Assembly (NCBI GenBank): GCA_947184155.2
Contig: CAMXCT020006565.1
Span: 93,771-157,770 of the forward strand
Length of the DNA stretch: 64,000 nt
Source: Cladocopium goreaui
Taxonomy: Eukaryota > Sar > Dinophyceae > Suessiales > Symbiodiniaceae
Reading direction: 5' to 3'
The notes under the pieces are model-generated. The model was not told the DNA's origin and ran no database searches. It was given only the letters and a program-made list of their open reading frames with translations. Made by a program: the position numbers and the translations under genes. Every line of letters begins with the position of its first letter. Within the stretch, counting starts at the first letter, position 1. Below are positions 1-64,000 of this stretch, piece by piece.

Positions 1-2600
1 AAATAGGATTGCAGCACTCGCTTTTTGGTTGGAAGGCCTACAGAGTAAGTCAGATGTGTAACACAGTGGACTCAATAATCGTTGCCAAAACTGTGTTTGT
101 TTTGCGACTTTGTCTGAAGATAAAGTACCCCAACAAACCATTGTTTATGATCATTTTCCCTATGTAAATTGCCATTTCCAATGATGGTATAACTTATTTT
201 CAGACAAATCCAATATCATCTTACGGTTATAATAGTTACATTACATTGCCATAATACCATCATATCATACGTGGTGTTTGCCATAATGTCCCCATGGACC
301 AATCCCCAAGCCTCGTGTACTTCCTGGGCTTGACTGTCCTCCTGCTCCTCCAGGAATCGGCAGTCAAAGGTTGGTGATGTTGGTGGAAAAGTGGAGTTGA
401 ACTCAGTTAACAAGAAGCTGCTAAGCTCAGAAAACCAGCAAAATATGTCGAAATAGTGAAAGTTTGTGATTCATACTATTAGTAGACTGTTGATAAGGCA
501 GAAAAAAAAAAACTGCCAAACTGGCTGACAATGCTGTTCTTGAGCCTCACCCTGCCATTGCAACACATCCCAGTCCTGCGGTGGATGCAACTTCTTTTCA
601 TTCTCCGGCCTAGCTGAGCTACCAATTGGGCCATGTTTTTGTCAGGAAAAAACTGACAGTTCTCAGGATTTGGGGTTCCACATTTGAGACAACCCCTCTC
701 AAATAACCGAGAATCAAGCGGTATAAATCTGTGGTGGCCTAACCTGCCGAAGAAAAAATAAGCGAATGTGTCCATGTTTACTTGGCAAGTCATCTACTAA
801 AGGGGGATTCAGCAACGGGATTTGTGGCATCAAACTTCCGGCCAGTGCTCGGACGAATCCGGGATGAAGCATCAAACTTCCTGCCAATGCTCGGACGTCT
901 GACAAGCCAAGAGACTCTCCGGCCGATTCCACGTCGAGACTGCTCAAAGGCCTGACATCATGTTCACGTGTCACAAACAGTTTCAGATCTTGAGGGAAGA
1001 TGCTTCAACATGCTTTGAGGTGTCAAGAAAAATCAGAAAAATATCCCATCTTCTTGAAACAAAGAAACATCCAATCTGATTCGTCTAACCCCAAGCCGTT
1101 GTGCCAGGGTGGCCCATATTGGCCCATGATCAATTGATGGCTTGACCTCCAAACTTGTTGGTTCTACCACCATTGTCATTGCTCGTCCCATCTTCGGGAG
1201 TCTATCACCATGCAGCACTTAAGGTAAAAAAACTCCAGGAAGTCATTCGTGTTGTTGGTATGTGTATATATATATACTGACATCAACATACATGTATTCA
1301 GTCCACACACACAAAAAAAAAGTCTGCCTCAAAATGTTTGAACCCCGAACTAGATTCTTGAACTCTGCAAATAGATCTGCAAATCTTAGCCATTTCTGTA
1401 CATCGGTAGCTCCCTTTGAACCATCCCACTCGTAGCCTTGAGAATCTCCACAAGCCCCGGCCGCTCCCCCTGCAGCCCCTGGCGGAAGCGTTTTGACCAT
1501 GAAGGCATGGGGTAGCTGTGGTTGGGCTCCCAATTCAGATATTGATATACACATATATATATATAACTGTATCCTCCAAAAAATGAAGGTATGGTTCAAA
1601 GTTCCAAAGTTCGTGCTTTCATGGGACTGCACAAGATCTGTTGGTCCCCTCACTAAAGGCTTGACATGGCTTGACTGAGCCACAGACCACGACCGCAAAA
1701 GTCGCTTTCAAAATGTGCCTACCGTATCCTCCTACATGATTCTTCTAATGAAAATTATCGATTCAGGGTCCTTTTCCCACAGCTCAGTTCATCAAGAGAT
1801 ACCCCCTCTAGGACAACCTAGGCTCTTCCGAAAGGCCCCCCTTGGCTGTGTCCCAAAAATGGGGATACCCAAAAAATGCTCCGCGCTTTCGCCTTTCCGC
1901 CGGCAAGGAGCGCAGGGCAAGCGCGGAGACGGGTCGGAGGCGGGGCCACATGTTCTTCCAGGAACAGCAGCTGCTGTCTATGGCTAATGTCTTCGATACT
2001 CCAAGAAAATCTGATGTCATTGCTATCACCTCTGGGATATAATGACCACCTTGTGTTTGTTCAACTGTTTGTTCCCTTTTCCCATTTCGCAGTTGACAAA
2101 AATGAACCACACCACACCACGAAACCGAAGTTTAGTCATCAATGGCCCAAGGAAATTGATGCGAACATAGAATATGGAGATGTATTTCCCACCTCAACCG
2201 CCCATCATCGTGTTCAGAATTTCAGCTAACAAAGATGTATAGATTGAAAATTGAAAATACCCAGACTTTTGAGTTGCAAATCAAGTCATCTTCTCGTCGA
2301 TGCTCATGGTTCTTCTGTTGCTTGTCGTGTGAAAGCTGCCAAAATTTTCTTCAAGTCTCAGATGGTGCTGATAATATCTCCAACCCCAAGTCCTTCCCCT
2401 TTCAATGCTCTAGGAAATACCAAAGCACTGCTGGGAGGCCCAAGAATATCTAGCTACGATTCGTACTACTGAAGCCCTAAGCAACGCTGCCTTTGTGATC
2501 TCTGGGGATCCCAATGGAGATTGGGCCCAGAACCGTTGGTAAACCCAGAAATCACCATCACTGGTTGCTGGTTTCAACCCCTCTGAAAAATATTAGTTAA
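1..2600. other. Stretch without a recognised gene
   Basis: I find no exon, domain or RNA gene here that I can defend on either strand. Short open stretches exist, but their translations show no family motif. Visible features are small TA and A runs, for example near 1,267 and 1,549, and a G/C-richer patch around 1,880-1,960. The region is probably intergenic or intronic DNA 3' of the minus-strand gene that begins at about 2.65 kb. Confidence 0.5.
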
Positions 2601-2649
2601 TGATAAGGATTATCCCAGATACTATGGAAAATAAAAAATGTTCCAAACC

Positions 2650-2872
2650 ACCAACCAGATCAGAATCAGCACATCCGAATCTCGCCACCCCGCCTCTGCA
2701 GTTTGGCCTGAATCTCTTCGAAGCTCGAGGCTTTGCCAATCTGGAAGGCCAGGGAGTTGATCATGGGGAAACCACCCCTGGGCCCCTCCCCACAGTGCGC
2801 CGGCCTGCAAACCAGCCCCGATATGTTCACAGACCGTCCAAGTCCATTCGAACTGGTCCATGTAGAAAGGAC
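2650..2872 (-). CDS. UDP-glycosyltransferase, C-terminal exon(s) (partial)
   Basis: Read on the minus strand from 2872, after a CCTAG acceptor-like site, the translation contains FYMDQFEWTWTVCEHIGAGL. This matches the 'P-F-x-DQ-x-W...GAG' block that follows the donor-sugar motif of GT1 UDP-glycosyltransferases. About 80 bases further on, in another frame, a second stretch reads INSLAFQIGKASSFEEIQAK, which suits the family's C-terminal helices. A splice or an indel must lie between the two near 2,790. GT1 enzymes move a sugar from a UDP-sugar to a small acceptor such as a sterol, lipid or phenolic. These are the most 3' of a set of collinear exons (3.37, 3.60, 4.98 and 5.49 kb). The exact splice sites are my guess. 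Confidence 0.6.
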
Positions 2873-3368
2873 CTAGGGCAGAAGCCATGAACTGTCTGTA
2901 AAACGATAGGGCACCTCAAACTTTGACGCTTCGGGCAACAAGATATGGTGGCCAAAGGTTTGAGTTGGACATAGCCTTAAGCCCCAAAAACGTTGTACTG
3001 TGTTTCTGCAATACCAACACTATAAACCGCCAACATAAGCACCCCAGCAATCGACGTTTTTGTGGTTCGTCTCACCAGTGCTTTCAAGAAAGCAAGTACC
3101 ACTATGGCTGATGCATCTGAGAGCCCGGGCAGCAAAGCATGGGTATGCTGCACACCAGCGACTCCTCAAGCTGCTCTGAGGGCGAGGATGGATATGACTG
3201 TAATCTGGAGGCCTCAACAGTGTTGTAACAGAGGTTCAGTGGTGCAAAAATCACTCATATCACAAACCTAGTATTTGGGTTGTTTGATTGGGGTGGACTC
3301 TTTTTTCAGACACCAAACCAGGTAAACACTCCATGTTTCCCAGAATTCCTCAGTGACGAAATCTCAAC

Positions 3369-3432
3369 CCAAGCTGCGATCCAAGTGTCTGTGGTGCTGT
3401 TCGCACCCATGTGACTCAGGAAGCATCGCACC
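3369..3432 (-). CDS. UDP-glycosyltransferase exon with donor-binding HMG motif
   Basis: After an acceptor-like CTTCCAG the minus strand reads VRCFLSHMGANSTTDTWIAA. The SH-x-G-x-NS core is the most diagnostic part of the GT1 UDP-glycosyltransferase signature and contacts the nucleotide sugar. The exon ends at about 3369, just before GTTGAG, which could be a donor. It lies between exons carrying the preceding and following family motifs, in the right order and on the same strand. This is the strongest single piece of evidence that the 2.6-5.6 kb region is a real, intron-split host gene. Confidence 0.75.
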
Positions 3433-3601
3433 CTGGAAGGTCATCCCAGTGATCCCACTGATCCCCTGCGGTGCTATGCACTGGATCTGTTTGGTTTGGG
3501 CCATTTAGTTTGGTTTTTATGGGATGATTCCATTTTTGGATACCCAAGTTTGATCCATGCTCCCTGCGAAAAACATCGAAAAACCCGTCAGATTGCCGCC
3601 T

Positions 3602-3631
3602 CTCACACTTCAGGACATCTGCCTGTTTGTG
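3602..3631 (-). CDS. Possible micro-exon of the UDP-glycosyltransferase
   Basis: Between a CAG and a GTGAG on the minus strand, ten codons read HKQADVLKCE. In GT1 enzymes the block just before the SH-x-G motif is W-x-PQ-x-x-VL-x-H. The Q-A-D-V-L here fits that position, and the next exon opens with VRCFLSH. The exon would be only 30 bases and lacks the usual Trp and Pro, so this is a tentative placement based on order and spacing. Confidence 0.35.
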
Positions 3632-4977
3632 CTGAAGTGTTCACACCCTGAAAACTAGGGAGATGTACAGTAATATAAAATTTACCAACAAAATGGTGGA
3701 TTCAAACGATGTAACCAGCAAGAACCAGTGACCTTTTTCACAATCCAATCCCCACAGTTTCAGTAAGACCAGGTGAAATCAAATGTCTTTGATTCCAGCT
3801 TTCAAGATTTTTTTGCCCAAGATTCTCTTGGGTTCAACCCCCAAACTTTGATACCAATCATCATTTATCAAGTATATTTATCAAGTATATCCCCATATAT
3901 TTGATGCTTCAACCTCATATTTGGTCGTGAAATTTCCCCATACCCCCTGGGAATCAAACATGGCAATTGAAAATCCCTGTGGCCGTTCGCCATGGAGGTT
4001 TCGTTGGCAAAATCATCAAACTATAGCTGGGTGATTTTCCAGCAAGCCACGTTTGATGAGACCCGAGGGTAATCACCAACCAAATGCTGTGCCTGTGGTA
4101 CGAAACGTTCCACCCGCCATCGCCCCAAAGCGGGCCGTTCGCTGGGAAGGAAGCTTTGCAGCTCGTCGGGTAAGACCTTGATTCCACCCCCAGGTCACCC
4201 CCATGGGGATTGGAGGGATGGAAATCAACAGAAATATTCACGGTTGTTGTTGATGCCCCGCCCAATAACATAGAATATATGGTGATTGAAGCAACCAATT
4301 TATGGCAGTGGCTCAGCTTTCTTGGGGGATTTCACCAAAGTTCTAGGGGTCTATATGAGATGTACTCGGATAACCCCTCAACAATAAGGGTTTGTGTCTT
4401 GTGCTTACCACGAACAACCACGGCAAATCTCATGAGGATTTGGCTGACACCTGATGAGAACCAAAAAACCCTTTGAAAGTCACTTGGGAATATCCTGGCA
4501 GCGGATCAAGTCGGTCAAGTCGTCGGTCACAAGGCTTGGATGGTCCAAGACAAAAAAGGCCCGAACTCTGTGCTACCTAAGAAGTCTTAAAGATTGACAA
4601 GCACCCAATTGGACATTGGAAAGTTGAAGGTAGACTTCAAGAAAACATCGCCTACCAAAGCATGTGGACATGCTGATACCTGCAACAGTTCTAGCCCATG
4701 AGTATCCTTACCATCGGCTTGTGATAGCACCAAAAGGAGTAAAAATCCACGTTTTTATCAACGATCCAAGGGGTTTCCGTAAGCCACAGCTCATCTGTGA
4801 AATCCAACAACAGGTAGACACAACTTGAAACTGGAGACTTGTTCATCAAATGAAAATGGGTCAATTTTCAAGGCACTGGGACCCACAACCTTTATTCATG
4901 TCTACTGTCAACCCATCCATTTTTGGGGCTCCGCAATTGTGACCCATAGCCAAATGCTGATCCTTTCACCTCACGTT

Positions 4978-5075
4978 TCCGTCCAAAGTACCCATAGGAC
5001 ACGCCATTTGTCACCACCATCTAGCGCTTTGGCTAGCTTTTCAATCATCTCCTCTCTCGTCCACGGATGAAATTT
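4978..5075 (-). CDS. UDP-glycosyltransferase internal exon
   Basis: The minus strand encodes WTREEMIEKLAKALDGGDKW followed by RVLWVL. In GT1 UDP-glycosyltransferases a helix of the form 'l..l..al.....' followed by 'fLWvl' comes directly after the VYVxFGS strand, which is in the next upstream exon at 5,491-5,556. Both ends are approximate. A CGTGAG on the 3' side could be the donor; no clean AG acceptor is obvious on the 5' side. Confidence 0.6.
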
Positions 5076-5490
5076 GCCAGGAATGGTAAGTCGGTAAGTC
5101 ATTGGGAATGTTTAACTAATATGGTTAAAAAAAAAAAACATATATCATCCCCACTATGGGTTTGTCTAAAAAGGTGGTAGCTCTAACATACTTCCTTTTT
5201 GAGGGTATCCCTCATGTTCAGATGCACCCCTATTACCATAAACGGGCGGGATTCAAGTCATCCCTAAATGGTACTAGTAGGTGTTTATGGCATTGATTTT
5301 ACCACAATATTGTCCTTGGCTTCCTCTTCAAAGTGAAATCAAAATGCCACCATTGACAAAGCAGTGTTTGCACATTCAAAAAGGCCTGGAACTTCCGAAT
5401 GGACATGTGGGGAACTTCAGTGTCCATGAATTTTGCAAAGCCAAAAAAGCCGTGAAGCTGCCACTGACCCGGGTCCTTGCTTGGTCTCAC

Positions 5491-5556
5491 AATGCTTCCA
5501 AAAGCAACATACACGATTGGACCCGTGTCTTCTTCACCTGCCAGCTGATCCAAAAA
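5491..5556 (-). CDS. UDP-glycosyltransferase exon with VYVAFGS motif
   Basis: The minus strand reads FLDQLAGEEDTGPIVYVAFG followed by SI, then GTGAGA, a good GT donor. 'P-x-VY-x-FGS' is the conserved strand that opens the C-terminal nucleotide-sugar domain in GT1 enzymes. The stretch just upstream (5,560-5,650) reads PIDKDLLDWLFSSSADS in a different frame, resembling the inter-domain linker of the family ('DLLxWL'). An exon boundary or an indel therefore lies around 5,557. Confidence 0.65.
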
Positions 5557-6299
5557 TGCTCAGTCCAGCAAGGCGTCGACAGGAGTCAGCCGAGCTGCTG
5601 AAGAGCCAGTCCAAGAGATCTTTGTCAATGGGTGCCAAGGTCGCCTGCACGGCGGACATCTGAAGCCTGATGCATTGATACTAAGAATGATCATGATGAT
5701 AATAACAACAATAATAACAATAACACGAAAAAGTTGCGATAATGATAATTTCAATATCAACATTCGTAGTAATAATCATCATGACAACAAACATGATAAT
5801 GGTTAGGATGATCTTAATAATGCTGAGAACCTATAAATCCGAATAATACTCATATCATAGATTTGGCAAATCCCTGCCAAAGTAGGTCGCAACTCACTGC
5901 AAGGAACCCGCCCTCAACATCCGCGACGCACGGACCTCGAAGCTTTCACGGTTCCTCTGCAAACAACCGTTCTCCTGACACGCCGATCCCACAATGACTC
6001 ATGGCGTTCTTGGACAATGCCAGGTCAAATGGAGTCGGAGCCTCTACTGTTGGCTGAGAAATCCTCATGCTTCCAGACCATCGTCAAAAAAGATGTGAAT
6101 GATTCTAAGTTGCGTCCTTCAACAAAATTGGAGAGCTCAGAGTTCAAACTTGAAATAACCAAACTCTCCAGAGTTGGTTTGGTGACCAAAACTTAAAGAT
6201 TCAGAGGGCAGGTCTCAAAATGTTCCAAAATGCCAATTGAATATGAATCTTTGACCAGGATATTTTGGGTATAGACTGTTTTGTGGACAGAACCAACCA

Positions 6300-6435
6300 A
6301 ACCTGCTGAAATTCGACGGACCGACATCGCTCCATCGGTTTAGGAAGAGGCAGCAGCGGGCTGCAGAAAAGGATCCGCTCCCTGCCAATCAGCTGGCTAA
6401 TAGCGGCTATGGACCCAAATTCTAGACCGCCTGAC
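6300..6435 (-). CDS. Possible N-terminal exon of the UDP-glycosyltransferase
   Basis: The minus strand has an open stretch reading IGRERILFCSPLLPLPKPM. An 'ySPxLxPxPxdw' block occurs near the end of the N-terminal acceptor domain in some GT1 enzymes. Position and strand fit the downstream exons, but the match is short and lacks diagnostic residues. It could equally be an exon of unrelated sequence or chance. Confidence 0.25.
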
Positions 6436-6444
6436 AAACATTCC

Positions 6445-6549
6445 TACTGTGGATGGAAGAAATCCTGCACCAGTTGATAGGTGGTTTATCCCATTATTTA
6501 TAGGGTTTCAACCATCCAAGGTGGTGCAGGATTTCTTCCATCCACAGTA
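6445..6549. repeat. Foldback element with perfect 28-bp inverted arms
   Basis: Bases 6445-6472 and 6522-6549 are exact reverse complements over 28 bases, separated by 49 bases. The arms begin TACTGTGGATGG. The structure would form a long hairpin as RNA or cruciform DNA and resembles a miniature inverted-repeat element inside an intron. No clear target-site duplication was seen. Confidence 0.85.
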
Positions 6550-6879
6550 TCATTACTATTGTACCGTACGATTTGGGTGGCTGATCAGGTCATCCAAGCT
6601 GTTCAGCCCACTGAGCTTGGCACTTCAAGGTCCGTTGGCCGACGACACTCCTTGCGCGCCAGGGGGATTTCAAGTGTCAACGGCAAGTGGGTCGAATGAC
6701 TTGAAAAATCTTAGGCCTTTGCGGCTTGAAACACCAATTTTGGTGCTTAAAACCAAGGATTGACTAACAACAGGCAAGGACACATCATCAATTAGGTAAA
6801 GATGCGTTCGCCACTTCGCCACCTTTCAAAAGGCTTGGTCGGCTGGTACCGGATATAGTCTATAGAGATACATGTATAC

Positions 6880-7080
6880 ATGTGTATACTTGTGTATACT
6901 TGATATACGATTATACGTGCCTGTATGTATGTTTATACATGCCTGTATGTATGTCTGTCGGTATGCATGTCTGTATGTCTGTATCTCTGGTATCTCTGTA
7001 TGTCTGTCTGTCTGTCTGTCTGATTGACCGACTGCCTGCCTGCCTGCCTGCCTGTATGTATGTATGTATGATCATACATG
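6880..7080. repeat. TGTATGTC / TGTCTGTC microsatellite
   Basis: An interrupted run of 4-base units (TGTA, TGTC, TGCC) spans about 200 bases. It is open in several frames on both strands only because of its composition, so no protein is called. Confidence 0.9.
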
Positions 7081-7109
7081 TTGCTACTATCTTTGATTGG
7101 AAAAACAAA

Positions 7110-7241
7110 TGGCAAAAAGCTGCTCCTGGTGCTGGCATAGATCTCAGCGACATAATCATCCCGCTTCAGGTTCTTTAAGATAGCACTGGCCACCTTGCAA
7201 GAAGGATGCGTGATTTGGGGGATGAAGTCATTATCTAACAA
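7110..7241 (-). CDS. Exon-like stretch of unknown function
   Basis: The minus strand encodes DNDFIPQITHPSCKVASAIL and continues with KNLKRDDYVAEIYASTRSSF. The amino-acid composition is that of an ordinary globular protein, unlike the surrounding AT-rich DNA. No family is recognised. It lies on the same strand as the glycosyltransferase exons and may belong to the same or a neighbouring gene. Ends are approximate. Confidence 0.3.
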
Positions 7242-7673
7242 AGAATTGGATGTGGAAGACTAGACATGATCCAATTCCGCCCGTCTTGAATTTTGGCCCA
7301 TACCCATTTGAAGATAAGTTTGAATTTTGGCCCATACCCATGTGAAGATCAAGTTTGAATTTGCTGGAAGACCAACATCGTACCGCCCAACTACAGTAGC
7401 ACAAAAGGACCTATGCACGCAAGCATGCTCGAGTTTAAGGGCCTCCGGTTCAAATATAGTGATAGTAATAAATGCATGTGAACTTGAATCAATCAAAGTC
7501 TGGCAATATAGTTGAAAGGCTGTGACGACTTTATCACAACTCCATAGTCCTTCTAGCAGCAATGAGATTTGGAAACTCCTGCACTTTCAATCCAACTTCA
7601 GCCCCAAAATTGATCTGCAATTGCCAAATAATAAATCAAATATGTATATATATATATACATACATGCTTCACT

Positions 7674-7880
7674 TCAGTGATTCCAACCTTCCGACCCTAA
7701 AAAATCACCAGCAAAAGATCTGGCCTTCAAAGGCACTTTCAGCTTTTTCGCCAGGGGAGAGGTCATGAAGCCCACCATCTCGGGTGGCATCCCAGCCACA
7801 GTGTTCATCAAACCGGTGAGGGTTAGCTCACTCGAATTCACCTCGAAGTTCGAAGAGGATTTGGAAATTTGGACGGTCAA
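7674..7880 (-). CDS. Exon-like stretch of unknown function
   Basis: The minus strand reads SSNFEVNSSELTLTGLMNTV followed by AGMPPEMVGFMTSPLAKKLK. It is compositionally protein-like, while the other strand and frames are not. No domain is recognised. It is adjacent to another such stretch at 7,884-8,105, so the two may be consecutive exons. A MITE-derived open stretch is the main alternative. Confidence 0.3.
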   Translation of the reverse strand: MTVQISKSSSNFEVNSSELTLTGLMNTVAGMPPEMVGFMTSPLAKKLKVPLKARSFAGDFLGSEGWNH

Positions 7881-7883
7881 AAG

Positions 7884-8105
7884 TCAAACCTCTTTTCGAT
7901 GTTTCCTTTGAAAAAATCTACAGCAAGAACACCATCCAGCCAAAATCCAGAGATCCCACGAAGCCAGGGCGGCTCCCACCTGTGGCAATTGACTTGGATC
8001 AACTTTCTGTTCCATAGCCTTGATAAATTCCACAGAGACACCCATGACCTTTGCCATGATCTCTGGAGCGATTTTGATCCTTAGGTCACGATGGAAGGAG
8101 ATCAA
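7884..8105 (-). CDS. Exon-like stretch of unknown function
   Basis: The minus strand reads DLRIKIAPEIMAKVMGVSVE followed by FIKAMEQKVDPSQLPQVG, which looks helical and protein-like. No family is recognised. It fits the run of minus-strand exon-like islands between 2.6 and 12.4 kb. Boundaries are not defined by convincing splice signals. Confidence 0.3.
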   Translation of the reverse strand: MISFHRDLRIKIAPEIMAKVMGVSVEFIKAMEQKVDPSQLPQVGAALASWDLWILAGWCSCCRFFQRKHRKEV

Positions 8106-8990
8106 ACATTTCGTAGACAGATTTGGAGCGAAATCCCTTGCCCTTTACACGAAAATTGATCCTGGAAAATCCACCGTTTGTAAAAAAGTCCTGCGGAAAA
8201 GCATAGCTATTTTAGTTTATTGGAGGGTACTGCTCCAAGTCTGAGAGATTCTTGGCAAGCAGAACTGCATTGACATCTGGATGAGTTAGCACGTGATGTC
8301 ACCGTGATGTCCCCGCGATGTCCAGATCATTGCGGCGCAAGATTCTGTGGTTCACCATTGGACGCACCATCCTTCGCAGTGTTCTTGTCATAATCCTGTT
8401 CCGCTTCGATCAGCTGCAGTTTTTCGTTGGGGTCAAACATCGATCAGCTGAGACCCTACAAACCATCAGGTTTCGGAGTTGCCCACTATTCACCCATAGC
8501 CATTTCCAGCAAATTATCGCGATCAGTGGGCTTGGTCACTGGGGTTTGACTCAACTGTAGGGTACCAAAAAATCCAGTGGCAACATTAAGGGTCTCAATG
8601 AGTCTCTACCAGATTCAATATATTTGGAGCAAATCCCCCCTTTTTCAGAAATATATATATATCATATCGTATATAGTTGGTTAAATATATCCGCATTGTC
8701 TCCCCATTCAAGTAGCCCTCAAAAGTGAAAAGTGCCATCCCAACTATGCAACTATGATAAGTATTGATAAGTGCGAATAAAACCATTTTTCCAATCTGTT
8801 CTCGCTCTTTAAAGGTTGCTATATGTTTCCAGTCGCTCCATGGTGGGTTTTTTGTGTCGCTGACCCACCCTCTCCCGCCTCCGGAATTCCTGGTGAGTGC
8901 ACCGGAAGCAGCCGGATCTTTTCAGCCGCACACCAAGCAGGCACCAAGTTCTGAGTTGGGAGATTCAGGGGCTAATCCCATCACCCGTTC

Positions 8991-9076
8991 ATATTAAACA
9001 CCCCATTGCATGGTCCCAAAAAAATGTGGAAATTCCCAACAAAAAACCATGGTTTCGTTTAGGGGGTGTTTAATAT
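8991..9076. repeat. Foldback element with 14-bp inverted arms
   Basis: ATATTAAACACCCC at 8991-9004 is repeated as its exact reverse complement at 9063-9076. A further inner pairing of CATGGT with ACCATG is possible. The whole is an 86-bp hairpin typical of a tiny MITE in an intron. Confidence 0.8.
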
Positions 9077-10019
9077 TAGGGGGAAAGGATAAAAATCTTT
9101 AAAAGCACCATCTTACGGGGACTTGATGGGATGTAATGGCATAGAATGGCATAGAATGGGATACATATTATATATATATATTATATATATATACTGGAAT
9201 ATATTGGGAAACTTCAGCACACGATCAAAAAAATGGCCAGTTTAGCCGGCGGGGTGACTATCGAAAATTGGGGTTTAATAAGTCTAATGTGATTTAACCA
9301 TCCTAAAATGAGATTGATATAACCACCAACATATCACATACCCCAGCTTTAGAGATCCCAATTCATGAACAGATTCAACACTAAGCCACGCTTTCTGGGA
9401 GGGAATTTAATATTAGATGGAAGATGGAAAGAGATTACACCTCTTTCCAGATGTCTTGGGACTACTCAACCAGACATGAATCATGTCGCCCAAGTCAAGC
9501 CATATCCAAAGACTCACCCAACAATTGGTCACAAGCATCAAAGAAGTGCGCAAAAGGTATTTCACCACGTAGTTTTTCGTGTGCATGTGTGTGTGTGTGT
9601 CATTTCAATCCATTTCAAGCCTTCCTGGCATATCAAGCATATCGCTGCTAAGTCACATTCATCATGCAGAAGCCATCACACACGACGACCTTTCGTGAAA
9701 GCACAAGAGCTAGGCAGTAAACTCAAATTTAGATGGCCTAAAATAAAACAGGCCCAAAAAAAAAGCTCACGTTATCATCATTCCCATTCAGACTGGCCAT
9801 CAGTAGGGTATCCCCAAATTGTCAGCCAAACCCACAAGTTTTGCAAGATGCAATTGGTACTTGAGCGCGCGACATCTGGCTTCACACTACCTGAAGAAAG
9901 CGGTTCTCAGGACCAATGGTATCTTCTTGAAATACCAAAAAGGGCTCTGTCTCAAAACCTGGGATACGCCAATTTATGGCGGTTTTGGTCGGAAAAAGAT
10001 AGAAAACTTACTGTATCAT

Positions 10020-10225
10020 TTTCGCCCTGACATTTTGAGGTTGCAAACTTTGAGAGTGACAAGCCCATTTGAGACCAATTTGTTTAAAGGAATTGCAAGG
10101 ATGTCGAGCGTCTCGTCGGGCTCCACAAAACAGTTTTGCCATTTGAGGCGTGGCCATGCGCCCGAACAGTTCAGTTCAGTCAAGATGCAAAGCACACGGA
10201 AGCAGAAGGACATAAAGGCTGCCAT
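10020..10225 (-). CDS. Exon-like stretch of unknown function
   Basis: The minus strand encodes AWPRLKWQNCFVEPDETLDI followed by LAIPLNKLVSNGLVTLKVCN. It has the mixed hydrophobic and charged composition of a folded protein and stands out from its surroundings. No domain is recognised. It may be another exon of the minus-strand gene region. Confidence 0.3.
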
Positions 10226-10983
10226 GGGATCCTTGCATCACGCGATGGAGTCAGCATCGATGTAGCTGCAACGGACCCAACACGCACATGTTGTGAACAG
10301 TTTTGATTGGAAATTTAGGCAAGGTTGCAATAACGTATTCAACTTCCTCGGTCAAAAACTTTTACAACCGAAGGCATCTGCGCCCATCTCCTGCTTCTTT
10401 TCTGAGTACTCAGCCATACACCTGCATCAAGTTCAAAAAGCTGAGGCAGTTCAAGAGCTGATTTGCTTCCTGAAACTGAAATGCACTGGAAAACACTCCG
10501 TTCGCTGCCTGAACACATGTAGGAACAGTGTGGAGCCACCCTCTGATTGCTCCGTACCAGAGCTGCGCACAATGGCCCGAAAACCATCCTGTCGTGCCAG
10601 GACTTCATTTTTGGCGATGCCATGTGGTTCGAAATGTTTCAACCGACAAGCCGAGTTTGTATCATTCTCGCTCCAAGTTCTTAAGTTCAACAAACATCAG
10701 CCACCCAAATCCTTCGCTTCCCCGCTCCTCGATCGTTGCGAAGAAGGGAGAACTCACGCACTCATCGCCCTCGGTGACGTGTAGCTCCCCCAGGTTCTTG
10801 AGCTCTTCCTAGTGACGCATCAAGGGCAAAAAAACCGGGCAAAATGAGTACATATTATAGATTTGACATGTACAACATATACATTTATATATATAACACA
10901 ATGTGTATTTACATACATATATTTATATATTTACATAGTGTATAATGTAGAATCTTTGGGTGTCCTGAGAGAAATTGTGACAA

Positions 10984-11230
10984 TTACAAAAAATAGTGAG
11001 GTTCATGGGGTGTTACTTTTGCATCATTTGGGAAAGAATGTCTCGGCAATGCCAAAACACTCGTAACTTCCAGTCTGATGCACTTGTACAGGCTGTCCTC
11101 ATCCTCCTTCATACAAGCAAAGTGTATCTTGTAGTTTGGACGCCCTTTAAACCATTGGCCTGTCAAGTTGAAGCGAGAATCACTCCTGCTACGAGACTTG
11201 TTCCCAACAGGGCAAGCAGCAATTGCTGCT
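10984..11230 (-). CDS. Exon-like stretch of unknown function
   Basis: The minus strand reads RFNLTGQWFKGRPNYKIHFA followed by CMKEDEDSLYKCIRLEVTSV. It is protein-like but unassigned. Its strand matches the other exon-like islands. Splice sites are not defined. Confidence 0.3.
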
Positions 11231-11874
11231 GGACCGGTCCTCATTGGATTTCAAAAGAACCAAATCATGCTGTCGCTGATTCCTGAAGGAAAGATCAACA
11301 GAATGCCAATCCCTGCCTATTCTTCGCAAGTGCACAATGTGGCCCTGGCAACACACCGGGCCAGTGCCTTCAGACTAAGTCACTAGGCTAGGACTTCATG
11401 GTGAAACATCCCGCCTTCCAAGGGATGGTCAAGAAAAGCACGGTGCCTTTCGCCCTGCTGGGATTCAGCCAGAAGGGTTCACCTGCGGCGCCGGCCAAGC
11501 TGGTCATGCGGGAAGTGAAGTCAACATGTTCCGTCTCGTCTCATGAAATCCGACTCATGGAAGCGCCAAATTGATCCAAATTGGTCATTGATCATTGTGA
11601 GACCGTTCAATTTCAAACCTCAATTGCTTAGAGCCATGGTCCTATCTGTCGCATTCTGTCCAACAGGAGTCCCAAGTATGGCTCTTCATTTCATCCACCA
11701 TGACCAGCTTCCAACATCTCCCCGGTCGGGATCGCCTTCTTTGCAGGGCACCACCAGATCTCGTCCCTGTCATTGCATCCAGGGATGATTTTCTCGCCCT
11801 GATGAAGCCCCAGTGGCTAGTTGTGAAAGATATAATGTACGTAATTTACATGAACAGTTTGCATTTTTACGAAG

Positions 11875-11995
11875 TTCCACCCGGTTCTGCAGGTGCCTTG
11901 AGTTTCAGGCTCACCCAGCCAGTGCTAGGTCCATCACCAGAAAGCACTTCAAAACATAGACGTTCGCCTTTCAGCTCCTCACTCGCTGTCTGGAC
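11875..11995 (-). CDS. Exon with 'FEVLSGDGPSTGWVSLKLK' block
   Basis: The minus strand encodes ERLCFEVLSGDGPSTGWVSL followed by KLKAPAEPGG. From memory, short 'FEV-x-SG-x-GP-x-x-GWVS' modules recur in many predicted dinoflagellate proteins as a beta-rich SH3-like or fragment module of unknown function. This supports both a coding minus strand and a dinoflagellate source. It may form the N-terminal part of the glycosyltransferase gene. The stretch at 12,307-12,396 could be the exon before it. Confidence 0.5.
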
Positions 11996-12139
11996 ACTTA
12001 GAGAAATTGTTCCACTGGCAGGTTTTTTTCCCTCTTAAAGAAATTGTTCGAAATCAAAAACGATACTAAGTCCACCTTTTCAGGCTTTACTGACTAATTA
12101 ATATCTAAATATATGGGTGTTTCCCAAAATGAAAATACC

Positions 12140-12234
12140 TCCAAATCATCCATATTGATATTCCATTATTATAAACCATCCATTTTGCTAAAATACAATA
12201 TATCCCAGGAACTATCCATTTTGGATGATTTGGA
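12140..12234. repeat. Foldback element with 13-bp inverted arms next to a TA run
   Basis: TCCAAATCATCCA at 12140-12152 is exactly complementary to 12222-12234. The right arm is followed by a long TATA run (about 12,233-12,270). It resembles an AT-rich MITE in an intron. Confidence 0.7.
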
Positions 12235-12306
12235 TATATATATATATATATTATATTATATATATATATGTTTGGATATCCATTATCTTTTAATGGAACC
12301 ATCCAG

Positions 12307-12396
12307 CCATTGGGATCTCCCAGGAACCGAGCCATCGGCAACTCCTTCTGTCGAACGATGGCGCCAGTGGCCAAGCGAGACGGCAGCTCCGGCGAG
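12307..12396 (-). CDS. Exon-like stretch preceding the FEV module
   Basis: The minus strand reads PELPSRLATGAIVRQKELPM followed by ARFLGDPNG. In the dinoflagellate modules recalled above, a 'GA-x-V...' strand often precedes the 'RLCFEV' block, so this is plausibly the upstream exon of the 11,875-11,995 stretch. The assignment rests on order and memory of the repeat family only. Confidence 0.35.
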
Positions 12397-13769
12397 GTGA
12401 GTTTCTCACCTCAAAAAATCCGAGAGCTGCCCGGGTCACCTCCAAGCGTCCAGTAATATATTACATACAAGATACATATATAAGATACATATGTAAGATA
12501 TATATATATATACATATATGTATATTATAATATATAATATACACATAATTATATACACTACATAATTCTAATGTAGTGACTACATAGATATTACTCTGCA
12601 TGTGGGTAGTTTCATATTTCTATAACTGAAATCGTGTCAAAGGGTATGGCGTTCTGCAAATGTCCTGCCTTCTCGCACCAGGATGCCTCCCCCTGCGGCT
12701 CCCCCCACCACCTTGCAGGCGTGAAGCGACGAAAAATTGGATACCGAGACCGAGACTCTACGTCTCTACGTGAAAGCCAATTGCAGGATTGCTAGTCATA
12801 CAGCCTCCCAAAGCGCCATAGAAAATCAACGGAGCAGCCACTGGCAGCCACTGACTCTGATTGAATGGATGATAACTTGACCAGGAAAGCCATTTCGAAA
12901 TGAAACGATGGCCCCAGTGGTATGAGAATCAAACCACAATCTGAACAGAAAAAAACGCGCAAGAGTGACTTCAATCGTGTCTTTTTGTTGGTCTTTGAAT
13001 TCTGTAGACTTAGAGAAACCACTTCAAAATCATGGTCCTGTTTCAGATTCAGAAGCTTGAGCCGGCGCCAATTTCGGACGGAAGGAGACGTAGAAAAGCA
13101 TTGGTTTCTGCTAGAGTCAACCCTTATTCTCCAGTTGCATATAGCAAGCAGTGTAGAGTCTAGAGCACTTCTTGGTCAAAATTTAGAAAAAGTGCCAAGC
13201 ACTCCCGGGTTCGTCCCGCCCCAAACCATGGGCTAAGAGCAAGTGGTGGTGCACCCGGACACCGGTGCGCATCCATTCCATGAAGGTGTCAAAGTGCTCC
13301 TGGGCTCCGGTTCACTTGCTAATGTCATTTGTTTTGGTCATATCTCAATTCAAGAATGGTTCAATACCCATATATACCCATATGGTTTCGTCTAAAAATG
13401 GGGTACCTGTAAAACCCAACGGTTTCTCATCAATATGTGCAGTTAAAAATTCGCCCTTTTGGTTGTATTTATGCCATTTTTGGTCAAACTCAACACTAGA
13501 AATCAGAGATTTAGTCATTCGAATAGCCAAACATGATTTCCCCATTCAAATAGCATAAAATTATAGTCTAGTTCTACAACTCTTTACATTGGGATGTTTA
13601 CCCCCAAACCATGGAAATCTGGAAGAAGAAATGCACCTCCGCATCCTGTGGGGCAGCATCCGAGTGCTCAGGCTTGGCCCTGAGGTAAACCTGCCACGGC
13701 GCAGTTGTCATGGCCGTGGATTTTCTAATTGATTTAAGGCAAATTTTGAAAGAAACCATGATGTTTTTA

Positions 13770-14010
13770 TTCATAAGTCATAAGTCATAAATCCTGAATC
13801 CTAAATCATAAATCATGAATCATAAATCATAAATCATAAGTCATAAGTCGTAATTCATAAGCCGTAAGTCATAAATCCTGAATTTTAAATCATAAGTCAT
13901 AAATCATAAATCATAAATCATAAATCATAAATCATACATCATAAATCATACATCATAAATCATAAATCATAAATCATAAATCATAAATCATATGCATCAT
14001 ATGCATCATA
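13770..14010. repeat. ATAAATC heptamer satellite
   Basis: About 240 bases consist of degenerate copies of a 7-base unit (ATAAATC, with ATAAGTC and ATCCTGA variants), ending in a few ATGCATC copies. No gene is present. Confidence 0.95.
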
Positions 14011-14019
14011 TGCACCATA

Positions 14020-15055
14020 TAATTGTTTCCTTCATCCAATTTTGCGAAATGTGTAAATCGTTCACCCAATTTCGCCTGAGGAGCACGGCTGGCTGGCGCC
14101 AAGCGGCTGGTCAAGCCAAAATTCAGCACAGACCTGGGACATCAGAGGGAATCCACGACCTGAAATGGTTGAGGAGTGTGTGAAATACTCCGTTGAAATG
14201 TTTTCCCAAACCCAAATCTGAAAGAATGGTGGATCCCGGCGCCTGCGGTGAAAAGGACGGAAGTAAAATGTACTAAAAGTGACTTGAATCCCCCCGGCCC
14301 GCCACGTTTCGCCTGTTGATCACTGACGCCACGGCCTCGGGGACACAGGGTGAACCCAGTGTCGCCGTGAAAGTCCCAATGTTCTATGGTTGATCAACCT
14401 GGTTGACACTGATTGTACATATTGATTGTTGCCCAATTACTTATGAATAATTCAATCAGATAGGGACAACTATTAGAACAAACCACTCGCAAATTCACAT
14501 TTGTGCGCAGTCAATCCAGTCAGATACTAGTTTTAAGTCCCCAGCAACCACTGCCAAAGCAAAAACAATGCCTCGGAAAAGCCTCCGGGACAAAGCCCTG
14601 CCAGGGAAATGGTCGTAAGATGCAAAGCCAAAGCTGGAAACAAATTGTCACCAAACGAAACAGTTTTTGATGTTTTTGCCAAACAAATAAATCGGAAAAT
14701 GTGAAAATCACCGTTCACTGTTTGGTGTATACATTTGGTTGTGCATTCAAAACCCGACCTGGAGGCATGCGAGCGGATTTGGGACAACGCCATGATGGTT
14801 CGAGCCACGCAAAACTGCAATGGGGTGTGGGCCGTTTTTGGATGCCGTAGGATGGTTTGAGCACTATTTATTTGACATGACAATTCCATCGGTTGTCTCT
14901 TCGCCCCATTTTTTGATCATACAACCAAAACGGATCCGTCACAGAAAAAATAAGCCTCGCTGGTATCCCCAAAAGCCGCAACGTTTTCATTTTACAAATC
15001 TTTCTGAAGCGTGCTCCGAAGCCAAGCGCTGGAAACACCTCAGCTGGGTTTCCAT
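14020..15055. other. Stretch without a confident gene
   Basis: The minus strand at about 14,540-14,830 is open and reads RTIMALSQIRSHASRSGFEC, which could be an exon, but no family is recognised and no splice sites convince me. Otherwise I see nothing in this stretch. Confidence 0.4.
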
Positions 15056-15059
15056 GAGT

Positions 15060-15590
15060 TAAATGACTGCAAATCCTGTTGAACCTGACGTGGCTCTGCT
15101 CTGCACCAAAGCCTCCCAGACTTTCTCCGGAACCTTCTCCGGAACCCTGTTGAACCTGACCTGGCTCTGCACCAAAGCCTCCCAGAACCCCGGTCTCCTG
15201 TTGAACCTAACCTGGCTCTGCACCAAAGCCTCCCACACCTTCTCCGACACCTTCGCCGGAACCCTGCTGCGCCTGACCTGGCTTTGCACCAAGGCCTCCC
15301 AGACCTTCTCCGGAACCTTCTCCGGAACCCTGTTGAACCTGACCTGGTTTTGCACCAAAGCCTCCCGGAACCTTCTCCGGAACCTTCTCTGGACCCCTGT
15401 TGAACCTGACCTGGCTTTGCACAAAAGCCTCCCGGAACCTTCTCCGGAACATTCTCCGGAACCCTGTTGAATCTGACGTGGCTCTGCACCGAAGCCTCCC
15501 AAACCTTCGCCGGAACCTTCGGAACCTTCTCCGGAACCTCGTTGAACCTGACCCGGCGCCTGCACCAGTGCACACCGGAGCTATTCTAGG
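15060..15590. repeat. 66-bp minisatellite, open in several frames
   Basis: About eight copies of a unit near 66 bases (core CTGGCTCTGCACCAAAGCCT) follow each other, with an inner 12-base subrepeat GGAACCTTCTCC. Because 66 is divisible by three and the unit lacks stops, several frames stay open on both strands, giving repeats such as EGSGEGFGGFGAEPGQVQQ. I recall the same peptide repeats in automated dinoflagellate gene models. I treat it as satellite DNA, not a gene. Confidence 0.85.
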
Positions 15591-15594
15591 CTGA

Positions 15595-16400
15595 AGACCC
15601 CATTAGCTTACGCTGTTCGGGAAAAAAATATGGTCCCAAGGTGAATTGCCAAAATTGGACTCTTTAGAATTGGACCCCATACCAATGTGAATGTCCAATT
15701 TTTGGCCATGGTCATTGCCAAAATGGTATTCAAGCACAATCGATCTCGACTGGTACTAACAGCACTGGATGGCAATGTTCACGCATGGCAATGATGGCGC
15801 GACCAGCCGGCCAACGTATTCGGTAATTAAATATGATTCATAGTAGAAAACTGGTAAATTTGCTCTCAAACGTTCACATTTTCCGAAATTATATATCCCA
15901 TACTTCTTACATTGGGACAACATGTGACCGCATCTGGCAGATCAACATTTCCATTGATATGTACTGGATGTATTGGCAGATCGGGCAGCGTTAGACAAGT
16001 AAATTGTCTGGAACTAAACAAACCAGTCAAAGTCAAAATACAGCAAAGACGTTTCAAAAGTGTCAATCTCCCCCGCAAAATCATTTTGAAATCACATCAT
16101 TATAAATTTCAATATGTGCACATTATTCGCTGAACCACTTTCCAAATCATGTACTGCAAGACACTCAAATGAAGCAGTTGCAGACTGTTTTGATCTGGGG
16201 ATTGTCACGCAGCCGTGCACAATACTGAATGCAATGAAATCGACACGGCCGATTCCCAGCACAATCAAGGAGTGTCAATAGTTCAATTGCGACCGGACCA
16301 CTGCCACGTGACACCCATGCCTGGGCATTGTAGAACCAGTTCCATCAACTTGCACAAAAGCAATTCCAACACAGTGTCTTGTACCCACACACAAATTTAG
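15595..16400. other. Stretch without a confident gene
   Basis: No domain is recognisable. A minus-strand open stretch near 15,900-16,050 (FTCLTLPDLPIHPVHINGNV) is protein-like but isolated. The stretch may be part of the 3' flank of the retroelement at 16.8-20.5 kb. Confidence 0.4.
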
Positions 16401-16601
16401 TTACATTTCTGCAAATACTTCACGGATAACGCCAACATGACATAGTTCAATTTCAATTTCCAAAGCGCCACGCACCACGTTGTCTTCAAAAGGTTTGTCT
16501 GTCCTACCAAGCATCCCATAAGTATGCCAACCCAGATTTTGTGCGAAACCCATCCCGAAAAAAATGTGCGAAGCAAATCGTTCCCCAAACAGTGTGTCCA
16601 C
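16401..16601 (-). CDS. Small ORF downstream of the RT element, unknown
   Basis: The minus strand encodes DTLFGERFASHIFFGMGFAQ and then NLGWHTYGMLGRTDKPFEDN, ending with a stop at 16401. The composition is that of a real protein rather than chance. It lies about 180 bases 3' of the end of the RNase H reading of the retroelement, on the same strand. It could be a separate small ORF of that element or the last exon of a host gene. No family recognised. Confidence 0.3.
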   Translation of the reverse strand: MDTLFGERFASHIFFGMGFAQNLGWHTYGMLGRTDKPFEDNVVRGALEIEIELCHVGVIREVFAEM

Positions 16602-16783
16602 ACTCCGGGGTTCTTACGGTAGCTGTTCAAGTTGGTGCTTGATCAGAGTGCTGACTCTGGGGCGCGGCATTTTCCGTTTATCTTTCATCCAACCGCTGCT
16701 GAGCCACACAAAGAAAATGATTTGCAAGAATGTGGCTGTCAATCACTTGAACTGAGTGCACAACTCTGTAACCTGCTGAAGGC

Positions 16784-17157
16784 TCATCTCTTTTGAAACT
16801 GGGGTTCACTCACAGCCTGATGTTCTCCCCATTTTTCAAAGAGGTCTGTGAGAGCACCCCAACATATTGGACCATCAACTTCGCAACGTATGGCCCCTGC
16901 ATCAAATAGCTTCTTATAGTCAAACCTCGAAGGAGAGTCAGCCATATTCGAGTCAGTAGGGACTTAGTAGGGACCCTGGCATACCATGGAGTGATCTGCA
17001 TAATGCACTCCAAGGCCATTGTTGCTATAAGGATCTTGCGAGCTGTCACATTCCGAGAAACGCATGAAATAAGGGTATCGCGGACACCATTGTTGTCAGT
17101 GTAGATCACAACCGCGTCTGTGATCCTTCTTCCCCAAAGCCAAAACGCACAAAACAC
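16784..17157 (-). pseudogene. RNase H C-terminal part of the RT element (frameshifted)
   Basis: The minus strand continues the RNase H in a different frame from the RT: FCAFWLWGRRITDAVVIYTD leads to NNGVRDTLI, giving the second catalytic aspartate block (TDNN). A second frame change near 16,955 leads into SNMADSPSRFDYKKLFDAGA. 'W-x-x-RVPT...SN-x-AD-x-PSR' is the typical end of RNase H domains in such elements. The reading stops at 16784. Two shifts in under 400 bases show that this copy is dead. Confidence 0.65.
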
Positions 17158-18515
17158 TGCAAAGAACTCGCATTCAAATATTGCTGTCTGCCTGCCACAA
17201 CATCACTGGTCAGCTTGTGAGAAAAGAAAGCAACTGGGGTCCCAGTCGGGCCAAATAACACCGCCCCTATGCCAGCAACGACATCGCCTGCTTCAACATC
17301 ATAGCAGGCGTCGGTTTGGAGGAACCAGGAAACTGCTGATGCAGGTTTGGGTTCACGTGGTCTTCCCTCCTGTAGCAGGCACCTGTGCAATCTGAGCGCA
17401 AGGAGCACGTCATCTGAAAGCTTTGCACCACAAGTTGAATAAGCCTGCTGCGAGACAGCCGCATGCGAACAACGGGCTATCCGCCCAAAAACATTGCCCG
17501 AAGTGAACTGCAGTCGCCCTCTAAGGCGTAATGCTTCTTGCTTGGACATGTATCCACGTTGAATAACTTCTCCCAAAAACTCAACAAGTTCACGCCGTCT
17601 GGTTTCTGTGTTGCCAATTTCAACAAGTCCTGAATGCAGTGTCGACACATTGATGTTGACTCCAAGAGCCTGAAAAGACGCCCCAAAAGGTGGGGCCTTG
17701 TCACCAGCTTCAGCAAAACCCCATCCAAGAAGTTTGAAGTACATGTGCACACATGACGCAACCGAAGAGCTTTCTGAAGAAGGGGCAACACTGATGAAAT
17801 CATCAAAGTAATTTGTCATCAAGACTTTGAACTCCTTCACCAAGACGTACCAAAGGCTATGCGAGATCCGAAGAAAACTGTGCACTGATCGCACAGATCC
17901 AAAAGGAAGTGCAAGCATTGCAGAGCTAAAAAGTTCAAGGGAACCCGGCTTTTGAACAACAATGTAGGCATACTTCTTTGAAGAAGGCTTCACAGCGCAC
18001 TGCTTGTACGCCCCAACAAGATCAAAAGTCCTGCCAACCCAAGGATCCTCACTGCCGAGCTTCGACATCAAGTGAACACACATTGCAGAGAAAACATCTA
18101 TTGTATGAGGCTTCGGACTCTCACATGTCTGAACGCTGGCATTGACTGATGATCGAGACAAATGGTCAATGCACCGCACCTTCTGCCCTTGAAGTATGCC
18201 AAACCTGCGGCTAAGTGGACAGTCATCAAGGATGTCACTTAGAGGAATAGGCCCAACAAGAATTCCTGACTGAACTTCATCCATTGTTTTGCTCCACACC
18301 TGGTCAATGAAATTGCCATCAGTTGCACCAACAAATTGCTGGCGCAAACCGCTACGTTCTCGGCATGCAATTGTGTGCAACTCATCCAGTGTCACCATCG
18401 CTGGCTGAAACTTTGTTGGCCATAGGCCAGTCTTTTCCACGCTGCCCACCAGCTCTGCACCGCAACGCATCTCATCAATGACACCCATGTCTGGGTAATC
18501 AACTGCACGCAACAT
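17106..18515 (-). pseudogene. Reverse transcriptase / RNase H, 469 codons
   Basis: From an ATG at 18515 the minus strand is open for 469 codons. RT features: a fingers block with VWSKTMDEVQSGILVGPI (residues 73-90), the catalytic aspartate in FDLVGAY (164-170), the LPFGS turn (203-207) and YFDD (236-239). RNase H begins with FLQTDACYD (398-406) and GAVLF. The preceding ORF ends KNLLLWED in another frame exactly where this one starts, so the true protein was longer and the 5' end here is a frameshift, not a start. It would copy the element RNA into DNA. The C-terminus is again frameshifted at about 17,150. Confidence 0.75.
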
Positions 18516-18951
18516 CTTCCCACAGCAGGAGGTTCTTACCGTTCACAACTTGTGCAACTTCGACATCCATGCTTTGCTTTAGCTTGGTCTCATCACCTCT
18601 AAGTTCAACCAAACGTCTCAACCAAAAACCCAACTTGGCCGCTCTGAACTCCACACGCTCTTGGCAAGTTGAGGCTTGATGAAAGTCTATAGCTGCCTGA
18701 AGCACTTCAGGTAAACCAGATTTTACAGTGTTTGGGTGGCCGAACTTGACCATCTGCTCAACGAACTGCTCTTCCGTCCAAGGGGTACCCCATATCTGGG
18801 TCTCGGTGGGGCCCTCTTTGGTGGTGGCTGCTGGTTGTGGATACACCTCAACAAAACTATTTACATTTTCTTGGCAAATTTGCTGCTCCGACACAACAGG
18901 CCCCCCATATAAACATGAAGGAGGAACCTTTTGGCAGTGTTGTAGGCGCAT
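18499..18951 (-). pseudogene. Linker domain upstream of the RT
   Basis: The minus strand reads GTPWTEEQFVEQMVKFGHPN, then a helical segment, and ends KNLLLWED before a frameshift into the RT ORF at 18515. I recall the pattern 'HP...LP..L..AI...R...W...R...L...K-x-LLL' as the region between methyltransferase and RT in dinoflagellate retroelements. Further upstream (about 18,857-19,280) the sequence runs on in two other frames: LPPETLAAIGESRNATL, then PPLIPTYAAKVALSG. At least two more indels are therefore present. Confidence 0.55.
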
Positions 18952-19099
18952 TCAGTGTTGGAACTTCCAAAGATGCTGACAACTTGGCCCGTAGGACATG
19001 TTGAGGCAGGTCTGTTTGAAACCCTGACAAGGCAACTTTCGCAGCATATGTGGGTATCAAAGGTGGCAACTTGCTTGGGCTGGACTCCAGCTTGCGCCC

Positions 19100-19543
19100 T
19101 CAGAACTGACAATGTTGCATTGCGGGACTCCCCAATGGCAGCCAATGTTTCTGGCGGCAAACGTTGCCCTGATTTTGCAAAGCAACAAGAAACTGAGAAG
19201 CTATGGCCCTGGCCAGCGGTGTTGGATAGGCTGTTTCCAACGCAGTTGCAAACTTGTTCGATTGAACATGGATGCCCCACTTGTCATGTTTGTGAACTGC
19301 AGAAACACCAGTGCACATGCTGTTAATCACCGCAAGTTTAGCTGCGTTGAAACCCAGCATTGTACGTTTAGGACGTGTGCTGCCATACATGCAGGATTGG
19401 AAAGTTGTAAAGGACATGAGGTGGATAACGGATTGAATGACGGTTGTCTTCCAAAATAAAGAAAATTGTGGATTCTCAATGCAAAACAAACATCCATTGT
19501 CTGTGGCCCATTGGACAAGCTGGGACGTCAAAAAGTATAACTT
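19100..19543 (-). pseudogene. Methyltransferase-like domain, C-terminal half
   Basis: The minus strand reads SQLVQWATDNGCLFCIENPQ and FSLFWKT, then later CMYGSTRPK, HKHDKWGI and FATALETAYPTPLARAIASQ. ENP in this context resembles motif VI (ENV) of cytosine-C5 methyltransferases, and the E-x-YP...L...IA end resembles their C-terminal block. The motif IV part (PPCGTAS) lies at 20,425-20,436, on the far side of an inserted TIR element. Removing the insertion and one copy of its 10-bp duplication makes the reading KANKLYFLTSQLV continuous and in frame. Whether the enzyme was ever active cannot be judged here. Confidence 0.6.
19534..19543. repeat. Target-site duplication, left copy (10 bp)
   Basis: AGTATAACTT here is identical to 20281-20290. 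The two copies flank the TIR element exactly at its terminal bases. A perfect 10-bp duplication is typical of Mutator-like or hAT-like insertion lengths. Confidence 0.9.
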
Positions 19544-20280
19544 TGAGTAGTCGGGGGTTGGCTACAGCCTGTTAACCTCTGTAATCATTAAAAATACAAA
19601 ATTAATACAAGAAAAATACAAACCCAAATTACAAAAAAAAATACAACACTGAGCAGGGCAAAATTATCAACAAAAGGAAAATACAACATACATTGATGGA
19701 TTCGTGGTTTTGTTCTTTGACGGCCTGTCTAAAGAACGAAAATAATACAAAAGGACAAAGTGCAATCTGTGAAGGACCGGAAAAATACAAAAAAATACAA
19801 AAATACAAATTGCATTTTTGGACGTAATGGAAAAATACCAAAAAAAATACAAAAATGCAAAGTGTATTTTTTTGTATTTTATTTGTATTTTTTCGTTTTT
19901 CTTTTGTATTTTTACAAAAAAAAATACGAAAAAATAGAAAAAAATACGAAAAAATACGAATGCAATTGCTCAAAAATACAAAATACAAAAAAAAAACGAA
20001 TCAACAATTTCAAAAATACAAAATACAAAAAAAAATACGAACCCAAAATTTCAAAAATACAATATACAAAGAAAAGACAAATTCAAAAATAAGCCAAAGA
20101 GCCAACCCCGTGTTCACTGTGGAAATCAGGAAACAAATTGCAAAAAAATACAAAACCAACCACTTGTATTTTCCAAACCCTGCAATTCTGATTTTGTATT
20201 TTTGATTTGTCTGTTTTTCGTATTTTTTCTATTTTTAAATATGGGAAGAAGACCCTTCTGTAGCCACCGCGGACTACTCA
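19544..20280. mobile_element. 737-bp non-autonomous TIR transposon, AT-rich interior
   Basis: The left end TGAGTAGTCGGGGGTTGGCT (AC) at 19544-19565 and the right end at 20260-20280 are near-perfect inverted repeats of 21-22 bases, with one gap and two mismatches. A 10-bp target duplication flanks them. The interior is a degenerate array of AAAAATACAAA in both orientations and encodes nothing credible; the long open stretches are low-complexity K/N/Y and F/I runs. It interrupts the methyltransferase-like domain of the retroelement, so it inserted later. TIR and duplication lengths suggest mobilisation by a Mutator- or hAT-class transposase elsewhere in the genome. Confidence 0.85.
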
Positions 20281-20290
20281 AGTATAACTT
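20281..20290. repeat. Target-site duplication, right copy (10 bp)
   Basis: AGTATAACTT matches 19534-19543 exactly and abuts the last base of the right inverted repeat. Confidence 0.9.
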
Positions 20291-20530
20291 GTTCGCCTTG
20301 GAAACCTTCAAGCGGTCGACAAACTTTCAGTGGGGCAGCCCATTGGGATGCTTGTCTGACCTGAGTGGCTTCGGGTCACCAGGCGCCTTACGTTTCAGCA
20401 GGATCGACCGCGCTCTGAGGCTGTCCCACAAGGAGGAGCTATGAAAATGCCGACGACATTCTCATTGTCAAGCCATTGCATCAGCAAACTAATGCCTGTA
20501 TCTGTGGTGAGGTCTGCGGTGACAACTTGA
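20291..20530 (-). pseudogene. Methyltransferase-like domain, motif IV half
   Basis: The minus strand reads VVTADLTTDTGISLLMQWLD and then IFIAPPCGTAS, followed after a one-base frame change near 20,416 by RARSILLKRKAPGDPKPLRS and KANKLY. PPC is the catalytic-cysteine signature of cytosine-C5 methyltransferases. The surrounding 'PCGTAS-x-AR...P-x-PLRS...GLP...AN-x-LY' pattern is, from memory, common in dinoflagellate retroelements. The 5' side, which should hold SAM-binding motif I, is lost where the C-rich satellite begins at about 20,540. Confidence 0.6.
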
Positions 20531-20539
20531 GCAGCGAGG

Positions 20540-20835
20540 GCGGGCCCACCCCCTTCGTCGAAGGGGGGCTTGAAGGGGGGTGCTTAAGGGGTGGCTTAAG
20601 GGGTCATGAAGGGTGCCCCCCCTTCCCGGGTGGAAGCCCAGCTACCCCTTGAAACCCCGCTTGAAGCCCCCCTTGAAGACCCTCTTGAAGCCCCCCTTTG
20701 AAGCCCCCCTTAAGCCCTCTTAAGCCCCCCCCTTAAGCCTTCCCTTAAGCCCCCCTCAAGCCCCGTCCAAGCCCCCCCTTAAGCCCCCCCTCAAGTCCCA
20801 TTGAAGCCCCCCTTGAAGCCCCCGCTGATTTTTTT
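20540..20835. repeat. AAGCCCCCCTTG satellite
   Basis: Degenerate copies of a 12-16 base unit (AAGCCCCCCTTG) fill this stretch; the first part carries the reverse complement (GGGGGGCTTGAAGG), so the array turns around near 20,630. A second, shorter array is at 21,155-21,255. Confidence 0.9.
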
Positions 20836-20880
20836 CCGTCCAACGCCTCATAGCTCTCGCCAGGTCGTTCATCATGCCTG
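20825..20880 (+). repeat. Dispersed 45-bp box, copy 1
   Basis: Reads TTTTTTTCCGTCCAACGCCT and continues to GCCAGGTCGTTCATCATG. Copies at 21,950-21,998 (same strand) and 21,662-21,722 (opposite strand) share the consensus CCAACGCCTYATGGCTTYCGCCAGGTCGTTCAACAT. It adjoins the C-rich satellite. Confidence 0.8.
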
Positions 20881-20989
20881 TAAGCCAGTTGCATATTAGC
20901 AAATTCAATTAATTGATGCAAACACGTCATCCATCTTTACGGTGAACTTCAAAAGTGAACTGAGTAGGACCGGTACAAAGTCCTACAAG

Positions 20990-21115
20990 CTGTCACAATG
21001 CCAACAGAAAAAACCAAACAAACCAAACAAGGAAGCAAAACAAGACACAAAAAAAGCACACAAACAAAAAACCCAAAACAAACAAAAACCAAACAAACAA
21101 AAGAGGGCAAGGTGA
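20990..21115. repeat. CAAACAAAA-rich simple sequence
   Basis: About 120 bases consist almost only of A and C in CAAA/CAAAA units. No gene. Confidence 0.9.
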
Positions 21116-21154
21116 TCAGCTGCTGAGTTCATGACGTAGGTAACTCAAAGAAAT

Positions 21155-21255
21155 GAAGAACCCCTTGAAGCCCCCGTTGAAGCCTCCCCTTGAAGTCCAC
21201 TCGAGCACCCCTTCAAGCCTACCCCTTGTCCCTCCCCTTAAGCCACGCTCTTAAG
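21155..21255. repeat. AAGCCCC satellite, second array
   Basis: Further degenerate copies of the same C-rich unit as at 20,540-20,835 (CCCCTTGAAGCCCCCGTTG and variants). Confidence 0.85.
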
Positions 21256-21661
21256 CCTTCATGGTTGGTCCCATATATGAGCAGCAGACTGATGACAACA
21301 GGCGGAAAAAAAACTTTTTTGCCCAAACCAGACGGTTTTACACTGTAGTGCTTTGCAAGTCTAACGAAGTAGGATTCGACAAAAACAACGTTGCTGATCA
21401 GATCCGCCTTGCATGGCACTTTGTACCTTGGCAGGACTTGGGAACAGATCCGGACAAAAATTTCTGAGAGGTATCTCATTTTAGGGCTCCAAGACAGTGG
21501 TTCTCTCCAGCTTGCGAGGTTCCAGAAACATTCCGAGGCTCTTTTTAGTTTCCATTTTTCGCCCCCTGGAGCATGTGCAGGGAAGTACCAGTCCACTTTT
21601 GTGCCTCTCATTCAGCAGACGGCCTTGCATGTCAATTTGTAAATTCAGATTTTGCCTTGCA

Positions 21662-21722
21662 ATCGAATATGTTGAACGACCTGGCGAAAGCCATGAAGGC
21701 GTTGGACGGAGAAAAATCTTTT
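21662..21722 (-). repeat. Dispersed 45-bp box, copy 2 (inverted)
   Basis: The minus strand reads CGTCCAACGCCTTCATGGCT and goes on to GCCAGGTCGTTCAACAT. The plus-strand neighbour TTTTTAGTTTCCATTTTTC occurs both here (about 21,719) and at about 21,542, showing a second local duplication. Confidence 0.8.
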
Positions 21723-21949
21723 TAGTTTCCATTTTTCAGCAGACGAGACCAAAAACATGGGCGCAAAATCCACACTGGAGTGTGTGAACTCTGTAGGACA
21801 CGAACATTCAACACAGTCCTTCCGCAGAACAAGAAGAACATCATCACCTGGTGATGATAGTAGTGGCACGGACCCACATCCCCAATCCCCGGCCACCTGC
21901 CACGCTCTAAAGAGGCGCTAGTCCAAGCTGTCGCTCTGACTGCACCTGC

Positions 21950-21998
21950 ACCTTTTTTTTCCCAACGCCTTATGGCTTCCGCCAGGTCGTTCAACATG
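21950..21998 (+). repeat. Dispersed 45-bp box, copy 3
   Basis: Reads CCCAACGCCTTATGGCTTCC and continues to GCCAGGTCGTTCAACATG. With copy 2 it forms an inverted pair about 230 bases apart. Confidence 0.8.
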
Positions 21999-21999
21999 T

Positions 22000-24650
22000 T
22001 TCAAAGCATGTTGCATTTGGGATTAATTGATTAATTAAGTCACGCAAAGGCCGATGTTTTTTTTTTTCCTCCGGTTTGGCCGATTCGCACTAGGCTCGGT
22101 CCTTACAATTGCGTAAGCAGTGAAAAGCAGTAATGTACAAGGACACGTGTGGTCCAAAAACTTTGGCAAATCATCACGAAACCAACGACAAACAAAAAAA
22201 CAAAACCACCACAACCAAAAACGACCCGCAAATCCCCCAGCCAGATTTGCGTTTCGCCACAAAGCAAAACAGCGAAGCAACAAAGAACGGGGCAGGGCCC
22301 AACAAAACCAAAAAACGCATTCAGATTTGCCTTAGATACAGTGACCTTAGCCACCGTATCATCCTCAAAAACATGCAAACTAATTATCCATTGCGGCAGT
22401 GCGTGAAGTATAATACATGATCGCCCAGAATGTCTCACCTGAGAACAGATAAGAGAATCCAGTGTTGCAGGCAGACTGATGTGTAGCACGACAGAGGCCG
22501 CTTGTATGGACGTCTTGTCAATATCAACTCCCGCATCGCTGCTGTTCATCCTGCATCGTTCAGCGTACGCAAGTAAGTCTGTTCCAGTCAATATACACCG
22601 CCGCAAGGGATTGTGATCTATTGCCCCCCCTAGATGGGGAGGAGAGTACTGACGGCCTGTAAGACATGCCAGATGGTGTAAGCCCTCACAGGAACCGTCA
22701 TATAGTAAAGGGCCCACGACCCTAATGGGCAGTGGGTAAAAAGGTGGCTAAAAAAGCCTGAATGTCACTATACGGCCATTGCAGACAGACGAAGCTTCTG
22801 ACCATAGCATGGGCTCGTGAGCACAACCAGTATGCTACTGCCGAAATGTAAGCACAAGTTGCATTCGCATTGCAGTCGAACTCGTCCCCCTAAGCTATGA
22901 AGGTTGAAATGGTTCGCTGCGCCAGTACCAGATTCTCTGACAGGAGTCACTAGGCGTCATCGTCCCAGCAACCTGCGGAGAGGACCAGATGCACCGTACG
23001 TTAGCAGTGTATTCCAGACCAGGCCACTCTCCCACCGAGTGGGCCATCCGCCAAGGCACTACAGAACATCCGCACAACGAACCATGAGGGCAGGCTTTGC
23101 TGCACGCGGGCGCACCAGTCTGAACTGCAGGAAGCTCAACTGGACAGCGCCAGTAAAGCTCACTGCAGTGCAGCCTAGTCCATGGCTCTACCGGGAATCT
23201 ACCGCCCCTCTCGGAAAAAAGGCAGAAACAACACAAGTGAGAAGGGCCCTCCCCAATAAAAAGCCGAAGAAGAAGCCACAAAAGAAAACAAACTAATTCA
23301 ACGTGAATTAAATGGGAGGGGAGAGGGGGGGGCAGTGAAAAGCTACCCCGCCTCGAACGAATCCTTAGTCACAAAAACATGAGACCAATGTAGCCAGTGT
23401 GAAACGACAGAGCTATTATGCAGGGTGGTACCCTCGGTATCCAGGCAAAAGAAGCAACAAACAACACGCAACCAACCAACAAGAAACCTGCCATCAAGGG
23501 GGGGAAGAGAAAGAGGGGGGCGGCCAAAGCACCACACACTTCGAACCACACAGAAGAAGAGAGGAGAGGAGCCAGGAGGCAGCAGAGGACAGAGGGAGAA
23601 CGTGACACACACGCACCAGAAGGGGTACGAACGTGCCTTAGCGGTGTCCAAAAAGGGGCCAAGGATCATACAAGGATGAATACCTCAGTGAGGGAGCACA
23701 CAGCACCCCAACAACACAGGAAGCATGGTGTAGAGGGACAGATCCCCACACAGGGCCACAGGCCTTTGTTGCCATGAGACACAATGAAGAGGGGAGACAA
23801 TGCGCCACAACACTCCACGCACAGAGGCAAGGCAGCCAGGCCGTCGCCGGAAGCAACGATACCCAGAGGGAGGCACCAGTAAAACCTGGGCCAAGGCGCC
23901 AAAGAGGACCATCCGAGGGGGAGGGGGGGCCACGTCAGGCAGGGAACAAACAAACAAAACAGAACCATAATACAAGGCACCAACACCTAAGGTAGCCCTG
24001 CTAAGGGCAAAACCTAGGGATCAATAGACGAATTCAAATACCTTAACTAGTGGGAAGGGTGGGAGAATGGTTGTCTCGTCAATACTAAGTCTCGGAGTAA
24101 TAACATCAGTTTCGTCACCCATCTATGATTGTCAGGCAAAGGGTGCGAGAGCACGCGCCAGTGCAATAGGCTTCATGGTGGAAGAGACCCTAGTATAATC
24201 TAAGCTCTCGACTGGACAGCACAGTCAAAACACCAGTGCAAAGGTGACCCATACTGCCCGATCTGTTACACCTTAGCTGGCACTCACACCTACTATATAT
24301 GAGTGTGGCTACCAACTGTTTGAGTGGTCTGAATAGGTAGGGGCCGGGCATGCGCAGCACGATGAACCTGACAATTATACATGAGGAATCCTGAGTCCCC
24401 TGCTACATACCAGTGCACCTGTCACGTCTTTGGACAGACACACCGGTATGGACAGTAACCTTAAGTGGAAATGACGAAAGGACCAATTAGAGAAGTAAGT
24501 CAACTCCCACCAGCATTGTTGATGAAGCAATCACACATATTGCGTGAGGGACAATGCAGAGTGAAACAGAAAAGAGGGGAAAGAAGAAGAGAGAGAAGGG
24601 GTGGACACTAAAAAAGGGTAACAGTGATGCGAATTGGGGTGAGCGGGGGA
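22000..24650. other. Gene-less stretch, G-rich on one strand
   Basis: Long open stretches occur on both strands (for example 23,343-23,990), but their translations are low-complexity (R/G/Q/T-rich on plus, W/C/L-rich on minus) and carry no domain. Strand asymmetry is strong: the plus strand is purine-rich (GGGGAGAGG, AGAAGAGAGGAGAGG). This may be the 3' flank of the giant gene A or another repeat. I see no RNA gene. Confidence 0.5.
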
Positions 24651-25064
24651 TCATGTCATACCTCTCGTGAAATGTTCCAAATGATGCTTTTTATCTGATG
24701 TAATGGTGTCGTTCCATTCGTTGGTGAGCCCAAACGAAACTGGGTTCACTCTTTGCTGAGCACTAGCACGCTGCAGAAGCGCTCGGATCGCCCTTTGATG
24801 TTCGTCCAGGTCTTCCGGAGGAACCCTCCTGCGGACTTTCCTGTCTGGGAAGTTTCGTTCCCGCAGGTTGGTTTGCAAGGCATGTCCCGCTACATAAACT
24901 GCAGGTTGCTGGAATAAGACACGCTCTGCAAATCTGTGGAGATGCACTGTCCACTCAGCAAACATATGGCTGTGCGACAGTTGATTCCTGAGTCGCGCTT
25001 CCGTTTGATGGAGGCTCCCATTGGTATATGCCACAATCGCAACAGACTGTAGTTGGAAGGCCAA
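24651..25064 (-). CDS. Small ORF 3' of giant gene A, unknown
   Basis: The minus strand is open for 137 codons from a TTG and reads AEWTVHLHRFAERVLFQQPA, RRRVPPEDLDEHQRAIRALL and QRASAQQR; the composition is helical and rich in R and Q. There is no ATG near the start, so the real start or an upstream exon is unknown. The ORF at 51,917-52,396, in the same relative place behind giant gene B, has a similar pattern (arginine cluster, then 'E...RQL-x-LMHAS-x-QQ'), so the two may be distant homologues in the same gene family unit. Function unknown. Confidence 0.4.
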   Translation of the reverse strand: MAFQLQSVAIVAYTNGSLHQTEARLRNQLSHSHMFAEWTVHLHRFAERVLFQQPAVYVAGHALQTNLRERNFPDRKVRRRVPPEDLDEHQRAIRALLQRASAQQRVNPVSFGLTNEWNDTITSDKKHHLEHFTRGMT

Positions 25065-25079
25065 TCAAGTGGGCACAGT

Positions 25080-25640
25080 GTGGCTGTTTCTTTCCCGCTT
25101 GGTACCTTTGGGCTCCCGGTGCAGGGCCACGCCAAAAAGGCGAAAACCACGCAGAAGCATGGCCCCCCGCAAGCACCAGGCGCACCCTGGGGCGGTACCC
25201 TTTCCACACCATGCGCCGATGGCCAACCCAGGACAGGTGGATCCACTCACCGGGTGACAAGGAGACTGTGACCATTCATTTCCCGAGGAGATCCACTCAC
25301 CGAGTGACGTGGAAACCGTGCGGACACGGAGACCATTCATTTCACCCAAGATGATCACTCCTCAAGGGACGTGGAACACAGAAACCAATAGTCACCACAC
25401 AAGATGATCACCACCACACCCAAGTAAAGCCAACGCATGATGCCCCCATAGGTTCCCGGACTCCAGCTGCTACCGGAGAAGACGATCCAAGAAAGGAGTG
25501 GAAAGTCTTAGTCACCTTTTCAGTGACCCCAGTCCCTATGGAGCACAGCTCGGACCTTAGAGCCAAAAACAAGGTCCTTACTGTGGCCAGACTGTACATT
25601 GAGCCCACTCTCCCCGAAGGATGAGAGTGAACCGGTCGGT
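25080..25640. other. No gene; near-direct repeats
   Basis: Two copies of GATCCACTCACCG(G/A)GTGAC lie at about 25,240 and 25,290, each followed by a similar ...CCATTCATTTC element, and GATGATCAC recurs after them. Nothing coding is recognised. Confidence 0.5.
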
Positions 25641-25662
25641 GACCCAGTCGTTAGCGATCCCA

Positions 25663-25881
25663 TGTATCCCAGGGGGATACACCTGTCTTGCGACAGGCCC
25701 CTAACACTGTTAGGGAGGAACCGACGGTCTTGTCCACCGCGAGCTTAGCTACCCAACGGTGAATATTGACCGTTAGCCAACGGGTTGCCCCGTTGACCCC
25801 TCCTCGAGACAAGTCCCCAAGTCTCTAAGAGGTTCACCGACCTTGCCTGTTCCCCCGTGTCATCATTGGGTGTTGCTACCC
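25663..25881 (-). ncRNA. Chain of hairpins with GCAA tetraloops 3' of giant gene A
   Basis: Within about 220 bases, at least seven short perfect stems follow each other: 25663-25681 (8-bp stem), 25682-25697 (6 bp), 25699-25715 (6 bp), 25755-25774 (6 bp), 25778-25795 (7 bp), 25806-25825 (5 bp) and about 25868-25881. In three of them (25682, 25778 and 25868) the loop is TTGC on the plus strand. On the minus strand that is GCAA, a GNRA tetraloop, so the RNA is most likely in the sense of the helicase gene, about 240-460 bases after its stop. It could be a 3'-UTR structure, a processing or stability element, or the end of a mobile unit. A comparable chain 3' of copy B was not found. Confidence 0.55.
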
Positions 25882-26120
25882 TAGACACAAGGTAAGGTGA
25901 GACCCGTCGGTCCCGTACCACGTGTGTACCGATCGGTCCGGGAGAACCCCGAGATACCGCACGATCACCCAAGGATGTGCGCAAACACAAACGAGGGTGT
26001 GACATGAGGAGCAACCCAACATGTCAACACACGCCGACTAGGGGGTACCAAGGTACCGTGTTAATTCACGGTTCGTTAGGGACGGGGGCCTTCAGCAACT
26101 CCCCAGCGCTATACACCACT

Positions 26121-29100
26121 TTAACGTCCCCCCGGACCCTCTCGGGTCCACCTCCCCCTGTTAGAAGCATGGTATTGGGGACCCCATCCCCCTACCCACT
26201 TCTCGGGTGTGAGCCCTGCTTGAGAGGGAATGATAATTTCTAGAGTAGTGCGATTCGGTCCCAGTGGTTGGAGACCTCGCATCATGTATGGTTCAACAAG
26301 CCCTGTTGTATATCCATGGATGAGCTCCTGGAAACATCCAGCCATTTGAAAGTCTTCATCCAAACCAAGACGAAAACCAGGCATGTTTTTGGCAGCAAAT
26401 TTAACTGCCTGGAGCAACTGCTTTGCTCCCTCCACCGGAGTCTCGTCACAGGAACGTTTCGGGCACGCGATGTTAATTTCTTGTGGTTTCTGCGCATTCT
26501 CAGGAGCATTCTCGAGAAGTTTGGGAGCAATTTTGCTGGCCCAGCTGGCCGGGAACCATGCCAGTAGGGCAGAGGCACCACTCGTAAGGTCCACTAGCCC
26601 AGTCATGCGTCGATGCGGCCGATCTGTGACCAGGACTTTAACTGGGCCACTCGGCGCTCGACTCCGGTTCACCTCAGAGCTCTCTCGGGCCGAGCCAATG
26701 AGTTCAGACAGGATGGGCCGAAACCAGTACGTGGCATACAGCAAGCATTCAGTTTCTGGAGTCACCATGGATTCAGCCAATCTCATCAACGAGCTCATCG
26801 CCTGGGCGAGCTTCTCTGCCAAACGAATTGTGAGAGCCCTTGCCACCTGCAGGAGGACATCCTCCACCCTGGCAATTTGCCCGCGCAACCACAGTTCACA
26901 GGCCACACTCAGCAAGATGCGCGCAAACTTTTCTTGGATGGCAGTCAAAGACAACGTCAATCTTGCCTGTAGCCATAACGGTGGGAGAGCTCCAAGGTTT
27001 TCGGGTATGCAAAAAGGGTTTCCGTTGGGTTGGACATTAGAAATCAGGATTGCTAGCTTGTCAGCTGCACTCGCGATCTCATCTTCAGAGGGATCTTCAG
27101 CTGCATCAGGTATGGGTGGGCACCATGCAACTGTAGGGTCTTCTGGATCACTCTCGTCATCGGTAGAGGCTGCTTCCTCATCCGAGGAGGGGTCATTCAC
27201 TGTGTCTCCTGCACCCTCGGGGCTTGCGAGTTTCATAGACCCTGGATCAATCTGGCGATCCAATGTGTCCAAGAGGTCCGGTTGCAACCGATGGGCATCG
27301 AAATAATGAATACCCGGTATTACGACGAGTTGCCGATCCTGTATACCCACGTGAAAGAAGACCTTGTGGCCTCGATGTCGATGAACAAGTGCTGGGGACC
27401 CATTATAGGCTGCACACAGCCAGAGAGGAGATCTGTAACCATCAGCAGCATAACCATACAAGTATTCACGATCGATCGAGCAGGGGAAAAAACCGCTGGT
27501 CGTCAGCACATGGTCACGTGTGCGAGGCTCTAGCGCTGCAAGGACATCAAGGGGAAGACGTAACTTATCTCTGCATGCCACAACCAACCGATATCGTCGC
27601 CACGCTCGCGTGCCATTGATGGTCACAATCATGGCAATAGCAAGAGGGGGTTTGTCTTGGGGAATAAAAGGTGCCCCTAATCCCCAGTCCAGTATAGCAA
27701 TTTTGTCGCTGGGGTAGGTTGTAGGGCCATGGTACTGAATGTCTCGGTCTTTCAGTGTGAAGTATCCATAATGGTACACTCCCAGTGTCTGGGCCATGCC
27801 AATCATGCCTGCCATATCAAGAGGCGAGACAATATAGGTATGTTCAATGGCTCTTGTGAGCGCTACAGTTGCTCTCCCATAGCAGTCTTCACGCTCGTCT
27901 GCTGTTGCATCTCTGCGTCCTCCACTGAGAAACCCACAGCCTGTTTGAACAATGACCGCAATGCGTGCTGTTGCCCCCGCGGCAGAGGAAGTGGTGGAAA
28001 CTCTCAGCCCACCATACCACATAGACTGGAAGCCATGTTGGAGTAGCAAGTTGTGCACCGCAGTACGGTTGCATAAGACAAGCAGCTGCGAGGTCGCTCC
28101 CTGTTGCAAGTTGCGATAATAATTCTTCAGATAGGTGCAGAAGGCAACGACGTCCTCAACCGCAGCTCTTAGATCTTTAGGTGCATTCCACAGTACCGTC
28201 CGGAAACCTCCTTGTGCCACAGTGGACTCATGTGGCACGAAGTGTCCAATGTATATGTGATTGGGCTCGTGGAGGACTAACTCAGGATACCGAACTGCCA
28301 CGATAGCTTGGTAAGTCAGCATTGAGACCCGTGAGCTGTTAGGGAGAATGATACCCCAACGGTGAGGACCACATAGCCCGGCTGCTTCAAGGGTTGTGGT
28401 ACACTCAGGTACTCCAAACTCCTCTGGTGCTGTGGCAATCAGCAGGACTGCTAGAGCTGCTGCAATTAGGCTGCTGTGTGCATCCAGCTGGCACGAGATT
28501 CGGCAGTGAAACACCCGCCCTAGGGCGACAGGCAGCTCGTAGTCTTGCAGAGTGGATGTCCATGGGCCACTATGCGGCTTGTTTGCAAGTCTCAGCAGAC
28601 TAAAGAGATCTGACTCCGGATCTTGGCTCGCATCAGGCCAAAGCTGAGCTACAAGTGCTGCCATTCGTGCCGGTGGAAGATAGTCTCCTGGCCTATCAAG
28701 CGCTCTGAGCCCTAACGGCCGTTGCAGCAGTTTGCGTCGATTGGCAGCCGCTGCTCGACCTTTTGACAGCCCTCCTGGAGTTTGCCTGTGATCGCCAATG
28801 AAGACAGTGAGAGTTGGTTGTTGAATGGCAGCGAGAGCTGCGATCTCATGGTAGTTGCCATACTGTTGGCTTTCGTCCATGAAAGCTAGCCAGGTGCGAG
28901 AGATCCAATGACCAAAAGTGGAATAGCGCATCGCCATTTCAGCCGTGGCTGAGCCACCTGTTGCAATGAGCACATTCTTGTACGCAATGATTTTATTACG
29001 GTCACTGCACCGGACGTCAATTTTTGAGGCATATGCTTCTCCTTTACCTTCTTCCATGCGACCAATTAGCCTACCGAAGCTCCTGATTGTGGGGGGCGCG

Positions 29101-32039
29101 AGATCACTTAATTGATCCGCAAGTGCTTTGGCAGCTACATTTTCTTTCGTATAGACGATCGCAACAAAGTCCTTGAGTTCACAGCTCAGTGCAATGAGCA
29201 AGACCGCAAGGGACCGCGTTTTGCCAGCACCAAAGACCCCTGCAATACATAAGTCAGATCTACCTGTCAGAATAGCCAGCAACAGTGCAATTGAGACCGT
29301 TAAGACATGTCCATCACCGTGGGCTGCTAGAGGGAGGAGGTACTCACGGTAATAACTGTCATGGGCCCCATCCATCGAGATCGTGGCTGGTGTCAGGAAC
29401 CGGCTCAAGATTCTGACTAGTGCATCGGTCAGCTTCGTTTTGCGCTCGCTGGCCATGCGGCGAACAGGTATATGCGGCTGTACGATGCCCATGGCCAATG
29501 GTAGGCGCGACTGGTTAGCTTGTGCAAACACTAAGAGTTCATGGCGGCTGCGTGTGTCACCCAGGAAGGCTAGCTCTTCCCACACTACGGCCATAGACAC
29601 GTGTTCTTCAATGGGTTTCGGCCAGTCCTGTGCAGGATCAAAGTAACTCATTGTTTTGAGATACTGGTCCAAAAGTCGTCCACAAAACGTCCGCGCAATG
29701 GGTAGTGAGACGATTACAAGCTCTAGTAGCTTCGGGGCAATGCGTTTGATTGCTCGCTGAGCAGGGTTCTTGCTGGTTCCGCTGTGCATCACCTTTTCAT
29801 GTACCAGTAGTATAACACACCGCTGCTGAGTGTCTGGCAACTGGAGTACCCCTAGTAGCGCTCTGCCCGCCATCACGTTGGCTTCCAGGTTGCCTAGATT
29901 CCCAGCTTCACAGAGATCACGCGGCGAGGTCTTTGGAACATCCGAAGGTGCACTAAAGAGTAGGAGAGGGGCACCTTCCGTATGTAGGTGAATGACATGA
30001 AAATCAGCATACGCCTCATATTGGTAGGTGACCTGCAACCGTGTTCCAGTTTGTCCTCGATTCTTCTGCTGAGCTAGTTCTACACTGACCCAGGGCTGAA
30101 GGTGTTGGAGCTGCCGTCCAGCATGATAGGCGTCTAGTTGCGGAAGCACCATGTCCAGTAGGAAGATGAGGGTTCTTAATGAAAAACCACGCAGGAATTC
30201 CGCCAGTAAGTTGCGAACCAGCAACCCTCCCTCATCGTGGGATCCTCCTGGTGTGGGAATCATCGCAATCAGAGCTGCTTGTAGTTCAGCTTCCGTATCA
30301 GGCTGACCATCCCGAATGTCCCGGCCGACAATGGGTACTGTTTGTAGCTCAGTGTTCCCTTCTCCAGCTGCTACTAACAGAGTGCTTAGAGTCGTCTTGA
30401 GGTGCACAGGAAGGTCAAAGCTCACCCATGAGAGTACTCGCAGCAATCCCTCGCACCGTACCCCGTGTGGAATGACCTGAGGGGTGGTGATTTGTAATCT
30501 TTGAACTTCATGGACCCCTTCATCAAGGTCAATGAAGAGCAAGTGGCCATATGAGTGTTTGGCACGCCCACTCCATGTGGGGTGCCCTTCTATAAGAACC
30601 ACCTGATAATTGAATTCTGTCAGAGAGTCCGGTTTCCACACACATAGCCGGTCTTCCAGGCAGTGCACCAGAGTGACTCTGCGTTCGCCAGTGGCAAGTC
30701 GCATCATCTCTGGCGGCGTCGCAATTGCAGCAACTTTAGTGAGGCCTGGGAATGCAGCGAAATCACTCAGGATCTCGTGAACTGCAAGGCCCGTGTAGGA
30801 CCCTGCCGAGAACCCATAGACGTTGATGTCCCTGACACCTCCTGTATCCGCTGTAGTGACTAAGTGAGGAAAACATGACTTCAGGAAAAGATGTTTACCT
30901 TGCGGATGGTAACAACGAAAGATCTGCCTGATTGCTGTGGACCAGGTCGGGTGTGGTGGTCTGGCATGGGCTGGCCGGATATGCGCGGCCTCAATGAGAC
31001 GAATCGCTCTCGTGAGCAACAGTTGATGATCGGAGAAATGTTCAGGGAGGAAGTCTCGCCAAGCTGTCCATCCTTCTGCAGTGGAGAGTAGCTGGTAGAT
31101 CGCATATTCGTGCACTGTTTTGGTGAGGCCCAATTGGGTGACATGTGCTTCCCAATTATCTGTCATAGCGAGCGATGGGCCATACACCTTTGTTTGTGCC
31201 TGATTTTGTAGGAAAATATCATAGTCGTGTTCGCCACTGAGTAGGCCACCTCCTAATCCACTGCAGTGCACTTCAAGGGGTCGGTCTTGCATTGGGGCGT
31301 CATCTTGCCAGACTTCTGAGAGGGAAAAAACCCAGGATGCCCAGTCGTCAGAGCCCTTGAGTGCTGCGGGCAGCGTAGCAGCAGGTGTCCTTCCAATGTA
31401 GTTTTGTTTGGACAATTCTCCAACATCTATGGTCTGCTCATTGACAGTGACGTCCCACTTAGCCATCTCTCTGAAAGGTAACGGAAGACCAAACTTCAGG
31501 GGAGCTGCTTGCTGCAGCGATGTACACGAAGGTTCCGCTTGTTCCTTTCGTTGCCAAAGTCCACACAACAAAATTAGTTGAGCTTGGGAAAGTGGAGGAG
31601 GAGGCACTTTGGCATGCAGTCGCAGACCAACCACTGGAAGGAAATTGTGATGTAGCCATTGAGGCTTCCATTCTTGTGTACCAAATAAAGCTGCAGCCAA
31701 CGGCAACCAGCCATATTGGGCGAGGTCAGCGAGACTGCTAGGCATTCTTTTCTTGGCATTGGTGCCAAACCCATGCAGAATAACAGGCCGCATGTAATGT
31801 GGCTCGATTTCCATGGCCTGGTACATCTTGTCTCCTGGTAGCACTCGTACACTGACCTCACCTGGCAGCAGGCTAAGGGTCGGAAGGGCACCTTGCTCGT
31901 AGGCAGGCCGAGCCCATTTATGGAATGTTGGCTGTCTGCCTTGGTAGCCATCAAGGATCTTCCGTAAATGACCATGGCGCGGCCAGACTCCAGAGGCTGG
32001 GACAGGAAAAGTGACTAATCCAGACCACTGGCCTAACAC
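26121..32039 (-). CDS. Giant gene A: serine-hydrolase-like + SF1 helicase
   Basis: An uninterrupted reading of 1,972 codons. Residues about 250-545 form an alpha/beta-hydrolase-like domain: nucleophile elbow GFSAGS (409-414), acid candidate D463 in HCLEDRLCVW, and His candidates H495/H499 in KHSYGH. Residues about 900-1,420 form an SF1 (UPF1-like) helicase: Walker A GVFGAGKT (934-941), DESQQYG (1055-1061), GDHRQTPGG (1082-1090) and ATVALTRAIEHTYIVSP (1390-1406). The C-terminus has an acidic linker (SSDEEAASTDDESDPED) and a helical tail. There is no ATG at the 5' end: codon 1 is GTG, and homology to copy B continues upstream in another frame (32,033-32,590), so the ORF is the larger part of a longer protein with one frameshift. 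Helicase activity on RNA or DNA is expected from the motifs; the hydrolase substrate is unknown. Confidence 0.75.
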   Translation of the reverse strand: MLGQWSGLVTFPVPASGVWPRHGHLRKILDGYQGRQPTFHKWARPAYEQGALPTLSLLPGEVSVRVLPGDKMYQAMEIEPHYMRPVILHGFGTNAKKRMPSSLADLAQYGWLPLAAALFGTQEWKPQWLHHNFLPVVGLRLHAKVPPPPLSQAQLILLCGLWQRKEQAEPSCTSLQQAAPLKFGLPLPFREMAKWDVTVNEQTIDVGELSKQNYIGRTPAATLPAALKGSDDWASWVFSLSEVWQDDAPMQDRPLEVHCSGLGGGLLSGEHDYDIFLQNQAQTKVYGPSLAMTDNWEAHVTQLGLTKTVHEYAIYQLLSTAEGWTAWRDFLPEHFSDHQLLLTRAIRLIEAAHIRPAHARPPHPTWSTAIRQIFRCYHPQGKHLFLKSCFPHLVTTADTGGVRDINVYGFSAGSYTGLAVHEILSDFAAFPGLTKVAAIATPPEMMRLATGERRVTLVHCLEDRLCVWKPDSLTEFNYQVVLIEGHPTWSGRAKHSYGHLLFIDLDEGVHEVQRLQITTPQVIPHGVRCEGLLRVLSWVSFDLPVHLKTTLSTLLVAAGEGNTELQTVPIVGRDIRDGQPDTEAELQAALIAMIPTPGGSHDEGGLLVRNLLAEFLRGFSLRTLIFLLDMVLPQLDAYHAGRQLQHLQPWVSVELAQQKNRGQTGTRLQVTYQYEAYADFHVIHLHTEGAPLLLFSAPSDVPKTSPRDLCEAGNLGNLEANVMAGRALLGVLQLPDTQQRCVILLVHEKVMHSGTSKNPAQRAIKRIAPKLLELVIVSLPIARTFCGRLLDQYLKTMSYFDPAQDWPKPIEEHVSMAVVWEELAFLGDTRSRHELLVFAQANQSRLPLAMGIVQPHIPVRRMASERKTKLTDALVRILSRFLTPATISMDGAHDSYYREYLLPLAAHGDGHVLTVSIALLLAILTGRSDLCIAGVFGAGKTRSLAVLLIALSCELKDFVAIVYTKENVAAKALADQLSDLAPPTIRSFGRLIGRMEEGKGEAYASKIDVRCSDRNKIIAYKNVLIATGGSATAEMAMRYSTFGHWISRTWLAFMDESQQYGNYHEIAALAAIQQPTLTVFIGDHRQTPGGLSKGRAAAANRRKLLQRPLGLRALDRPGDYLPPARMAALVAQLWPDASQDPESDLFSLLRLANKPHSGPWTSTLQDYELPVALGRVFHCRISCQLDAHSSLIAAALAVLLIATAPEEFGVPECTTTLEAAGLCGPHRWGIILPNSSRVSMLTYQAIVAVRYPELVLHEPNHIYIGHFVPHESTVAQGGFRTVLWNAPKDLRAAVEDVVAFCTYLKNYYRNLQQGATSQLLVLCNRTAVHNLLLQHGFQSMWYGGLRVSTTSSAAGATARIAVIVQTGCGFLSGGRRDATADEREDCYGRATVALTRAIEHTYIVSPLDMAGMIGMAQTLGVYHYGYFTLKDRDIQYHGPTTYPSDKIAILDWGLGAPFIPQDKPPLAIAMIVTINGTRAWRRYRLVVACRDKLRLPLDVLAALEPRTRDHVLTTSGFFPCSIDREYLYGYAADGYRSPLWLCAAYNGSPALVHRHRGHKVFFHVGIQDRQLVVIPGIHYFDAHRLQPDLLDTLDRQIDPGSMKLASPEGAGDTVNDPSSDEEAASTDDESDPEDPTVAWCPPIPDAAEDPSEDEIASAADKLAILISNVQPNGNPFCIPENLGALPPLWLQARLTLSLTAIQEKFARILLSVACELWLRGQIARVEDVLLQVARALTIRLAEKLAQAMSSLMRLAESMVTPETECLLYATYWFRPILSELIGSARESSEVNRSRAPSGPVKVLVTDRPHRRMTGLVDLTSGASALLAWFPASWASKIAPKLLENAPENAQKPQEINIACPKRSCDETPVEGAKQLLQAVKFAAKNMPGFRLGLDEDFQMAGCFQELIHGYTTGLVEPYMMRGLQPLGPNRTTLEIIIPSQAGLTPEKWVGGWGPQYHASNRGRWTREGPGGR

Positions 32040-32590
32040 ACTCCACGCATGGCACCAATCTGCAGTAACACGAGTGGACGTGCCAAGCAGAGGAGAACAA
32101 GTAATCCACTAGCTACTGCCTGCTCAACATCTGCAGGTGGATACGTGGTAGCAAGGTAGGCTTCAACATGCCTGTGGTAAGCACGAGTAATGACGTGGGC
32201 TACTTCATCAGGATCCGTGTCCGAGTCCTCCAAGGCAGTGACGGGTACAGGGCTCTCATGACCCGAAGCTAATACAATGACCAGACCCGCATTGATTTCA
32301 GTGAATGCCTCACTCACAAGGATGACTCCTTTGGGCCTGCACGCACTGGCAGTTTCATGCCGGGGAAGAGTCATTGCTGCTAGACGTCGCCCGCCGAGAC
32401 ATGCGGGGACTCGGGTCTGGCGAATCACCATAGTCAACCTCGTCTGCCAAATTGGCATAGGTGAGGGGAGGGGCTCGTGGTGGGTCAGCTTTTCGGATAG
32501 CAAGATTGTCCGCACTATGCGATCTACTATTGGGTGACCAGAATAAATTACACGAATCAGAACCATTCTTGAAGCCAAAAACAGCTTCAA
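32033..32590 (-). pseudogene. Giant gene A, frameshifted N-terminal part
   Basis: The minus strand reads KGVILVSEAFTEINAGLVIV, matching AVLLATEAKAELNAGLIIV of copy B (residues about 327-345), and continues through a variable acidic segment to EAYLATTYPPADVEQAVASG. At about 32,092-32,101 a single missing base throws it out of frame; the next frame gives SPLLGTSTRVTADWCHAWSV, matching LTPLLGCKARTPLDWTHAWA of copy B, and leads into the main ORF. Homology to the first 300 residues of copy B, including the DSD-bearing domain, fades upstream of about 32,500, so the 5' end seems truncated or strongly diverged. Confidence 0.65.
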
Positions 32591-32900
32591 AACTCCTCCT
32601 TCTTGGAAGCTTGATCTTGAACGGACATGGCATAAATACTCTCAGAAGAATGAAACTCGAAAAGGCTGCAGTGAAAAAACATATAAACATTTTAGACGAG
32701 ACAAGTTCAGTATAATATCTATCTAGTTGCCATACATGATCAAAACAAGATCATGTAAACCAAGGACAACACTATTTCCAGATAATGCCGTATTTCATAT
32801 ACCACACAAATCGCAACAATCCAGGCGCATTTTTCTCGGAGAGATCACGATTGATTCGGTGAGACAATACGTCTTTGGGCTTTGTAGGCATTTTATGACC

Positions 32901-33542
32901 TCAACCGCGAGTATTCGAAGCTTTCTTTTGCTTCTTATTCTTATATTCCAGAGCGTCAGAGAGAGGAAGTGTCCACAGTACGATTTTGCAGGTTTTCATG
33001 AATCCTTTTCGATCCGGAAGTGGATTGAAACCTTTTTCTTCCTCCAATTCCGCGACGAAGTTCATCAGCTGTTGCATCCACAGTTTCAATTGTTCCTGAC
33101 TGCTCAAAGATTGCTTTTCCTTGCACTTTGCAGCAACATTCTTTGATGCATCAGCAAGAAATGTCACTCGCAAAGGGAATTGCTCTGGCAAAAGATTTTC
33201 TCTCTTGATATACAGGATGTCAAATTGGCTCACTTTGACGATCCCTGTCATTGTGACATCAGCTATGACCGGTGAACCTTTCTTCGATTTTGTTACCTCC
33301 GCTTTGGGTTTTCGATTGTCCTGTAAAGTGTCGAAATTGAACACCAGCCATCCTTCTTCAATCATGTGATCCCAGAACAAAAAGCCGTCCACAGTCAAGC
33401 ATTCGTTCAAGTCAAAGAAGGACATCACAACCCGATTCAGATGATCATTTGACTTGTTGAACTCGTGCTGCTGGTTCAGAGTAGTACAGCTCATGAAATT
33501 GCCCTGACCTTCGCTGTCCAACCACAAAAGCTCAATAAGCAT
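32901..33542 (-). CDS. Orphan ORF cut by the Copia LTR, unknown
   Basis: The minus strand is open from inside the LTR; the non-LTR part begins at 33542 and runs 214 codons to a stop at 32901. It reads MLIELLWLDSEGQGNFMSCT, VMSFFDLNECLTVDGFLFWD, VKVSQFDILYIKREN, and a C-terminal helical segment LMNFVAELEEEKGFNPLPDR ending in a lysine-rich tail. The composition is that of a normal soluble protein. No family recognised. The LTR boundary falls at its first codons, so it may be the 3' part of a gene or of an older element that the Copia landed in. The other flank of the Copia (51,586 on) gives no obvious matching 5' part. Confidence 0.4.
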   Translation of the reverse strand: MLIELLWLDSEGQGNFMSCTTLNQQHEFNKSNDHLNRVVMSFFDLNECLTVDGFLFWDHMIEEGWLVFNFDTLQDNRKPKAEVTKSKKGSPVIADVTMTGIVKVSQFDILYIKRENLLPEQFPLRVTFLADASKNVAAKCKEKQSLSSQEQLKLWMQQLMNFVAELEEEKGFNPLPDRKGFMKTCKIVLWTLPLSDALEYKNKKQKKASNTRG

Positions 33543-34336
33543 TGCGAAAACCCAAACAGACCTAATTACAACCACTAGTCGCAAACGCACGCAATGGGGT
33601 CGGCCTCCGCCACGTCGAGTGTTTAACCAAAACACAAAACCCCAAAACAACGGCTCTCACTGCACCAGTCGCTCAACTCTTTTCCACACAGGAAACGACG
33701 AGAGCAAAGTAAGTTTGCTGTTCATGTAGCATGCACTGTGCTATGTTGGTCTTCTTGCACTTGTCCCGTCTTGAACATGGCAGCGGAATCACACAGATTC
33801 CAAACGCACCAAAAACATTCAGCTTCACATTGATGAATTCATGTTGGTTGAATTCATCACCATTTCCAAAACATTCTCAAATAACTTCAAACTCATCACA
33901 AATTCCAAAAACGTTCTCCTTGTCCATGAAATAGTTGAAAAACATCACGCAGCTTCCAGAAAATGTAAAACGCAGTTTGGCAGAAAAATAAATTGGTTTG
34001 TTGTTGTTGACAAACGACATGCACATCCAGGAAAAATAAAGTTGCACCACAACCGTCCAAATTCACTTGCAAATGCCGCGCATGCAGCAAGTGAGTTTCG
34101 AAAACAACGTTTGACCTTCTTGTCCATAAACATCATCACCAAATACTTTGCATTACCATGCAAAGTCCAGAAAACAACGAAAAATACATCGTTCCCAGAT
34201 GTTATTCCACCATTCTGCAGCAAATCCAGAGCTGTACACAAAGAAGACATTGTTGTAACCAAATTCCACATGCCATATCAAGTTGTCAGGGGAACGTAGC
34301 ACATGTTCACCGTATCAACGGGAGTTTATACTTCCA
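33543..34336 (-). repeat. Copia 3' LTR
   Basis: 794 bases, matching 50,788-51,585 at roughly 97% by eye. Reading on the minus strand the LTR starts TGGAAGTATAAACTCC and ends GGGTTTTCGCA, that is TG...CA. Differences from the other LTR are concentrated in a patch of about 40 bases (33,915-33,955) and are otherwise few. A polypurine tract precedes it at 34,339-34,347. Confidence 0.9.
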
Positions 34337-34338
34337 TA

Positions 34339-34347
34339 CCCCCTTTT
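34339..34347 (-). promoter_or_regulatory. Polypurine tract of the Copia element
   Basis: On the minus strand AAAAGGGGG lies two bases before the 3' LTR. It is the expected primer site for plus-strand DNA synthesis and helps fix the LTR start at the TGG that follows. Confidence 0.85.
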
Positions 34348-34738
34348 GCTACGATTCCCATGCAGCTTGGCTAAGAAAGTTTCCAACATGCAGCACAATG
34401 CATTGTGTATGTATCCACATCATCCGCAAAACCATTGTGAGGATCCGCACACGAAGTCATCTCTTCCCAGCAGTTGCAGATGTATCAAAAATACCTGTGC
34501 ACGTTAATTATTCCTGTGTCATCGCTGTTGTCTGTGTCCGCATACTCATTGATGCAGAAAAGTTGAACTCAAAGTGCCAAGTTGAAATCACCTTGCAACG
34601 GATTCCATGCAGTCCGGTCCATCATAAAAGAAGTTCCATAGATTCTGCACAGAGCATCCATACCAGTGAGTTCCAGGCACATTGCACAAAAAGAAAACCA
34701 TAGGCTTGGGCATGCAATGTCTCAAAGACCTCCAGCAT

Positions 34739-36244
34739 TCAACGCCACTCGAACTCACGCTGGTACACGTAGCCAGCATTCAGGAATGCGTCAACTCGGC
34801 AGTGCATAAGAAATGCACAAAAATCAGGACCCTGTGTCCTTGGTGTGGAAGTCAACTTCTTCCTGAATTGTCCGATCATCTTCTTGGCGTAGCGACATTC
34901 ATCTGCACTCTTGTTGAAGACCTTGACAACAAAGGCATGGTATGTAATTGGCGATGCAGCGAATTTTCCCATCTTCAATAGCGTGCAAGACCAGTGATAT
35001 GTGTCCTTGATCCATGCAGGCTTTGGAATTGAGAAATCCACTTCTTCGTAATTAACATCAGCATCTTGCCAGTTGTCTGCCCATTTGTGAGTGCCTGGCA
35101 ATCCAGTGGGAAAGCTCGGAAAGATCGGCGGTGAGTCCCCGGTGTCGGAGATGAAGGAATAGCTACCAAGCCCATCCTCACTGTCAGAGGCGGACATCAC
35201 GGCCTCATGACGACGTTTGGAGCCGTCTGTCATTGCACCATCTGGCATCTTATTCGAATTCGGTTCAACCACATCAGGTGGTTCCTCCGAGATGCGTGCA
35301 CACTTTGTAGAATGGCTTGTGGCCTTGGGAAACTGTGATTCCTTTCCCTTTCCTTCTTTTCCTTTCTCACCCTTTGCACCTTTCTCGAATTCTTTGCCCT
35401 TGCCCTTGTCGCTTTGACCACCTTTGCCGAACTCTCCCTTTCCACCCTTCTCGAATCCCTTGCCTTTGCCCTTCTGTTCATTGTATGACTGTTCACTTCC
35501 AAGAGCTGCGGCAGGGAGTACTGGTGGATCGGCTTTGGCAGGAGGAGGGATAGGCACCTGTGCATTGAATTTTGGGAAACCCGCTGAACCTCCTTCATCC
35601 GGATGGCAGTATTGATTTGCAATGGCTGCAATGGCGGCAGCAGCAGCCTTTGCCTCCGCAAGGTCCGCATTCTTTTGCACAACGTTCCCATAAATTTGAA
35701 TCACAGGCTTATCCTTCGGCTTGTCATCCTTCTCCACATCTTCAATCCAGGGGTCGTCATTGGGATCGTAGGGGCGGTCCTGCCACTTCTTGTGGTATTC
35801 ACGTGCATCACGAAACCCAGAGCTTGCCCCTTGCTGTAAATTCTTCGGTGGTGTTGTCGGTGGTACCTTCCATGCTGGATCATCTGGCCATAGAGCACCT
35901 GGAGGCGCTTTACCAGCATTTGAATTCGTAGATGAATTCTTGTCAGCTGGGTGACCTTCATTACACTCTTGCCAGTCATCATCCGGTGGATAGGGTCTGT
36001 TCATGGGAGCATTTTTGACCTCCTTTTTGTGGACGGTCAAGAGTTCGTTCATCTTTCCACCTTCCTCAGCTTTGCGCATGAGTGTACGTAGTTGGTCCCA
36101 TTCTCCCTGCGTCATATCTGTCCCAAGAACTGGATCATTGGGATCGTATGGGAGCTGCTGCGAATTCATCGAATTCGATCCAGAGTGCTCGTAGGGGCCT
36201 GCATCAGCTGGCGGCCAGTGCTGTTGTCCATACTTTCGAGCCAT
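34739..36244 (-). CDS. Extra ORF of the Copia element in env position, unknown
   Basis: An intact 501-codon ORF with an ATG at 36244, on the same strand as pol, lies about 670 bases after the pol stop and 400 bases before the polypurine tract. Segments: Pro/Asp-rich start (YDPNDPVLGTDMTQGEW, RPYPPDDDW, RPYDPNDDPW), an alanine-rich helix (EAKAAAAAIAAIANQYC), a KGKG/EKGGKG low-complexity basic stretch (about residues 255-305), and a folded-looking C-terminus (YHAFVVKVFNKSADECRYAK). There is no signal peptide or membrane segment, so it is not a classical envelope. The basic repeats suggest nucleic-acid binding. Most Copia elements lack such an ORF. Its integrity suggests recent selection or recent insertion. 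Confidence 0.75.
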   Translation of the reverse strand: MARKYGQQHWPPADAGPYEHSGSNSMNSQQLPYDPNDPVLGTDMTQGEWDQLRTLMRKAEEGGKMNELLTVHKKEVKNAPMNRPYPPDDDWQECNEGHPADKNSSTNSNAGKAPPGALWPDDPAWKVPPTTPPKNLQQGASSGFRDAREYHKKWQDRPYDPNDDPWIEDVEKDDKPKDKPVIQIYGNVVQKNADLAEAKAAAAAIAAIANQYCHPDEGGSAGFPKFNAQVPIPPPAKADPPVLPAAALGSEQSYNEQKGKGKGFEKGGKGEFGKGGQSDKGKGKEFEKGAKGEKGKEGKGKESQFPKATSHSTKCARISEEPPDVVEPNSNKMPDGAMTDGSKRRHEAVMSASDSEDGLGSYSFISDTGDSPPIFPSFPTGLPGTHKWADNWQDADVNYEEVDFSIPKPAWIKDTYHWSCTLLKMGKFAASPITYHAFVVKVFNKSADECRYAKKMIGQFRKKLTSTPRTQGPDFCAFLMHCRVDAFLNAGYVYQREFEWR

Positions 36245-36916
36245 TGCGTCAGTCGATCTAATTCCTAATTGAAAGCTGTTTCAACACACACACGCACCCA
36301 GAGTCGAGTACCGCAGTTTAGCCGTTTTGTGGGTCCTAAACTCCGCAAATGTTGAATTGGGCGTGTGAGTCGTGTCATGTACCTGACATCCTTAGTAGCA
36401 TGCAGGTCGTTGCATCTCGACTGACGTGCCTTCCATCCAAAACATTGCAAAAACATCAAAAACTATAGTCCAACCCTGTCCAAATGTGTCCACAGACATG
36501 CAAAACTCAAAACAAACACTGTCATGCACAAGTTGACATCAAGTGAACTGTGCTTCACATCACTGCAGTGTTTCATCAAAAGTGCTTCGCGTTCGCCAGT
36601 GATTCGCGAAAAAGAAAATCTGTGTTCCACATGACTGCAATGCTTTACATGACTGTGTCTGACATCAACTGTGGGTTTCGTTTCATTTGGTTTGTATTTG
36701 GTTTCAAATAAGACATGCAAAAAAAACAAAACTCTGGTTTCTCCATGCCAAAAAAAAAGTTGCACATCCCCCTTTCAAACTTGACTGGCGACGTCCGGAG
36801 ACGTGCAAAAATCAGTTCCACCTGCCACGCAAATTTCCTATGGAAACTCGTGCACATGCAGGTCAAAAAAAAAACTTTCCATTTGGTCTTTCATGCTCTG
36901 TGCAGACAGCACACCT

Positions 36917-39900
36917 TCAGGGATCCTTCCTACCTGCACGTACTGCGGCCAAAATGGCCTTGGCAAGTTCTCTGTTGTAAACACCTGTCTGGTTCCAATT
37001 CACGTCATACATCCCAGCGTGCTTGTCGCACTCGCACCAACCAAACTTCTTCGTGAGCAAGTTGCAGAAACCGGCTGAAGCACTACAAAAGATCAAAACC
37101 TTTCCTACTGGCAAGCCGTTTGAAGCTTGCATACCAGTCTGACATAAAAACACTTCAGCATCAAATTGCAAACCGCACTGTTTCAATACGCGTTTCGTTT
37201 CGTCTCGTTTCCAAATGTTGTTGTTTCGTGGCAACTCAAATGACCGTGAATTCCCCAGCAACAAATACTTAGAAACGTTGTCCATGATACCTTTCCATGA
37301 CCTGTCAGCCTCAGATTCTACTTGCGCTGAAAAAGTCTTGAGGGGCGATCCTGAACTGCACGGTGTGGAAGCATGCACATGCACCCATCTATACCCTAAC
37401 TGTTGTTGTACCTCAACGAATTCTTTCACTTTCTGAAACATATCAGCAGTTTCCATTCGTTTGACGATACCGATGTAGGGCATTCTGGCTACCTTGCAGG
37501 CTTCCCTAAGTGCTGAATTCGTCCCGCAACACACTTCAACAAAGGCGATGTCTTGTTTCTGGTCCACACGGTTGTTAAACAACATGACATCCCTAATTCC
37601 TTGCAGGTCTTTTACAGGTACCTCTGGCACTTCGAATCCTAAGCTCGTTCGATGCCTGAGAAAATCCTTGGTCCCCAAACACTTGGTAAAAAGATCTGCC
37701 ACATTGTCAGTTCCAGCTCGGTGTTCAACCAGCAGTTCGTTGGAACTAATTTTAGCTTTCATCCAGGCCATTCTAATCTCAACATGCCGACTTCTCTTGG
37801 GAATGTCCTGTCCTACTAACAGCTGCAACGCTGAAGAGCTGTCAGATTCCAGCAGGATTTGGGGAACATCTCTTTCTCTCATCTCACCAATTCCGATATA
37901 AACACGGTGACAGAAATTACTGAAAGCAACCGATTCTTGGGCAACCATCTGCAATGCATACAATTCTGCTTCACATGATGACAAGGAAACTGACTGTTGT
38001 TGACGAGCCAATGACCTAACCAATGCACCTTCACAAAACACAACTCCACCTGAGATACCTTTTCTACCGTTGAATCTGTATGGAGCAAATGATGCATCAG
38101 AGAATGAATGCAGGATTGAATGTCTTGCAGGGCCAATCATTAAATTCTCATATTCAGGAGAGGGTAATCTCAAACAAGTTCCTACATCCTCAAACAGAAA
38201 TCTAAGCAATGCACGAATTGCAGCTTCCGTGCCTTGATTCGGTTTGGCTTGCTGACTTCCAATGAGGCTTAGGTAGAGCTTGAGATCGTGTCTTGATTGA
38301 GCCATCCACAATAGTTTGCCCAAAGCACGTCGGAAACGTGAGTATGCAGAGGGAGATAGTTCTTGCATCAAATTCTTGTCGCCCATAGCCTTGTCCAAGA
38401 TCCCAGCAACATCCGGCACTGAAGCCGAACCTTTTGTGATGTTGAATTCCGTGAACGTTGTGTCCAAGAATTTCGGATCCACACCAATGGTCAAGGAGTC
38501 ATCTTCAAGTCCTCGATGCACATGCCGGCCAATGAAAATTAGGTGTCCACCACCATGGCGTGCAGGAAGGATAATTCCTGTCTCCTTCAGGGGCACGGCT
38601 TTGCCAATCGCCTTCTCCACAATCTTCTCGGCTTTCTCAGATTGGCAACATAGCAGCAGATCATCCACATAGGCAACAAGCAAGGCAGTTTCACCATTGA
38701 CAACACCTTGATAAATGCATGGTTCCACTTCATCCGAAGTGAGTCCAACACCACGAATGCTGTCACTCAGCAAATTAAGCCAATGCAGAGACGCATCTCG
38801 CAGGCCGTTCAAGGCTTTGTAGAGCAACAAGTAGGCTTGTGATCCATCAGGCATAGAGACTGAGAGAGGAAGCTTCAGCACGATCACGAGGCCGTGAGGG
38901 AGTGGAGAGTGCATGAATGCATGGGAAACGTCAAGACCTTTGAGTCGAAGAGCCCGCTGTGCAGCAAGAGTTAGGACAAAATGCAGTCCCTCAATGCTCG
39001 GTGTTGGGCTCGAGATCCCCAGCTTTCGTGCACTAATTCCTTTATTCAAGTCTTTTGCCACAATCCTAACACGAACCCGTGTCTCACTTTTGTATGCTGA
39101 AACCCATCTACTCGGTATGACACGCATGAGTGGGTGTTTCTTCTTCAACGCATCAACTTCAGCCTGTCCTATGACCTTTCCAGCACCACATTTCTCCAAA
39201 TTCCCAATTTCTTCTTTCATTCCTTCAAAACCAAGATCCACATCTAATTGCATGAGTGAACTATCATCGATTACTTCGTCAGGTTTCCACAAAAGCACTT
39301 CAGATCCACCAAGTTTCACCTTCACACATGTATGGTCCTTGCCTTGTGCAAACTTGATCGAATTCAGTTCAGCATCAAACAATTCTGGAGCTGTGGCTCG
39401 TGCATTTTCAGGTCCTTGTTCCAAACTCCATGCAACTGGTCCTAAAGCATGACATGCATCATCCATGACAAAAAGATCTAAAGTCATTGGAACCTGAGTC
39501 CCAGCGGCACGCTCTGCGGCCATCTCATCTTCAAGATCTTGCACGGATTGTTCTGCTTCCCTTTTCATGCCTGAACCTTCAGTGTCCATGGATGGTCCAA
39601 CCTGATCTGAACCTGCGCCGACCGGAGCCGGGCTTGTCTCGGTCTCAACCTCCATATCTTGAACCTCAAGTCTCGGTCTTGCAACATTAGGCACAACAAC
39701 AGGAGTTGCACTGGGAGTTTCACTCGCCTCAAATGCAGCTCGCTTTCTCTTACATTCAGCATTATGCCTAATTCCTGGGACATCCATACCAGAATCACAT
39801 GCAGGACACCTGGGTGTCTTTGGAAACACACGCACATCATGTCTTACAACATCTGGTGACGGAGACGGAGACTTTGGAGAAACAGTTGGAGAGGCTTTCG

Positions 39901-42670
39901 GAAGTGCAGGTCCATCAGCAGTAGATGCACGAATTGGTTCTTGTCGGGCAATCTTTAGCTCACCTGGCTTTCGGGGTTGCGATGGAGCGGACTCCACCGG
40001 TCTCTTTCGTTGGATTGGAGCTCGATAGCTCGTGTCGGATTCTTTCATCTCTCTGACCAAATCACCTGGCGCACCATCAGGATATTCAACAACATCATCA
40101 TGCATAGGTTGGTTGATCTCGGCATCAGGCAATCTGGGTCTCTCCACATTGGGTGCAGCTGGTTCGACATGCACACCTGGTCGTGCAGGAAGAACTTCTT
40201 GAGCTTGTCCACCACCTTCAATCTCACAAAACAGTTGATCGCCAATGACCTGGTTCCACGCAATTGGAGTGATTGGCTTGACGTTCCTTGCAACAAAGCG
40301 CTTCAGAACTAATTCTCCGTCAATTCTGATTGCACCTTGCACTATCGGTCCAGTATCCAAGCCTGAGTGCACAAACGAAGCTTCAATGCTTCGAGTTTCA
40401 TTGGGTGATTGGGCTCGCATGCTACTGGGCAACTCAGCAAGGACACTTTGTCCGAACATTGCAAAGGAAGGTCGAGACAACTTCCGCTGTGTAGAGTACT
40501 CCAATGGTGAAAAATCAGTTCCATGAGCCTTTGAGAAATGGTTGTGGCTCAATGCAATGTATGTCACAACATCATGCAGGCCACGTTCAGTGAAGCAAAC
40601 ATCAGCACCTCCTTGGTTCATCTCGGCACGCAACACTGCAAGGGATTCCTTAAGCCGTCGAACAGCTCGTTCTGCATCTCCATTGCTTTGGTGTTGTTGA
40701 GGTCGTGCACGTCGAACAAGGAAAGTGTACTTGTCAGAGCTGGTGCCAACTAATTCTGAAACAGCACGTTCGGCATCAGTATGCAGGACAACGGAAGAGG
40801 TCGAAGAAGCAAGGCCAAAATGATCCAGCCACTTGCATATTTGATTCTTCACCGTTCGAATCTCCTGTCCTACAATGACATACCCAACGCAATTCGTTGA
40901 GAGCTCAGTCAGAACTAGCACCTTAATTGTCCCTTCAGCTTCATCGTCAACCATTTCACCTCTGGTGGTCAAAAACCCAAAATCAGCTTGCACTTCCGTT
41001 TCAAGAGTACCTTCTCGACGTCGACGATGTTGGAATGTCGACTTGCCTCTTGCACAAATGGTACAACGTGGATCGTAGGGCACATGCCCTTGCATTCGGT
41101 GAGTTTCCAATGCAGCTTCCGCTGCACGGCTTAAAGGATTCAAGTTTGCACCGTCGTGCACTGCATTCATACCTTCTGACATCACAAATTCACCCCGTTG
41201 TGCAGTGGATTCAGAATCCTGGTACATCCATGCAGGGTCAAGTTTAACCCATGGACATCCCCCAAAGTTACACACACCATCTAACCGCAAACCTGTTGCA
41301 GAGTGAGTAACCTCAGTGCCTTGTGAATTCTGGTTGAATTCCCAACCGCAATCACAAAGGGTGTTTGTTGAAATGATGTTATGGCTAATTCCGCCAACAA
41401 GGCATTTCAGCTTGGCTTGACGATGCACTGGGAACCTTCCCAAATTGTCATTCTTTTTCTTGAACCCTACCCAAACCGAAACAGTAGTAGATCCATCAAT
41501 GTTCACTTTGCTACCATTTGCCGCCCTGAAGCGGTCATTCTGAGAGTTCACAACCCATGCACCGTAAGTGGCGCGTGATGCAGTGGCCATGACTGTTGCC
41601 GCTGCACCGGAGTCCAGCAACCACCAATGCTGGCTTTCGTCTCCCATCATAATTTCAGATAAAAGTGGATGCAAGACTGGTGAATACCTATGCAGTTCAA
41701 ATGAATGAGAAACTGTGTCTTGCACGTTCAAAAATGTTGAGATTCCAACCCTTTTCAGTTCGACTCGATGACAGTTAGATGAAACAAGATCCTGAGAAAC
41801 TGGAGTATCACCTTCAACCTTGATACCTTGCAAACCGCATTCAAAGGTCGTGACACGATGCGAAGTTTCCTGCAGAGATCCTGACAAAACACTGGTTCCT
41901 GATGCAGACATGGCACAAAGTAGACTGGAGTCAACTTGAGGGGTTTGTTCATGCACCCATCCAAAATCCAAATTCCACAACTGGCACACGTCTGTTTCTG
42001 TTTCCATTTCAGTGCAACTGTCATCAAATTCGTCTCCATAGTTTGTTGGCTGGTCCACAACAAATGAACATCCAGACTCACTGTCAGAAACAAAAATGAG
42101 TTCGGGTTCTTCGCAAGATTCACTGTCCGAGATAGGAACGAATTCTCTTCCATCGAAAAATTCAGGGGAAAAAATAAAACATGCTGGTGGTAAACTGGTG
42201 AAAAAATAGTTTAGTCTCACGTTTCGCAATTGACATCTCTCCAAGTTTGCACCAAAGTCATCACCGATAATCATGCAATTCGCACAGTTGCAAAATATTC
42301 TGTGTGACTCCAAACACTGTAAACCTGAAATCGAAACGTGAAAAACGGTTTCATCACATGAAAAATGGCTGCAAATGGTTTCAGTTTCGTTTGAAATGTC
42401 TGTTTCAACTGTCAAACCTGTTGCATAACTGGCAAAAACGTCGGAAATCAATGGACTCAGCACGAGAGACTGTACTCCCTGAGCAGTTGCACCGGCACTT
42501 GCAGTGGCTTGCGGGTCATCAGTTGCCGGCCAGCTCCAGGATTCATCCCAGTATTCCTGTCCCTCATTCCATGCACTGTCCCATGATTCATCCCAATTGC
42601 CATTCCAAACCTGTGACGTTTCTAACCAAGACTGGTCTTCCCACCAAGATCCATCGTCTTGCCACCACAT
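36917..42670 (-). CDS. pol: Copia Pol: protease, integrase, RT, RNase H, methyltransferase-like tail
   Basis: 1,917 codons, intact. Residues 1-50 are tryptophan/aspartate-rich with WDESW repeats. Aspartic protease: LLDSGAAAT (351-359). Integrase: zinc site H524, H529, C536, C539; catalytic D563, D632, E667. A linker holds a C-x2-C-x10-H-x3-C motif (C955, C958, H969, C973). RT: fingers with RIVAKDLN (1202-1209), LKGLDVSHAF (1243-1252) and YVDD (1334-1337). RNase H: SFSDASF (1522-1528), SSCEAELYAL (1564-1573), ESDSSSAL (1608-1615). Residues about 1,708-1,917 are methyltransferase-like: EVCCGTNSALREAC (1712-1725), STPCSSGSPL (1768-1777), FELPRNNNIWK (1811-1821). The ATG at 42670 is preceded in frame by 15 sense codons and a TAG at 42,716-42,718 that separates it from the end of gag. 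Confidence 0.92.
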   Translation of the reverse strand: MWWQDDGSWWEDQSWLETSQVWNGNWDESWDSAWNEGQEYWDESWSWPATDDPQATASAGATAQGVQSLVLSPLISDVFASYATGLTVETDISNETETICSHFSCDETVFHVSISGLQCLESHRIFCNCANCMIIGDDFGANLERCQLRNVRLNYFFTSLPPACFIFSPEFFDGREFVPISDSESCEEPELIFVSDSESGCSFVVDQPTNYGDEFDDSCTEMETETDVCQLWNLDFGWVHEQTPQVDSSLLCAMSASGTSVLSGSLQETSHRVTTFECGLQGIKVEGDTPVSQDLVSSNCHRVELKRVGISTFLNVQDTVSHSFELHRYSPVLHPLLSEIMMGDESQHWWLLDSGAAATVMATASRATYGAWVVNSQNDRFRAANGSKVNIDGSTTVSVWVGFKKKNDNLGRFPVHRQAKLKCLVGGISHNIISTNTLCDCGWEFNQNSQGTEVTHSATGLRLDGVCNFGGCPWVKLDPAWMYQDSESTAQRGEFVMSEGMNAVHDGANLNPLSRAAEAALETHRMQGHVPYDPRCTICARGKSTFQHRRRREGTLETEVQADFGFLTTRGEMVDDEAEGTIKVLVLTELSTNCVGYVIVGQEIRTVKNQICKWLDHFGLASSTSSVVLHTDAERAVSELVGTSSDKYTFLVRRARPQQHQSNGDAERAVRRLKESLAVLRAEMNQGGADVCFTERGLHDVVTYIALSHNHFSKAHGTDFSPLEYSTQRKLSRPSFAMFGQSVLAELPSSMRAQSPNETRSIEASFVHSGLDTGPIVQGAIRIDGELVLKRFVARNVKPITPIAWNQVIGDQLFCEIEGGGQAQEVLPARPGVHVEPAAPNVERPRLPDAEINQPMHDDVVEYPDGAPGDLVREMKESDTSYRAPIQRKRPVESAPSQPRKPGELKIARQEPIRASTADGPALPKASPTVSPKSPSPSPDVVRHDVRVFPKTPRCPACDSGMDVPGIRHNAECKRKRAAFEASETPSATPVVVPNVARPRLEVQDMEVETETSPAPVGAGSDQVGPSMDTEGSGMKREAEQSVQDLEDEMAAERAAGTQVPMTLDLFVMDDACHALGPVAWSLEQGPENARATAPELFDAELNSIKFAQGKDHTCVKVKLGGSEVLLWKPDEVIDDSSLMQLDVDLGFEGMKEEIGNLEKCGAGKVIGQAEVDALKKKHPLMRVIPSRWVSAYKSETRVRVRIVAKDLNKGISARKLGISSPTPSIEGLHFVLTLAAQRALRLKGLDVSHAFMHSPLPHGLVIVLKLPLSVSMPDGSQAYLLLYKALNGLRDASLHWLNLLSDSIRGVGLTSDEVEPCIYQGVVNGETALLVAYVDDLLLCCQSEKAEKIVEKAIGKAVPLKETGIILPARHGGGHLIFIGRHVHRGLEDDSLTIGVDPKFLDTTFTEFNITKGSASVPDVAGILDKAMGDKNLMQELSPSAYSRFRRALGKLLWMAQSRHDLKLYLSLIGSQQAKPNQGTEAAIRALLRFLFEDVGTCLRLPSPEYENLMIGPARHSILHSFSDASFAPYRFNGRKGISGGVVFCEGALVRSLARQQQSVSLSSCEAELYALQMVAQESVAFSNFCHRVYIGIGEMRERDVPQILLESDSSSALQLLVGQDIPKRSRHVEIRMAWMKAKISSNELLVEHRAGTDNVADLFTKCLGTKDFLRHRTSLGFEVPEVPVKDLQGIRDVMLFNNRVDQKQDIAFVEVCCGTNSALREACKVARMPYIGIVKRMETADMFQKVKEFVEVQQQLGYRWVHVHASTPCSSGSPLKTFSAQVESEADRSWKGIMDNVSKYLLLGNSRSFELPRNNNIWKRDETKRVLKQCGLQFDAEVFLCQTGMQASNGLPVGKVLIFCSASAGFCNLLTKKFGWCECDKHAGMYDVNWNQTGVYNRELAKAILAAVRAGRKDP

Positions 42671-42715
42671 GTCAGTCCCGTCATAGTCATTTTCGTATAG
42701 TCGTTTTCGTATCTG

Positions 42716-42718
42716 CTA
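42716..42718 (-). promoter_or_regulatory. In-frame amber codon between gag and pol
   Basis: On the minus strand the reading KGKMNGK TAG CAG ATA ... MWW runs in one frame from a lysine/glycine-rich gag tail into pol. The stop is followed by CAG, the first part of the UAG-CAR-YYA readthrough context, though ATA does not match YYA. It could be a readthrough site controlling the Gag:Pol ratio or simply a mutation. Note also GGTAAG next to it, which could serve as a splice donor. Confidence 0.4.
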
Positions 42719-42773
42719 CTTACCGTTCATTTTTCCTTTCTTGCCAAAACCTTTACCTTTACCTTTGTCGCCC

Positions 42774-43144
42774 TTACCTTTGATCACCCTTGGTGTCGCC
42801 TTTTCCTTTCTTTCTTTCAGGGCAATTCACAGAAATGTGTCCGAATTTCTGGCACTTGAAACATTTCAGTTTTGACAAATCAACATCACATGCATTTGAA
42901 CTGTGTTTTCGACTGCCACATGTTCCACACTTCACACCGCCTACAGCGTCCAAATTCCAATTCCCATCCCCATCACTTGCAGACATGTCATAGTGTGCAG
43001 TTGACTCATCAGATACCTCTACCTGGTTCACCTGATACAAGTTCTTCTTGGGGTGGAATTCAGCAAACGCACGTTGCTGTTGTTCCCAACGCAAGGCTGT
43101 GGCACGAAATGCATGATATGATTCACCTCCAGTATGATGCAGAC
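42774..43144 (-). pseudogene. gag: Gag C-terminal part with two zinc knuckles (shifted frame)
   Basis: On the minus strand, in the frame +1 to the rest of gag, the sequence reads LHHTGGESYHAFRATALRWE and then two CCHC knuckles, CGTCGSRKHSSNAC and CFKCQKFGHISVNC, each C-x2-C-x4-H-x4-C. They package genomic RNA in Gag proteins. The shift into this frame occurs at 43,139-43,145 by loss of one base. The reading returns to the gag/pol frame around 42,774-42,800, where this frame stops with TAA. Two compensating indels around the knuckle domain fit mutation better than a programmed event. Confidence 0.7.
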
Positions 43145-44609
43145 AAAACGTTCTCCTGCATCCGGTAAACTTCGTAGCAACACAGCTACCAAATCAGCTT
43201 CAGCTACATGCAACCCTGCAGCATCAATTCTACTTGACAGTGTTCCCAGCAACTTAGAATACCTAGCCATCTCGAAATCTATCTTTCTGATTGTGTCCGT
43301 GACAATGGTACTTGCACTGGTCTCATTACCATGCAGTGCAAAAGATTTCCCAGCTAAGGCTGTCCTGAAACTAAGTGCTTCACTCCGGGTCCTGATGCTG
43401 TACTCCAGGGTCAGTTGCCTCACCAATTCAAAGCCATTTGAAGCCTGCAGTTCCGTGTTCACACCAACATCTGCATTGCATAGATTGATCCCTTCACTGA
43501 ACGCATTGATCAGCGTCAAAGTTCTTGGATGACTTGCGAAAGCACTCCTCAGCATGGCCATCAGTCGTCGACTGCGTGCTCTCTGATTCACATTCAGCTG
43601 GTGCCAATTAAGCGGGTCTGGCCACCTGCACGCATGCTCGATCTCACTGCCGAACTCGAGGCTGGCTTGCATCGCCCAGGCTGTTAAATCATAGATGTAT
43701 GCTTGCCACCCTAGGATTTCTGCCTCTCTGCTGGTCCACTTTGCACAATCCGGAGTTGGTGGCGTTCCCAGCCATTTCTCACTCTTAGCAAATACGTCTC
43801 CTACGTATTCCCCGGATGATCCTGGTACGTGCGTTGGATCCATGCTCTGAGGAAATCCACTTGTGGTCCTTTGTCCAAACATCTCAGGTACACCTCTAGC
43901 CTGGCTTGCCTGTTCACCTAGAACTTGTCTTACTTGCAACAACTGCATTGGTTCCAAACCTCCCATCAGCCTCAGCACATCTTGCAGTCTTTGATTTTGG
44001 GGTGTTACTCCGCCAATGTCCTGTCCCATGCACATGCCTGCATTCTGTCCTGACCCAACCTGTCCTTGACATGCAGCACCTCCGCATTGACCTGACATCC
44101 ATGGCATCCCATAACTTGCATTCCCCTGATTTGGTTCTTGACTTCTGCCTGTGCTAGCTTGGGCATTTTGGCATGGAGTTCCCATGCAACCTTGTCCTGG
44201 CATCCCTTGTCCATGCAGACCTTGTCCCATCAGACCTTGTCCTGTCAGACCTTGTCCACCTTGACCTTGTCCGAACTGACCTTGTCCAAACAGACCTTGT
44301 CCATGCAAACCTTGACCTGGATACCCTTGACATGCATTGCAACTTCCACATCCATGACCTTGACCTCCAAGATAACCTTGGTTCTGTCCATAATTTCGAG
44401 GGTCCATCAATCCACCTCTCATAGGTCCATAAGATCCAAAAACATTCTGTGCAGGGAGAATGTGAGCACCACTGCCAACTGAGCTTCCGGCAGCAACTAA
44501 GTTCTGAGCTGGTGTCTGCGTTGCTGTTCCCATTCCTACTGCTGCCTGTTGCGCGTTCGCTTGCATCGCAGTACCTGTGGGCGAATTACCTGCAGCACCT
44601 GTGTTTCGT
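43130..44609 (-). pseudogene. gag: Gag, main part downstream of the LINE insertion
   Basis: Open from the LINE junction at 44609 to the frameshift near 43,140 (about 490 codons). It starts GAAGNSPTGTAMQANAQQ, then has a Gly/Gln-rich tract of QG-hinged repeats (GQGLFGQGQFGQGQGGQG and similar, about 44,160-44,330), then a folded helical Gag domain with WLGTPPTPDCAKW, LIGWQ-like and LPDAGERFV segments. It would form the particle shell. The open reading appears to start at a TTG at 44617, but that part is LINE and duplication DNA; the genuine start lies at 50742 on the other side of the LINE. Confidence 0.8.
44598..44609. repeat. LINE target-site duplication, left copy (12 bp)
   Basis: CCTGTGTTTCGT is identical to 50600-50611. 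Joining the two flanks through one copy restores a continuous gag reading (EPGAERNTG to AAGNSP). Confidence 0.95.
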
Positions 44610-44610
44610 A

Positions 44611-44618
44611 GGCTCAAG
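44611..44618 (+). other. Spliced-leader-like remnant at LINE 5' end
   Basis: GGCTCAAG matches the 3' end of the 22-nt dinoflagellate spliced leader (...TTTTGGCTCAAG). It sits one base inside the LINE 5' boundary set by the target duplication. Such an 8-base match at a predetermined position is unlikely by chance (about 1 in 65,000), but it is short. Confidence 0.6.
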
Positions 44619-44676
44619 GGGCCGCAGGGGGATTAGATAGTTTTTGTTCGCTCGTTTTCCTACTTTAGTCTTTGCC

Positions 44677-46176
44677 ATGGAGAAAGGGCGTGAGAAAGAG
44701 AGAGAGAAAGGGCGTGAAAAAAGCAGAACTCCGAAAGAGGAAAGGAAAGGCAAAGAAGAACAGAAGAAAACAGACAAGGAGAAGCAAAAGAAAGCAAAAG
44801 AAGAAGAACATCCAGGAGAAAGAAAGAGATTGGAATTCGGACCATCAGACTCAAAAGATACAGCAAAACAAGAGACTTCACTAGCAATCGACATTGTTAC
44901 ACCAGACAAAGCGCCGCCTTCCAAGAAAACAAGATTCGCAGATTCAGACGAGGAGACCCAAGAAAGCAAGAAGTCGGCTCAGAGTTCAAAAAGCTCAAAG
45001 ACCACAAAGAGCGACACACCCAAAATGGCTTTGACAACCCAACGCCTAAAAGCAATGACCGTAAGCACACCAGTCCGAGGTGATGGCACCAAAACACCTT
45101 TGAGAATACCACCGACAGAACTACAACAGAACAGAAACACAACAAGATCGAGTTCAGGAACTTCCGACACCGATATGGAGGAGGACGACGGGACAATTGA
45201 ACCGCTTCACTCCCTGGAAGAAGTCCAACAAGCTTTACAAACATTGAGCCAAAGACAGAAGCACCAACATGAATCCACAACAAAACAAATGCAGGAACTC
45301 TCACAGTCCATCATAGACATCAACTATGATGTGGAATCCCAAGGCCGAACCAATGCACATCTTATATACTCCAAACTACAAACCGACGCGAAAGAGGCCA
45401 GCATGGCCTTGACCATAGAGGGCTTTCCAAAAGAAGCATCAGAAGACGATCGCAAGGACTTCGCATCATGGTTACTTCAGCAGGCACATTCCAAGGACCA
45501 TGCACCCAGCATTAGCTTATGGAATACACGCGGGGAACTCAGCAACTTTATCAACATTACGTTCACCAGCGGATATCACAGAAACACTGTTTTCCAGTCC
45601 TTCCTTGAGAACTACACGTACAAAAAGAAGAAACTCTTTTGGTATGCGGCATCCACAGGCCGAGAATCAAATCATGAAATCCGTGTTCGTAAAGCACTCA
45701 GTGAAGATGCGCGACTACGAGGAAGATTTGTGAAGGCAGCCATGGAAGCCATCAACGAAACACACCGAAATGAAGTTGAATTCTATCCCTCTTGGCACGA
45801 AAACGCTGTTCGAGAAAAGCAGAGCCACAACTACCTCGTATGGCTACACTTTAGCTACGCAACAGCTTCGTGTGAGATTTTCGTCGACGAGCCTTTCTTT
45901 GAGGAGGTAGCCAACAACTTTGAAACAAAACTCTCGGAAATTTCCAAGGGCACCAGGAGAGGAAAAGGAACAGGAAAAGGAAAAATGAAGACAGAAGAAA
46001 CCAGAAAAGGAAGCAGCAAAGGTGCGTTTGCTGCATTAGATTTTTCTTATGATGCGAGGATACCATTTTGGTGCAAATTCATCCAAGTCCACGACTGGAA
46101 GAACAACATGCAGGTGAGGCAGGCCCTGAAAGAAGAAGAGAAGGCAAAGGAGACGATGGAACAGTCGGAGGGGTAA
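44677..46176 (+). CDS. LINE ORF1 protein
   Basis: First ATG in the reading is at 44677 (context GCCATGG), giving 499 codons. Residues 1-50 are a Lys/Glu/Arg array (MEKGREKEREKGREK and onward). A Ser/Thr-rich acidic segment follows, then a coiled-coil-like helix (LEEVQQALQTLSQRQKHQHE, ELSQSIIDINYDVESQ), then a mixed alpha/beta region with ASMALTIEGFP and NFINITFTSGYHRNTVFQSF that could be an RRM-like fold, then a GKGTGKGK basic tail. Coiled coil, RNA-binding fold and basic tail match the usual ORF1 chaperone that coats LINE RNA. I could not name a specific domain with certainty. Confidence 0.75.
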   Translation: MEKGREKEREKGREKSRTPKEERKGKEEQKKTDKEKQKKAKEEEHPGERKRLEFGPSDSKDTAKQETSLAIDIVTPDKAPPSKKTRFADSDEETQESKKSAQSSKSSKTTKSDTPKMALTTQRLKAMTVSTPVRGDGTKTPLRIPPTELQQNRNTTRSSSGTSDTDMEEDDGTIEPLHSLEEVQQALQTLSQRQKHQHESTTKQMQELSQSIIDINYDVESQGRTNAHLIYSKLQTDAKEASMALTIEGFPKEASEDDRKDFASWLLQQAHSKDHAPSISLWNTRGELSNFINITFTSGYHRNTVFQSFLENYTYKKKKLFWYAASTGRESNHEIRVRKALSEDARLRGRFVKAAMEAINETHRNEVEFYPSWHENAVREKQSHNYLVWLHFSYATASCEIFVDEPFFEEVANNFETKLSEISKGTRRGKGTGKGKMKTEETRKGSSKGAFAALDFSYDARIPFWCKFIQVHDWKNNMQVRQALKEEEKAKETMEQSEG

Positions 46177-46196
46177 CGCATGCCAGCAAAGGAACT

Positions 46197-46439
46197 CTCA
46201 GTGTGAAGATGCTACGGCTCGAGTTTCTCATTGTGAAGCCAACTCTCAGTGTGAAGCCAAATCTCAATGTGAAGCTAACTCTCAGTATGAAGCCGAATCT
46301 CAGTGTGAAGCCAAACCTCAGTGTGAAATAAATTCTCAGTGTGAAATAAATTCTCAGTGTGAAAGAAAAGCTCAGTGTGAAAAATATTCCGCGAGACGTG
46401 CAAAGCACGCGGAGCGGTTAGAAAATACTCAATGTGAAG
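46197..46439 (+). repeat. CTCAGTGTGAAG repeat array after ORF1
   Basis: Eleven copies of a 12-base motif, CTCAGTGTGAAG with A/T changes at positions 5-7 and 12, follow the ORF1 stop at mostly 16-17 base spacing. A small hairpin (CGTGC-AAA-GCACG, near 46,397) lies between the last two copies. The same motif recurs seven times after ORF2, so both ORFs are followed by it. Confidence 0.9.
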
Positions 46440-46702
46440 GAAGAAGGTTTCAATCTGGAATAGTTTGGAGGAAGCTCGCTGTCACAGGTCTGCGTTGTAA
46501 AGATAGTAGACTTAGACAGGGCCGAAATCTGCTAGAAAAAAGTGCCCGATGCGGAGTCGATGTCGGGTCTGCGTACACACAGTCACGAACTCAGATAGAA
46601 CCTTTAGGAACAAACAAACACACAGCGCCCTCTTGCAAACAGGAATCGGGTGAACACATTTTTTCATCAGAACCACACCCCCCCTTCAAGAGGAGAGCCG
46701 GG

Positions 46703-49700
46703 ATGACAGCACCGTTCATTTTAGGACGGCAGCGTCAACTGAATGCGTGCCCCCACCATGCTACCAATCATTCCCACACCACACCTCGATGCTGCAAAGG
46801 CAAACGGGGTCGGCGGAATATATTGACCAGATATCACCGATATTTGGAATGGAAGACTTCACGTTCAGTTCACAGACGCTTATGGCGTAACATTAAAAGT
46901 TCTGGTAGCGAGGCGATGAGGAAGGTGATTGCAACCTCTTCGCCTGGTGTTGCAATTCAAGAAGCTAACTGGCTGTATGACTACCCAGAAATTTCATCTA
47001 AGGCGAACAAAAAGCACGACAACAGAAGCAAGTCTTCAAGCACCAGGAACTATTTCAGAGAATATGCTTGCAAACGTAATGTAATACATGCTTGGAACTG
47101 CCAGAAATCAAGAGCTGAGAACCGGAAAATCGAAAAACATATCAGAAAAACTTGTCACAAAAAATGGCAGAACCCTGCCAAACCCCCGGTCAGTGAACCT
47201 GACACACTTGTACACACCAACTCATTACCTTACGGTCAGACTTTTGTCATTGCAACTTTAAATTGCAGAGGCCTAAACGAAGCGGGTAAACGTGAGCAAA
47301 TTATGGAAATAATGCACCAGCACAAAATTGATCTTATTGCCCTTCAAGAAACGAAAATAAATCACTCCATTGAAGAACTTAAAGTTTTTCGTAACCAAAA
47401 ATACCTCTTTCGTTTTAGTTCCAGTGTCAACAAAAAAACCCAAGCTCCAGAACCACAAATCCCAAAAGCAAAAGCCAAAGCGAACGCGCAAAATAATGGG
47501 ACAGAACACCATGGCGTTGGTTTCGTGGTTGGCCCCAAGCTGCAGACTGCATTGAAAGATTGTATTCCATACAGTAGTAGATTAATTCAAATCAAATTTC
47601 ACAATCATGGACCCGATTTAAGTTTTATTAGCCAATACGCTCCACACAGTGGACGGCCGCAAGAAGAAAAAAATCATCACTGGGAAACTTTACAAAACAT
47701 TATCATGGACCGTCCTCAAAATTCTCCAACCTACATTCTTGGTGATGCAAATGCTCGCCTGCACGGCTGCGTTAATGAAGTCGAAGAACAATGTATCGGT
47801 CACCACGTTTTTGATTATGGCGCTCAACATGTAGGATCACTCCCAGAGGATCAAAAAGAGAACCGACAACTACTTATTGATTTTTGCCTTTTCGCAGATT
47901 TCCTGATCATGAACACGTTGTTCCTAAACCCTACTAGCAAAAAATGCACTTTCAAAGAAACAGCCACTGAAGGTTTTACTGCCCCCTGGTCCCCAGACCG
48001 CTTCGCTCAAATTGATTTCATCTTAGCGCCACGTGCCTTTAAAAACAGCATTCTTGATATCTCGGCTAGAACAGATATTGCGTTTAATAGTGACCACAGC
48101 ATTGTGACAGCTAATTTGCGGGTAAAACTGAAAGCTCAACCTAAAAATGCGCCCACTACAGTGGTGCGATTTCATCAGCCAACCGAAAGCCAAAAGCAAC
48201 AGTACAATGACGCCATCCGCCATTGTTTCAATGCCAGTGCTGAATCCCAGCACATCTATGGGGTCGCCAAATTTGTTCAAACTATGAAGCAAGCTGCCGA
48301 ACGAATTTTGCCTCGTAAAAATAAGGCGATAAACCGTAGTTACATCTCGGGGACTACCTGGAATCTAATAGAAGAACGACAAAAAACTAGGGAAAATGGC
48401 GATTGTGTGGAAGAAAGCCGGCTCAATAAGGAAGTGTCTAAAAGTGCGAAGCGTGATAAACAACAATGGAAACTCAACAAATTAGAAGATCTCACAGACT
48501 GTCGGGAATGTTGGAAAAACATAAAGTTTGAAAAGTCAAATTTCACCCCGAATTTTTATAGCATGAAGGACGTCCATGGAAATCGAGTCCCGAATTCTCA
48601 AAAAGCGAGTGCGCTTGCCGATTACCTTCACTACAAACATTGGGGGCCAAACGAAGTTTCAACGCCGATTGATAATACTAAGCTCATGGTCCTCCAAAAC
48701 ATTCAGGCCGAAATCGGAATTTTCCAAAGCTCTGAAGTCACAGAAGCAATCCACAGGCTGAAAACAAATAAAGCGCCTGGGCCAGACGGTTCAATTGTGG
48801 AACTTTTCAAATATTTGGACTCTAGCAACGTGGACTCACTTACAAATTGTTTAAATGCATTATGGCGTGCAAAATTGGTCCCAGATGATTTTACCCAAGC
48901 TCACATAGCAAGCTTGTACAAAAAGGGCGATCATGAAAATCCTGAAAACTACCGACCAATTTCTTTGCTTAATGTTTCATACAAAATTTACGCCTATATC
49001 TTGAAATCAAGACTAGCTATGGCGCTTGAAGAACACCTCAGTCCGACGCAGTTTGGTTTCAGAGCATCCAGATCCACTATTGACCCACTATTTTGCCTAA
49101 GAAGACTCACGGACGTCGTAGAACAAGGTCACGATAAATTAATTCTGATCTTCCTAGACTGGGAAAAAGCTTTTGATAAAATTAGTCATGAAAAAATGTT
49201 CCAATCCCTCCACAGAATGAGTATTCCAGTTGAAATCCTTGATGCCATAAAAGCTATTTACCAGAAACCGATGTTTCAAGTGATGCACCGAGATAAATTT
49301 TCGTCATGGTTGAGCCAACGTACTGGAATCAGGCAAGGCTGTCCCCTCAGCCCATACCTATTCATTGTGACAATGCACGTGCTATTTCATGATGTTCACC
49401 GCAGATTCAACGACCCACGCTACGCAAAAACTTTCCAAGGAATTAATTTCCACGAATTGCTGTACGCAGATGACACATTAATTCTGACCAAAAGCTTTGC
49501 CAGTGCTAACCAATACTTGCACCTTATCGAAGAAGAATCCCAATATTTGGACCTCAATCTAAACAAGTCAAAATGTTGCTACATTGCTTTCAACTGTCGC
49601 GGTTCTATCGCTTTCCAAAATGGGGATCCCATGAAGTCGACCGATGAATCTACTTACTTAGGAGCTTCTATCACTCGCACGGTCAATCCCAAACATGAAA

Positions 49701-50332
49701 TAAGACGACGAATCTCAGCTACGATGGCCATTTTGAAAAAATTGGACATTTTCTGGGGAAAAGCGCAATGCAACAGATCTTGGAAACTGCGCGTTTTCAA
49801 TGCAGTAATTACTAGCAAAGTTCTCTACGGCCTAGAAACCTTGGAACCAACTGAGTCAGCTGGACGTCTTCTTAACACGTTCCAGCTCAAGGGCTTACGA
49901 AAGATTCTGAAATTACACACAACATACATACAACGCCACAACAACAATGAATACGTATACCGAAGGGCAAATGAAACCCTTAACGCGCCGACTACAGGTT
50001 TCGATCGAAAAATCAAACCTCTGACCGAAATTTTGGAGGAAAGAAAACTCAAATTACTCGGACACATCCTCAGGAGAGACAGAAACCACCCTCTTCACCA
50101 AGCAACTTTTTCAACAACATCCGCTCTCCCGAGAGAAACTGAAATGCGAAGAGTCGGAAGACCCAGACAGTTTTGGACCAGTAACAATATGCAAAAAGCA
50201 TGGGAAGTGATAAGAAACACAGACCCATCGGCACCCCAAATCCCATTCGACAGATATAACAGAGAGATACGGGAACGAATCATCGAACAAGCCCATCTTT
50301 ACCAGCCCCCTTTTCACAAAGGAAACGGTTGA
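46703..50332 (+). CDS. LINE ORF2: APE endonuclease + reverse transcriptase
   Basis: 1,209 codons, intact from an ATG at 46703. Residues 1-180 are a basic, His/Arg-rich leader. APE-type endonuclease (about 181-475): TLNCRG (185-190), LQETK (214-218), ILGDANARL (345-353), IDFILAP (437-443), SDHSIV (463-468). RT (about 670-1,000): KAPGPDG (690-696), NYRPISLLN (749-757), FLDWEKAFDKI (817-827), GIRQGCPLSPYLF (875-887), YADDTLI (921-927). The C-terminus has LLGHILRRDRNHPL and RRVGRPRQFW blocks typical of many LINE clades; no RNase H is seen. The enzyme nicks the target and primes cDNA synthesis there. Confidence 0.95.
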   Translation: MTAPFILGRQRQLNACPHHATNHSHTTPRCCKGKRGRRNILTRYHRYLEWKTSRSVHRRLWRNIKSSGSEAMRKVIATSSPGVAIQEANWLYDYPEISSKANKKHDNRSKSSSTRNYFREYACKRNVIHAWNCQKSRAENRKIEKHIRKTCHKKWQNPAKPPVSEPDTLVHTNSLPYGQTFVIATLNCRGLNEAGKREQIMEIMHQHKIDLIALQETKINHSIEELKVFRNQKYLFRFSSSVNKKTQAPEPQIPKAKAKANAQNNGTEHHGVGFVVGPKLQTALKDCIPYSSRLIQIKFHNHGPDLSFISQYAPHSGRPQEEKNHHWETLQNIIMDRPQNSPTYILGDANARLHGCVNEVEEQCIGHHVFDYGAQHVGSLPEDQKENRQLLIDFCLFADFLIMNTLFLNPTSKKCTFKETATEGFTAPWSPDRFAQIDFILAPRAFKNSILDISARTDIAFNSDHSIVTANLRVKLKAQPKNAPTTVVRFHQPTESQKQQYNDAIRHCFNASAESQHIYGVAKFVQTMKQAAERILPRKNKAINRSYISGTTWNLIEERQKTRENGDCVEESRLNKEVSKSAKRDKQQWKLNKLEDLTDCRECWKNIKFEKSNFTPNFYSMKDVHGNRVPNSQKASALADYLHYKHWGPNEVSTPIDNTKLMVLQNIQAEIGIFQSSEVTEAIHRLKTNKAPGPDGSIVELFKYLDSSNVDSLTNCLNALWRAKLVPDDFTQAHIASLYKKGDHENPENYRPISLLNVSYKIYAYILKSRLAMALEEHLSPTQFGFRASRSTIDPLFCLRRLTDVVEQGHDKLILIFLDWEKAFDKISHEKMFQSLHRMSIPVEILDAIKAIYQKPMFQVMHRDKFSSWLSQRTGIRQGCPLSPYLFIVTMHVLFHDVHRRFNDPRYAKTFQGINFHELLYADDTLILTKSFASANQYLHLIEEESQYLDLNLNKSKCCYIAFNCRGSIAFQNGDPMKSTDESTYLGASITRTVNPKHEIRRRISATMAILKKLDIFWGKAQCNRSWKLRVFNAVITSKVLYGLETLEPTESAGRLLNTFQLKGLRKILKLHTTYIQRHNNNEYVYRRANETLNAPTTGFDRKIKPLTEILEERKLKLLGHILRRDRNHPLHQATFSTTSALPRETEMRRVGRPRQFWTSNNMQKAWEVIRNTDPSAPQIPFDRYNREIRERIIEQAHLYQPPFHKGNG

Positions 50333-50348
50333 AGACTACACAGCTCAA

Positions 50349-50456
50349 ACTCAGTGTGAATGACTCTCAGTGTGAACTATTCTCAATGTGAAGCTCTCCA
50401 GTGTGAGACACTTTCAGTGTGAACTACTCTCAATGTGAAATATCATCAATGTGAAG
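50349..50456 (+). repeat. CTCAGTGTGAAG repeat array after ORF2
   Basis: Seven copies of the motif found after ORF1 (CTCAGTGTGAA, CTCAATGTGAAG and variants) fill the 3' UTR from just after the ORF2 stop. 3'-UTR repeats can serve as recognition sites for the LINE's own RT, but the copy after ORF1 needs another explanation. Confidence 0.9.
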
Positions 50457-50588
50457 GCTCTTAGCAATAATTGGAAACTTGTTCTCTATACTTTCACAAG
50501 TGAGCGTGGCCTTAGGAGTGTATATCTTTTAATTCAAAGCTAGTTAGTGCCTACGACCTTTAGCGTTGACCAAGCTGGAGGTTTTGGC

Positions 50589-50599
50589 AAAAAAAAAAA
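50589..50599 (+). other. LINE poly-A tail
   Basis: Eleven A residues directly precede the second target-site duplication and mark the 3' end of the LINE. Confidence 0.95.
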
Positions 50600-50611
50600 C
50601 CTGTGTTTCGT
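50600..50611. repeat. LINE target-site duplication, right copy (12 bp)
   Basis: CCTGTGTTTCGT, identical to 44598-44609, follows the A tail and belongs to the gag coding sequence. Confidence 0.95.
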
Positions 50612-50742
50612 TCTGCTCCTGGTTCTCCTCCACCTTCCATCCTATTCATGATGGGCGATCCTGAGCCTAAGTGCAGTGAATTCATTCCTAGCGCACTAGT
50701 CTGGTTACTTGGTCCTTGTCCCTGGCTATTTCCTGGCAACAT
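50600..50742 (-). pseudogene. gag: Gag N-terminus, separated from the rest by the LINE
   Basis: From an ATG at 50742 the minus strand reads MLPGNSQGQGPSNQTSALGM and NSLHLGSGSPIMNRMEGGGE, then ERNTG, where the LINE begins. The reading resumes in frame at 44609. The 48 codons start about 30 bases after the primer-binding site, which is where gag should begin. The insertion separates start codon and body by 6 kb, so the Copia copy is now non-autonomous. Confidence 0.88.
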
Positions 50743-50773
50743 CGCGTCTAATTACACTACGCGTGGAGCACAA

Positions 50774-50787
50774 CCGCTCCGCTACCA
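50774..50787 (-). promoter_or_regulatory. Primer-binding site of the Copia element
   Basis: Directly inside the 5' LTR the minus strand reads TGGTAGCGGAGCGG. Its complement ends CCGCUCCGCUACCA. A tRNA ending GCUACCA fits initiator methionine tRNA, a common primer for Copia elements. The dinoflagellate tRNA sequence itself was not available to me. Confidence 0.8.
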
Positions 50788-51585
50788 TGCGAAAACCCAA
50801 ACAGACCTAATTACAACCACTAGTCGCAAACGCACGCAATGGGGGTCGGCCTCCGCCACGTCGAGTGTTTAACCAAAACACAAAACCCCAAAACAACGGC
50901 TTTCACTGCACCAGTCGCTCAACTCTTTTCCACACAGGAAACGACGAGAGCAAAGTAAGTTTGCTGTTCATGCAGCATGCACTGTGCTATGTTGGTCTTC
51001 TTGCACTTGTCCCGTCTTGAATACGGCAGCGGAATCACACAGATTCCAAACGCACCAAAAACATTCAGCTTCACATTGATGAATTCATGTTGGTTGAATT
51101 CATCACCATTTCCAAAACATTCTCAAATAACTTCAAACTCATCACAAATTCCAAAAACGATCTCTTCGTCCACAAACTTCTCAAAAAAACATCATGCAGC
51201 TTCCAGAAAAAATGCAAAACGCAGTTTGGCAGAAAATAAATTGGTTTGTTGTTGTTGACAAACGACATGCACATCCAGGAAAGATAAAGTTGCACCACAA
51301 CCGTCCAAATTCACTTGCAAATGCCGCGCATGCAGCAAGTGAGTTTCGAAAACAACGTTTGACCTTCTTGTCCATAAGCATCATCACCAAAATACTTTGC
51401 ATTACCATGCAAAGTCCAGAAAACAACAAAAAATACATCGTTCCCAGATGTTATTCCACCATTCTGCAGCAAATCCAGAGCTGTGCACAAAGAAGACATT
51501 GTTGTAACCAAATTCCACATGCCATATCAAGTTGTCAGGGGAACGTAGCACATGTTCACCGTATCAACGGGAGTTTATACTTCCA
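50788..51585 (-). repeat. Copia 5' LTR
   Basis: 798 bases, TG...CA on the minus strand, matching 33,543-34,336. Divergence is low except for one patch of about 40 bases (near 51,158-51,200) where the two LTRs differ at roughly a dozen places. No TSD partner at the outer end (minus strand CACTA) is found at the other side (ATGCT). Confidence 0.9.
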
Positions 51586-51694
51586 TAGTGGTCTAAGGTG
51601 AAAAAGACGGCGCGGTAACAGCACTCAGGTACACTCAGAGTCCGCTCAGTACTGCTTTTCCAATCATCATATTGCACCGAAATTGTTAGTGGCA

Positions 51695-51907
51695 CTACCA
51701 TGCTAGTGCTCTTGCATTGCATCTTCGTGACATGGGAGAAAATACCCATATATGGGAGTTGCAGTGCCTTTGGCGGAGTATACCACTTTCAAAACTGAAT
51801 CCAATGCGATCGAGTTCGCGAAGGGCGAGCTCGACCGCATGGATGCAGGCTTGCAAGCGTTGCGCAGCTGGAGCGGTCAACTTGGCAGGTGTTAAGATCA
51901 ACTGCAT
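51695..51907 (-). CDS. Small coding-like fragment behind giant gene B
   Basis: The minus strand reads LILTPAKLTAPAAQRLQACI followed by HAVELALRELDRIGFSFESG. It is helical and protein-like, in a different frame from the ORF at 51,917-52,396 just upstream. It may be a frameshifted continuation of it. Function unknown. It runs up to within 110 bases of the Copia 5' LTR. Confidence 0.3.
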   Translation of the reverse strand: MQLILTPAKLTAPAAQRLQACIHAVELALRELDRIGFSFESGILRQRHCNSHIWVFSPMSRRCNARALAW

Positions 51908-51916
51908 TAGATGCGG

Positions 51917-52396
51917 TCAATGATCATGGTAGCTTGCTTGGTTGCATTGGTGTAGGAATACGAGCGTTTTTCTCTGCCCAGGGACCAGGTCTATCCTCAA
52001 AGTGCACAAAAGAGGTTCTGGACAGGCAACTTGTGTCAGCTGTGTAAGGTCTTCAGTCCGGTGCTGTTGTACGCTCGCATGCATGAGCTGTAGCTGTCGA
52101 CTAATCACTTCTCGTTCTGTAACGTTGGCACGGGCTTCTAGTCGAATGCGCAGACTTCTTGAGCAACAGCAGGCTGTGCGAATGTCTCTGCAGTCTTGCT
52201 CGTTGATAACACCTGCAAGGAGTTCCGTTTGCTGCAATACGGCGTGGGTGTCTTCCAAAGTTCTGAGAGTGTTCGTCAGTCTGTACACATAGTCCTGCAG
52301 TAAGAGGAGATCCTGTGCCTCATTGTGAATCTGGGGTTCCTGAGGCAGGCATACTACTTCGTTTGATTGCACGGAGCTCATATGGTCGGGTGACAT
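51917..52396 (-). CDS. Small ORF 3' of giant gene B, helical, unknown
   Basis: 159 codons from an ATG at 52396: QDLLLLQDYVYRLTNTLRTL, LEDTHAVLQQTELLAGVINE, RIRLEARANVTEREVISRQL, LMHASVQQHR. It is strongly helical, coiled-coil-like in the first half, with a Cys cluster (ACCCSR). No family recognised. It shares position, and weakly the 'arginine cluster - E..R - AS-x-QQ' pattern, with the ORF at 24,651-25,064 behind giant gene A. Both may therefore be members of a downstream gene that travels with the giant gene. Confidence 0.45.
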   Translation of the reverse strand: MSPDHMSSVQSNEVVCLPQEPQIHNEAQDLLLLQDYVYRLTNTLRTLEDTHAVLQQTELLAGVINEQDCRDIRTACCCSRSLRIRLEARANVTEREVISRQLQLMHASVQQHRTEDLTQLTQVACPEPLLCTLRIDLVPGQRKTLVFLHQCNQASYHDH

Positions 52397-52608
52397 TCAA
52401 GCAATGCAGGTACTGGATTGCCTGAGCAAGACAGCAACGGGCGCCATGGCTTGATGTGCTTTGACATCTCACTACACTACCATGCAACGTTTAAAGACAC
52501 AAAATGACAAACAACCCATAACAGGATAATTAGTATAACCGCCCTCCCCGCCTCCCGTCCCATGCTCGATTCTGCATGCTGAGAACATGGTAGCCGCAGC
52601 GGGCAGTA

Positions 52609-52763
52609 ATCAACCATGAGTACCCCATGGTGACAACGCCGCTCAACTTTACTGTCACCAATATATCTTGTGCTGGCAATCCTATGCTGGCTCCAGCATG
52701 TCGACTGGAAAAGGGGAGTGGCAGGCAGTTATCAACCATGAGTACCCCATGGTGACAACGCCG
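52609..52763. repeat. 33-bp direct repeat pair, 122 bp apart
   Basis: ATCAACCATGAGTACCCCAT followed by GGTGACAACGCCG occurs identically at 52609-52641 and 52731-52763. Each copy contains the small palindrome CCATG...CATGG. Between them an ATGCTGG-CT-CCAGCAT hairpin lies at about 52,684-52,699. No gene; probably the 3' flank of gene B. Confidence 0.85.
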
Positions 52764-52834
52764 TTCAAGTTAGTTGAAGTTGGATGCTGATTGCTCTTCG
52801 TGGAACTTGGGTACTTTGTGTCATTTGGTGCGTT

Positions 52835-55166
52835 TTATTGGAATTGTTCGTGTGGTGTAGTGCGAAGGTCTCGACTGCTACTGGCACCACTCGCGCTCGC
52901 AGTGGCAGAGGGTGGCTCACTACTCTCCGCAGGTTTCATCATTTGGGCTATGAGCGGGTGAGTATGCTTATCGCGCAGGATGCGTGTGATTTCGCGGGTG
53001 AATGCGGCAGGGTCATCAACTAATCGCTTTGCTTCCTCCAGTGGCTTGTCTAGAACAATGGCAATAAGCATTTCCCTGCCATCTTTGTGGATGATGGTCG
53101 GTCGTCCAGCTTGTATCTCGACAAGGATTGCTACTGCCTTGTTTTCGCACAGAGTGCGCTCCCATTCTTTCAGTGCCCTTTGCGCTAGGTATCAGTCTGT
53201 GGTGGGGCTTTCAGGGCAGCTGGTGTTCCTAACGCTTGTATGAAGGGGCTGTCCGGAGGAATGGGGGGCGGAAAATGCCGAATGGCCGATATGGCACGCT
53301 GAAGGTCATCTGCCTGTACTTCATAGGAAGTGGTCGTTTTTTATTTACTGCAGGTTCGGAGTCAGCCCATAGCTGTTCCAGCGTATATCCAGGTTTTGGT
53401 TCCATAACTTGCGGTTCCACACTGCATGATGGGACCATTGAGGCGCGTCATGGTTGATTTCAACAGAGTCTCGTTTCATGTCGTATTCCTTGAGCATATC
53501 GTCTAATTCTTGCAAACTAGCAGTTCTGTGAATGCAACATTGTCTGACAGCGCCATCGATGTGGAGTGGCCATCCTACTGGCATGTGGGAGTCTTCCAGG
53601 AGCCCATCGCCATTTTGCTCTATGATTGTACCCAACATGGGGACATCAATAGTTGCTTTCAGGCTGACTTGTGCGCGTTTGCACTTCCATGTATCAGGTG
53701 CCAACAGGCCTCTGCTAGCCAACAGCTGAAGCGACTGGAATTGCGGTTGGTCAGTCGCTGGTAACACTTCTTCTTTGATGACTAACTTGAGACCATGAAG
53801 CGGTTGGGCTTGCTCCTTGTGAGGGTCTTGAGATTGCTGAGAGGTAGGGTCCTTAGGTGTTGTGTCCTCAAACCAAGTAGGGCGGACTGACTGGACTCCT
53901 ATGGGGCTGCCAGAACTCACAGTTTTGATGCTTTCTCTGCGTAGGCTATGATAGACAGGCGGGATCATCCATGCTGGCACAAAGACTGTGATGAACTGCA
54001 CATTCCAAATGACCTGCAAATTCTGCGGCTTCACTTCAGGCGTGATGCATCTTACCTGGCCATCGATCACTCTGGTATATGACTCAGAGCGGTCAAAGGA
54101 TGCTGTGACTTTCAGGCCTGAGTAAAGTTCTCTGAACCAGTATTCCTTGAGCATCAGAAGGAAAGATGAGGTGCCCTCACTTCCATTACGTGTCTGGCTG
54201 GCATTAACAGAGTTACCATCCATTCAGCTAAGAATTCAATCATCTTGACTTCAAGTTTGGGGAGGATGGCTTGAACTGCTCGGAGGGCGCCTGCAATGTC
54301 CGGAACATGTTTACGTGAGGGAAGTCCTACTGTGCGCTTGGCGTACTCGTCCGCAAAATAAAGTCTGCACAATTTTGAGACCCATTGGCTCGGTTTCTCC
54401 ATATCGATGGTAATTTTGGCAAAGGGCCATGGGTCTGGGAGCGTCGATAGGCAATGCAATAACTCAGAGGTGAGGTCTGCTGATATTACTGGGAGGGCTT
54501 CTCCTTGTGGGCGATAATCAACAGGAGGTCCAACCATGCCTTTACTTCTTTGCGTGTGGGTGCGGGCGGCACTGTGCACAGCTTGGATGGTGGTTTCGTA
54601 TTGGTTGACCATAGCTCTCAGGTATTTACATGCGCGGACAGCTGCTTTTCTTGTGCTCGGGCATCCTCTGGCTGGTTCTTGGCGGCTACTGCAAGAATGT
54701 CCCTCGCTTCTTCTTCTGGCGACCGTTTGGGCTCCGCATCAGGTGTAGGTGCATCAGGAGCGGTACCTTGAACTGGTGCCTCTGCTGCGCGTGGCAGGTG
54801 GTCTGTTGGGTGTATTCGCCATCCATCAAAGAAATATATGCCAGGCAGGGACAGGATCTCCTGGTCTGGGCCTGTCTGCGCTACTACATTCCCGGTGCGT
54901 GCTTTATAGAGAAAGGGAGATGTTGCTTGGGGAGCCACTTGTGTTGGGTTCGTAAGCCTGCTTGAATTTCTTGGAAGCGCGCTCTGTCCAACCAGCGAAG
55001 GTCTGACCCTCGGACCAATATCAAACGGTACCTTGCTCGCTTTACCTCATCAGCATGCTGATCGTAGTATTGGTTGGCGATAGCGAGGGGCGGGTATTCC
55101 CAGTTTGGTGGTGAATTCAGTGACCAACGGCTTAATTGCGCAAGATTCTCTTGTACTGGGTCAGGG
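52835..55166 (-). pseudogene. Giant gene B, C-terminal part, multiply frameshifted
   Basis: Past the stop at 55167 homology to gene A continues in other frames. PPLAIANQYYDQHADEVKRA and RYRLILVRGS (about 55,100-55,000) match PPLAIAM...RYRLVV of A. LSLPGIYFFDGW (about 54,830) matches VIPGIHYFDAH. MLKEYWFRELYSGLK with QVIWNVQFITVFVPAWMIPP (54,223-53,345) matches YWFRPILSELIGS...LLAWFPASWASK. Further frames follow: GYTLEQLWADSEPAVNKKRP (about 53,400) and RALKEWERTLCENKAVAILV with MLIAIVLDKPLEEAKRLVDD (53,190-52,835). At least four shifts separate these pieces. The full protein would have exceeded 2,600 residues. Confidence 0.6.
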
Positions 55167-55253
55167 TCAAATTCCGGCCACTTCCAGTGACCAACGGCTT
55201 AATTGCGCAAGATTCTCTTGTACTGGGTCAGGGTCAAATTCTGGCCACTTCCA
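55118..55253. repeat. 67-bp tandem duplication that truncates giant gene B
   Basis: CAGTGACCAACGGCTTAATT and the following 47 bases are repeated head to tail (units 55118-55184 and 55185-55251) with one mismatch. Since 67 is not a multiple of three, the second unit read by the minus-strand gene is out of frame and produces the TGA at 55167. With a single unit the reading would pass into LNSPPNWEYPPLAIAN, homologous to gene A. Confidence 0.9.
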
Positions 55254-58200
55254 TGTCGTTTCTCCCCTCCGTAGGCCCCCGATGCCGTAGGCGATGGTGG
55301 CAATCACCTGTGCCATGCCCATGAGCCCCATCATGTCCAGAGGTGAGACTAGCAAGGTTAATGATTTGGACCGGGTGAGTCCTACAGTGATTCTGCCCAG
55401 GCAATCTTCTGTATCCTCTGTAGGAGAGCCATTGGAGTAATATTTAGTGTTGAGAAAACCAATGCTGGGCTGAGCCACGATTGATACCTGTGCTGTTCCT
55501 CCGGCTGAATTGGCGATTGTCTCGACACGCAAGGTACGCACATAGTCTCTTTTGAGCACGGAGCGATTCAAGTTGTTCTTATGATCAGTTGCTGTGGTCA
55601 TTGTAAAGAGTCCATCCGCAAATCCAGCATTACAAGGGAAGGAGGTGAGGACCTCTGACACAAGAGTCTCTAGGTCAGTCGCTACCAAACCGTGTTTTCT
55701 AGCATTGGTATCCCAAAGCACTAGCTGAAACCCTGGTGGTTTGTCTGGTAGTCCTCCCGAGGCAAAACTGCCTAGTTCCCATAGGCCATTTATCTGTCTG
55801 CAGAGGGCGGGGTATCTTACTGCAACCACTGCATGGTATGTAACAGGGCTAACTCTGGAACTGGAGGGAAGCATTAACCCCCAAGCATGGATGTCACTCA
55901 CACCAGCGGTTTGGGAGTTTAAGGTTGCTTGTATGTCCCCAGCCATGGGCAGGAGGGTAGCGGCATGTTGCAAGATCCAGGCAAGGCGCACAAGAGACCG
56001 TGGAAGGTTGAGAACAGCACCCTCCAGCAGTTCCGGTTCTACGAAACGGGAGTGCCGTCGCATAGTGGGCTGCGTTGCTTTAAATACGGCTTGGAGGCCT
56101 GGAAGAACAGCGCTGGCTACTTGGAGATCTTCCTCATCCTGTGGCGATAGCTGACTTGTCCATAGCCGGCCTAAAGTGGACTGCCCTCGTTTGAGAATTT
56201 GACTAAGAGTCGTCAGACCTTCATTGGCCGAACCATCTAGCAGTCGAGTCATAGCATCGGCAAGGGTGGCTGGCGTGTAATAATTGCGGTTGCTTCGCAG
56301 GCCATGCTTTTTGGCGAGCAGTAGTTGTCGGGAGCGCTTTGCGTTGCGAGCTGCCCGATCAATGCCGCCGGGTGTCTGCTCTGAGTCTCCTGTCCACAAT
56401 ACCAGAGGTTGCTGCCTCAGCAGGCTGATAACTGCAATTTCTCGGTCAGTGCCATACTGCTGGCCTTCATCAATGACCAGGAGGGAAAGCTCTTGCATAA
56501 AACCACCCATTGTGGACCATTGCATGGTAAGATCCTGGGCTACCGTTCCCCCGGTGGCTAAGATTAGCTGACACTTGTGCAACATTTGCCTTCTTTCTTT
56601 GGGGTGGATATCAAATTTTGTGTGGGAGTAACTGCTTTTGTTGCGCTCTTGGTCTCCCACCAGCCTACCTATGCGCCCAAACACCCCCGACGGGGGGTCG
56701 AGCCATAGGAGGAGGTCAGCAAAAGATCTAGTACCGGAGTTCTCTTTACAAATGAACAATATCTTAAGGCTGTCGGTGGTATCGATCTCAATCAGCGCCA
56801 GGATAAGGATTGCCATCGATTTCGACTTGCCTGCTCCGAAGAGCCCTTGGATGCACAGATCGAGCCGGTTGGTGAGCAAAGCCATTGTCACTGCACAGAG
56901 TGTGCCTAAAACATGTCCGTCAATTTCAGCAGCAAAAGATAGCGCTGTGGAGCGGGTCCAGGGGTGATGCTCGCCTTCAACGTGACATGGAGTTAGCACT
57001 AGGTGCAGCAACTGACCGCACAAATGCAAGAAATGTGATCTTTTGTTGCCCTCCATTCCCTCCACTGCTGTTTGGACATTATAGATGCCTAGTCCCAGGT
57101 GATACCTGCACGGGGAGGTTTGCGCGACAGCTGTAAGCTCGCGGGTGGGCTTGGTACATCCAAACATCCACATTGTGTGGAGAAAAAAGACCTTTGGAAC
57201 CGGACTGTTTTGCCCCTGGACTGTTGCATCAATAGGGTCCAGGCATTGGCCAGAATCAGTGTACAAGTCTTGGAGGGTTTCAAGCTGTTCCTTTGCAAAG
57301 AACTTAATGGCTGGTACGGTGAGGAAGGCGACCTCAATGAATTTAGGGTTACATTGTCTGTATATACGTGAGGCTGCCAGCTCATCCTTCTTTTTGGCTG
57401 CACGCGGTGTGATGGCGAGGACCAAACCAAATAGGACTTGGAGGTCATCTCCGTCATCAGCTGGTGCTTCTGCTGTGCCAACCATGGCGATGAGCCTACC
57501 CGTGCCAATGGGGCTGACTTTGTGATGGTGCGCATCGCTGGCAAGTAGGCTAAACACATCAGTTTTACCAAGGCTTGGATGTCGGAACGCGAATGCATCC
57601 TGTCCGCCTTTGACTCTCCAGTGGCCAAACTCGCTGCCTTTGAAGAGGAACTCCAGGGCAATGGGTTGTGATGGCTGTCGAACCGGTCCTGCACTTTGCA
57701 TTGTTAACCCTGTTTCATTATAGCCTTCATTAGGACTGAGCATGGGCAGGTAGTAGTCTAACATGTAGACAGCCATGGGCAGGGGTAGGGTACCAAGGAA
57801 CTGTTGGACCATGGTGGTATAATTATGCAAATTGGCCCTTGAGGAGATGGTAACCGTTGCCAACCCGGCTAGGTATTGGGTAGCTTCTTGCTCAGTTTTG
57901 ATCTCTGCGTTATGGACAGCAATTTGAGCAACCAGTGCCTGTGTTGTGGTTTCAGGTAGCTCGCACATTTCCGCTAGCTCACGCAGGAGTTTTCTGGCAG
58001 TTCTTGGGAGCTCAAAACTGCACCATGAGATCAGACGAAGAGGAGCTTGTGAGTACACTTCAAAGGGGAGTACCCCTGGGATGCCTTCCAGCTGTTCCAT
58101 ATCCGGTCGTCCTTCTGGGAGGGCAACCCTAGTCCAATGCGAGTAGTTATGCTGTGCAGTGCCAAGGTACGCTCTCCATCCTGTGACATGCGTGATTTTA

Positions 58201-61007
58201 AAGCCTCGTTGCTTAAGCAATTTGATGTCATGGTTTGACGGGTTCCAGACACACAGCTTGTCATCCGCATGGTGGATGAGATGAATCTCTCTCAGCTGTG
58301 ATGGGTTGTATGTTGTTAGCAACGATGGTGGCAGCGCAATGGCTGCTAGCACTGTTGTACCATCAACATCTGGGAACTCTGAGAGGATTGTTTCCCATAC
58401 CATTCCTGCATACGAGCCAGCGCTGTGCCCTCGGATGTTGAAAGAGCCTATCATATATCCTGTCAATCTGAGGTAGTCCGCTGGACGGATTTCAGGGGGC
58501 AGGCAGACTCCGACCAGAGGATGTGCTACCAGTAGCTTGGTAAAGAGTCTCAGACCATGTGTGTACCCAGGCCATGGTGGTTTCCTATGCGCTGGAATGA
58601 TAGGGCAGAAGCGCAACAGTTTCATGGCTCGACTGATGATCTGTGCTTGTAATTGGTTCGCTCTGGGCATTCCTAAAACACGGCACCAGAAGTGTGCTCC
58701 GATGGGAAACATGGCGATGTGCAGTAGCAAATATTCTTGCGTGTGGGCAGTGCCTGCTACTGTGCCAACTCTTGCATTCCAATCGTCCTGTTTGCTCAGG
58801 GATGGCCCATAAACATGTGCTTCCTTTCTACAAGCCATTAACACATCCCAGTCTTCATCAAGCTCTCCTCCACCCAACCCAGTGCACTGAACTTCATTGA
58901 GTTGCCAGGAGGTGTTATCCATGACTGTGATTTTCCAGTCTGTGTATTTGGGGTCATTATGGCTGGCAAGCACCTCATTGATGGCAAGCTCTGCGTTGTT
59001 AGAGTCAACGTTCAGTCGTCGCTGGAGCGCTTCGAGCAGGGGGAGGATGGGGGCGGTGGGAAGCTTAAGGCTCGCATGCTGACCACAGAAAACAACGGCA
59101 GGCTCGCAATCTTTGGGCCAGGGTGTATGGCCATTACTGCTGTTGGGGGCTTCGACTGGCGTCCAGAGGCTCTGGAGTAGCAGCACCTGTGTCGGGGTAA
59201 GGCTTCTGTTTTGTGGAACGTGCGGCTTGACGACTAGCTTACCCCCTCTAATAAAGTCGCAACCTGTGGGGTGTGTCCATAAAGGGGGTGCATCTTCAAC
59301 TCCTATGAGCGACACAGCTAGCGGTTGCAGACCTTTGCTTAGCCACTGTTGGAGTTGGTGCCCTAGGCCTACTTTACTCCCATGGAAGGCGTGTAGAATT
59401 GGTGGCAGGCTATACCCTATAGTCAACTCCTTACTTTGGAACAATTTGTCTCCTGGAAGGCAGAGGATAGGGAAGTCGGCTGGGAAGACTGACATAGGGG
59501 AGAGTGCACCTTGCTCGAAGATGGGGCGTGCCCAGGTAAGGAATGGCGGTGTCCGCTCGACAAAGTCCGGTCTAAGATATCGTCCATCACCATGGCGAGG
59601 CCATTCTCCTTGCTCCGGTATGGGGAAAGCAATGGTTCCAGCCCATTCACCTAGCATTGCCCATGCATGTGTCCAGTCAAGCGGAGTTCTAGCCTTACAT
59701 CCTAGTAGGGGGGTGAGCAGTAGCCCACCTCTCATCGCTTCTACAGGGTCTTCAGGCACGGCGGTTGTCGCTAGGAAGCTGGCTCGGCTTTCTCGAAGTG
59801 CGGTGACCCAATCCTCCGCTGTTCTGCGGTTGGCAGGGTGGGCTATTCGTCGCGCCTTGGGGGCAGGTGCATTACTCGGCGAGGAGCTTGGTGCAGTGAC
59901 GGATGGCATGCCTGCTTCAGGGGTTGCTTGGTCCATGTCCACATCAGCTGCCTCAATGGGGATATGTCCTGTCACAATGATCAGGCCGGCATTGAGTTCT
60001 GCCTTGGCCTCCGTGGCGAGGAGTACTGCTGGGGGGCACTGGTTAGAACTGGCCATTATGTTGTGTTGCATTGCTGCGGCTCTACTTGTCTTATCCGTCA
60101 TAAGATTAACTAGTTCAGCTATCTCAAACAACGAGGTCGGCACGCAGTCAGAGTCAATGAGGGCAAAGTTTACTGTGGGAAACATTAGGCACAGTGCCTC
60201 CAAAGCTGCGGCACCAGCCCAGGTATAATGGACCTGGTGTAAACCTGTATCAGCATGAATGGGAAAATGAATAGCAGTCGTTTTCTCACAGTAGGGGCCA
60301 GTTACTGTACATCGGCCTTTGATCCAGGGTGCAAAAAGTGGCCAATAGGCTGGAGGATCAGTGCCTGGCAGCTTGCGATTGTCCACATACACATAGACAG
60401 TGGCATACTCTGGTAACCATGAGAGATTGTCTATGATCCACTGGAAGAGCGTTTTGTGATGTACCTGGCTGGCTGCTGGACGTTGGATGCCATTCCCTTC
60501 ATCTATCATGAGTGCAGGGTATGTCGTGGGTGCCCTGGGCATGCGACAAGAGCCGACATCATCCCATTTCCACCATTGTTTGAGGTCGTCCATGCCGAGG
60601 GGAGTCTCAATCTCTTTCTGCGAGAGGAAGAGTTGGTCAAGCTGATGGCTTAATTGTGTGACTTCCTGTACATCGAGGAAATCGATAGGTTCAGCAATTT
60701 CCCACTGTTCCCTTGGAGGAGGTTCGGCCCCTTGCTGAAAATACGGAACGTCATCATCTGTATCGACGTCAACTGTTTCGATAGCGTCAAAGTATTCTGT
60801 GTCGCTGTCCATGGACACATCCTCAACTGCGTTATCCGAAACGATTGGCTCTGTTGGTTCGATCTCTGTATCTGAATCATCAGGGTCAGGCGACGTCAAC
60901 GAAATGAATCTATTTGATGTCATAAGCTGTTGCATCATGCTGACGCCGGGTTGACCCTGAACAGCCGGTACCCGGATGTCAGGTGCCAAGCGACCGGCCG
61001 AAGGCAA
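55167..61007 (-). CDS. Giant gene B: DSD-domain + serine-hydrolase-like + SF1 helicase
   Basis: 1,946 open codons; the first ATG is codon 24 (60938), so that start is likelier than the TTG at 61007. Residues 35-90 are acidic. Residues about 185-345 form a domain with VYVYVDNRKLP and FALIDSDCVPTSLFEIAEL (281-299); DSD within a hydrophobic strand recalls the DxD of GT-A glycosyltransferases, but this is a guess. Alpha/beta-hydrolase-like part: GHSAGS (860-865), D915 or D916 in HHADDKLCVW, H953/H956. Helicase: GLFGAGKS (1388-1395), DEGQQYG (1513-1519), GDSEQTPGG (1540-1548), LGRITVGLTRSKSLTLLVSP near the end. About 35-40% identical to gene A by eye. The stop at 55167 results from a 67-bp tandem duplication. 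Confidence 0.75.
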   Translation of the reverse strand: MPSAGRLAPDIRVPAVQGQPGVSMMQQLMTSNRFISLTSPDPDDSDTEIEPTEPIVSDNAVEDVSMDSDTEYFDAIETVDVDTDDDVPYFQQGAEPPPREQWEIAEPIDFLDVQEVTQLSHQLDQLFLSQKEIETPLGMDDLKQWWKWDDVGSCRMPRAPTTYPALMIDEGNGIQRPAASQVHHKTLFQWIIDNLSWLPEYATVYVYVDNRKLPGTDPPAYWPLFAPWIKGRCTVTGPYCEKTTAIHFPIHADTGLHQVHYTWAGAAALEALCLMFPTVNFALIDSDCVPTSLFEIAELVNLMTDKTSRAAAMQHNIMASSNQCPPAVLLATEAKAELNAGLIIVTGHIPIEAADVDMDQATPEAGMPSVTAPSSSPSNAPAPKARRIAHPANRRTAEDWVTALRESRASFLATTAVPEDPVEAMRGGLLLTPLLGCKARTPLDWTHAWAMLGEWAGTIAFPIPEQGEWPRHGDGRYLRPDFVERTPPFLTWARPIFEQGALSPMSVFPADFPILCLPGDKLFQSKELTIGYSLPPILHAFHGSKVGLGHQLQQWLSKGLQPLAVSLIGVEDAPPLWTHPTGCDFIRGGKLVVKPHVPQNRSLTPTQVLLLQSLWTPVEAPNSSNGHTPWPKDCEPAVVFCGQHASLKLPTAPILPLLEALQRRLNVDSNNAELAINEVLASHNDPKYTDWKITVMDNTSWQLNEVQCTGLGGGELDEDWDVLMACRKEAHVYGPSLSKQDDWNARVGTVAGTAHTQEYLLLHIAMFPIGAHFWCRVLGMPRANQLQAQIISRAMKLLRFCPIIPAHRKPPWPGYTHGLRLFTKLLVAHPLVGVCLPPEIRPADYLRLTGYMIGSFNIRGHSAGSYAGMVWETILSEFPDVDGTTVLAAIALPPSLLTTYNPSQLREIHLIHHADDKLCVWNPSNHDIKLLKQRGFKITHVTGWRAYLGTAQHNYSHWTRVALPEGRPDMEQLEGIPGVLPFEVYSQAPLRLISWCSFELPRTARKLLRELAEMCELPETTTQALVAQIAVHNAEIKTEQEATQYLAGLATVTISSRANLHNYTTMVQQFLGTLPLPMAVYMLDYYLPMLSPNEGYNETGLTMQSAGPVRQPSQPIALEFLFKGSEFGHWRVKGGQDAFAFRHPSLGKTDVFSLLASDAHHHKVSPIGTGRLIAMVGTAEAPADDGDDLQVLFGLVLAITPRAAKKKDELAASRIYRQCNPKFIEVAFLTVPAIKFFAKEQLETLQDLYTDSGQCLDPIDATVQGQNSPVPKVFFLHTMWMFGCTKPTRELTAVAQTSPCRYHLGLGIYNVQTAVEGMEGNKRSHFLHLCGQLLHLVLTPCHVEGEHHPWTRSTALSFAAEIDGHVLGTLCAVTMALLTNRLDLCIQGLFGAGKSKSMAILILALIEIDTTDSLKILFICKENSGTRSFADLLLWLDPPSGVFGRIGRLVGDQERNKSSYSHTKFDIHPKERRQMLHKCQLILATGGTVAQDLTMQWSTMGGFMQELSLLVIDEGQQYGTDREIAVISLLRQQPLVLWTGDSEQTPGGIDRAARNAKRSRQLLLAKKHGLRSNRNYYTPATLADAMTRLLDGSANEGLTTLSQILKRGQSTLGRLWTSQLSPQDEEDLQVASAVLPGLQAVFKATQPTMRRHSRFVEPELLEGAVLNLPRSLVRLAWILQHAATLLPMAGDIQATLNSQTAGVSDIHAWGLMLPSSSRVSPVTYHAVVAVRYPALCRQINGLWELGSFASGGLPDKPPGFQLVLWDTNARKHGLVATDLETLVSEVLTSFPCNAGFADGLFTMTTATDHKNNLNRSVLKRDYVRTLRVETIANSAGGTAQVSIVAQPSIGFLNTKYYSNGSPTEDTEDCLGRITVGLTRSKSLTLLVSPLDMMGLMGMAQVIATIAYGIGGLRRGETTWKWPEFDPDPVQENLAQLSRWSLEVAGI

Positions 61008-61009
61008 TG

Positions 61010-61610
61010 AGTACTATGCTGGTAGGGAGTGCAAAACGTGTGAACGGGATTGGCTATGCCAGGGAAAACCCCGAACACCCGGCACCCGGGGTCAGGGTTC
61101 CCCTGGCGGGGCCGTGCGTTGGAAACAAAAGTGGTAAGAAGCAAAACAATCAGGATTGGGTTACACCTAGGTGTACGAATTGGTGTCGGATGGCTGACCT
61201 AGCGATGAAAACTAGTGGAGCCACAAAAGCTGCAGTGCGAACAGTTGAGCCTCTGACAGATTATACAACCCACAATCGGAAAACAAGTACTTGGTTCACA
61301 GGACATGTTGATTCGACAGATAACTAGATGACTAACGGTGACAGGACCTGGGACACTCATCTAACCAAACGGCTTCACAGACAGATTAAGGCAATCCACT
61401 CACACAAAACAAAAACCCCGTAAATCCCCTTGCTGCAGCTTATGGGGGTCACCTTGAGCGGGTGTTATCCCTTACGGTAGGTTTGGGGGGTATTAGCCCG
61501 GCACGCGGCTGCTTTTCCTTTGGCGCCTCTGTGAAGTAAGCAGCATTAAATTAAATCAGCACTGGTCGAATGGTTGCGGACAGTCAGGAGCACGCAGTGC
61601 TAGCTGTCTG
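61010..61610. other. Spacer between the 536-codon ORF and giant gene B
   Basis: About 600 bases with no credible ORF on the minus strand. It contains GC-rich stretches with self-complementary pieces (around 61,040-61,120 and 61,430-61,520) and could hold the 5' UTR or promoter of gene B. No TATA-like or other known dinoflagellate promoter signal is recognised. Confidence 0.4.
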
Positions 61611-61615
61611 CCTGG

Positions 61616-63226
61616 TCAATCAATGATTTCCATTTCCATGTCTGTACCAGGAGAGGGTTGTAGAGTGTCTGATGATCGGTCATCGCTCATTCGTTTAAGG
61701 CGCTTTCTGATGCGAGATAGTTGCTCGCGGGCATTGGAGAGCCTTGTCTCATAGGATGCCACTTTCTCACATGCTCTTTTCTCCATTTTCTGTAGCGTCG
61801 AAATGTCAGCGTTGTCAAGGTCGTCGTCCTGTTTGGATTCGCTGACTGGTTCAGGGCTGCTAGCACCAGCAGCGTCCGTTGCCTGAGTCTCTGGCGATTC
61901 TTTGGGTGAATTTGCAGGCGACGATTCCTCTGTTGAAGTGTCGTCCTGGGCAGCTTGTTGTTCCGAAGGTTGTTGTTGCTCATCATCCTTATTGTGAGCT
62001 GCGGAGTGAGAGTCAGAGGATAACACGCCGGTACCCGGGGTATCCGTGTGTGCTTTGCTCGCAGGCGGGGCCGATGGTGGGTCTGGTCTTATGTGAAATA
62101 ACGATTGTGCACTGATTTTATCAGGTGGTTTGCTTTGTGACGGAGCTGGAGTTTTACGCACATCGCCTGCAGCAGAATCGGATGACGCAGCGGCTGCCGC
62201 GTTGTCTGTGCTATGTTGACTTGCAGCCAGCAGGTCGGCTGGTTGCTGGGTATGTTTGGTCTTTGCTGGCCGGCTGTCTGTCAGCGTTTGTTGGTTTGCC
62301 TGATGGATAATAGACTGCAATTCCATATATTGTCGTTCTCGTTCAGCCACTTGCTGCGGCGTACTCTGAGTGCCCTTAGGGTCATGTGGAGTGTCTGTTT
62401 GTGCTGTTTGGACGTGCTGTTTGGCTGTGGAGCGCTCCGTCCACCTAGTTGGTTGAGGTGGCGGCGGAGGTTGAGTCCGTTTCGGATGCTGCGAAGACTT
62501 TAGTTGGTCAATGCGGGGCTGGAGCTCATCTCGCAGTTCTAATGGGTACGATTCTCCTGTCTCCGCTAACCACTGTACAGTTTCAGCATGCGTCCATAGG
62601 GTGGTTCTCCACAATGGGATGGTCTTGTCATCATTCACCCAGAACAATGGCTTAGGCGGCAGCAAGTTATGGGCCTCTACGATCAACGGCAACAGGAAGG
62701 CTAATCTCTTTTGTTCATGGAAAATCAACGCTCCGTTCGGGTGAACCTTCAAGTGGGTATGGTTCCACACAAACGGTTGCACCACACGCATGGTGTGAGC
62801 GTCTCGATTGAAGATGGAGAGTCGGAGTTGGACATACGGTGGTGCTACCTCGTAGACCTTGCCATCCCAGGGTAATTCAAGAAAGCCCCACCGCTCCTTT
62901 CGGCCATAATTGACGGTATCCCAAAAGGCAGGGTCAAATTCGGTCTCAAGGGAATCGGCAAGAGTAGAAAAGAGAGTCCACGGCACCTCGTCAATATGCA
63001 AATGGTATTCCACCAATGTGAAATTATATGTTGTATGGCAATCACCTACCCATATTGTGCCTCTCACTGCAAGAAAGCGAACGCTGCTGGCTGCAGGCAT
63101 GTCCCAATTCATTCCAGCAGATATGTCCAGTAAGTGCTGATCGGAAACACTGATTTGGCCAGACGGAAATGGGTTTGACCTCGGCATACCAGCAACAGGT
63201 ACCCTGTCGTGGCAGTATAAAGGCAA
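61616..63226 (-). CDS. Companion ORF upstream of giant gene B, unknown
   Basis: 536 open codons, first ATG at 63187 (codon 14). Residues about 20-230 look globular: VRFLAVRGTIWVGDCHTTYN, LVEYHLHIDEVPWTLFSTLA, GFLELPWDGKVYEVAPPYVQ, FVWNHTHLKVHPNGALIFHE, KPLFWVNDDKTIPLWRT. Residues about 245-460 are a Pro/Gln/Ser/Thr-rich disordered linker. Residues about 465-520 form a charged coiled coil (LQKMEKRACEKVASYETRLS, AREQLSRIRKRLKRM) and the end is acidic. No family recognised. It lies on the same strand, about 610 bases upstream of gene B, so the two may be one transcription unit or one mobile cassette. No copy is seen upstream of gene A, where the DNA is truncated. Confidence 0.6.
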   Translation of the reverse strand: MPLYCHDRVPVAGMPRSNPFPSGQISVSDQHLLDISAGMNWDMPAASSVRFLAVRGTIWVGDCHTTYNFTLVEYHLHIDEVPWTLFSTLADSLETEFDPAFWDTVNYGRKERWGFLELPWDGKVYEVAPPYVQLRLSIFNRDAHTMRVVQPFVWNHTHLKVHPNGALIFHEQKRLAFLLPLIVEAHNLLPPKPLFWVNDDKTIPLWRTTLWTHAETVQWLAETGESYPLELRDELQPRIDQLKSSQHPKRTQPPPPPQPTRWTERSTAKQHVQTAQTDTPHDPKGTQSTPQQVAERERQYMELQSIIHQANQQTLTDSRPAKTKHTQQPADLLAASQHSTDNAAAAASSDSAAGDVRKTPAPSQSKPPDKISAQSLFHIRPDPPSAPPASKAHTDTPGTGVLSSDSHSAAHNKDDEQQQPSEQQAAQDDTSTEESSPANSPKESPETQATDAAGASSPEPVSESKQDDDLDNADISTLQKMEKRACEKVASYETRLSNAREQLSRIRKRLKRMSDDRSSDTLQPSPGTDMEMEIID

Positions 63227-63229
63227 TTA

Positions 63230-64000
63230 GGATCGGAATCACTCACTATTGCAGGCAGCAGCCAAACAACGAGAACCCCGTGTTGGCTGATGCGGCCAAA
63301 CAACGAGAACCCCGTGTCGGCTTGGGTGTATGAACGGGCGAAAGCTAAAAGTTGGGGTCAGTGAGGATCCAGACAACTGGCTTATGCAGGTGCAGTGTCC
63401 TCACAGTTCGAGCCAATAGCTGCTGATGGAAACAATGAATCATGTTCGAATCAAGCAAACGACGAGGTACCAGAAACTGCAGTGGTATGAAATATGCACA
63501 ACATGTAACCCTTGACCGAATTGAATAACGACAGTGTGATGCAGGAATAAACTGGTTTGGGGGAGGTGGTAGGGGCAGAAAGTGTGGTGGAGCAGTAGCA
63601 CTTGGCAGAAAGGGAGGCCTGGTAGAAGCGAGAAAAGGGAAAACACTGAGAAGCACTGCTAGTAAGGAGCACACAGCATTGAGAGGAGATAGGGCAGCAG
63701 GATATCGGGAAGAGTCAACCATGGGAGATAAATACCCGGTAGAATGATCACTGAGCTAAACCCTCCCCATTACCCAAGGTGCCCTTGGGAACAGTAGAGG
63801 AAATAATGGACAATATGTCGCGTTTCTACTGATGTGAGGGGCACCGCGGGGGGTGGGTAATGGGGACTACTTGACTAAGTGCGCTAGCGTGGGAAGTAGG
63901 GGCAGTCAGCAACCTGTGAAAAAATTAGGACTGGCCAGGAGAGTATACCCTCAACGTGACAACTCTCTGGTTGACCAATGGTAGTTACCAGGAAATCCGG
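63230..64000. other. Stretch without a gene; short repeats
   Basis: A 28-base unit GCCAAACAACGAGAACCCCG (with TGTYGGCT) occurs twice at 63261-63288 and 63295-63322. CCCCATTACCCA (63765-63776) is the exact reverse complement of 63854-63865. Nothing coding is recognised. Confidence 0.6.
63765..63865. repeat. 12-bp inverted repeat around an 77-bp core
   Basis: CCCCATTACCCA and TGGGTAATGGGG are perfect inverted copies separated by 77 bases. They lie at the outer side of the giant gene B unit and could be a hairpin or the inner part of a terminal repeat. No target duplication was identified. Confidence 0.6.

Follow-up and report, generated by a model that had tools for sequence, protein, structure and literature searches.

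In this study, we analysed a stretch of dinoflagellate DNA of 64,000 nucleotides (hereafter the window) and found an open reading frame (ORF) of 1972 codons with a GTG start at positions 26121..32039 on the (-) strand. On balance, this ORF is probably what remains of ORF2 from a mobile (or virus-derived) element that is undescribed and present in high copy number. Among the roles that the first-pass annotation had suggested, an unrecognised element of mobile or viral origin, with this protein at its core, fitted best. This reading draws on the many close relatives of the ORF, the recent spread indicated by the relative P0001, the decay and truncation of the copies, the co-occurring second ORF and the absence of a name for the family in the libraries searched. 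Mobility itself we infer, since no polymerase, integrase or element ends were found.

Under an independent-base model, an open run of 1972 codons has a chance probability of about 10^-37. The G+C content by codon position (0.62/0.46/0.50) differed as in coding DNA. The translation contained GFSAGS (S411), HCLEDRLCVW (D463) and KHSYGH (H495 and H499) as well as GAGKT, DESQQ, GDHRQTPGG and ALTRAIEHTYIVSP, and the open chain of about 2,000 residues with hydrolase-like and helicase motifs that had been described earlier was thus present. Judged by its longer relatives, the ORF is a fragment and not the whole protein. It is the longest unbroken part of copy A, a remnant of the giant ORF2 at 24651..32531 (-), which was delimited by tblastn with P0002, P0008, P0012 and P0013 and by reading by eye. 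Tblastn showed copy A to be 5'-truncated at about 32531, inside the linker of the N-terminal domain, and the DNA upstream of this point had no match to any relative. At the other end, the stop codon (24651-24653) was located by eye right after the last residues common to the relatives. The tblastn matches ran in the frame of the ORF from 32528 to 32358, in another frame from 32356 to 32099, and again in the ORF frame from 32096 to 26196. An interruption of about 1.1 kb (25094..26195, (-)), within which the 1972-aa ORF terminates, separated the matches to residues 2198 and 2199 of P0002, and the tblastn matches past it used two frames (25093-25025 and 25019-24654). This interruption may be an insertion or a non-canonical intron. 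Copy A was 99% identical to P0001 across 1,880 residues in tblastn, which indicates that the A lineage spread recently. A pattern that the 3' end of copy A has in common with the P0012 leader peptide matched the window once (0.09 expected), but the pattern had been drawn from that site and is hence uninformative. Among the repeat pairs listed, a weak direct pair (35 nt, 71%, 23954-23988 / 32552-32586) and a weak inverted pair (22 nt, 82%, 20424-20445 / 32586-32607) were observed around copy A.

The second copy that had been noted at 35-40% identity was confirmed in the window as an ORF of 1946 aa at 55167-61007 (-), but its identity to copy A was lower than estimated, namely 29-30% overall, with 33% for the helicase and 32% for the hydrolase portion. 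By tblastn, with the end at 52835 set by eye, this copy C is a giant ORF2 remnant of a second lineage at 52835..60938 (-), and it comprises the N-terminal domain with DSDCxP/NAG letters, the S-D-H domain, the helicase and the C-terminal part. Its frame changed near 55186, 54911, 54660, 54160 and about 53400. A 67-bp tandem duplication (55118-55253, 98% identical), whose length is not a multiple of 3, covers both the stop at 55167 and the frame change at about 55186. ORF H (53345..54223, (-)) is a C-terminal piece of copy C, to which P0023, P0037, P0053 and P0060 aligned. The window thus holds, within 64 kb, two copies of different lineages, both broken; neither encodes a full protein as it stands, copy A being truncated, interrupted and frame-shifted and copy C carrying several frame changes. 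Downstream of copy C on the same strand, the translation gave an ORF of 159 aa (51917..52396, (-)), possibly a third ORF of the element. Two 92-bp direct repeats (78%, 52558-52771), each with an identical 32-base core, were also observed after the copy C stop. The G+C content was 0.53 in copy A, 0.52 in copy C and 0.51 in ORF I, compared with 0.45 at 1-20000 and 0.46 at 34339-50768, a difference that favours the mobile-element reading.

Protein searches returned at least 17 relatives with ORF A, among the matches listed, and 45 rows with ORF C, 44 of which were new. The longest relatives, P0015 (2767 aa), P0016 (2726 aa) and P0023 (2707 aa), start 366-400 residues ahead of the ORF A start, residue 2 of ORF A corresponding to their residues 374, 367 and 401, respectively. 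A-lineage relatives extend about 147 residues beyond the last homologous residue of ORF A (P0002). These alignments suggest that an intact ORF2 would be a protein of about 2,700 aa in which a glycosyltransferase-A (GT-A)-like domain is followed by the hydrolase-like S-D-H domain, the SF1 helicase and a C-terminus that is both long and variable. The order of the N-terminal DxD/NAG domain, the S-D-H domain and the helicase recurred in four lineages with 23-30% overall identity. This order, together with the near-invariant catalytic letters described below, agrees with the earlier proposal that both halves of the protein have been under joint constraint. A tree built from 31 of the 35 A2 alignment rows, in which the root and the long branches are unsure, separated the A lineage, the C lineage, lineage X (P0015 and P0016) and the very long branch of P0061 (23% identical). 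When the C-terminal third was compared in 14 relatives, 45 positions were common to three lineages, and none was recognised by eye as a nuclease signature.

The members of the 90%-identity clusters, which are predicted proteins and not counted genomic loci, summed to at least 2,396 for the 17 matches listed with ORF A, including 29 in lineage X (P0015-P0017), and to 3,599 for the 44 further matches with ORF C, to which P0061 contributed 1. The biggest clusters were those of P0007 (1,018 members), P0037 (801), P0001 (517) and P0018 (496). These cluster sizes suggest a high copy number. No name for the giant-protein family was found in any library searched; NCBIfam gave no match for four proteins, and none of the 59 pattern matches in GTDB genomes was confirmed as a relative. 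The family was described in no title or abstract opening found in the literature, the coverage of which omits most subscription papers and all preprints.

Upstream of copy C lies ORF I (61616..63226, (-)), which has 536 aa when read from a TTG; its aligned relatives start further in. It consists of a conserved N-terminal domain, a proline-rich middle and a coiled-coil-like end. We found at least 103 relatives with 37-96% identity, some of them on contigs of about 2 kb, with clusters of up to 274 members among the matches listed. No Pfam family reached the threshold in 20 members, and comparison of ORF I with Pfam and PDB gave chance-level matches only, several of the coiled-coil type. The gene model P0014 joins the start of ORF I (82% identity across 211 residues) to a helicase of the A lineage, which indicates that ORF I lies upstream of an A-lineage gene too. 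In a tree of 71 rows, covering the 69 of the at least 103 relatives that were long enough, the window ORF I grouped with the ORF I of P0014 in one shallow, well-supported clade. Their neighbouring ORF2s come from different lineages that are about 29% identical. These results suggest that ORF I is likely the ORF1 of the same family as the giant ORF2. Given an ORF I identity of 82% despite an ORF2 identity of about 29%, the two may not be paired in a simple way. Either ORF I is common to the lineages, or the elements carry ORF I, a C-type ORF2 and an A-type ORF2 in tandem. The minus-strand order in the window, that is, ORF I, copy C and then copy A beyond a copia-like insertion, hints at the tandem arrangement.

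The insertion between copies C and A is a copia-like LTR element at 33523-51587, with LTRs at 33523-34338 and 50769-51587 (96%) and a RVT_2 match at 2.4e-15. It contains a gag-like ORF with a weak match (43028-44617, (-)) and a pol ORF (36917-42670, (-)), the C-terminal tail of which carries letters that we take to be methyltransferase-like. A LINE-like element (44641-50332, (+); RVT_1 3e-39, Exo_endo_phos 2.9e-8) is nested within it. An extract of a report on Symbiodinium describes its Copia elements as being without DNMT domains (PMC5890265). A minus-strand frame of 251 codons (32901-33656) spans the outer LTR edge. Elsewhere in the window, the ORF at 17106-18515 had a weak reverse-transcriptase match (RVT_1, E 0.0012) and is followed by a frame at 16810-17202 that, by eye, is presumably RNase H-like. 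A TCATAAA tandem array of about 32 copies was observed at 13771-13992. Rfam and tRNA scans of the window gave no match.

Some results count against the mobile-element reading. Pfam detected no reverse transcriptase, polymerase, transposase or integrase model in ORF I, ORF2 or their relatives, and the interruption of copy A, if it is an intron, may favour a host gene. No convincing terminal repeats were found among the pairs listed for the copy A region or in the repeat search that also gave the LTRs; copy A lacks its 5' part, and copy C extends in the direction of the window edge. A host multigene family spread by retroposition of mRNAs is the strongest rival. In it, copies A and C would be decayed duplicates or retro-pseudogenes, and intact members would serve a cellular function. 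Conserved catalytic residues beside damaged copies, as well as the possible intron in copy A, are consistent with this explanation, and dinoflagellates are described as forming retrogenes in extracts of two reports (PMC6050394 and PMC12014239). However, spliced-leader relics in the window were near chance, with 6 matches, all with 3 mismatches, against 3.35 expected (9 of 100 shuffles reached 6). No poly-A tract was seen by eye past the stops of A and C (to 23900 and 51500, respectively), and a neighbouring ORF I in the same orientation would be unexpected if single mRNAs had been retroposed. We regard a retroposed host family as a serious possibility, albeit one on the unlikely side.

The next rival is an endogenised viral genome or segment, with ORF I as a structural or packaging protein, ORF2 as a replicase-like polyprotein that combines helicase and modifying domains, and the polymerase located elsewhere or lost. 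The two-ORF layout and the large multi-enzyme protein with an SF1 helicase would suit such an origin, as would the weak Viral_helicase1 matches in ORF A and in 2 of 18 members, and an extract of PMC10235124 reports endogenous RNA viral elements in symbiotic dinoflagellates. Nevertheless, neither a polymerase nor a capsid match was obtained for ORF I, ORF2 or their relatives. Three scans of IMG/VR gave 2, 72 and 0 pattern matches, none of which was confirmed as a relative, and PHROGs, a collection restricted to viruses of prokaryotes, had no match below E 0.2 for four proteins, the two rows above this value both belonging to P0061. In addition, thousands of members exceed the counts generally known for endogenous viruses. 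A viral origin of this kind is quite unlikely in our estimate.

The giant protein of the putative mobile element carries an SF1-type helicase core at ORF residues 900-1440 (27720..29342, (-)), with motifs I (GAGKT), II (DESQQ), III (GDHRQTPGG) and VI (VALTRA). Conservation was counted over the rows with letters at the respective column of the 35-row alignment A2. The Walker A lysine of motif I, K940, was found in 30/30 rows. Motif II retained E1056 in 26/27 and Q1058 in 27/27 rows, and the GDxxQ of motif III retained G1082 in 24/25 and both D1083 and Q1086 in 25/25. In motif VI, T1395 and R1396 were each present in 25/25 rows. Pfam matches were below the cut-offs: ORF A matched AAA_19 (E 0.0016; 19.1 bits, cut-off 25.1), Viral_helicase1 (0.014) and AAA_30 (0.017; 15.3, cut-off 27), and ORF C matched best the SF2 model DEAD (E 0.00038; 20.7 bits, cut-off 26), with AAA_30 at 0.077. 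P0002 matched AAA_19 at E 0.0046, below the gathering score, and no match was obtained in P0015 and P0016. Among the 18 members of alignment A3, AAA_30 was matched in 6, AAA_19 in 4, DUF433 in 3, Viral_helicase1 in 2, and DEAD and PhoH in a single member each. A precomputed AAA_19 domain (PF13245) is on record for P0004.

The first-pass annotation had proposed profile searches of the helicase and hydrolase parts. A PDB profile search with the helicase alignment A4 gave six chains at E <=10, consisting of two NAM7 chains over motif I (E 0.8 and 1.3), three coatomer chains (0.18-0.79) and a putative deoxyribonuclease (1.1). NAM7 was thus reached at E 0.8, but the three coatomer chains scored equal to or better than NAM7, and the hydrolase part matched nothing. 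ORF A alone gave one chance-level PDB chain, and the whole alignment A2 gave no PDB match. In a ranking test, profiles cut from A2, A3 and A7 were compared by hhalign with 75 E. coli K-12 proteins, which remained from 93 CDS of two E. coli stretches after 18 cut or short CDS were omitted. In this set, we took UvrD to be an SF1 helicase, PldB and YsgA to be alpha/beta hydrolases, and WaaJ and WaaO to be GT8 enzymes. UvrD ranked 1st of 75 for the helicase profile, with a score of 34.2 against 24.5 for the next protein and an hhalign probability of 13%, and its alignment spanned columns 143-246 of the helicase part, a stretch that takes in motifs II-III of ORF A. The ranking was positive for the helicase alone, and the helicase assignment is thus supported, whereas the hydrolase and glycosyltransferase assignments stay at the motif level. 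The sub-threshold Pfam matches, the AAA_19 domain of P0004, the rank of UvrD and the NAM7 match suggest that the full set of SF1 motifs noted earlier belongs to a genuine SF1 helicase, an assignment that is supported, not proven. The coatomer chains and the SF2 model as the best Pfam match of copy C count against it.

The S-D-H domain occupies ORF residues 262-560 (30360..31256, (-)) and was defined from alignment A5 and residue counts, with S411, D463 and H495/H499 as its key letters. The nucleophile GxSxG, the acid and the histidine stand in that order. In the rows of A2, S411 was present in 26/26, D463 in 25/25, H495 in 28/29, Y497 in 26/27 and H499 in 28/28, and P0061 also retained the S-D-H letters in A5. 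The domain had no Pfam match and, with A5, no PDB match. Among the 75 E. coli proteins, PldB ranked 7th for the hydrolase profile, or 3rd when only the core was used, and YsgA fell outside the top 8. Of the serine-hydrolase-like domain claimed earlier, the near-invariant S-D-H letters were confirmed but no profile similarity in Pfam or PDB was found, and its motifs alone suggest an alpha/beta-hydrolase-like assignment.

GT-A glycosyltransferases have a DxD metal motif and a NAG-type loop. In the 18 rows of A3, D165, E213, N219 and G221 were invariant and D167 and A220 nearly so, and the letters LIDSDCVPxxLFE ... ELNAG were invariant or nearly so. The corresponding stretch of copy C, LIDSDCVPTSLFE ... 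ELNAG, lies at 59627..60647 (-) and is GT-A-like at the motif level only (alignments A3 and A6). The N-terminal domain had no PDB match with A6 and no Pfam GT model among 18 members. For the GT profile, neither GT8 enzyme ranked 1st among the 75 proteins; WaaO was 5th when the core was used. By its motifs alone, the N-terminal domain appears to be glycosyltransferase-like. An ordinary SF1 helicase gene with coincidental hydrolase-like and glycosyltransferase-like letters and a structural N-terminal part of 900 residues would account for the missing profile matches of both domains and the unremarkable ranks of the hydrolases and GT8 enzymes, but the counts for S411, D463, H495 and H499 in lineages only 23-30% identical and the four invariant N-terminal residues make it very improbable.

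Under the mobile-element reading, ORF I would coat or package the nucleic acid of the element, and ORF2 would serve in replication, its helicase unwinding the template. The S-D-H domain may cut an ester or peptide bond, either for processing or to release an end of a nucleic acid. A base or a protein may be modified by the GT-like domain. The polymerase and endonuclease for copying and integration would come from the host or from LINEs of the same genome, which would account for 5'-truncated copies such as A. More speculatively, the family could form a new class among the mobile elements of eukaryotes. Such elements, numbering thousands of copies, would replicate by means of their own helicase-hydrolase-glycosyltransferase protein and would lack a polymerase or transposase of their own, and the GT-like domain may modify element or host DNA; we hold this broader proposal to be doubtful. 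Dinoflagellate DNA carries hydroxymethyluracil, and kinetoplastids sugar-tag that base to form base J. The GT-like domain could likewise sugar-tag hydroxymethyluracil in dinoflagellate DNA; an extract of a Breviolum study states that the sugar step of base J has not evolved in dinoflagellates (PMC11071213). If the copy number and mobility hold, elements of a class unnamed in the libraries searched, with this combination of enzymes, would make up a notable part of the genomes of some protists. Such elements would then offer a concrete handle on the growth of giant genomes. Three enzyme sites are testable, namely S411/D463/H495-499, K940 and the DSD of the N-terminal domain.

The giant protein resembles alpha/beta serine hydrolases in the succession of GxSxG, HxxxDxLCVW and a histidine block, but no profile similarity to them was detected. 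LINEs have an ORF1/ORF2 layout, and the family resembles them in the coiled-coil-like ORF I ahead of a giant ORF2 and in the 5' truncation of copy A. LINE membership was rejected, as no reverse transcriptase or endonuclease model matched ORF2. The RepHel protein of Helitrons carries an SF1 helicase in a large element-encoded protein, and an SF1 helicase lies within a large protein here too. Helitron membership was also rejected, as inspection by eye revealed neither an HUH nuclease nor a two-tyrosine motif and the H-x-Y-x-H block is not HUH. In endornavirus-type replicases, one very long chain carries both an SF1 helicase and a glycosyltransferase. The giant protein likewise has an SF1 helicase and a glycosyltransferase-like domain in a single chain, but no RNA polymerase model matched, and it lies on a chromosome-like contig among retroelements. 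With UPF1/NAM7 and UvrD-type SF1 helicases, the giant protein shares motifs I, II, III and VI in order. It differs from them in being very divergent, with ORFs A and C and P0002 below the Pfam gathering scores, and in having its helicase within a much longer chain, of about 2,700 aa.
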